From: an uncultured Chlorobiaceae bacterium
GTDB taxonomy: Bacteria; Bacteroidota; Chlorobiia; Chlorobiales; Chlorobiaceae
DNA length: 35,479 nucleotides
Assembly: GCA_903940125.1 (NCBI GenBank)
Contig: CAJAJL010000066.1
Coordinates: 1-35,479, forward strand
Direction of reading: 5' to 3'
Shown: positions 1-35,479 of the stretch, piece after piece
How positions within the stretch are numbered: the stretch's first letter is position 1
Layout of the letters: each line of letters begins with the position of its first letter
The notes under the pieces: generated by a model
Databases searched by the model: none
Seen by the model: only the letters and a program-made list of their open reading frames with translations
Told to the model about the DNA's origin: nothing
Program-made: the position numbers and the translations under genes

Positions 1-246
1 AAACTCATTGAGTACTGCCACTGGGCCGATTATCTGGGCTGATGCAGTGACTGCTGGATCCCGAATTGCCGCCTGTTGTGGGTTCAGTCGTTTAGAGGGG
101 ATGAACTTCCCTGTGGCAGGATCAATCTTGCCGACACACACTTGCTTGTTTCGCGACTGCTTGAGCTCCTTGTTATAGGCGGATACTGCCTCATAGACAT
201 AGGTAACTCCGCTTTTCTTATTGAGTTGATGAACTCTAAACGCCAT
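1..246 (-). CDS. IS1634-like transposase, N-terminal part (runs off window start)
   Basis: Reading the minus strand from an ATG at 246-244 gives an open frame to the window edge, about 82 residues. It begins MAFRVHQLNKKSGVTYVYEA and includes VCVGKIDPATGKFIPSKR. This 'kxGxxYvYe ... GKidPxTGkfiPSKR' pattern is typical of the N-terminus of IS1634/IS4-superfamily DDE transposases. The catalytic core would lie to the left of the window, so I cannot tell whether the element is intact. The plus-strand reading of the same DNA has no recognisable content. I did not locate the terminal inverted repeat, which should lie between 247 and about 500. Confidence 0.75.
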   Translation of the reverse strand, partial: MAFRVHQLNKKSGVTYVYEAVSAYNKELKQSRNKQVCVGKIDPATGKFIPSKRLNPQQAAIRDPAVTASAQIIGPVAVLNEF

Positions 247-603
247 AAGTTTTTCTTTTAGTTATAGTTATAATAATAACTCTATCTACCAAGAAAAACA
301 AGGGTTAAAAGCACATAACCCTCTTTATTTTATCAAATTAGCTTTAACATGGTTATAATTTATCCGGGAAATTAGGATTCAACTAATCTTCCGTATGCTT
401 CTCCCCAGTTGGTAAAAACTCCTGATAATTTACTCATGGTCAATTGGTTATTTGTTTAACAATTTTTGTTGGTACGAGAAATGTTTATGTCGCGCAGGCA
501 ATTTATTACGTTCAAATATTATTTCTTATGAATATTATAAAAAATAATATAATTTTTGTGATATAGATGTGGGATTTAAGACTGCTGCGAAAATGAGAAT
601 ATT
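247..603. other. AT-rich gap with no gene recognised
   Basis: This is the region upstream of the partial transposase. It is AT-rich, especially 520-560, and probably contains the end of the insertion sequence and promoter DNA. I could not define the IS end, a target duplication or a convincing promoter, and no coding frame stands out on either strand. Confidence 0.4.
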
Positions 604-852
604 ATGCTCTTCAATCTGATACATAGGAAAACAGAACATCCGCTTTCAGGATGTCGTTCACCTATGTCTGTTACGGCACATGCAGGAGCTGAAATTGCTG
701 GATTTGTAAAAGGCTGTCAACGTCTTGCTGATTTTCAACAACCAGAGGAATTGAAACAGCTGAAACAAAAAGCGGTGCAAGAAAGTGATTTTATCACCAG
801 GAATGTAAAAGGAAGCTGTGGATTTGCAACTGGGATCAGAGGTGAAGATTAA
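604..852 (+). CDS. Hypothetical small protein, 82 aa
   Basis: This open frame is in the same frame as the Nif11-like gene that starts 18 bases after its stop. The C-terminal two thirds is hydrophilic and looks protein-like (GCQRLADFQQPEELKQLKQ, then KGSCGFATGIRGED). The first 20 residues look less convincing, and translation could start at the internal ATG at 664. No ribosome binding site is obvious. I do not recognise the family. It may be a short accessory protein or the remnant of a longer gene. Confidence 0.35.
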   Translation: MLFNLIHRKTEHPLSGCRSPMSVTAHAGAEIAGFVKGCQRLADFQQPEELKQLKQKAVQESDFITRNVKGSCGFATGIRGED

Positions 853-870
853 ACATTAAACGGCAAAGGT

Positions 871-1083
871 ATGTGTATAGCTGAGTCGAAAGAGTTGTTT
901 AAACGGCTTAAGGCAGATAAACCATTTAGTAATAAGGTTATAACTGCCGGCAGTATGATGGAGCGTATGGAGATAATCCTTTCCTGCGGTTTCGATTGCA
1001 CAAAGGATGAACTTCAAATGGTTTTAGAAAAATACACTGAGGAAGTCTCCTCATTTGGCTGCAGCCATAATGCACTATGTTGA
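871..1083 (+). CDS. Nif11-domain small protein (Nif11-like leader peptide family)
   Basis: This 70-residue protein carries the Nif11 pattern: SKELFKRLKADKPFSNKV, a central MMERMEIILSCGFDCT segment, then KDELQMVLEKYTEE. The family includes short nitrogen-fixation-associated proteins and leader peptides of ribosomally made natural products. Here the domain fills most of the protein and is followed by only a short tail, VSSFGCSHNALC, with two cysteines. There is no Gly-Gly-type cleavage motif and no modifying enzyme nearby, so a RiPP precursor role is possible but weakly supported. An AAAGG-like element lies very close to the ATG. An AT-rich terminator-like hairpin follows at 1091. Confidence 0.7.
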   Translation: MCIAESKELFKRLKADKPFSNKVITAGSMMERMEIILSCGFDCTKDELQMVLEKYTEEVSSFGCSHNALC

Positions 1084-1090
1084 AAGTCTT

Positions 1091-1113
1091 GTTATAGGCA
1101 TATAACGTTTTTT
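1091..1113 (+). terminator. Possible intrinsic terminator after the Nif11-like gene
   Basis: The hairpin pairs GTTATA (1091-1096) with TATAAC (1101-1106) around a 4-base loop, then G and six T. The stem is short and AT-only apart from its outer pair, so it would be weak. Its position eight bases after the stop codon supports the call. Confidence 0.4.
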
Positions 1114-1169
1114 ATTCTCGTATGGTAATCAGTATCGGCGTTTTAATCAGGCTAAAAATAGGTTGAACC

Positions 1170-1790
1170 ATGATTTTTCAAGAGAGTATGATAATACCCT
1201 CCCTCTATACCAGGGATGATCAGGAAGTGATTGAACGCTGGATAAAGCACTCCCCGACAGTAACAGAAAAGGAAGATCTTGTTAATGCAAACAGAGTTGC
1301 AGAAATAGCACTCTCTTCGGTCCAGGTTCGGCTTCCGAAGGGTATCTCAATCAGGAAAGATGGATCAACATTTTTTGGACGAAAAACTTGGCTTTGTTCT
1401 GTGCCCATGCGTCACGATCTTCTTTTTCCAATTCATCTCCTTGAAATTAACTGGGATGATTCCCAACCTGGATTTTCATGGCCTGAATCTTATTATGCAA
1501 CCTTGCTGCCCGGTTATAATGTCTATGCAGTAACTATCTCTCAGGGTTCAGCCGACTCACATGGCTATTTTGATGTAGCTGTTGGCTGTTTCCAAGCTGA
1601 TAACACTGAGCAGATCGCTGAAAACGCAGCCAGGGTTGTGCAGTCATGGTGGCAATTCCAGCACAATGAATTGAAAAAAAACGGGTGGAAAGGATTGCTG
1701 AAGGCGGGGATGATAGATTCCGAGTCAGCATTTCGGTTACGCGATGAGGTTTGGAAAAATGTTGAAACATCTGGTTGCGTTAACACCTGA
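1170..1790 (+). CDS. Hypothetical protein, 206 aa
   Basis: This is the best plus-strand frame in the interval, with ordinary composition throughout. It has no signal peptide or membrane segment. The start could be 1170 (MIFQESM) or the ATG at 1188. Recognisable local features are a Trp/Tyr-rich middle (GFSWPESYYATLLPGYNVYA), a VTISQGSADSHGYFDVAVG strand-rich stretch, and a helical C-terminus (AENAARVVQSWWQFQHNELKK). I cannot assign a family. Antisense frames in the same DNA look like shadows. Confidence 0.55.
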   Translation: MIFQESMIIPSLYTRDDQEVIERWIKHSPTVTEKEDLVNANRVAEIALSSVQVRLPKGISIRKDGSTFFGRKTWLCSVPMRHDLLFPIHLLEINWDDSQPGFSWPESYYATLLPGYNVYAVTISQGSADSHGYFDVAVGCFQADNTEQIAENAARVVQSWWQFQHNELKKNGWKGLLKAGMIDSESAFRLRDEVWKNVETSGCVNT

Positions 1791-2055
1791 CCCTTTGAGG
1801 ATATCTTGTAAAGAGAATCTGGATGTTGAGAGAGTTTTTCTTCAGTCAAGCAATTGCTTTGATGATATATATTGTTTCCCTGAAAGGGGAAGCACTTTTC
1901 ACGGCAGTTGCAGTGATGAATCTACTCCAGGACATATTGCTTAACCTAAAGCGTTCAGTATGTTGACATTGACTTTGTTTCACAACAGCTGTTTACACCT
2001 TTGAATTATAAGCGAACTCGGAAGGTTTTTTTTAAACCATCAAGTATACTGCGAC

Positions 2056-2283
2056 ATGTCAAACGAAACAATCGATGATTTAGCTGGCGGAATCAACGCA
2101 ATGGCTGGGTCCGCAGGCAGAATTGCCACACAGCAGGTTGAAATGGTCACACTCGCTATTGAGTCAGTTGCACAACTGTTTACGCCAATTGTCAAAACAG
2201 CTGCCGACCTGGTTACAGGCACAATAAGCGGCGTTAATCAAGTGATTGAGAACGCATCATCGGCTATTGATCCGAAAAAGTAA
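2056..2283 (+). CDS. CsmB-like small chlorosome envelope protein (tentative)
   Basis: This 75-residue protein starts MSNETIDDLAGGINAM and ends in PKK. It has a long amphipathic, Ala/Val/Thr-rich middle (IESVAQLFTPIVKTAADLV) and no cysteine. Length, the MSN start, the amphipathic helices and the lysine-rich end fit the CsmB/CsmF family of chlorosome envelope proteins in green sulfur bacteria. The match is from memory of the family style, not from an alignment. If correct it would sit in the lipid monolayer around the bacteriochlorophyll aggregate. A phasin-like or other amphipathic small protein is the main alternative. It stands alone, with no csm partner next to it. Confidence 0.5.
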   Translation: MSNETIDDLAGGINAMAGSAGRIATQQVEMVTLAIESVAQLFTPIVKTAADLVTGTISGVNQVIENASSAIDPKK

Positions 2284-2557
2284 ATCACTTATTTACAACT
2301 TGGTAAACCACATTTCCATACCTGGCTCCCCCTTTGCACACTCTGTAGCTCTGGCAGTATTGTTGTAGGAGGTGTAGGAGTTTATGGCTGCTACGCTTTC
2401 AATGGAACCCAAAGGCAGGGAACTGATGCAATCTTCTGGTGAAGCGCTCCACAAAATATCACCTCGGGCTTAACCAAAATGTTTTGCGATAACTTAAATG
2501 TTGATCCGGTGCGAATGATCCTGCCTGCAGGTGTGTCTGTTTCCCATAGCTCTCATA

Positions 2558-2592
2558 ACTCCTATAGGCCCTATCGGACCTATAAGTCCTAT
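2558..2592. repeat. 35-bp dispersed repeat, copy 1
   Basis: This element has an internal 9-base period: CCTATAGGC, CCTATCGGA, CCTATAAGT, then CCTAT. A second copy at 6395-6429 matches at 32 of 35 positions by my count. The two copies bracket three toxin-antitoxin modules and an IS remnant. Confidence 0.75.
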
Positions 2593-2687
2593 ATTCTACC
2601 GATATTCAAATAACTGGAAAAGCATGATTTTCTCAGGGGTCGAAAATATCAAAAAAGGACAAAATGGTAAAAGGCTGAAAAACTTAT

Positions 2688-2728
2688 TTGACTATCGATT
2701 CATTTTGTTATAACATGTGGTATAACAA
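2688..2728 (+). promoter_or_regulatory. Promoter and palindromic operator of the AbrB/Doc module
   Basis: A TTGACT -35 candidate (2688-2693) is followed after 17 bases by TAACAT (2711-2716). Overlapping it is a perfect inverted repeat, TTGTTATA (2705-2712) and TATAACAA (2721-2728), separated by eight bases. An operator over the promoter is the expected arrangement for an autoregulated antitoxin. An AAAAGGAGG ribosome site follows at 2729-2737. Confidence 0.6.
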
Positions 2729-2745
2729 AAAAAGGAGGTAGTGTT

Positions 2746-2967
2746 ATGCGTGCTACGGTAACAAAAATTGGTAATTCAACAGGCGTTATCCTGCCCAAGG
2801 CAGCAGCAGATCGCCTTAAGGTAAAGCAGGGTGATGTTGTATTTTTAACGGAAATGCCGACAGGGTACATGGTAACACCCTACGATCCGGAATTTGCAGA
2901 GCAAATGGAGGCAGCCCGTCGAGGCATGTCTGAATACCGGAACGCTCTGCATGAGCTTGCCAGATGA
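2746..2967 (+). CDS. AbrB/MazE-type antitoxin of a Doc module
   Basis: This 73-residue protein has an N-terminal SpoVT/AbrB swapped-hairpin DNA-binding domain (MRATVTKIGNSTGVILPK, residues 1-45). The C-terminal tail (FAEQMEAARRGMSEYRNAL) would wrap the toxin. It is expected to bind the palindrome just upstream and neutralise the Doc protein encoded next. Its stop overlaps the toxin start by four bases (ATGA), giving translational coupling. A strong ribosome binding site precedes the ATG. Confidence 0.9.
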   Translation: MRATVTKIGNSTGVILPKAAADRLKVKQGDVVFLTEMPTGYMVTPYDPEFAEQMEAARRGMSEYRNALHELAR

Positions 2968-3359
2968 CTTGGCGCTGGCTTCTGGATGGGGTAGTCATTG
3001 CCATACATGACGAACAAATTGCTTTGCATGGTGGAATCACCGGAATTCGCGATGAAGGTCTTTTGTCATCAGCCCTTGCTCGCCCGAAACAGAAAGCTAA
3101 TTACGGTGATTCTTCCGTCTTTGATGTCGCAGCAGCCTATGCCTTTGGCATTATTCGTAACCATCCTTTTGTGGACGGCAACAAACGCACAGCGTTTCTT
3201 GTTGCCTATGTGTTTCTGAGTATTAACGGATGGGATCTGAGGTCACGTGAAGTCGAAGCTGTTAACGCGGTTATTGATTTGGCGGCAGGTGAAATGGATG
3301 AACCCTGTTTTTCTGACTGGCTTAAAAACAAGTCAGTTATCCGGGCAGCACGGGAATAA
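2964..3359 (+). CDS. doc: Death-on-curing (Doc) toxin, Fic fold
   Basis: This 131-residue protein has the Fic/Doc signature HPFVDGNKRTA at about residues 67-77, with catalytic His67 and the nucleotide-binding GNKR. Doc of phage P1 is a kinase that phosphorylates elongation factor Tu and stops translation. A similar activity is inferred here from the Doc-type length and the AbrB-type partner. The core looks intact. The last codons (VIRAARE and stop) lie in a segment repeated after the next module at 4170. Confidence 0.9.
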   Translation: MTWRWLLDGVVIAIHDEQIALHGGITGIRDEGLLSSALARPKQKANYGDSSVFDVAAAYAFGIIRNHPFVDGNKRTAFLVAYVFLSINGWDLRSREVEAVNAVIDLAAGEMDEPCFSDWLKNKSVIRAARE

Positions 3360-3380
3360 GAAGTGAACGACTGAAAACAC
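3336..3380 (+). repeat. Diverged direct repeat, copy 1 (doc 3' end)
   Basis: About 40 of 45 positions match 4170-4214. Copy 1 covers the last codons of doc plus downstream DNA. The second copy would encode FVIRASRK and a stop, against SVIRAARE and a stop here, so the repeat seems to derive from a doc-like gene end. Confidence 0.7.
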
Positions 3381-3569
3381 TTTGTTGCTGCTGACGTGGA
3401 GCACTGCGGTGCACAGTTTCTTCAACTTTTTCGGCAGTATTGGCTAACTGAAAAGTAAAGTGGTGTTTCTTCTTGTCGAAAAAAGAAACGATAAAGGCAA
3501 AAGCTTTGCGAAGCATCTCTCTTGCTGTTTTTTGCTTGAGCTGCCCCTGAACTGCTGTATCAAAAACAA

Positions 3570-3603
3570 TTGCGTTTTGCTTTTTACTGTGCTACATTGT
3601 AGC
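3570..3603 (+). promoter_or_regulatory. Promoter and palindromic operator of the RelB/YafQ module
   Basis: GCTACA and TGTAGC form a perfect palindrome around a single T at 3591-3603. It overlaps a TACATT -10 candidate (3593-3598) that lies 17 bases after TTGCGT (3570-3575). This is a typical position for an operator bound by a RelB/DinJ-type antitoxin. A GGAGG ribosome site follows at 3610-3614. Confidence 0.55.
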
Positions 3604-3623
3604 TACAAAAGGAGGATATTGAT

Positions 3624-3887
3624 ATGATTGAAAATTCTGTTGTCAGGGCAAGGATTGACGCCGTAACGAAGGCTGAGGCTTCCGCTGTACTCGCTTCCAT
3701 AGGGCTTACCGTGTCCGATGCCGTAAGGCTGATGTTGAAACGCGTTGTTGCTGAAAAGGCATTGCCTTTTGAGCCGCTCATTCCCAATGCAGAAACGATT
3801 GAGGCCATTAAAGCCGCACGACGTGGAGAACTCACTACAGCCGCTTCTTTGGATGGATTGTTTCAGGGTCTAAATGCGGACGATTAA
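3624..3887 (+). CDS. RelB/DinJ-family antitoxin
   Basis: This 87-residue protein has the DinJ pattern: an N-terminal ribbon (VVRARIDAVTKAEASAVL), then LASIGLTVSDAVRLMLKRVV of the ribbon-helix-helix fold. Its C-terminal toxin-binding region is about residues 50-87. It should repress its own promoter at the upstream palindrome and neutralise the YafQ-like toxin. It overlaps the toxin gene by 14 bases. The gene has an AAAGGAGGAT ribosome site. Confidence 0.88.
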   Translation: MIENSVVRARIDAVTKAEASAVLASIGLTVSDAVRLMLKRVVAEKALPFEPLIPNAETIEAIKAARRGELTTAASLDGLFQGLNADD

Positions 3888-4155
3888 ATATACCAGCCGA
3901 TTCAAGCGTGACTATCGCCGCGAGAAATCAGGGATACACGGCAGGAAACTTGACGCACTCTTGAAGGCTATCCTTGTTCTTTTGGCAGAGGACAAGGCTT
4001 TGCCCCCTAATGCCGTCGATCATGCGCTGATCGGGACGTTGAATGATTGCCGTGATTGCCATATCAGGCCTGATCTTATTTTGATCTACCGCAAAATTGA
4101 CTACACCATTCTTGAACTGGTGCGACTTGGCTCGCATAGCGAATTGGGGTTATGA
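3874..4155 (+). CDS. YafQ/RelE-family mRNA interferase toxin
   Basis: This 93-residue protein carries the YafQ pattern: SRFKRDYRRE near the start, LLAEDKALPPNAVDHALIG and DCRDCHIRPDLILIYRK in the middle, and LGSHSELGL at the end. His88 in GSHSEL corresponds to the catalytic histidine of E. coli YafQ. The family cuts mRNA on the translating ribosome. Gene order and overlap with the DinJ-like antitoxin support the call, and no damage is visible. Confidence 0.9.
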   Translation: MRTIKYTSRFKRDYRREKSGIHGRKLDALLKAILVLLAEDKALPPNAVDHALIGTLNDCRDCHIRPDLILIYRKIDYTILELVRLGSHSELGL

Positions 4156-4169
4156 CGCAGTTTTCTTTT

Positions 4170-4214
4170 GTTATCCGGGCATCACGGAAATAAGAACTGA
4201 ACGACCGAAAATAC
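4170..4214 (+). repeat. Diverged direct repeat, copy 2 (downstream of yafQ)
   Basis: This is the partner of 3336-3380, with about five mismatches in 45. It lies in the non-coding gap after the YafQ-like gene, so it is a leftover doc-like tail and not part of a live gene. The two copies flank the RelB/YafQ module. Downstream to 4400 I see no gene. Confidence 0.7.
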
Positions 4215-4409
4215 CCCATTTGGTTGCTCGGAGATTTTTCTGCGATTTTTTTAAAGGATCGATGAAAGTTGAACATCTTGTTATTGATTTCAGCCTTTTT
4301 ACACCGGTTGGTTCATGTTTTTGTTAAATTGAACAGCGCTCCCTTCAGTGGTTGTGAGTATTAAAAATTTTCTGCCGTTTTCCTTTGAAATTTTATTTGG
4401 TATGTGGTA

Positions 4410-5564
4410 ATGCGTATTGCTATTACTCCCCAAGTTCTTGAGTGGGCGATACAAAGGTCTCGCCGACAGGAGAAATTGGAACATAAATTCAAAAAAATAG
4501 GCGAGTGGCTTAGCGGAACGGCTCAGCCAACTTTTCTTCAACTTCAGGAATTTGCAAAAGCTGCCACGGTTCCGTTTGGATATTTGTTACTCACAAGCCC
4601 ACCTGAAGAAAGGTTACCTATCACTAACTTCAGGACATTGACAAGTGGGACTGTTCAAGATTTCAGTCCTGAACTTCTTGATACCGTTTACAAGATGCAA
4701 CAGCGGCAGGCTTGGATGCGGGATTACTTGATTGAGCAGGGGCATAGTCCATTACCCTTTCTTGGCTCCGCATCAATTGCGGATAATCCTGGAGTTATTG
4801 CTGCACAAATCAGGAATGTATTAGGTATTAATGACGACTGGGCAAAAAGTCAGCCATCCTGGTCCGATGCATTAAGAGGGCTGGAGCGAAAGATAGATGA
4901 GGCCGGAATTATGGTTATGGTTAATGGTGTGGTTGGGAATAACACGCACCGCAAACTGGATCCTCAAGAGTTCAGGGGATTTGTCTTGGTTGATCAATAT
5001 GCGCCCTTGGTTTTTGTTAATGGGGCAGATGGAAAAGCAGCTCAGATGTTTACTTTGGCTCATGAGCTGGCTCACATCTGGCTTGGTATCAGTGCTGCAT
5101 TTGATTTACATGGACTGCAACCCGCAGTTGATTCTGCCGAAATGGTTTGTAACCAAATTGCCGCTGAATTTCTTGTTCCAGCAACACTACTGATAAATCT
5201 CTGGCCTGTAATTGGAGGCAATGCTGCTCGCTTTCAAAATATAGCAAGGCATTTTAAGGTTAGTGAGATTGTTGCTGCGCGAAGATGCCTGGATCTTGGG
5301 CTCATAGAACGAGAGGCGTTTTTTAATTTTTATCGTGACTGGCAAAGTAGAGAGGTTGAGCTTGCAGCGAAAAAAAAATCTGATGCTGGTGGCGGTGATT
5401 TTTATCCTGTACAGAACCTGCGCATTGGTAACCGCTTTGGGCAAATGTTGATTCAATCGGTTCGTGAGGGGAAAACAGCTTATACCGAAGCTTATCATTT
5501 AACAGGATTGAAGTGTGATACATTTCAGACATATGCTGATGAGATATTTGGGAAGAAAGTTTGA
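4410..5564 (+). CDS. ImmA/IrrE-type metallopeptidase domain protein (COG2856), antitoxin-like
   Basis: The 384-residue protein has an N-terminal HTH-like segment (about 1-60: WAIQRSRRQEKLEHKFKKIG, then EWLSGTAQPTFLQLQEFA). A ImmA/IrrE zinc-peptidase domain follows, with HELAH at about residues 218-222. The C-terminal part (about 330-384) resembles the tail found in regulators paired with DUF4411 proteins. Such regulators form toxin-antitoxin pairs, probably as the antitoxin and autorepressor. The ATG at 4410 fits best, but GTG at 4404 in the same frame is possible. The downstream gene starts within its stop codon (TTGA overlap). Confidence 0.85.
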   Translation: MRIAITPQVLEWAIQRSRRQEKLEHKFKKIGEWLSGTAQPTFLQLQEFAKAATVPFGYLLLTSPPEERLPITNFRTLTSGTVQDFSPELLDTVYKMQQRQAWMRDYLIEQGHSPLPFLGSASIADNPGVIAAQIRNVLGINDDWAKSQPSWSDALRGLERKIDEAGIMVMVNGVVGNNTHRKLDPQEFRGFVLVDQYAPLVFVNGADGKAAQMFTLAHELAHIWLGISAAFDLHGLQPAVDSAEMVCNQIAAEFLVPATLLINLWPVIGGNAARFQNIARHFKVSEIVAARRCLDLGLIEREAFFNFYRDWQSREVELAAKKKSDAGGGDFYPVQNLRIGNRFGQMLIQSVREGKTAYTEAYHLTGLKCDTFQTYADEIFGKKV

Positions 5565-6067
5565 GTAACTCTTTAATATTTCTATTGGATGCCAATGTCT
5601 TGATTAATGCCGCACGTCATTATTATGCCTTTGATATTGCCCCTGTATTTTGGGATAAATTGTTAATTCATGCTGATGATGGGAAATTAAAAAGTATTGA
5701 TCATGTAAAGGATGAAATTAATCGTGGTTCTGATGAATTAGTTGATTGGATAAATGGGTCATTTATTGATTCTTTTGTGCCATGTGACGATGCCCTGGTA
5801 CTTGCTAAATATGCTGAAATTATGGTATGGTCTCAAAGTCATGTGCAGTACTCACCTTCAGCAAAGGCTGAATTTGCTCAGTTTGATCTGGCTGACTCTT
5901 GGTTAGTTGCCTATGCTGCTGTTTACCATTATGTTGTGGTAACTCACGAGGAGTATAATTCGACTATAAGAAGAAGGATCCCTATTCCTAATGTCTGTGA
6001 TGCTTTTAATGTCCAGTATCTTAATACATTTGCAATGCTTCGCTATTTAAGAGTAAGGCTTGGATAA
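5561..6067 (+). CDS. DUF4411 PIN-like protein, probable toxin
   Basis: This 168-residue protein begins SLIFLLDANVLINAARHYYAF, the DUF4411 version of the PIN-domain start with acidic Asp10. A later acidic site (EFAQFDLADSWLVAYA) and a VVVTHEE strand follow. PIN domains are usually Mg-dependent ribonucleases, so this is the probable toxin partner of the ImmA/IrrE regulator. The start is TTG at 5561, overlapping the upstream stop, so expression is likely coupled. It is the last gene before an IS remnant. Confidence 0.85.
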   Translation: MSNSLIFLLDANVLINAARHYYAFDIAPVFWDKLLIHADDGKLKSIDHVKDEINRGSDELVDWINGSFIDSFVPCDDALVLAKYAEIMVWSQSHVQYSPSAKAEFAQFDLADSWLVAYAAVYHYVVVTHEEYNSTIRRRIPIPNVCDAFNVQYLNTFAMLRYLRVRLG

Positions 6068-6166
6068 AAATCAAGACCTGGAAAGCAGGTTATATGCAGG
6101 TACTCATCGCGAATTAGTCCGTTAAAGCTTTCAATAAGGGCATTATCCGTCGGCGTAACGATGTTT
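6061..6166 (-). pseudogene. IS3-family transposase remnant (C-terminal integrase fragment)
   Basis: The minus strand encodes NIVTPTDNALIESFNGLIRD followed by EYLHITCFPGLDFYP. This matches the region around the catalytic glutamate of IS3-family OrfB ('tPtDNafiESFNgklRdEcL'). The reading is not preserved upstream or downstream, so it is a small remnant. It differs from the OrfB of the intact element at 7637-8881 (which has [17 protein letters not shown]), so a second IS type once sat here. Confidence 0.75.
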
Positions 6167-6733
6167 ATTGGTAGTTCATTTGTGTTGACCATGTTGCTAC
6201 AGCCCTTGCCCCTCTCCTCCTGTTGCTGGCAGATTCAGCTTCTCCTCACGGATCAGCTTACAGTTCCCTGCGGGTACGTTTACCAATAGCTTCACATAAG
6301 GCAATTACTTATCCTGCATGTACTGGCGGTCTCAACTGACTGAACAGTTGGTCTGTTTGTCAGACAACTCCACAACAAGACTTTCACTTCGCACACTCCT
6401 ATAGGCCCTATCGGTCGTATATGTCCTATGCTCTTCTGGTTTCAAATCAGGGGAGGATGATGTATTCGAGCGGATGGAAAGGAAGTTGAGCAAGAATTAT
6501 AAATAGCAAAATCGGTAAGGTTAGTTGGACGCTGGAGATTTCGCGGGAGAGAAGAGGTTCATGGGCTGGTATGTGATAGCTTTAATACCTATAAAATACA
6601 TTATCACAACCAAAAAGGAACAAGTAGATTGCCAATATTGATTTCATTCTGTGATGATTTATCTGGGTTGTATGGATTTATTTTTGGATTTATTCAAAAA
6701 TAAATATATTCATCAATGAATAAATTCTAATAC
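6167..6733. other. Non-coding gap between IS remnant and NTPase operon
   Basis: No credible coding frame was found. The stretch holds the second copy of the 35-bp element and may include further degenerate mobile-element sequence between 6190 and 6390. The last 130 bases before the NTPase gene are AT-rich and presumably hold its promoter, but I could not pick one pair of -35/-10 boxes. Confidence 0.4.
6395..6429. repeat. 35-bp dispersed repeat, copy 2
   Basis: Same orientation as copy 1 at 2558-2592, with three differences. It lies just after the IS3-family remnant and before the NTPase operon. Confidence 0.75.
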
Positions 6734-7683
6734 TTGGAGACTGTTATGAAGCTTGGTGGTTCCGCAACTGGAGAAGAGTTTTTTGGCCGCGATCAGGAAC
6801 TGACAGACCTTTGGCATTACCTGGAAACCGACCATATTCTTTTTCCCGGTGTTCGTCGTCTTGGCAAAACCTCCATTCTGCAACGATTGGAAGTCGAGGC
6901 GGTTGAGCACGGCCTCCTGGCTAAATGGCTGGATGTCTCGAACATCAATACAGCGAAGGGATTTATCGCGCTACTGGACTGCGAGTTTCCTGAAAAATCA
7001 ATCAATCGCTTCTTCTCTGACAAGACGCAGCAGGTTGGCCGCTGGCTCAAGGGTGTCCGGAAGATAGGCGCTACTTTGCCAGATGAGGTTGGTGGTGTCG
7101 AATTCGGTATCGAATTTGCTGGAGAAGCAGCGCCGGAATGGACAAAGGCAGCAAATTCAGTGCATTCGAGGTTGCGCAATCAACCTTTGTTGGTACTGCT
7201 CGATGAGTTCCCTGTGATGCTGGAAAAGCTTATTCAACGGGATCGTCAAGAGGCCGAGCAAATTCTCGCCTGGTTGCGTATTTGGCGGCAATCGCCGGGA
7301 ATCTGCCGCTTCGTCTTCACCGGCTCTATCGGTCTGCAATCCTTGCTGGAGCGCCATGCTCTTGGTGAAACCATGAACGACTGCTTCCTCTATCCTCTGG
7401 GGCCTTATAAACAGGAGGAAGCGCGCGGCCATTGGCGATATTTTGCTCCTGTCGCACGCCAAACTCCCTGGCATGTAGCGGAACCGGTGATCGACCACGC
7501 TCTGAGACGAGTTGGTTGGCTGTCGCCCTATTTTCTTAGCCTACTACTTGATGAAAGCATGAACGTTGCGCGTGAGCGAAGGCAGCAATATGCCGTAGAT
7601 GTGACAAGCAAAGCAAGTGAACTTGCTATATTTTCGTGGACAGGGTAAGAAGCCATATCTTCAAACAAAAGGAGATATGAGAC

Positions 7684-7995
7684 ATGACACAGACAGGTAA
7701 CGAGAGTCGCAGACAGTACAGCAAAGAGTTCAAGGTTGATGCAGTTGAGTTGATGATGCGCAGTAATAAATCAATCACAGAGACAGCTGCCAGTTTAGGA
7801 ATCAGGCCTGATTTGCTGAGCCGGTGGAAAAAGGAATATTCAGCGAACAAAGCTGCTCCTTTTCCCGGCAGCGGGCATCTGAAAGATCCAGAAGAAGAGC
7901 GGTTCCGCAAGATAGAACGAGAACTTCGAATAGTTACTGAGGAACGAGAAATATTAAAAAAAGCACTTGCTGTGTTCTCAAGGACACCCTTCTAA
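7684..7995 (+). CDS. IS3-family transposase OrfA
   Basis: This 103-residue HTH protein contains [19 protein letters not shown], then [20 protein letters not shown], the DNA-binding helix-turn-helix of InsE/OrfA proteins. A helical leucine-zipper-like tail ([20 protein letters not shown]) follows. A GGAG-type ribosome site precedes the ATG. Near its end is a run of seven A then G (7956-7963), a likely -1 frameshift site for making the OrfAB fusion transposase. Confidence 0.9.
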
Positions 7996-8873
7996 AATAT
8001 TCATTTATTGAAGGTTATAAGAGTACTTTTGCTGTCAGAACCATGTGCCGTGTTCTGAATGTTTCTGACAGCGGATATTACCAGTGGACACAGCGATCTG
8101 AAAGCAACCGTAGTAGAGAAACCAGGAAAGTGAAAGAAGCCATCATAAGGATCCATAAGGAAAATCGTGAAATCTATGGTAGTCCTCGGATTGCCGTTTG
8201 CCTGCAAGAGGAAGGTTTTCGGTGTAGTAAACCAAGGACAGCCCGATTAATGCGAGCTATGGGGCTTCGGTCTAAAGTGGCTAAAAAATTCAAGGTAACG
8301 ACAGACTCAAACCATAAGGAACCGATTGCTCATAACCTTCTGGATCAGGTGTTTGTGGGCGATTTTATCAATGACGCATGGACGAGTGATCTGACGTATG
8401 TTTGGACTGGCAGTGGCTGGCTCTATCTGACGGTCATTATGGATCTGTACAATCGTGAAATTATCGGTCACTCATTCAGCAAGAGAATGACGACTGAAAC
8501 AACGGTAAATCCAGCTCTGGATATGGCATTGATGCGCCGGAAACCACCTCGTGGTGTCGTTATTCATTCGGATCGAGGTATCCAATATGCGAGTGTATCC
8601 TTCAGGAAGAAGCTTGCGAAACACGGTCTGATTCAGAGTATGAGTGGCAAAGGTAATTGCTATGATAACGCCGTCACAGAAACCTTTTTCAAAACCCTGA
8701 AAACTGAATTGGTGTATACAGAACACTATCGAACGCGAGAGGAGGCCCGTCACAGTATATTCGAATTTATTGAAGTATTTTACAACAGGAAACGGAAGCA
8801 CTCAACGTTAGGGTATAAATCACCCGTTGAGTTTTTACGTTATAATCAACAACCAATAGTTATGGCTTCTTGA
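7941..8873 (+). CDS. IS3-family transposase OrfB (DDE integrase)
   Basis: Independent initiation could occur at ATG 8043, giving 276 residues. The frame is open from 7941, and frameshifting at A7G would join it to OrfA through KYSFIEGY, a segment conserved in IS3 fusions. The HTH_21 region ([14 protein letters not shown]) leads to the rve core. DDE residues are visible as [17 protein letters not shown] and [12 protein letters not shown]. The end [12 protein letters not shown] is standard for IS3 integrases. No internal stops or frame breaks were seen. Confidence 0.92.
7956..7963 (+). promoter_or_regulatory. Probable programmed -1 frameshift site (A7G)
   Basis: Seven A followed by G lie where orfA codons TTA AAA AAA GCA overlap the orfB frame. 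A slip of -1 moves translation from the orfA frame into the orfB frame, which is the usual IS3-family mechanism. Confidence 0.7.
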
Positions 8874-9029
8874 TGTGTCCATTTTTTTGTTGCAAGTCCA
8901 ATCGCCGCGCCGAGCGGTTGCAAGATCTTTTGGTGCGTTTGACCGACGAAGGCTATACCAGTCCGCCTGACAAAAACAAGCGCGTCCAGTTTCTCTCATT
9001 TCCTTTGCGCGATTGGTGGAACCGAAACC

Positions 9030-12011
9030 ATGTCTGATAACATTTCAACTTATAGCCAGCCGGCTGGCGGATTCGCCGCTATTAGCAAGTACAACCCGCA
9101 TCTTTGGAGTGCGGACCAGTTACGCGCCATTTTCGTTGCACGGAAAAACGAATTGGCCGACCTGTTGCATACCCTGCGCACTACGTCTCTGGACACGGTA
9201 GGCCAGCATGTCTTGCTGGTCGGCGCTCGGGGTATGGGTAAATCCACTCTTATGCGACGTTTTGCCCTGGCCGTGGAAGATGACCCTGACCTATCTAACG
9301 CATGGCTACCCCTGCGTTTTCCGGAAGAACAATACACTGTGGCCACGCTCGGCCAGTTCTGGGCCAATGTGCTCGACAGTCTGGCCGATGCCTTGCAACA
9401 CTTGGGGTACTCGGTCAGCGAGCTGGATGCTGCAGCAGAACGCATCACCGCCCTGCCCGCCGCCGAGCAGGCTGCTGCCTACCTTATTGCTATTGACCAT
9501 TTCGCTGACGAACGCGGGCAGCGTTTGCTCCTTTTAGTGGATAACACAGATCTCATGCTCCACAACATCGGCCGAGATGCCCACTGGGCCCTGCGCGCTA
9601 CCCTTCAAAGCAATCCCCGCCTGTTCTGGGTCGGTGGCAGCTACCAGAGCCTAGAAGCGGATAGTGACTACCACGATGCCTTTCTCGATTTTTTCCGCGT
9701 CATAACCCTGCGCCCTCTTCGCTTAGAAGAAATGGCTCAGGCGCTCCAGGCTCTTGCCGAAACCTTTGGCGGCAAGGTGGCACGCCAGGAGATGGAACGG
9801 CAACTCACCGCCCAGCCGGAGCGATTACCAACCCTGCGCCAGCTCTCCGGCGGCAATCCACGCACCACAGTCATGCTTTACGAGCTTTTCACTAACGGTC
9901 AGAGAGGCAGTGTTCGAAGCGACCTAGAAGCCCTGCTGGACAACATGACGCCACTCTACAAAGCGCGCATGGATGCTTTGGCCGATCTGCCGCGCAAGCT
10001 GCTTGCCCACATCCTCGAATACTGGGCGCCGATTCCGCTCAGCGAACTGGCGCGCATATCCCAGGTGCCCAAGACCAGCATCAGTCCCCAATTGCAACGC
10101 TTGGAACTGGAAGGGCTGATCGTGAAGAGCTTTCTGCATGGCACCACCCGTAGCGGCTACCAAGCGACCGAACGCTTTTTCAATATCTGGTACCTTATGC
10201 GTCTTTCACCTCGTCGGCAGCGTACGCGTCTCACGTGGCTTGTGGAGTTTATGCGCCTGTGGTTCAGCAGCGACGAACTCTGTACCCTTGCACAACAGCG
10301 GATGCAGGACGAGCAAGCCGCTTTGCGCTCAAACCATGACTTGGAATACGACCGTGCCCTTGCAGATGCGCTGCCGTCTCAAGCGCCCGAACGTCATGTT
10401 CTGCGCTGGACGCTGCTCAAACAACTAAAGGTAAACAGCAGCCAGTTGCTCGAGCTATTCGATCTGGAGGGTGCTGACGCCGATTTCAAGGGCGCTGACG
10501 ACTACCTTCGGCGTCTGGCAGAGCTGCCGGCACGGTTGCGCAATTGTCCCCATGTGGCAACCGAAGAAGAGAAAAACCACTGGGTGGAAGCGGTCATCGG
10601 ATCGATCAGCATGGGTCTTGCCGAGAAAGAGCGCGTGGCCGAAACGGTCGTGAGTTTGAGCCGCTATGAATACGACGAATTGTTGAAGATGTTTGACGGA
10701 GAGTACAAGTACTGGGAGAACAGGTTCGGAACCGCTGCTGCGCAATCCATACGCACTGCCGTACTCAGTCACGATTTCTTTCCGGACATGCTCGACTCAC
10801 ACCTCGCTTACGAGCAAATTCATGCCTTTTTCGCTAACAAAAGAGAGGCTTTGCGTTTGATCAGCGAGCTGTTTTACAACTTACATCAAGATGAGTGGTG
10901 CTACAAAGCCCAGATGCTGGCCTGGATGACCTGGCCAAAAGATCCGAAAATTGCATTTCGATGCGCTAGTTTGCTGCACAGAAAGCTGGGCCGCTACGAG
11001 GAAGCGGAAGCGGCATATCGTCAGGCCATCGCCTTAGACGAAAAAAATGCATATCCATGGAACGGCTTGGGCAATCTGCTGCAATACAATCTCGGCCGCT
11101 ACGAGGAAGCGGAAGCGGCATATCGTCAGGCCATCGCCTTAGACGAGAAGTATGCATCTCCATGGAACGGCTTGGGCAATCTGCTGAAAGAACAGCTCGG
11201 CCGCTACGAGGAAGCGGAAGCGGCATATCGTCAGGCCATCGCCTTAGACGAAAAAAATGCATATCCATGGAACGGCTTGGGCAATCTGCTGAAAAATTAT
11301 CTCGGCCGCTACGAGGAAGCGGAAGCGGCATATCGTCAGGCCATCGCCTTAGACGAGAAGTATACATCTCCATGGAACGGCTTGGGCAATCTGCTGCAAT
11401 ACAATCTCGGCCGCTACGAGGAAGCGGAAGCGGCATATCGTCAGGCCATCGCCTTAGACGAGAAGTATGCATATCCATGGAACGGCTTGGGCAATCTGCT
11501 GCAATACAATCTCGGCCGCTACGAGGAAGCGGAAGCGGCATATCGTCAGGCCATCGCCTTAGACGAAAAAAATGCATATCCATTGGCAAATGTTGCACGG
11601 ATGTTGGCGCGGCTTGGACGTAAGGCGGATGCGGAGTCGTTTTATCGTGAATCAGTATTCAAGGCTACTAAGGACAATCAAGAATTACTCCTGCAAGCGC
11701 ATCTCTTTCTGGGTAATCGTCAGTTGGCCATGGATGCCCTGCTAGCTTTGTCAAAGGCGGCGCAGGTTGGCAATCAAATCGCGTTTTTCCGTCTCAAAGA
11801 ACAGGTCTGGGAGTGTCACGAGCTGGGCTTGGGTGAACGCTTGGCCGACTGGATGGCGGAGAGCGAGTCGGCTTTGTTCCTGGCGCCTTTCATTCAGGCG
11901 CTTTACACCCTTTCGGACGCGGAAAGGAAGTTGCGCGACCTGCCTCTGGAAAGCCAGCAGATGGCAGACGAGATCGTGCGCATAGGACGTTTGCGGCAAG
12001 AGAAGAAGTGA
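9030..12011 (+). CDS. STAND-like P-loop NTPase with winged helix and TPR array, 993 aa
   Basis: The N-terminal domain has Walker A GARGMGKST (Lys71) and Walker B RLLLLVDNTD (Asp171, Asp174). A winged-helix-like segment follows (about 325-375: LSELARISQVPKTSISPQLQ, RLELEGLIVKS). A helical middle (about 390-640) leads to six TPR units from about residue 653 to 860 and a helical C-terminus. The family resembles signal-transduction NTPases in which repeats sense a ligand and the NTPase relays it; the ligand and output here are unknown. It overlaps the broken upstream ATPase by eight bases, so the two were one operon. The DNA looks more GC-rich than the neighbours, which suggests transfer. The frame itself is intact. 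Confidence 0.85.
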   Translation: MSDNISTYSQPAGGFAAISKYNPHLWSADQLRAIFVARKNELADLLHTLRTTSLDTVGQHVLLVGARGMGKSTLMRRFALAVEDDPDLSNAWLPLRFPEEQYTVATLGQFWANVLDSLADALQHLGYSVSELDAAAERITALPAAEQAAAYLIAIDHFADERGQRLLLLVDNTDLMLHNIGRDAHWALRATLQSNPRLFWVGGSYQSLEADSDYHDAFLDFFRVITLRPLRLEEMAQALQALAETFGGKVARQEMERQLTAQPERLPTLRQLSGGNPRTTVMLYELFTNGQRGSVRSDLEALLDNMTPLYKARMDALADLPRKLLAHILEYWAPIPLSELARISQVPKTSISPQLQRLELEGLIVKSFLHGTTRSGYQATERFFNIWYLMRLSPRRQRTRLTWLVEFMRLWFSSDELCTLAQQRMQDEQAALRSNHDLEYDRALADALPSQAPERHVLRWTLLKQLKVNSSQLLELFDLEGADADFKGADDYLRRLAELPARLRNCPHVATEEEKNHWVEAVIGSISMGLAEKERVAETVVSLSRYEYDELLKMFDGEYKYWENRFGTAAAQSIRTAVLSHDFFPDMLDSHLAYEQIHAFFANKREALRLISELFYNLHQDEWCYKAQMLAWMTWPKDPKIAFRCASLLHRKLGRYEEAEAAYRQAIALDEKNAYPWNGLGNLLQYNLGRYEEAEAAYRQAIALDEKYASPWNGLGNLLKEQLGRYEEAEAAYRQAIALDEKNAYPWNGLGNLLKNYLGRYEEAEAAYRQAIALDEKYTSPWNGLGNLLQYNLGRYEEAEAAYRQAIALDEKYAYPWNGLGNLLQYNLGRYEEAEAAYRQAIALDEKNAYPLANVARMLARLGRKADAESFYRESVFKATKDNQELLLQAHLFLGNRQLAMDALLALSKAAQVGNQIAFFRLKEQVWECHELGLGERLADWMAESESALFLAPFIQALYTLSDAERKLRDLPLESQQMADEIVRIGRLRQEKK
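10986..11592 (+). repeat. Six tandem 105-bp units encoding 35-residue TPRs
   Basis: Units start at 10986, 11091, 11196, 11301, 11406 and 11511. They begin LGRYEEAEAAYRQAIALDEK and are nearly identical in DNA. The differences cluster at two places: residues just after DEK (NAY, YAS, YTS, YAY) and the end of the first helix (LLQYN, LLKEQ, LLKNY). The sixth unit diverges after DEKNAYP. The frame on the opposite strand across the array is a shadow. Confidence 0.95.
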
Positions 12012-12152
12012 TTTTGGGAGGTGTTTTTTCCGCACCTAACGACTGACAAAACAACAATATTTGGCAATTTCCAGTCAAAGCTATACAATGATGGTGCTTA
12101 AACCCCAGGATTACATTCTTTGTGACACATATAACATAATCGAGGTATACAG

Positions 12153-12524
12153 ATGATTCCAGAGAAATTAAGGGAAGTATTGAAACATGATGGTGTGGTT
12201 GCAATAGCGACGTTGGGGCAGGATGGACCTCATATGGTCAATACCTGGAACAGCTATGTACGCATTACTGATGCTGAACGCATCCTGATTCCTGTAGGGT
12301 ATATGCACCGTACTGAAGCGAACATTGCTTTTAACAATCAGGTTTTGATTACACTGGGGAGCCGCATGGTGGCTGGGAATATGGGTCCTGGGACTGGTTT
12401 TTTGATTAAGGGTAGTGCGAGCATTGAAACTTCAGGTGTTGATTTTGAGGGAACCAAAGCAAAATTTGCATGGGCACGTGCCGTAATGGCAGTAACACCC
12501 GACTTCATTGAACAGACATTGTAA
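12153..12524 (+). CDS. Pyridoxamine 5'-phosphate oxidase-like FMN-binding protein
   Basis: This 123-residue protein has the split-barrel flavin-binding pattern: IPEKLREVLKHDGVVAIATL, then DGPHMVNTWNSYV and ILIPVGYMHRTEANIAFNN. Such short proteins bind FMN, F420 or haem, and the substrate cannot be read from sequence. It is about the usual length for the small family. A GAGG element lies eight bases before the ATG. The first 29 codons and the leader are partly duplicated near 13337. Conservation elsewhere looks good, and the gene appears functional. Confidence 0.82.
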   Translation: MIPEKLREVLKHDGVVAIATLGQDGPHMVNTWNSYVRITDAERILIPVGYMHRTEANIAFNNQVLITLGSRMVAGNMGPGTGFLIKGSASIETSGVDFEGTKAKFAWARAVMAVTPDFIEQTL

Positions 12525-12706
12525 GAGAGGCCAGTAACTTGCAACCGCCAAGATCAAATTACGATAGTAATGGGTTGATATTTTGGTATTTTTGTGCAAT
12601 ACATAAAATCAATTTTTTTACCGCGCCAGCGAGAAAATGATAGTCGGCTGGTTGATTAATCAATATCGAGTGCGAAGAAGCTAACGAATGATGTAAAAAA
12701 ATAATA
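12525..12706. other. Short AT-rich intergenic region
   Basis: No gene was seen. This is the presumed promoter region of the BrnT-like pair. No strong ribosome binding site precedes the ATG at 12707. Confidence 0.35.
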
Positions 12707-12988
12707 ATGGGCTTTTTCTGGAATGAAGAAAAAAACAACATCTTGAAAGAAGAAAGAAAAATTTCTTTTGAGAGAATTGTTGTCGCAATCGAAGAGGGCC
12801 ACTTGATAGACGTACTGGAGCATTCAGATAAAGAAAAATATGGTAACCAATTGATACTGATCGTTGAAATTGATGGTTATGCAGTATGTGTTCCCTCTGT
12901 TCTTGAAAAAAATGGAGACTTTTTCTTGAAAACATTGTATCCCAGCAGAAAGTATACCAAAGATTATAAATTAAGAGGGAAGTTATGA
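12707..12988 (+). CDS. BrnT-like/DUF4258-like toxin, 93 aa
   Basis: The start FFWNEEKNNILKEERKISFE is the BrnT-style 'fxWdeeKn xxL kxxrgisFe' pattern. The end FFLKTLYPSRKYTKDYKL matches the terminal strand with conserved Ser-Arg-Lys. BrnT-fold proteins are RelE-like ribonucleases. The next gene overlaps by four bases (ATGA) and looks like the cognate antitoxin. The toxin-first order is typical for BrnT-type modules. Catalytic competence cannot be judged without an alignment. Confidence 0.7.
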   Translation: MGFFWNEEKNNILKEERKISFERIVVAIEEGHLIDVLEHSDKEKYGNQLILIVEIDGYAVCVPSVLEKNGDFFLKTLYPSRKYTKDYKLRGKL

Positions 12989-13266
12989 GCGACTATAACG
13001 ATAAAGAACTTCTTGATTCAATTGAATCTGGAGAATGGAAATCAGTAAATAATTTTGATGAAATTAAAACAACATTAATGAAGGCTGCATCAGAAACAGC
13101 CTTAAAAGATTACAGGATCAATGTCAGGATTTCTAAAAGAGATGTTGAGGTATTAAAAACAAAAGCATTGGAAGAAGGGATTCCATATCAAACACTCGTT
13201 ACCAGTATTTTACATAAATATGTAACAGGAAAATTGACGGATGTGAGCAAAAAAAATTTCACCTGA
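12985..13266 (+). CDS. Antitoxin, ribbon-helix-helix-like, partner of BrnT-like toxin
   Basis: The 93-residue protein has an acidic N-terminal region (ELLDSIESGEWKSVNNFDEI), likely toxin-binding. Then comes NVRISKRDVEVLKTKALEEG with IPYQTLVTSILHKYVTGKL, a CopG/RHH-like DNA-binding module at about residues 45-85. A GAGGGAAG ribosome site sits just before the ATG, within the toxin gene end. It likely represses the pair through DNA upstream of 12707. Confidence 0.75.
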   Translation: MSDYNDKELLDSIESGEWKSVNNFDEIKTTLMKAASETALKDYRINVRISKRDVEVLKTKALEEGIPYQTLVTSILHKYVTGKLTDVSKKNFT

Positions 13267-13336
13267 TATCCTGCTGAAGAAGCAAACAAGTGGGATATAT
13301 TCTTTGATACACATTCAACATAATCGGGGGAGTCAG

Positions 13337-13444
13337 CTGATTCCAGAGAAATTAACGGAAGTACTGAAGCACGACGGAGTGGTTGCGATTGCAATACTGG
13401 GGCAGGATGGTCCCCATCCCCTACAAACTGATACCCTCGTTTAA
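13337..13444 (+). pseudogene. Truncated copy of the PPOX-like gene at 12153
   Basis: The frame reads LIPEKLTEVLKHDGVVAIAI then LGQDGPHPLQTDTLV and stop. It is nearly the same as the first 27 residues of the intact gene, but the ATG is replaced by CTG and the frame ends after 35 codons. The leader (ACATAATCG...) is also shared with 12128-12152. Its stop overlaps the end of the minus-strand kdpD-like gene by a few bases. Confidence 0.8.
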
Positions 13445-15066
13445 TAGGCTTCTTGAAGCATGGCATTGCGCCACTGAGTGTCTGATGCCATGTTGCTGAT
13501 GACTCCAAGTATCTTGATGTGACCGTTTGGATCTGAAATCGGGGTGAGCACAAGGAATATGATACGGGCTCTGTTTTTGGATTCTTTGTCAGTTACCCCG
13601 TTTTTGCTTACTCCGATAATGACTGCTGCTTCTTTCAGGCCTTCGAGTCGGGCGTGGGGTATTCCAATCTCTGAGCCAGCATAGGTTCCACCCTGTTTTT
13701 CACGTTCCAGTAATCTTTTCCATGCTTCCTGTTCATCGATATCGGGGCGCGTCTTGCAGCACTCCTGAAGCAATAGCCTGAAGGCTTTTTCTTTTTCCAT
13801 AGCACCATTCAGAACAACCACCTTTGCATTCATGACCAGCTCTTTCCATTCATTCTGTGGCAGTTTATCGAACAGGGTAATCTCTTTCTTTATGACAAGA
13901 GGCTGTTCATTGTTCGGTGATGAAGCGGAAGAGCCCCCTTGTCTGGTATCAAAGACCGTTACACTTATATTTTGGCATCCATCGATCAATCGTTCAACAA
14001 TGCTTTTTTTCCCTCTGATGCGATCCCAGAAGGGGAGTGTTCTTTCCGAATTGCCGATAATGATGTGTCCGACCCGATATTCCCGGGCAAACTGAAGAAT
14101 TGTTTTCACCGCATCATCACCTTTATAGGTAAACACTGTTGCGCCAAGCTCCCGGGCAAGAGCCATAGTATCAGCAACCCGGCGATTCGATCCTTTCTCT
14201 GCCACGGGTTTGGTTTCGGAAAGATTCTGCACAGAGACTGCATACCAGTTTTTATTCAATCGTCCTGCTATTCTTGACGCATAGCGTATAAGTGCCTCAC
14301 AGTTCAGATTGTTCGAACTGAGACATACCATAATTTGATCAGGGTTCGATGGAAACTCATCAGCGATTTGTGTTCGACGTTTCAAATCGATGTGTGAAGC
14401 AAGTTCACGGAATGTCAGCTCTCGAAGCTGTTCAAGACTCTCGGGTTTGAAAAAGTCAGATACAAGATTTCCAGGGCGTCCTGGTAAAAAGATCTTTCCC
14501 TCAATCAGGCGCTGCCGCAAATCATCAGGGGTAATATCAACATTCACAAGCTCTTCTGCCTGCGACAGAAGTCTATCCGGCACACGGTCTTTCACCTTTA
14601 TACCGGTTACCTGCTCTACTGTTTCATAAAGACTTTCAAGATGCTGAATATTAAGTGTCGAAATCACATGGATACCGGCACCGAGAATTTCCTCAACATC
14701 TTCATAACGTCTGGCATTTTTGCTTCCCGGTACATTGGTATGTTGAAGTTCATCAACAAGCACAACTGATGGCTGCCGCTGCAGGATGGCGTCAAGAGTC
14801 ATCTCTGTAATTTCTATGCCTCTGTGAATCTGTTTTTTGGGGGGAATACTCTCAATCTTGGAAAGCAGGAATTCCGCTTCTTCTCTTTCATGAGTATCTA
14901 CAAATCCGGCCACAATATCAATACCGTTTTCATAGAGACGTTCTGCTTCCTGAAGCATCGCCAGGGTTTTGCCGACACCTGAAGAGTAACCAAGATAAAT
15001 TTTGAGTTTGCCCCTTTGCGAGTGCTGTATGAGACGCAAAAAGCTGTCGTTCCTGTTACTTCCCAC
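13441..15066 (-). CDS. kdpD: KdpD N-terminal sensor domain fused to USP and PTS EIIA-like domain
   Basis: This 541-residue protein has no membrane segments and no kinase domain. The KdpD domain (about 18-230) has Walker A GYSSGVGKT (26-34) and VVLVDELQHTNVPGS. A universal-stress-like domain follows (about 245-375: MVCLSSNNLNCEALIRY, HIIIGNSE). The C-terminus (about 390-541) matches PTS EIIA of the nitrogen/fructose class, with EIGIPHARLEGL and phosphorylatable-type His471. In E. coli the KdpD domain senses K+ status. Here the kinase is a separate upstream gene. The GTG start at 15066 has GGAG five bases upstream. This could join PTS phosphate flow to potassium control. Confidence 0.88.
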   Translation of the reverse strand: MGSNRNDSFLRLIQHSQRGKLKIYLGYSSGVGKTLAMLQEAERLYENGIDIVAGFVDTHEREEAEFLLSKIESIPPKKQIHRGIEITEMTLDAILQRQPSVVLVDELQHTNVPGSKNARRYEDVEEILGAGIHVISTLNIQHLESLYETVEQVTGIKVKDRVPDRLLSQAEELVNVDITPDDLRQRLIEGKIFLPGRPGNLVSDFFKPESLEQLRELTFRELASHIDLKRRTQIADEFPSNPDQIMVCLSSNNLNCEALIRYASRIAGRLNKNWYAVSVQNLSETKPVAEKGSNRRVADTMALARELGATVFTYKGDDAVKTILQFAREYRVGHIIIGNSERTLPFWDRIRGKKSIVERLIDGCQNISVTVFDTRQGGSSASSPNNEQPLVIKKEITLFDKLPQNEWKELVMNAKVVVLNGAMEKEKAFRLLLQECCKTRPDIDEQEAWKRLLEREKQGGTYAGSEIGIPHARLEGLKEAAVIIGVSKNGVTDKESKNRARIIFLVLTPISDPNGHIKILGVISNMASDTQWRNAMLQEAY

Positions 15067-15114
15067 GGGATCTCCATTGTTGACGATGGGATAAGCGGTT
15101 ATTCATCCAGGCGT

Positions 15115-15207
15115 TCAATGATGCAATATGATACCTATCACTCCAGCGACTCCTGCGAGAATAAAAAATATAAGTATTCCCAGAAGCAGGTAATGATAAA
15201 CGTTCAC
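15115..15207 (-). CDS. 30-residue one-helix membrane peptide, KdpF-like
   Basis: Reading the minus strand from GTG at 15207-15205 gives VNVYHYLLLGILIFFILAGV followed by AGVIGIILHH and stop TGA. The middle is one hydrophobic helix of about 22 residues. AAAGGAG (15225-15219) sits about 11 bases upstream, a good ribosome site. It lies between the histidine kinase and kdpD genes with gaps of about 37 and 48 bases. Its size and shape resemble KdpF (29 aa in E. coli), which stabilises the KdpABC pump, but no kdpABC is present. The homology is a guess; the reading frame and ribosome site are seen directly. Confidence 0.65.
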   Translation of the reverse strand: MNVYHYLLLGILIFFILAGVAGVIGIILHH

Positions 15208-15244
15208 AATTATCGATACTCCTTTGCTCTGATAGTCAGGGTTG

Positions 15245-17077
15245 TCAGATAATCTCTTTTCGAATGGGAAGGGTGAAGTGAAAAACAGAACCTTTGGTAT
15301 AGACGCTTTCGGCGCTGACCTTACCGCCATGAGCCTCAACTATCTCTTTGACAATGGAAAGCCCCAGTCCTATCCCGCTTTTCACCTGTTGACCGGGAAC
15401 CCTGTAAAACTGTTCAAAAAGGTGCTCCATGTGTTCAGGGGAAATTCCTTCGCCAGTATCTTCAACAGAAAACCTGATGTTTTTTTGATTCTCAACAGCC
15501 CTTATTGTCACTGTGCCTCCAGCTAAAGTAAATCTTAATGCATTCGACAGAAGATTGGCAAAAACATATCGAATGCTGTCTGAATCAGCCATTACATCAG
15601 GTAACCCTTGCTGGATAGCGTTTAAAATTGTGACTCCCTTATCCTGGGCCTGGACAAGAAATGCCTCAACTCCCTCGCTGCAGATATGTGAAGGTGAAAC
15701 AGCTTGAATGTTCAAATGAGCCATTCCTGATTCTATGCGGTTAATATCCAGCAGATCATCAATAATGTTCACAAGGCGTTCACTTTCTTCCCGTGCGGCC
15801 AAAAGCAGATCCGCCTGTTTTTCATTAAGATGACCGATACGTTCCTCAAGCAGTAGATGGATAGACATCCTTAATGAAGTCAGTGGCGTTCTCAACTGAT
15901 GGGATACTGTGGAAATTACACTTCGTTTAAGCTCCAATTGTTCATGTTCTCTGGTAACATCCTTGAATATCAAAGCTGTTCCGGCATAACTTTGGCGTTC
16001 TAACCCTGCTGGAATAGGTGCAGCCATAGGTTGAAAAAAGTATTCCTGATTGTCTGCAAAATGCTGTATAACACCATTACCCTCTTCTGCTTCTGCCAGA
16101 GTAACCCGTCGACAAGCTTTTTGCCACAACTCAATCAACCATTCAACTCCTATATCGTTTACATTTACTCCCGGCTTCAATCCGAAATAATGTTCAGCGG
16201 ATTCGGTTGAAACCTCTACTTTCCCGTCACAGTCAAGTACTGCTATTGGTGAAGGGAGTACCTTGAATACTTCCTGTGTAGCATTTTTTGTCCGAAAGAG
16301 AGCTTCCCGGTCACTGTTACGCATTTTGCGCAGAGTCGCAGCCATTTCGTTGAATGATTCTGAAAGCTTTCCGATTTCATCATGTGAGGTTGTATCAAGC
16401 ACAAGATCAAGGTTGCCTTTCCGGATTTCCTCCGCCGATGCAATAAGTTTTTTTATAGGCATCAGAATCCAGCGATGCGACTGATAGCTGAACAACAGGG
16501 CAATAAAAGCACTGGCTATGATTGCAGCCAGCACATTGTTATGGGCTGAAGCCGCCATCTTCCAGGCATTATGGTTTGCGCGTTGCATATTGGACTGGTT
16601 CATTTCAAGTACTTCGCTGGACAGTACCTTCATGCGGTGAACCAGAGGCAGGAGATCAGAAAAATAACGGTTTTGTCTTTCTGAAAGCGATACTGTTGGA
16701 TCAGTAACAAGTAAAATAACTCTGCTGTATTCCGTGAAGAGTCTCCTTATCTGCATGGCTTTCTGATGTTCACCAGGCAGGGTAATATTGCCAAGTTCGA
16801 CCTGTAACGCCTTGAGGAATTTCTGATTATGCTGCCGGATATTGTTCATACCGTCATCATAGTGTCCGGTAAAGGTAAACAGCACTCCATTGTCAATATG
16901 ATCAAGAGATTCCGACATTTCCTGACACGCAATAACACTTCGGTAGTTCTGCCTGAGAATAACATCAATGGCTCCGCCAAGTGAGTCGATCTGGCGTATG
17001 GTCAAGAGACCCATTGCCGCAACAATAAGCAGAAGACCGCCAAACCCGAGCAACAGTTTTTGTCGTATGCTGATCAT
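15245..17077 (-). CDS. HAMP-PAS sensor histidine kinase
   Basis: The N-terminal membrane helix (LLLGFGGLLLIVAAMGLL) is followed by a periplasmic sensor region. A second helix (NVLAAIIASAFIALLFSY) leads to a HAMP domain (about 205-260), then a PAS-like domain (about 280-380). The HisKA box has phosphorylated-type His393 in SHQLRTPL. The ATP domain has NLLSNALRF, DTGEGISPEHMEHLF and GIGLGLSIV. ATG at 17077 is preferred over 17083 because GAAGG lies six bases upstream. The kinase probably acts with the KdpD-USP-EIIA protein. No response regulator gene is visible, so its partner is elsewhere. Confidence 0.88.
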   Translation of the reverse strand: MISIRQKLLLGFGGLLLIVAAMGLLTIRQIDSLGGAIDVILRQNYRSVIACQEMSESLDHIDNGVLFTFTGHYDDGMNNIRQHNQKFLKALQVELGNITLPGEHQKAMQIRRLFTEYSRVILLVTDPTVSLSERQNRYFSDLLPLVHRMKVLSSEVLEMNQSNMQRANHNAWKMAASAHNNVLAAIIASAFIALLFSYQSHRWILMPIKKLIASAEEIRKGNLDLVLDTTSHDEIGKLSESFNEMAATLRKMRNSDREALFRTKNATQEVFKVLPSPIAVLDCDGKVEVSTESAEHYFGLKPGVNVNDIGVEWLIELWQKACRRVTLAEAEEGNGVIQHFADNQEYFFQPMAAPIPAGLERQSYAGTALIFKDVTREHEQLELKRSVISTVSHQLRTPLTSLRMSIHLLLEERIGHLNEKQADLLLAAREESERLVNIIDDLLDINRIESGMAHLNIQAVSPSHICSEGVEAFLVQAQDKGVTILNAIQQGLPDVMADSDSIRYVFANLLSNALRFTLAGGTVTIRAVENQKNIRFSVEDTGEGISPEHMEHLFEQFYRVPGQQVKSGIGLGLSIVKEIVEAHGGKVSAESVYTKGSVFHFTLPIRKEII

Positions 17078-17120
17078 AGGCATCCTTCATGCATATATGA
17101 GTGATAGAACACGAAAAGTG

Positions 17121-19103
17121 CTATACCTTGACCGGTAAAATTACAAAGGGAATGCCGTGCACATAAAGGTTCTGCTGTATGGCAAACACGGTGTAATTAT
17201 GCAGCCAGCGATCCATCATGGATTCTTTGGTAAAGACAAGCTGCCCGCCAAAAAACACGATGTCCGGGAATTTTTCCCTGATGGCCGGTACAAGCTTGTT
17301 AACCTCGTCAACGACATCGGTTCCAAGAGAAAAGTATGCTTCAGAATAATATCCATGGTCGTTCATGTAGTCCACATACTTTGACGTCTCGTTACGGACA
17401 AAACTGCCAAGGTTGTTAATTTCATCAGCCCCTTTGAAGTTGCCTGCATCAATCGAACCGATTTCAACAAACACATAGTTTTTATAGGTAGAGCCAAAGA
17501 GACGGAACACACTGAACAGGGTATGCAGACCAAGTCCGTTGAAACCGTTCACCAGTATGGCTGCCGTTTTAACCTTCGGATCATAAACCGGAGATGGCGT
17601 GGTGCTGTCATGAACATCCGAACCTGTCAGAACGGCTGCTTCCACAATGATATCGAGCCGTTTCAGGGTGGCATAGGTCTTGTTGTAATGGTTTTTGATA
17701 AAAAAAGCACCAAGAACCAAAACGCCTGTTATCACCATGGTAACCCATCCACCTTCATTAAACTTCAGAATCAATACCGAAATCAGAATAAAAGTGGTTA
17801 ACGTCAGACCAACGCCGTTGATCATGAGTTTTTGGAACCACTGCTTTTCAGTAGCCCGTTGCTCCCACCAATGCTTTACCATTCCGAGCTGTGACAGGGA
17901 AAAGGTAATGAATACGTTGATACTGTAAAGCACAATCAGAAAATCAACCGACCCATTTGATGCGAGCATCATAACGAGCGACGCAATGCCCATGACAAGA
18001 ATTCCCTTTTCAGTCACCAGCCTGTCGCTCAACATGGCAAAGCGTGTCGGCAGCCATTTGTCGAGCGCCATATTGGCCAGAACTCTCGGCCCATCAAGAA
18101 ATCCGGTCTGAGCAGCAATAAAAAGCAGAACGGCTTCAGAAAACAAGGTGATCCAGACAAAACCGACACCGTAAAAGCCACCCCATGATGCCGTTACACT
18201 TTCAAACAAAATGGCGTTCAGTGTCTTGCCGGGGGAATCACGCACATCAAAAAGAATGTATGCCAGCATAAGCCCCATGACGGTCACTGAAAGTGAGATC
18301 GCCATATACTTCATGGTTTTTTTTGCCGTAGCAACTTTCGGTTCCCGCAAAACAGGCAGGCCGTTACTGACTGCCTCAATTCCGGTAAAGGTACCTGCTC
18401 CAAGGCTATAGGCTTTCAAAACGAGAAAGAGCACACCGAACAACCCAAGGGTATGAAATGAATTGGTAAGCTCGCGTCCGGTTTCATGATAAACAACGCC
18501 AAAGGTGCCCATATGGGATATCACCGCATAGACAATGACAACGGCGTGGGTGAAGACAAACAGGAGAAAAACAGGGACTAAAGGCATGACCGCTTCCTTT
18601 ATCCCTCGAAGGTTAAGCAACAGCAGAACCAGAACCCCGAAAACGGCAAACCAGAGTTTATAACCGATATAGCCTATGGGCAAAAAGCTGAAGATGGCAT
18701 CAGCCCCGCTGGCTATCGATATGGTAATGGTAAGGATATAGTCGATGAGGAGTGCGCTGCCTGAAATAACGCCCATTTCAGGGGAAAGCAGTTTGCTGGC
18801 AACCAAGTATCCTCCTCCCCCATGAGGGAACAGCTCAATAATATGCGAATAACTTGAGGCGATAATAAGGATGGTGATTCCTGTGCCGATAGCGACAAAA
18901 ATACCGAGTGTCGGATGACCCTGGAGTGCTTTAAAGGCTTCTGCAGGGCCGTAACAGGAGGAGGAAAGACCATCTGAACCAAGCCCGACCCATGCAAGAA
19001 AAGCTGAAAGGGCAAGCTGATGAAAAATATTGCGATCCCGAAAATCTCTTGCTCCGCCAAGGAAAAATGTTTTTATCTGCCTGAATACGGTGTTAGCTGC
19101 CAT
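17121..19103 (-). CDS. APC-superfamily K+ transporter, KimA/YdaO-like
   Basis: The 660-residue protein has about twelve hydrophobic segments, from GIFVAIGTGITILIIAS to the last near residue 450. GLGSDGLSSSCYGPAEAF near residue 45 is characteristic of KimA-like importers, which are K+/H+ symporters in Bacillus and bind c-di-AMP there. A cytoplasmic C-terminal domain follows (about 500-660). Substrate potassium is inferred from the family and from the kdpD-like neighbours. It is the first gene of the minus-strand operon, with a 43-base gap to the histidine kinase start. I saw no ydaO-type riboswitch; the leader is short and AT-rich. Confidence 0.85.
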   Translation of the reverse strand: MAANTVFRQIKTFFLGGARDFRDRNIFHQLALSAFLAWVGLGSDGLSSSCYGPAEAFKALQGHPTLGIFVAIGTGITILIIASSYSHIIELFPHGGGGYLVASKLLSPEMGVISGSALLIDYILTITISIASGADAIFSFLPIGYIGYKLWFAVFGVLVLLLLNLRGIKEAVMPLVPVFLLFVFTHAVVIVYAVISHMGTFGVVYHETGRELTNSFHTLGLFGVLFLVLKAYSLGAGTFTGIEAVSNGLPVLREPKVATAKKTMKYMAISLSVTVMGLMLAYILFDVRDSPGKTLNAILFESVTASWGGFYGVGFVWITLFSEAVLLFIAAQTGFLDGPRVLANMALDKWLPTRFAMLSDRLVTEKGILVMGIASLVMMLASNGSVDFLIVLYSINVFITFSLSQLGMVKHWWEQRATEKQWFQKLMINGVGLTLTTFILISVLILKFNEGGWVTMVITGVLVLGAFFIKNHYNKTYATLKRLDIIVEAAVLTGSDVHDSTTPSPVYDPKVKTAAILVNGFNGLGLHTLFSVFRLFGSTYKNYVFVEIGSIDAGNFKGADEINNLGSFVRNETSKYVDYMNDHGYYSEAYFSLGTDVVDEVNKLVPAIREKFPDIVFFGGQLVFTKESMMDRWLHNYTVFAIQQNLYVHGIPFVILPVKV

Positions 19104-19296
19104 AAGAAACCTGAAAAATAATTACCGGCACAATTTCACCTTAAAATATAAATTATTTTAACCATTATAACATAAATTATAAGGTACGTGCGCTTTTCAT
19201 CATTATACAGGAATAAGAATGGCGAATGAGAGTAAGCTCTCCGCACAATTTGTATGGTAAAACGGCTGGAATAATCATGTCTTGGCTGGATGAAAT

Positions 19297-19340
19297 AAAA
19301 AAAGGAAGTCCACCTTATGATAAAGTGTCTTCCTTTTTTT
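19297..19340 (-). terminator. Intrinsic terminator downstream of tRNA-Asn
   Basis: AAAAAAAGGAAG pairs with CTTCCTTTTTTT, with an inner CACCTTAT/ATAAAGTG stem that has one mismatch. The long hairpin ends in a T run in both directions, so it can act on both strands. It begins immediately after the tRNA CCA. Confidence 0.85.
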
Positions 19341-19414
19341 GGCTCCGCGGGAAGGACTCGAACCTACAACCCTGCGATTAACAGTCGCATGCTCTACCAT
19401 TGAGCTACCGCGGA
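19340..19414 (-). tRNA. tRNA-Asn (anticodon GTT)
   Basis: On the minus strand the acceptor TCCGCGG pairs with CCGCGGA. The D arm is GCTCAATGGTAGAGC. The anticodon arm is TGCGA-CTGTTAA-TCGCA with anticodon GTT, and the T arm has GTAGG-TTCGAGT-CCTTC. The discriminator G is followed by encoded CCA. The cloverleaf is complete. A terminator follows directly. Confidence 0.97.
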
Positions 19415-19588
19415 ATATGTAAGCAGCATTATAACTGCTGATGGGCTGATAATATAAAACGGTTTTTTTTAAATACAAACCAACTCTGGTTTTTTTTTGT
19501 GATTTGTGACAAAAGTTGTACCATCAACCATTTTCATTTTCCATAATAATTTTTGTACATTGGTGTTCTTTTACTGAAAAGATGGTAT

Positions 19589-20116
19589 ATGCATAAAGAA
19601 AAATCGCACATAGCGATCCGGATTGCGGATCTTATGCAGGGTGTCCATAAGTTTGATTTTACCTGCAACGCTTCAGATTTTGAAGGATGGCAGTTAACTG
19701 AGGCTGGTTTTACCAGGGATATAAATATCAGTGTGGTTGTTGATAAAAGTGAAGACGAAATAACCGTCACAATTGATACTGCCACTGTAGGAGATTTCAC
19801 CTGCGATATCTGTCTTGCGCCGATATCCAGAACTGTTACTGGATCGCTCAAGCTCTATTATTTATGTGATATACCTGTCGAAGAGGCTCAAAACTGGAAT
19901 GAAGAGTACCGTTTCCTTGACAATAAGGCAGATTCAATAGATCTAACCGGCGATGTATGTGAAACCCTGCTTCTTTCATTACCATTGAAGGTCGCCTGTA
20001 CTGATAATCCACATTGCAAGCTTTTTGGAAGTGATGAAAAAAATGAAGAGTCTCAGGCCGATGAAATAAGTTCATGGCAGGAGTCTCTTGAACAACTGAA
20101 AAATAAGTATCGTTAA
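19589..20116 (+). CDS. YceD/DUF177 family protein
   Basis: This protein of 175 residues precedes rpmF, the usual place for YceD (DUF177). It has the CDICLAPISRTVTGSLKLYY motif (Cys-x2-Cys in the middle), a typical mark of the family. The family acts in 23S rRNA maturation or ribosome assembly in some bacteria and plants, though the mechanism is unclear. I chose MHKEKSHIAIRI at 19589 over an upstream ATG at 19553, because the upstream leader is not protein-like. The C-terminus is acidic and helical. It is the first gene of the plus-strand fatty-acid operon. Confidence 0.85.
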   Translation: MHKEKSHIAIRIADLMQGVHKFDFTCNASDFEGWQLTEAGFTRDINISVVVDKSEDEITVTIDTATVGDFTCDICLAPISRTVTGSLKLYYLCDIPVEEAQNWNEEYRFLDNKADSIDLTGDVCETLLLSLPLKVACTDNPHCKLFGSDEKNEESQADEISSWQESLEQLKNKYR

Positions 20117-20142
20117 CCGACTATAAATAGAAGAGTACCGCT

Positions 20143-20334
20143 ATGGCCAATCCTAAAGCCAAAATGTCTAAATCCAGACGGGATAAAAGACGTGCCCAGT
20201 TCATTGCCCGTACCAAACCTGCAACCACGGTCAATTGCCCTAACTGCGGCGAACCAACCCTTCCGCACCGTGCCTGTCGCCATTGCGGTCACTACCGTGG
20301 GAGATGCGTTGTCAATAAATTAGCAAAAAGCTGA
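20143..20334 (+). CDS. rpmF: Ribosomal protein L32
   Basis: This 63-residue basic protein starts [18 protein letters not shown], the L32 signature. It carries a zinc-ribbon with [18 protein letters not shown], so this is the Cys4 form. It is part of the large ribosomal subunit. It lies 26 bases after yceD and 27 before plsX, a conserved order in bacteria. Confidence 0.97.
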
Positions 20335-20361
20335 TAACCCTAACAAGACAAAAGCTCCATC

Positions 20362-21387
20362 ATGTTGACCATTGTTGTTGACGCCATGGGCGGAGATAAC
20401 GCTCCTGCCTGTGTGATAGAGGGAACGATTCAAGCTCTGCAGGAAAGCGGTAACAGGTTTACAATCGTGCTTATCGGCCAATCGGAAAAAATTGAACCGT
20501 TGCTTGCCGAGCATGATATCACTAATCTCAACCTGAGATTTCTGCACGCCCCTGAAGTTGTGACGATGGAGGACATTCCGGCAACCGCTGTCAAAACAAA
20601 ACAAAACTCATCGCTTGTCAAAGGCTTGCAGCTCTGCAAGTCAAAACAGGCACAGGCATTTGTCAGCGCAGGCAATACTGGCGCACAGATGGCCGCTTCG
20701 CTCTTTGTCCTCGGCCGGATTCCCGGTGTCCTACGCCCGACCATTTATGCCTATTTTCCACGATTAGGGGAAGGATTGACCAATATTGTGGATGTCGGGG
20801 CAAATGTTGACTGCAAGCCGGAAAACCTTGTCCAGTTTGCAGAAATGCTCACCATCTATCAGTGCTATGGTGCAGGAATAGAAAAACCGCTTACGGGGTT
20901 ACTCAATATCGGAGAAGAAGAGGGTAAGGGGTCTGAAATGCTCAAACAAACGTTCCGACTTCTTAAAGAGGCTGACAGCAAAGGAAAAATCAACTTCATT
21001 GGAAACATTGAGGGGCACGACATTCTGAAAGGACGAGCAAGCATAGTCGTTTGCGACGGCCTCGTGGGAAATACAATCCTGAAATTCGGCGAGAGCATCC
21101 CTGAATTTCTTGGAACCCTGTTCAAAGAGTCACTCGATAAATTAATTGGCTCTGCACAGATGGATCTGGCAACAGCAAAACTTACGACCGGTATGTTCAA
21201 GGGAATGCTTGAACCGTTTGATGTCGAAAAATTCGGTGGTGTTCCCTTTCTTGGAGTTGACGGTATCTCTATTGTCGGCCATGGCCGATCTTCTTCAAGG
21301 GCGATCAAAAACATGATCTATATGGCTGAGCATATGATCGAAAGACGAGTCAACGAACATATCGCGGATGTTCTTTCCGAAAAGTAA
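20362..21387 (+). CDS. plsX: Phosphate acyltransferase PlsX
   Basis: This 341-residue protein opens [20 protein letters not shown], the standard PlsX N-terminus, and ends in [10 protein letters not shown]-like helical sequence. It contains [19 protein letters not shown] and [18 protein letters not shown]. PlsX makes acyl-phosphate from acyl-ACP and inorganic phosphate, the donor for PlsY in phospholipid synthesis. It is a peripheral membrane enzyme. Length is typical. Neighbours rpmF and fabH are the usual ones. Confidence 0.97.
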
Positions 21388-21483
21388 TATTGTTCTATCC
21401 GCACCCCTCTGCAGCTGAGTTATTACAGACAAAGCTTCAGGGTATTTTTTTCTTATCCTGCATGAAATAACGCCCAACAACGC

Positions 21484-22473
21484 ATGAAAGCTGCAATTAC
21501 GACTACAGCAAAATATTTACCTGACAGTATTCTGAGCAATCATGACCTGGAACTCATGTTCGAAACCAACGATGAGTGGATTCGGTCAAGAACAGGTATC
21601 AGCGAGCGCAGGATACTCAAGGATCCTGAAAAAGCAACATCATATATGTGCGGGGAGGTAGCCCGGCAGCTGCTTGAAAAAAGGCAGATAGGGGCCGATG
21701 AGATAGACTTGATTATTGTCGCGACCATGACACCGGATATGCTCTTCCCGTCCACAGCATGTTTTGTACAGAGTATAATTGGCGCAACTAAAGCATGGGC
21801 ATTCGACCTTAATGCCGCCTGCTCCGGATTTCTCTTTGCACTGAACACAGCATCTCGCTTTATTGAATGCGGAGTCCATAATAAAATCATGGTCATCGGT
21901 GCAGATAAGATGTCGTCGGTTATTGATTATACTGATCGTTCGACAGCCATTCTTTTCGGAGACGGTGCCGGCGGTGTCATCCTTGAACCAGCAAAGGAGG
22001 AGGGATTCGGCATTCTTGATACCCGTATGTATTCCGATGGAGAAAATGGCAAAAATCATCTTCTTATGACTGGCGGCGGAAGCCTTCATCCGGCATCCCA
22101 TGAAACAGTCGATAAGCGAATGCACTACATATCTCAGGACGGTCGTCAGGTTTTCAAGTCAGCAGTCATTTCCATGGCCGAGGTAGCAGCTGAAATCATG
22201 AGCCGTAATAACCTTAAGGCTGAAGATATTGACTACCTGGTTCCTCACCAGGCTAATCAAAGGATCATCAACGCGACAGCAGAACGGATGGGTATTGATG
22301 ATGCAAAGGTCGTTTCAAACGTAGCTCGCTATGGTAACACGACAGCAGGCACCATCCCGATCTGCCTTGCAGAACTTGATGAACAGAAGAAATTGCACTC
22401 CGGATCAAACCTGGTGCTGGTCAGTTTCGGCGCAGGATATACCTGGGGCGGCATCTACATAAAATGGCAGTAA
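21484..22473 (+). CDS. fabH: Beta-ketoacyl-ACP synthase III (FabH)
   Basis: The 329-residue protein begins the fatty-acid cycle by joining acetyl-CoA to malonyl-ACP. Catalytic triad motifs are visible: Cys in [15 protein letters not shown] (near residue 112), His in VPHQANQRI (near 255), and Asn in [10 protein letters not shown] (near 285). The substrate-binding EWIRSRTGI motif is near residue 30. The gap of about 96 bases after plsX may hold a promoter or terminator, but none stands out. Length fits the family. Confidence 0.97.
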
Positions 22474-22507
22474 TATCGCTTCACCCTTTATCAGAACGAT
22501 CGCATTC

Positions 22508-23416
22508 ATGAAAGCATTTGTATTTCCGGGACAGGGTTCCCAGTATTGCGGAATGGGCAGGGATATTTATGAAAATTTCCCTGTTGCCCGCACCATGATG
22601 GAAAAGGCAAACGAACTTCTCGGTTATTCGATAACCGACATCATGTTTTCTGACAATGAAGAGGAGTTGCGTCAGACAAAATATACCCAGCCGGCTATTT
22701 TTCTTCACAGCATAGTAGTAGCTGCACTCCTTGGCGGCAAGGATATCACGATGACTGCAGGCCACAGCCTCGGCGAATACACCGCGCTCTGCTTCGCCGG
22801 ATCTATCGGATTTGATGATGCATTACGTATTGTAGCTAAGCGAGGTGATCTCATGCAGAATGCAGGCAGGCAAAATCCCGGAACCATGGCTGCCATTATA
22901 GGCATGCCTGATAACGCTCTTGAAACTCTGCTTGCCGAAGCTGGTCTTGCAGGTATCATTCAGGCAGCGAATTTCAACTCTCCCGGTCAGGTTGTTCTTT
23001 CCGGTGATATTGCTGCAGTAAAAAAGGCTGTTGAACTTGCACCTTCCAAAGGGGCCCGCATGGCAAAAGAGCTGGTTGTTTCCGGAGCATTTCATTCCCC
23101 GCTGATGAAACCTGCAGAACAGGAACTTTCAGCCGCACTTGATCTCATTGATATACAGCCTGCAGCAATACCTGTTTGCATGAATGCCATTGCCCGACCT
23201 GTCACCAGCGCATCTGAAATAAGAAAAAACCTGATTCTGCAGCTCACCAGCTCTGTTCTCTGGGCACAGTCAATTGAAGTGATGGTGCAGAGTGGTATTT
23301 CAGAATTTGTTGAAATCGGACCTCAAAAAGTTTTGCAGGGTCTGATTAAACGAATCGATAAAACAGTCACAATCCGGGGCTTTGACACCGCCGCGGACAT
23401 TCAGCCCCTTATTTGA
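22508..23416 (+). CDS. fabD: Malonyl-CoA:ACP transacylase (FabD)
   Basis: This 302-residue protein moves malonyl groups from CoA to ACP. The N-terminal [14 protein letters not shown] motif and the active site [14 protein letters not shown] (nucleophile Ser near 88) are intact. The second catalytic residue is His in SGAFHSPLM (near 197). It follows fabH with a gap of about 34 bases, so the two are likely co-transcribed. Confidence 0.97.
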
Positions 23417-23457
23417 GACTTGTACTACGAGGTCATTAACATCAACCGAGTGAAACT

Positions 23458-24195
23458 ATGTTTGAAGGAAAAATTGCCATTGTAACCGGAGCTGCCAGAG
23501 GAATCGGGCAGGCTATCGCTTTTAATCTTGCATCTCAAGGTGCAGATATTGTCCTTTGCGACATCAAGGCTGAATGGCTTACAGAAACTGCAGAAGGAGT
23601 AAAAAAGCTCGGCAGAAAAGTCTTCTGTTTTGAACTTGACGTCACCAACACCGAAGCTGTACAAAGTGTCTTTGCAGCTATTGCAGCTGAGACTGGCAGA
23701 ATTGATATTCTCATAAACAATGCCGGCATAACGCGTGATGGCCTGCTGATAAGAATGAGCGAAGAAGACTGGGATGCAGTTTTGACAGTTAATCTGAAAG
23801 GAACCTTTGCCTGTACAAAGGCAGTCAGCCGCACCATGATGAAACAGCGTTCGGGCGCTATTGTCAATATCGCTTCCGTTATCGGAATCATGGGGAACGC
23901 CGGTCAGGCCAATTATGCCGCATCAAAAGGCGGAGTTATCGCCTTCACCAAATCGATCGCCAAAGAACTTGCATCCCGCAACATAAGAGTAAATGCCGTG
24001 GCGCCGGGATTCATTGCATCCAAAATGACCGATGCACTCTCTGAAGAGGTTAAACAGAAGATGCTTGATGTTATTCCACTCTCTCGCTTCGGCCAGCCGG
24101 AAGATGTTGCAAACGTCGTATCATTCCTTGCCGGTGATCAGTCAGCATATATTACAGGTGTTGTCATCAACATCAGCGGCGGCATGGTCATGTGA
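23458..24195 (+). CDS. fabG: 3-oxoacyl-ACP reductase (FabG)
   Basis: This 245-residue short-chain dehydrogenase uses NADPH to reduce 3-oxoacyl-ACP. The nucleotide loop is [12 protein letters not shown] (from residue 9), the structural motif is [11 protein letters not shown] (near 87), and the catalytic set is Ser in NIASVIG plus NYAASKGG (Tyr and Lys). The C-terminal [17 protein letters not shown] is typical of FabG. The gene lies between fabD and acpP, which supports the fatty-acid role over other SDR functions. Confidence 0.96.
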
Positions 24196-24196
24196 T

Positions 24197-24224
24197 TTGG
24201 GCAAGCTTATTTTCTTTGTATATT
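24197..24224 (+). promoter_or_regulatory. Possible promoter for acpP
   Basis: A TTGGGC box (24197-24202) and TATATT (24219-24224) are separated by 16 bases in the 87-base gap between fabG and acpP. Extra promoters before acpP are common because ACP is made in large amounts. The match is moderate. Confidence 0.35.
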
Positions 24225-24282
24225 GACTGACTTTTTCAAATTTTTTTATCAGCAACCAACTATTAATCTGGAGAACAACACA

Positions 24283-24519
24283 ATGACTGAATCACAAATC
24301 AAGGATAAAGTTTACGATATTATCGTCAGCAAAATGGGTGTCAACAAAGATCAGATCAAGCCTGAATCAAAATTTTCAGACGATCTCGGTGCAGATTCCC
24401 TTGATACCGTTGAATTGATCATGGAACTTGAAAACGAATTTGGAGTACAGATACCGGATGAAGATGCCGAAAAGATCGGCACAGTCCAGCAGGCCATCGA
24501 TTATATCCTTAAAAAGTAA
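24283..24519 (+). CDS. acpP: Acyl carrier protein
   Basis: This 78-residue acidic protein starts at ATG 24283, with a GGAG element (24270-24273) before it. The upstream in-frame extension of 20 residues is not ACP-like. Phosphopantetheine attaches at Ser39 in [15 protein letters not shown]. The rest matches bacterial ACP in length and charge. It carries the growing acyl chain for the Fab enzymes encoded on both sides. Confidence 0.97.
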
Positions 24520-24565
24520 TCAAGCGTATCCACATATAAGCAGGCAAACGTTTAAATCAAAACAG

Positions 24566-25819
24566 ATGGGTCAGGAGCTCAAAAGAATAGTTGTTACCGG
24601 AATAGGTGTGTTGTCACCTATAGGGCTTAATAAAGAGGAGTTCTGGGACTCTCTTTATCAAGGAAAGAGCGGTGCGGCTCCTATCACCTATTTTAATGCA
24701 GCTGATTTTGCCACAACCTTTGCCTGTGAATTGAAAGGATTTTCAGCCGAGAACTATATCGACAGAAAATCCGCAGACAGAATGGATCCTTATTGTCAGT
24801 ATGCGGTTATTGCTGCAGCTCAGGCACTGAAAGATTCAGGACTGGAACTGAAGGAGATCGATCCGCTCAGAATCGGAGTTGTGCATGGCTCGGGAATTGG
24901 AGGCATGACCACTTACGACAAACAGTTCAGGAACTATCTTGAACGTGGACCGAGACGGATCAGCCCCTTCTTTATTCCAATGCTCATTCCGGACATTGCT
25001 GCAGGCCAGATTTCAATCCGACACGGACTTATGGGTCCGAACTATGCTACGGCTTCCGCCTGTGCGACATCGCTGCACGCCATCATTGACTCCTATATGC
25101 TCATTCAGACTGGAATGGCAGACTATATGGTCGCCGGTGGATCAGAAGCGCCGATCACACAGTTGAGCGTCGGAGGTTTCAATGCTGCCAAGGCTCTCTC
25201 TACGGCTAACGACCGACCACAACAGGCATCACGTCCATACGACCGCGACAGGGATGGCTTTGTCATGGGTGAGGGAGGCGGATCGTTGATCCTTGAATCA
25301 CTTGATTCAGCAAAAGCACGCGGAGCAAAAATTTACGGAGAAATAGTTGGAGTCGGAGCTACTGCAGACGCCTATCATTTGACAGCGCCGCACCCTGAAG
25401 GAATTGGTGCAGTCAACGCTATGAAAAATGCCCTTGCCTTAGCAGGAATTTCGTCCGACAAAATAGATTATATCAATACCCACGGCACATCGACACCCCT
25501 CGGTGATATCGCTGAAATTACCGCCATTAAAACCGTTTTTGGTGAACACGCTTACAAACTGAGTGTCAGTTCGACTAAATCTATGACAGGACATCTTCTT
25601 GGTGCTGCGGGAGTTGTTGAATCGATTGCCTGTCTGCTTGCGTTGCAGAACCAGACTGTTCCTCCGACAATCAACTGCGATAATCTTGACCCGCAGATTG
25701 ATCTCGATGTAACACCAAACACACCCGGACAACGCTCGTTAGAATACGTCCTTAACAATGGCTTCGGATTTGGGGGGCATAACGCCTCACTGATTTTCAG
25801 GAATGGTTCATCGCTCTGA
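24566..25819 (+). CDS. fabF: Beta-ketoacyl-ACP synthase II (FabF)
   Basis: This 417-residue protein starts [20 protein letters not shown] at 24566; an in-frame extension further upstream overlaps acpP and is not credible. It condenses malonyl-ACP with acyl-ACP during elongation. Active-site motifs are Cys in [13 protein letters not shown] (near 168), His in [11 protein letters not shown] and His in [22 protein letters not shown] near the end is typical. It lies 46 bases after acpP. Confidence 0.97.
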
Positions 25820-25836
25820 TCAATCCTCTCCAGCCA

Positions 25837-26658
25837 ATGGTGCAATTCTGGCAACAACTTACATCTTTTGCATTTCCCCGATCAGAGGATCGTTTTATAC
25901 CTTACAAAATCGAGGACAATCATCCCTTGATAACTTCAGGTCTATCCGAAAAAACCATTGACTACCTGCAAAGGCTTGTCGGATCCCCCGGAATCAACCT
26001 CCCGATTTACCTTACCGCCCTGACTCACCGTTCTGTTGTACATGACCCTGCCACATCATCCATTATCGAATCAAACCAGCGTCTTGAATTTCTCGGTGAC
26101 TCAGTACTTGACCTGCTGATTTCCGAATATCTTTTTAAACGATTTCCCGAAAATGCAGAAGGAGAGCTTTCAAGTAATCGGGCAAAAATAGTCAATCGCA
26201 AATCCCTTGCCGGATTTGCTCGAAGTATTGGTTTGGGAGACTATCTTCTTATTGGTGATTCTGCTGATGAACGCAAAATCAGAAACAGTGAATCAGCACT
26301 TGCCGACGCTTTTGAGTCACTGATTGGAGCCATTTATCTGGACAGAGGAATCCATGAAGCATCTGACTTTATCAGCCGTCATATTATTGAACATGTAAAT
26401 TTCACCACAATCGTTTCTGCCGAACATAACTACAAAAGCCGTCTCATCGAGTACACCCAGTCGAACCACCTCCCACCGCCGGTATACTCAGTTATAACCG
26501 AAGCCGGGGCCGAGCATGAAAAAACCTTTACAATCGGTGTAACATGCACCGATCATTTTCTTGGCAAAGGCACCGCTCAGAGAAAAAAGGATGCAGAGCA
26601 ACTTGCAGCCAAAGAGGCTATGGAACGTCTCGCCGCAGACGATATCGAATGGAGCTGA
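25837..26658 (+). CDS. rnc: Ribonuclease III
   Basis: The 273-residue protein has the RNase III signature NQRLEFLGDSVLDLLISEYL (near residues 80-99). A second acidic site is in ESALADAFESLIGAIYLD. A double-stranded RNA-binding domain is at about 200-270 (NYKSRLIEYTQSNHLPPPVY through AQRKKDAEQLAAKEAM). It cuts double-stranded RNA, including rRNA precursors. The N-terminal extension of about 40 residues is longer than in E. coli. It begins 17 bases after fabF. Confidence 0.96.
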   Translation: MVQFWQQLTSFAFPRSEDRFIPYKIEDNHPLITSGLSEKTIDYLQRLVGSPGINLPIYLTALTHRSVVHDPATSSIIESNQRLEFLGDSVLDLLISEYLFKRFPENAEGELSSNRAKIVNRKSLAGFARSIGLGDYLLIGDSADERKIRNSESALADAFESLIGAIYLDRGIHEASDFISRHIIEHVNFTTIVSAEHNYKSRLIEYTQSNHLPPPVYSVITEAGAEHEKTFTIGVTCTDHFLGKGTAQRKKDAEQLAAKEAMERLAADDIEWS

Positions 26659-26746
26659 CCATTGTTATGGAGTCTGTACTGTAATAATTTTTTTAATGCT
26701 TAATTTAAGAGGTAATTTTCAACCTAAACGGAAGGAGGATTGCGGT

Positions 26747-26875
26747 ATGAAGGTTATGAAATTGGTGATATTCGCATTGGTCGCCTTGACCATAAGCGCA
26801 TGTGCATCAACAAGGGGCAGATACAGTGATGAACAGGAGGGCATGTCCATACGGTACAGGGAAGCGCGAATGTAA
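26747..26875 (+). CDS. Very short lipoprotein, 42 aa
   Basis: The start ATG 26747 has a strong GGAAGGAGG ribosome site. The protein opens MKVMKLVIFALVALTISACA, a signal peptide with a lipobox-like ISAC; Cys19 would carry the lipid. Only about 23 residues would remain after cleavage (STRGRYSDEQEGMSIRYREA). Function is unknown. It may be an entericidin-like small lipoprotein or a short structural peptide. A hairpin terminator follows. Confidence 0.75.
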   Translation: MKVMKLVIFALVALTISACASTRGRYSDEQEGMSIRYREARM

Positions 26876-26904
26876 ACCAGCCTGACATTAAGGTACACAC
26901 ACCA

Positions 26905-26933
26905 CCAAACCCCGGCGCTCACCGGGGCTTTTG
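26905..26933 (+). terminator. Intrinsic terminator after small lipoprotein gene
   Basis: CCCCGG (26910-26915) pairs with CCGGGG (26922-26927) around a 6-base loop. The stem can extend through CCAAA and TTTTGG. A short T run follows. It probably ends the fatty-acid/rnc transcript unit. Confidence 0.7.
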
Positions 26934-27119
26934 GCAGATAAAATATTAACGCTTTAGAATATTATACTTTCTTTATCTTAAGTTCAGAGACTATTTCTAT
27001 ACGATAAAAGAAGTTCTCCCCGCTTGTAAATTTTCTGTTGTGTTGAGGCCGATGTTAAGGAGTAATTCTTCTATAAAGCATTTAAATAAAAAAATATACC
27101 GGTATTCACAATAACCACG

Positions 27120-28580
27120 ATGAAAGAAAAACTGATTTTTGATTTATCCCGCAGCGGACGCAAAGGCTACACCCTTTCCGGTCATGATCTCCCGGAAATT
27201 CCTATGGAAACGATTCTGCCCTCAAAGTTTCTCCGTTCCAAACCCGCTGATCTTCCTGAAGTTTCCGAAAGTGAAGTTGTCCGTCATTTTGTGCGCCTCT
27301 CTACATTGAACTACCATGTTGACAAAAACATGTACCCTCTTGGAAGCTGTACCATGAAGTATAATCCAAAAATAAATGATTATACCTGCGACCTTCCGGG
27401 ATTCAGCACACTTCATCCACTGCAGCCCTTTGAAACAACACAGGGTGCGCTGCAGCTCATGTATGAACTGGCCGAAATGCTTCGGGAAATTGCAGGCATG
27501 GCAGCCATAACCCTCCAGCCTGCTGCAGGTGCCCACGGTGAACTGACCGGCATTCTCCTTATAAAAAAGTACCATCAAGCAAGGGGATCAAAACGCACAA
27601 AGCTTCTTGTCGTTGACTCGGCACATGGCACCAACCCTGCCTCAGCTGCTCTTGCCGGATACAAGATTATTTCCGTCGCAGGCAATAGTGACGGCCGCAC
27701 CGATCTTGATGACCTCCGTTTGAAGCTTGACGGTGATGTTGCTGCACTCATGCTTACCAATCCGAATACCATAGGCCTTTTTGAAAAAGACATTCAGACA
27801 ATCGCAAAACTGGTGCATGATAACGGCAGCCTGCTCTATATGGACGGCGCCAACATGAATGCACTTCTCGGCATAACCCGTCCTGGAGACATGGGCTTCG
27901 ATGTGGTTCATTACAACCTGCACAAAACCTTTGCAACTCCTCATGGCGGCGGTGGTCCAGGCAGCGGGCCGGTTGGCGTCAGCGAAAAACTTCTTCCCTA
28001 TCTCCCTGTACCGGTCATTGAAAAGAACGAAACACCTGAAGGCACAACCTATACGCTCCGTTATGACCGTCCCGAAAGCATAGGAAGGATGATGAATTTT
28101 TACGGAAACTTTGCGGTTCTGGTCAGGGCATATACCTATATCCGAATGCTTGGTCCTGACGGACTGCGCAGGGTTTCGGAGAATGCCATCATTAATGCCA
28201 ACTACCTTTTGAGCCGTCTGCTCGAACGCTATGATCTGCCTTATCCTAAACCGGTACTGCATGAGTTCTGCCTGTCGGGAGATCGTCAGAAAAAAGCGTA
28301 CGGTATCAGAACGCTCGATATCGCAAAAAGGCTGCTGGACTATGGCTTTCATGCTCCCACCATATATTTCCCGCTCATTGTAAGCGAAGCAATAATGATA
28401 GAGCCTACAGAAACTGAATCAAAAGAGACGCTTGATGTTTTTGCCGAAGCCTTGCTCAGTATCGCCGATGAAGCAGAAACCAACCCTGAACTGGTGCTTT
28501 CAGCCCCAGTAACAACGCCGGTCAAACGACTCGATGAAGCTCTTGCCTCAAGGCAACTGAACATCTGCTGCTCTCTGTAA
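27120..28580 (+). CDS. gcvPB: Glycine dehydrogenase (decarboxylating) subunit 2
   Basis: This 486-residue protein matches the C-terminal half of glycine decarboxylase P-protein, as used in split two-subunit systems. The pyridoxal-phosphate lysine is in [20 protein letters not shown] (near residue 265). [20 protein letters not shown] near the N-terminus is conserved. It decarboxylates glycine and passes the aminomethyl group to the H-protein. The partner gcvPA is not in this window. A gap of about 240 bases with a terminator precedes it, so it is probably transcribed alone. Confidence 0.95.
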
Positions 28581-28667
28581 GAGTCATGCATAAAATTAAC
28601 TGAATTTTCACCTAACTCATTGTGCAGTACAAATCCATGTTGTTATACTTAAAAAAAACTCGAGGAT

Positions 28668-29180
28668 ATGCTTTTACATCGTACGAAAGTTCTTGTACTC
28701 AACAGCAGCTATGAACCTTTAAGTATTTGTGACGCTCAGAAAGCAGTTCTTTTACTCTTTGGAGGCAAAGCCGTGCCGGTCGCCCACCACCCTGAAAGGG
28801 TTATCTGCACGGTCTCCCGAAGCTATCCCCTGCCGAGTATTGTCAGACTGACCTTTTTTGTCAGGGTCCCCTACAAAAAAATCATACTCAACCGTAAAAA
28901 CATTCTCCTTAGAGACAGTTTTCAGTGCCAGTATTGCGGTAAAACCGATCACCCCTTAACTATCGATCATATTGTACCTCGCTCCAGAGGCGGGGAGTAC
29001 TCGTGGGAAAACCTTATTACAGCCTGCCCTCGCTGTAACTCAAAAAAAGGAAACCGAACGCCACGCGAAGCAGGGATGCACCCTTTAAAACAACCGATAA
29101 GACCAAATAACCTGATGTTCATGCAGCAGCTCACGGCAACGGTTTCCGAGGAATGGAAGCCGTATCTTTATATGAGCTGA
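28668..29180 (+). CDS. HNH endonuclease family protein
   Basis: This 170-residue protein has an N-terminal domain ([20 protein letters not shown]) typical of a widespread bacterial HNH family. The HNH core is [20 protein letters not shown] followed by [20 protein letters not shown], with two CxxC zinc knuckles and catalytic His in DHIV. The cellular role of this family is not established. Nothing nearby suggests phage or restriction, so a housekeeping DNA role is likely. A GAGG element lies just before the start. Confidence 0.9.
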
Positions 29181-29306
29181 AAAAGGTATTCTCTATAATG
29201 ACCATCCAAGACAATAACACTGTATTGTCAGGAATTTTTTTACTTTTCATGCAGAACCCGCATGCATTTTAACTGCAACAGAAATACCTGAACATATCAA
29301 ACCCGA

Positions 29307-31058
29307 ATGAATAAAAGCCTCTCTCTCCTGGTATCAGGATTTTTAATTGTTCTCCTGCTGTTTCCTGCAGCATTAAACGGATCCACTCCAATAAAACCAG
29401 GGAGCGAAACCTGGGCTGCCCAACAGATTTTCAATGGTACTGATCCCCGTATTGAAGAGAGCCTGAGGAATATGACCCTTTCGGAAAAAGTTGGACAGAT
29501 GCTCATCGCAGAGTCTGACGGCCAGTACAACAGCTATGATGACACTTCCTACAAGCTTCTTGACAGACTGGTAAAGGAAGGAAAAGTTGGAGGCGTCATG
29601 TTTCTGAAGGGTGGTGTTTTCAGCGCGGCTATGCTTGCCAACCATTTTCAGTCTCTGGCACCACGTCCACTCCTTATGAGTGCCGATATGGAGCGTGGAC
29701 TGGCCATGAGATTGAGCGGTGCTACCGAATTTCCGCCTAACATGGCCCTGGCTGCGACACAGAACCCTCAACTTGCCGCTCAAATGGCACAAGCCATTGC
29801 CAGGGAGGCAAAAGCCGTTGGACTTCAACAGGACTATGGCCCTACACTTGATTTGAACATCAATCCCTTAAACCCGATCATCAACACCCGTTCATTCGGC
29901 GATAATCTCTCTTTGACCATTACATTGTCCCATGCCGTTATCGAAGGACTCCAGTCTAACGGCATTATTGCAACGGCAAAGCACTTTCCAGGGCATGGAG
30001 ATGTGAGTGTTGATAGCCATGTTTCGCTTCCTGTGCTCAAGGCTGACCGTCAGCAATTGCAGGATTATGAACTGAAACCCTTCAAGGCAGCCATAGAACA
30101 GGGAGTCATAAGCGTTATGATCGGACATCTTGCTGTTCCGAAAGTGACCGGAACAATGGAGCCTGCCTCAATTTCAAAAATTATCGTTACCGACCTGCTT
30201 CGAAAGGAGCTGGGGTTTCAGGGGCTGATCATTACCGACGCCCTGAACATGAAGGCATTGTACAATGGTCAAAATGTCCCGGATGTTTCCATTAAAGCCG
30301 TTCAGGCTGGAAACGACCTTCTGCTCTTTTCCCCTGACCCTGAACTTGCCCATCGTTCTATTGTTCATGCCGTCGAAAATGGTCTTATAACGATAGAGCA
30401 GATTGATGCCTCGGTACGAAGAATCCTTCAGGCGAAACGATGGCTCGATATTGAACACCGGAAGCTTGTTGATCTGAATCGGATCCAGGAAAATGCAAGT
30501 CCTGAATCCCATCGGGATCTTGCAAAAAAAATAGCTGAGGTATCAATCACTCTCGTGAAAGATGACAACCACTACATGCCTCTGAAAAAAATTTCATCAG
30601 GCAATCTTCTCAATATTATTCTCCAGGATAAAACCAACCTCGAAGCAGGAACCGGATATATCAAAAACATCGACAACTATTATTCAGCCGACCATATCAG
30701 GATCGATCCGGGAACCGACTCCCGTGGTTATGCAAATGCTCTGGAGATGGCAATGAAAGCACCGGCAGTTATAGTCACCTCTTATGTCCAGGCCCTCTCC
30801 GGCTCAGGAACCCTGAGGCTGACCGAAAAGCAGCAGGAGTTCGTACACACTCTGGCCAAAATGATTCCAAAAGAAAAACCGCTGATCTTTATTTCACTCG
30901 GAACTCCTTACCTGATCAACTATTTTCCGGAAATAACGACCTATCTATGCACCTATTCATCAAAAGAAGCAAGTGAAGAATATGCTGTTAAAGCGCTGAA
31001 AGGAAAAATTAAACCCCGCGGAATACTTCCTGTCTCGCTGCAGGGAAACCCGCGCTGA
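29307..31058 (+). CDS. Glycoside hydrolase family 3 beta-N-acetylhexosaminidase, exported
   Basis: The 583-residue protein starts with a signal peptide (LSLLVSGFLIVLLLFPAALN). The GH3 barrel contains EKVGQMLIA, AKHFPGHGDVSVDSHVSLP (His/Asp dyad near 227-238, the NagZ mark) and the nucleophile Asp311 in IITDALNMK. A C-terminal GH3 domain (about 400-583) is present, so it is longer than cytoplasmic NagZ. It likely releases GlcNAc from cell-wall fragments in the periplasm. Substrate is inferred from the KHFPGHG motif. Confidence 0.9.
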   Translation: MNKSLSLLVSGFLIVLLLFPAALNGSTPIKPGSETWAAQQIFNGTDPRIEESLRNMTLSEKVGQMLIAESDGQYNSYDDTSYKLLDRLVKEGKVGGVMFLKGGVFSAAMLANHFQSLAPRPLLMSADMERGLAMRLSGATEFPPNMALAATQNPQLAAQMAQAIAREAKAVGLQQDYGPTLDLNINPLNPIINTRSFGDNLSLTITLSHAVIEGLQSNGIIATAKHFPGHGDVSVDSHVSLPVLKADRQQLQDYELKPFKAAIEQGVISVMIGHLAVPKVTGTMEPASISKIIVTDLLRKELGFQGLIITDALNMKALYNGQNVPDVSIKAVQAGNDLLLFSPDPELAHRSIVHAVENGLITIEQIDASVRRILQAKRWLDIEHRKLVDLNRIQENASPESHRDLAKKIAEVSITLVKDDNHYMPLKKISSGNLLNIILQDKTNLEAGTGYIKNIDNYYSADHIRIDPGTDSRGYANALEMAMKAPAVIVTSYVQALSGSGTLRLTEKQQEFVHTLAKMIPKEKPLIFISLGTPYLINYFPEITTYLCTYSSKEASEEYAVKALKGKIKPRGILPVSLQGNPR

Positions 31059-31099
31059 GCAGAACTAACTGACCAACAACTCTTTACCAGTTTCAGATT

Positions 31100-32509
31100 A
31101 TGGGAAAAACCGTTCGGGATGAATCAACCGCTAGTGCCTACTGGGCGGCTGTCAATACCTTTTGTTCACTGAAAGACGTGCATGTCATTGCTGATGCCCC
31201 TGTCGGCTGCTACAATCTTGTCGGTGTAGCCGTCATAGACTATACCGATGCAGTCCCGTACCTTGAAAACTTGACACCGACAAGCCTTACTGAAAAAGAG
31301 ATCGCCTCTTCCGGCAGTTCTGAAATTGTCAGAGAGACCATTGAAAAACTCCAGGCACCTGGACGGCAGCTGATTCTGGTATCGAGTGCAGAAAGCGAAA
31401 TGATCGGCAGCGACCATGAACGAATGCTGAACATGAAATACCCTGACGTCCGTTTTTTTTCATCAAACTCCCTTGGCGAAAATGAATGGCAAGGGCGAGA
31501 CCGCTCTCTGCAGTGGCTCCATGAACAATTTGATGATCATAAACCTGCCGAAGTAGTACCCTCTACCGTAAGCATTATCGGTCCTACCTACGGCTGCTTC
31601 AACAGTCCATCAGATCTGGCTGAACTCAAGCGTCTGATTAAAGGTGTTGGCGGGAACCTCCGTCATGTCTACCCCTTTGAAAGCTCCCTCCATGATATTG
31701 CCGACCTTAAAAACTCCGACGTCATTGTGGTCATGTACCATGAATTCGGACGTACACTGGCGGGATTGCTGAACAGGCCTGTACTGCAGGCTCCTTTCGG
31801 CATTGATGAAACAAAGAATTTCATTCTGGAGCTTGGAAGAGTGCTCAACAAAAATGAAGAGGCGAAAGCATTTCTTAAAGAAGAAAAACGCACCACACTC
31901 AAACCAATATGGGATCTCTGGCGAGGCCCCCAGGCAGAATGGTTTCCAACCATAAGATTCGGAGTCACCGCAGCAAAAACTTATGCCCTGGGATTGAACA
32001 CCTTTCTTGCCGGTGAAATGGGAATGCTCTGCCTGTTCAGCCACGACTCGGCAGAAGCCGACAACACCCTGATCCGTAGCGAAATTCAGCAGAAACAACC
32101 TCAATTCCTCTTTGGACGAATTGTCGATAAAATCTATCTGGCCGAAATTGATGCCAAAACACGATTTATTCCAGCCGGGTTTCCCGGCCCTATCGTCCGC
32201 AGAGCTCTCGGCACTCCCTTCATGGGTAATAGTGGAGCTGTCTATCTCCTCCAGGAAATTGTCAATGCCCTCTACGACATGCTTTTCAACTTCCTGCCAC
32301 TCAATCGTCGCGGACCGGCCGGTGAAGATACCACTGGAAAAGTGACATGGAGCAGTGAAGCCAATGCCATTCTGAACGAAATAGTTAAAAAAGCACCATT
32401 CATCAGCCAGATCTCTTTTGGCCGTGAACTGAAAAGAAAAGCTGAACAGTTGACCTTGAAACAAGGCAAGGATACCGTCACTCCGGATATCATGCAAATG
32501 ATAAACTGA
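31100..32509 (+). CDS. bchZ: Chlorophyllide a reductase subunit BchZ
   Basis: This 469-residue protein has the BchZ start pattern: STASAYWAAVNTFCSLKDVH then ADAPVGCYNL, with Cys37 as likely cluster ligand. NIIGPTYG-like VSIIGPTYGCFNSPSDLAEL, YHEFGRTLAGLL and FPGPIVRRALGTPFMG are also family marks. A PCP_red-like domain follows at about 415-469 (SEANAILNEIVKKAPF). With BchY it reduces ring B of chlorophyllide a, using electrons from BchX, in bacteriochlorophyll synthesis. BchX and BchY are not next to it. It starts 41 bases after the GH3 gene. Confidence 0.93.
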   Translation: MGKTVRDESTASAYWAAVNTFCSLKDVHVIADAPVGCYNLVGVAVIDYTDAVPYLENLTPTSLTEKEIASSGSSEIVRETIEKLQAPGRQLILVSSAESEMIGSDHERMLNMKYPDVRFFSSNSLGENEWQGRDRSLQWLHEQFDDHKPAEVVPSTVSIIGPTYGCFNSPSDLAELKRLIKGVGGNLRHVYPFESSLHDIADLKNSDVIVVMYHEFGRTLAGLLNRPVLQAPFGIDETKNFILELGRVLNKNEEAKAFLKEEKRTTLKPIWDLWRGPQAEWFPTIRFGVTAAKTYALGLNTFLAGEMGMLCLFSHDSAEADNTLIRSEIQQKQPQFLFGRIVDKIYLAEIDAKTRFIPAGFPGPIVRRALGTPFMGNSGAVYLLQEIVNALYDMLFNFLPLNRRGPAGEDTTGKVTWSSEANAILNEIVKKAPFISQISFGRELKRKAEQLTLKQGKDTVTPDIMQMIN

Positions 32510-32692
32510 TTTGGATTATTTTATTTTTTTATGTATAGTCCAAGTCCACTTTCCGAAACCGGGGATAGCATTTTTTATGTGCTCAGCCCTCCCGGTCCGG
32601 CATTGCTAACGTAAAGAGGCTGTAGATATTTTTCCTTCAAAGAAGTTGCATGTGCAGCACGCTTTGTATGGAGTGAAACGACAAGAAACAGA

Positions 32693-34666
32693 ATGTCTGA
32701 AAATCAGGAACAACTGGCTTTGATAGCCCTTACCCTGCCGGACGGGACAGTTAAATCATTCCCATCAGGCAGTACCGGTCTGGATATTGCACTTTCTATT
32801 GGCCGCAAACTTGCCCAGGATGCCCTGGCACTGAAAATTAACGGTACTCTTGTTGATCTTACTGCGCCGGTGACCGCTGACGCATCGATTGAAATCATTA
32901 CCTTTGATTCCACAGAAGGCAAAGATATTTTCTGGCACAGCTCAAGCCATATTATGGCACAGGCCATTGAAGAGCTTTTTCCAGGCAGCAAATTTGGCGC
33001 CGGCCCCTCAATAGAGCAGGGATTCTATTATGATATTGCCTCCGTCCACCGGTTCAGGGAAGATGATCTCCGCACGATCGAAGCAAAAATGCTGGAAATC
33101 AGCAAGCGCGATATACACATGCAACGGGAAGAAATGGACCGTACAGCAGCCATAGACTTTTTCAAGTTTACGAGAAATGACCCCTATAAGGTTGAAATTC
33201 TTGAAGATACCCTGAAAAACGTCGACACAGTTTCACTTTATCATCAAAATGGTTTCACTGACCTGTGCATTGGCCCGCACCTGCCGACAACGTCGAAACT
33301 CAAAGCAATTCTTCTGACCAATATCTCCTCGTCCTACTGGCGGGGCGATTCGTCAAGGGAGAACATGCAGCGCATTTACGGCATCTCATTTCCATCGGAA
33401 AAGCTGCTGAAAGAATATGTCGCACGCCTTGAAGAGGCCAAACGAAGAGACCACAGAAAACTGGGTGCTGAACTTGAGCTCTTTATGCTCACTCCGGAGG
33501 TTGGAAGCGGTCTTCCGATCTGGCTGCCGAACGGCGCCATTATCCGCAATGAACTTGAATCATTTTTAAAGGAAGAACAGCGCAAACGCGGCTACCTGCC
33601 TGTTTATACTCCTCATATAGGCAATATCGAACTCTACAAGCGTTCAGGCCACTATCCATACTACAGCGATTCGCAGTTTCCTCCGCTGACCTATCACGAT
33701 GAAGACGGCAAACAGGAGCAGTACCTTCTTAAACCGATGAACTGCCCTCACCATCACCTCATCTACAGCTCGAAAATGCGCAGTTACCGCGATCTGCCGA
33801 TCCGTCTGACTGAGTTTGGAACAGTCTACAGACACGAGCAGTCAGGAGAACTCAACGGTCTGGTGCGCGCCCGTGGCTTCACCCAGGATGACTCGCACAT
33901 TTACTGCCGTCCCGACCAGCTTGTCGACGAAATCTGCAACGCTATCGACCTGACACAGTTTGTTTTTGGAACGCTTGGTTTTTCAGACGTTCACACGCGC
34001 CTCTCCATGCATGATCCGGCAAATCAGGCAAAATACGGCGGAACAGAAGAGGTATGGGAACAGGCGGAAAAAGATGTCAAAGAGGCCGCCGACCGTATGG
34101 GCATTGAATACTTTATCGGTATCGGCGAAGCAAGCTTCTACGGCCCGAAGATAGACTTTATCGTACGCGATGCTCTTGGACGAAAATGGCAGCTCGGTAC
34201 TGTACAGGTTGACTATGTCATGCCTGAGCGGTTTGATCTCACCTATATCGGAAGCGATGGACAGAAACATCGTCCGGTTGTTATTCACCGGGCACCTTTC
34301 GGCTCCATGGAGCGGTTTATCGGTGTCCTGATTGAGCATACCGCCGGCAATTTCCCGCTTTGGCTTGCACCGCTCCAAACTGTTGTGCTGCCGATCGCCG
34401 AAGATGTTCACGACTATGCAAAAACCGTACACCAGTCCCTTCAGGCGGCAGGCATCCGTTCCGAGCTTGACACCAGAAGTGAAAAAATCGGAAAAAAAAT
34501 ACGCGATGCCGAAATAAACAAGGTACCCTGTATGATCGTTATAGGGCAGAAAGAGCAGGAAAGCGGCGAGGTTTCGCTGCGCCGTCATCGCATCGGTGAT
34601 GAAGGCCGCTTCAGCGTAAGCGGACTTATCGAAAAGCTCCTGAAAGAGATTACCGGAAGAACCTGA
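32693..34666 (+). CDS. thrS: Threonyl-tRNA synthetase
   Basis: The 657-residue protein has an N-terminal TGS domain (about 8-70: TLPDGTVKSFPSGSTGLDIA). The editing domain begins with HSSSHIMAQAIEELFP. The catalytic core has PMNCPHHHLIYSSK (zinc Cys near 350) and the class II motif 2 TEFGTVYRHEQSGELNGLVR. Motif 3 is PVVIHRAPFGSMERFIGVLI, and the anticodon domain is at about 560-657. It charges tRNA-Thr and clears Ser-tRNA-Thr. A 183-base leader precedes it, in which I found no clear T-box or attenuator. Confidence 0.97.
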   Translation: MSENQEQLALIALTLPDGTVKSFPSGSTGLDIALSIGRKLAQDALALKINGTLVDLTAPVTADASIEIITFDSTEGKDIFWHSSSHIMAQAIEELFPGSKFGAGPSIEQGFYYDIASVHRFREDDLRTIEAKMLEISKRDIHMQREEMDRTAAIDFFKFTRNDPYKVEILEDTLKNVDTVSLYHQNGFTDLCIGPHLPTTSKLKAILLTNISSSYWRGDSSRENMQRIYGISFPSEKLLKEYVARLEEAKRRDHRKLGAELELFMLTPEVGSGLPIWLPNGAIIRNELESFLKEEQRKRGYLPVYTPHIGNIELYKRSGHYPYYSDSQFPPLTYHDEDGKQEQYLLKPMNCPHHHLIYSSKMRSYRDLPIRLTEFGTVYRHEQSGELNGLVRARGFTQDDSHIYCRPDQLVDEICNAIDLTQFVFGTLGFSDVHTRLSMHDPANQAKYGGTEEVWEQAEKDVKEAADRMGIEYFIGIGEASFYGPKIDFIVRDALGRKWQLGTVQVDYVMPERFDLTYIGSDGQKHRPVVIHRAPFGSMERFIGVLIEHTAGNFPLWLAPLQTVVLPIAEDVHDYAKTVHQSLQAAGIRSELDTRSEKIGKKIRDAEINKVPCMIVIGQKEQESGEVSLRRHRIGDEGRFSVSGLIEKLLKEITGRT

Positions 34667-34689
34667 TTATCTAAAACAAACCTGAACGC

Positions 34690-35331
34690 ATGAAGAAACA
34701 GAAGGTTACGACTCAAAAGCCCAAACTTACCTATCGGGTCAATGAACAGATCCGTGTTCCTGAAGTTCGAATTATTTTTCCGGACGGAACACAGGAGGTG
34801 ATGAAAACCATTGATGCAAAGCGTGTAGCCGAAGAGCGGAATCAAGACCTTATCGAAGTACAGCCGAATGCCGAACCGCCGGTTTGCAAATTTGACAACC
34901 TCGGCAGGCTTCTCTATAAAATGGACAAGAGGGACAAGGATCTCAAGAAAAAACAGAAAACAACCACCCTCAAGGAGTTGCGGTTTCATCCGAACACCGA
35001 CAAGCACGATTTTGATTTCAAAAGTGCTCATCTTGAGGAATTTCTGCGCAAAGGGAACAGGGTACGGGCAACTATTGTCTTCCTGGGCCGTTCAATCATC
35101 TATAAGGATAAAGGGCTGGAACTGGCTGAACGCTTGACCGAGCGCCTCAGCATTGTCAGTAATCGTGACGGCGACCCTAAATTCGAGGGAAAAAAGTTGT
35201 TCGTGTATTTTGAGCCTGACAAGAAAAAAATAGATGCTTACGAACGTATTAAAGCAAGAACAAGCGCTCCGCTGTCGACTGAACCAATTAAGCCGGCTAA
35301 ACCGGCAGAGCAGGTAGAACCTGCTGAGTAA
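34690..35331 (+). CDS. infC: Translation initiation factor IF-3
   Basis: This 213-residue protein has the IF-3 N-domain ([40 protein letters not shown]), a basic linker ([20 protein letters not shown]) and the C-domain (about 85-180). An unusual Pro/Lys/Glu tail of about 25 residues follows ([13 protein letters not shown]). It starts with ATG, whereas infC in many bacteria starts with a rare codon. It lies 23 bases after thrS and before rpmI, the classical order. Confidence 0.96.
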
Positions 35332-35376
35332 GCAAGAAAATTTGACCATTTTTATATAAAACAATCAAGGACGATC

Positions 35377-35479
35377 ATGCCTAAAATGAAATCACACCGC
35401 GGAGCATGCAAACGGTTCAAAACCACTGCCTCCGGAAAAATCAAGCGTGAACGAATGAACGGATCACACAACCTCGAGC
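35377..35479 (+). CDS. rpmI: Ribosomal protein L35, N-terminal part (cut by window end)
   Basis: The frame begins [20 protein letters not shown] then [13 protein letters not shown], the typical L35 start. About 34 of roughly 65 residues are inside the window. CAAGGA lies just before the ATG. rplT would be expected next. Confidence 0.95.

Follow-up and report, generated by a model that had tools for sequence, protein, structure and literature searches.

A conserved pair of STAND-type NTPases with a near-identical TPR array: a putative conflict sensor in Chlorobiaceae and other bacteria

An uncultured member of the Chlorobiaceae carries, within a stretch of 35,479 nucleotides that was analysed as a whole (the window), two overlapping NTPase genes, of which the first is broken by an insertion sequence and the second ends in a TPR array. 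The locus raises the question of what such a pair does, and whether it belongs with the mobile defence or stress-sensing systems that a sequence-only reading of the DNA had thought it to resemble. The draft genome to which the window belongs comprises 129 contigs with a total of 2.98 Mb.

Architecture of the locus and the lesion in gene 1

The sequence-only reading had described an ATPase with a GxRRxGKT loop, interrupted by an intact IS and overlapping by eight bases a complete frame of 993 residues with an NTPase, a winged helix and C-terminal TPRs (coordinates in Table 1). Most of this description holds. Gene 1 displays the P-loop GVRRLGKTS, the Walker B motif LLLDEF and the sensor GSIG; its remnant ends in NRNHV followed by TGA at 9037, with the ATG of gene 2 at 9030, and the same spacing of −8 is found in intact relatives. 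The IS3-family element looks intact and is present as one copy only in the draft genome, but the interruption is not a simple one: no target-site duplication flanks the element at 7637–8881, and comparison with three intact relatives shows that 214–218 bp are missing, the homology gap from 7614 to 8903–8907 being occupied by the element and short unrelated joints. Since the element replaces these 214–218 bp, gene 1 is a pseudogene in the window, where its open reading frame (6734–7648, 304 aa) terminates within the IS.

Gene 2 is complete and runs from the NTPase through the winged helix and a linker to the TPR array and a helical tail. Its NTPase gives a match to AAA_16 that scores above the Pfam cut-off (E value 8e-12) and is followed by a MarR-like winged helix (residues 328–366) and six TPRs; scores for NACHT (PF05729; 19.9 bits against a gathering threshold of 26.7) and nSTAND_NTPase5 (PF25199; 20.4 bits against 34) fell short. 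The Walker A motif is GARGMGKS (9222–9245), and GGNPR precedes the winged helix. Walker B reads (D/E)N rather than DE, so that the usual second acidic residue is absent, a role which could have been taken over by the invariant EExY that follows the second strand (9324–9335). Toxin–antitoxin-like genes adjoin the pair, as had been proposed, with matches to RelB/YafQ (3624–4155), M78 and DUF4411 (4404–6067) and, weakly, BrnT/CopG (12707–13266).

Table 1. Features of the paired-NTPase locus, in window coordinates.
Feature	Position	Strand	Basis
Gene 1, 5' part, truncated STAND/MNS-type ATPase core	6746..7614	+	Homology to relatives (intact, 405 aa) up to 7614 only
IS3-family insertion sequence	7637..8881	+	HTH_Tnp_1 and rve; terminal inverted repeats 17/21 bp
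IS3 orfA	7684..7995	+	HTH_Tnp_1
IS3 orfB	8043..8873	+	rve integrase core
Gene 1, 3' remnant, ...SFPLRDWWNRNHV stop	8903..9037	+	Homology to relatives resumes at 8903–8907
Gene 2, complete 993-aa STAND-type NTPase with putative C-terminal TPR sensor	9030..12011	+	
Gene 2 nucleotide-binding and winged-helix core (residues 19–390)	9084..10199	+	Family alignment; model against 2qen
Array of near-identical TPRs, 105-bp units, five full and a sixth partial	10989..11583	+	TRF: 105 bp x 5.7, 93% matches
Gene 2 C-terminal helical cap	11584..12008	+	Tail motif PLxxAL...ExxExAxDV common to family

Conservation of the pair and its predicted folds

The check put forward as decisive, conserved adjacency in other genomes, came out clearly in favour of a recurrent ATPase/NTPase–TPR pair. 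A profile search of species-representative genomes with the gene 2 core gave 80 loci, 67 of which have a gene 1 homologue directly upstream on the same strand; two of the other 13 begin at a contig edge. Intergenic distances in the 61 full pairs range from −55 to +33 bp, and the hosts include Chlorobiota, Pseudomonadota, Acidobacteriota, Campylobacterota, Planctomycetota, Cyanobacteriota, Bacteroidota, Myxococcota and Chloroflexota. The two genes are inherited together, their pairwise distances across 54 loci giving a Mantel r of 0.977 against a best value of 0.17 in 2000 permutations. When 394 genomes were searched with gene 1, all 25 strong matches (E<=1e-40) adjoined a gene 2. The converse does not hold: gene 2 stands without gene 1 in a Chlorobium clade, on plasmids of Agrobacterium and Sphingobium, and in two relatives from which the TPR region has been lost as well, and gene 1 is broken or absent with gene 2 kept in several separate lineages, namely the window, relative G010 (a frame break), L078/L083 and a Moraxella plasmid (an IS5 element). 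There is no conserved third gene, the nearest neighbours sharing no family except a Clp_N gene in Chlorobiaceae.

Both models show a STAND core, i.e. a P-loop NTPase followed by helical and winged-helix domains. The model of gene 1, built from its intact relative L076 (mean pLDDT 89.5), aligns over its entire chain with the archaeal Walker ATPases 2qen (Z 24.8) and 2fna (Z 23.2), followed by ORC2 and the NLR cores of wheat G10, NRC4, RPP1 and CED-4 (Z 18–20), with entire-chain values of 19.8 for the wheat G10 resistosome and 18.1 for CED-4. The gene 2 core model (pLDDT 86.8; residues 19–390) matches the same 2qen with Z 19.4 and 4.0 A over 321 residues, a match from a second aligner only, as Foldseek searches with gene 2 were swamped by TPR structures. 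Because both predicted folds match 2qen and that of gene 1 also matches NLR and CED-4 cores, the pair is, on these models, two STAND-type NTPases of related fold. The alignments show the P-loop residues to be invariant in both families, and the Walker A, Walker B and GxP-type motifs of STAND NTPases are represented by an invariant RRxGK, DE and P in gene 1 and by GxRGxGK, the (D/E)N Walker B and GGNPR in gene 2. A match of the gene 1 profile to histone H2B is most likely helical noise.

The resemblance to known systems is partial in each case. The archaeal proteins, of the Pfam ATPase_2-like MNS clade, share the overall fold with gene 1 and the gene 2 core, but stand alone, with sequence identity of 13–18%; to our knowledge they have no TPR partner. 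Avs/AVAST and bNACHT proteins likewise join a STAND NTPase to a C-terminal helical or TPR sensor, and have an effector, such as a nuclease or protease, at the N terminus of that protein. In contrast, family searches recognised no effector domain in gene 1 or gene 2 proteins, no N-terminal effector or adaptor family of the NLR kind was matched by the window proteins, the NTPase of nearly all relatives starts close to the beginning of the frame, and a conserved second STAND partner is found instead. The C-terminal repeat array of NLRs, putatively ligand-sensing, does have a counterpart, with TPR matches in 49 of the 61 relatives as well as in the window. No PADLOC or NCBIfam family fits either protein, the best PADLOC NTPase matches covering partial regions (mad8 at 21 bits for gene 2, PDC-S01 at 20 bits for gene 1), a generic TPR model scoring 33 bits and neither Avs/AVAST nor any other PADLOC-listed system matching at a convincing score. 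The literature searched held the ingredients only and no description of the pair, and an already described system was rejected on these grounds, in agreement with the first impression that no named system could be recognised.

The TPR array and its variation

The repeat units of gene 2 are nearly identical at the DNA level, an observation absent from the sequence-only reading. In the window array 27 of the 35 codons are DNA-identical across every full unit, and the eight variable codons form two blocks, at TPR positions 32, 33, 34, 1 and 2 and at positions 12 to 14. The changes at 32 and 33 are silent only; the differences lie at or beside ligand-contact positions, and no substitution occurs in the other 27 codons. 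The same pattern is seen in the relatives, where array type and length vary widely: in 13 arrays of 34/35-aa TPRs, units of one array differ on average by 0.67 at positions 2, 5, 9, 12, 13, 33 and 34, against 0.30 at the remaining positions (permutation p 1e-5), and in five arrays of the 43-aa type by 0.65 at positions 2, 5, 9, 12 and 13 against 0.23 at the others (p 6e-5). These are the ligand-face, specificity-determining positions of TPRs (PMC1261162), which are variable in TPRs generally, and their variability alone is therefore no proof of positive selection. More telling is the framework, identical at the DNA level, which points to recent homogenisation.

Similar arrays are known from fungal NLRs of the Podospora HET-E type, in which STAND NTPases carry near-identical C-terminal TPR, WD or ANK repeats that vary in number and at concave-face TPR sites, and for which positive selection on the concave face and repeat-number polymorphism have been measured (PMC4986451). 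Unlike the bacterial pair, these are single proteins, many with N-terminal effectors. Hypervariable C-terminal sensors on STAND NTPases are also found in multicellular bacteria, where a DGR reverse transcriptase diversifies C-lectin domains (PMC10907252). The array was considered as a DGR target and rejected: the rest of the draft genome yielded no donor or template copy of the repeat, which argues against a retroelement-driven mechanism, and its two reverse transcriptase genes lie on other contigs.

Origin, genomic context and possible function

The region is richer in G+C than its surroundings (0.549 at 8882–12011 against 0.469 at 20000–35000), as the sequence-only reading had judged, and in codon use, compared within the window, the pair differs from the neighbouring genes (GC3 0.62 versus 0.41–0.53; codon-use distance 0.43 versus 0.17–0.33). 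In the gene 2 tree the window's Chlorobiaceae clade falls inside a betaproteobacterial clade that includes Accumulibacter and Azonexus, with support of 100/95 and better, and is widely separated from the native copies in Chlorobium. This nesting, together with the high G+C, indicates from sequence that the pair was acquired by the window's lineage by transfer from Betaproteobacteria. Presence is patchy, in 20 of 65 genomes of the genus.

The genomic context is mixed. Some relatives adjoin Qat genes and a kinase, some Pycsar (-like) effector, cyclase, AbiE, TIR, E2/E1 and JAB genes, some cyclases and ThiF, and others DNA methyltransferases. The 102 immediate-neighbour proteins matched 44 PADLOC families and 80 random control genes matched 4, a contrast that is indicative only, since there is much redundancy among the 44 models and the control set was small and differed in taxonomy. 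Some copies lie in such defence neighbourhoods and others do not: Chlorobium copies occupy ordinary, apparently vertically inherited chromosomal places next to gatB/obgE-type genes, several of them being conserved non-island loci without gene 1. Cargo of phages or prophages was also rejected as an explanation, since searches of 50,697 phage records and of IMG/VR gave no match; few copies lie in plasmids, and none was found in E. coli at the DNA level. Of the resemblance to mobile defence or stress-sensing systems with which we began, the pairing and the transfer are strongly supported and the defence role is plausible.

On balance, we think the pair to be an NLR-like two-NTPase conflict sensor, probably directed against phages or other mobile elements. 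Gene 2 would be a STAND NTPase that senses a protein or peptide ligand through its C-terminal TPR solenoid; the repeats would be kept near-identical by recombination, varied at the ligand-contact positions and re-mixed in specificity by gain, loss and shuffling of units. Gene 1, a bare STAND core of nucleotide-binding and winged-helix domains with neither sensor nor N-terminal effector, probably shares its message with gene 2. Its most likely role is to assemble together with gene 2 and to execute or relay the response once gene 2 is triggered. Plant paired NLRs, in which sensor and helper come from neighbouring STAND genes and one of the two has a repeat sensor that evolves rapidly, offer a parallel, by analogy only, as they employ CC/TIR effectors and LRRs. 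With gene 1 destroyed, what remains in the window genome is probably an inactive system or an orphan sensor. Counted against a conflict sensor are the lack of a recognisable effector, the absence of phage copies and fewness of plasmid copies, the non-island Chlorobium loci, the small unmatched neighbourhood control with its redundant models, the lack of a PADLOC family for either protein and the contribution that relaxed constraint could make at generally hypervariable ligand-face positions.

Another reading is a stress-sensing or regulatory STAND pair with MalT-like logic, responding to a cellular ligand outside immunity, in which repeat turnover is ordinary array drift. In many genomes the native Chlorobium pair, or gene 2 alone, has a ClpB-N-like gene and a constant set of housekeeping genes as neighbours, a winged helix is present, and phages and nearly all plasmids lack the pair. 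We regard this as unlikely, though deserving of weight, given that the STAND winged helix is not accompanied by any DNA-binding output domain, that framework codons are DNA-identical where contact codons differ, and that the genes are patchily present and clearly transferred. A toxin–antitoxin-like addiction pair, in which a harmful gene 1 is restrained by gene 2, lost first and never kept alone, would fit the repeated loss of gene 1 with gene 2 retained (including the Chlorobium clade) and the lack of any strong gene 1 match without a gene 2 neighbour; the same asymmetry would also follow from a plain dependence of gene 1 on gene 2 for its function. Gene 1 lacks a toxin domain, each of the two proteins is a conserved NTPase, and simple addiction gives no reason to expect a sensor that diversifies, which makes this reading improbable. 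Least probable of all is a functionless, decaying remnant with repeats made similar by recent slippage, to which the gene 1 pseudogene and possible mis-assembly of the array in a draft metagenome genome lend something, against the 993-codon open frame of gene 2 with all its motifs, the confinement of differences to two blocks and the persistence of intact pairs across phyla.

The fullest form of the conflict-sensor reading is a possibility that we advance tentatively: a widespread, undescribed paired-NLR immune system, in which an effectorless STAND sensor with recombining near-identical TPR modules and combinatorial contact codons is joined to a second, bare STAND protein as its output module. 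If this is true, bacteria of many phyla would have an NLR system built of two proteins, with modular receptors that can be re-mixed rapidly, in parallel with the incompatibility receptors of fungi and the sensor/helper pairs of plants, and the pair would provide a tractable bacterial model for specificity change in repeat receptors and for effectorless STAND signalling.

Surroundings of the pair

Within the window, toxin-antitoxin-like modules, made up of Fic, RelB/YafQ, M78 + DUF4411 and weak BrnT/CopG genes, cluster around the pair, i.e. gene 1 (a STAND-type ATPase) and gene 2 (a STAND-type NTPase with a C-terminal TPR array). A minus-strand stretch at 6080-6200, 5' of gene 1, resembles by eye an IS3-type integrase end (SFNGLIRDEYL) and reads like a further element remnant.

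At native Chlorobiaceae loci (L028, L129, L136 and L143), a short ClpB-like gene lies directly 5' of either the pair or a solitary gene 2; it comprises Clp_N and the first AAA domain (~440 aa) and stops within the middle domain, and no distal half of ClpB was seen near it at these loci.

Variation in gene 2

Alleles of ~540 aa in L079, L078 and L083 lack the linker and TPR array through an in-frame deletion that leaves the frame open; gene 1 is retained in L079 and lost in the other two. The TPR array of the L076 gene 2 contains an RTX-like glycine/aspartate-rich stretch (GGNGNDII type).

Gene 2 on plasmids

On a Moraxella osloensis plasmid (L175), an IS5-family transposase interrupts gene 1, an independent event, and gene 2 is intact. 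Gene 2 stands alone on Agrobacterium and Sphingobium plasmids (L176-L178), where its neighbours are cyclase, ThiF or E2/E1, JAB, TIR, Pycsar effector and AbiE genes.

Coordinates of the features discussed (locus-internal after a colon, otherwise of the window)
Feature	Coordinates
Fic, RelB/YafQ, M78 + DUF4411, weak BrnT/CopG genes	2964-6067 and 12707-13266
ClpB-like gene	L028:426-1748
ClpB-like gene	L129:2903-4225
ClpB-like gene	L136:3175-4491
ClpB-like gene	L143:3134-4456
Gene 2 with RTX-like stretch	L076:1730-4606
Short gene 2 allele	L079:4846-6471
Short gene 2 allele	L078:6001-7626
Short gene 2 allele	L083:6001-7614
IS5-interrupted gene 1 locus	L175:3963-6008
Stand-alone plasmid gene 2 region	L176:1286-9195
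Stand-alone plasmid gene 2 region	L177:1043-7383
Stand-alone plasmid gene 2 region	L178:1579-5966
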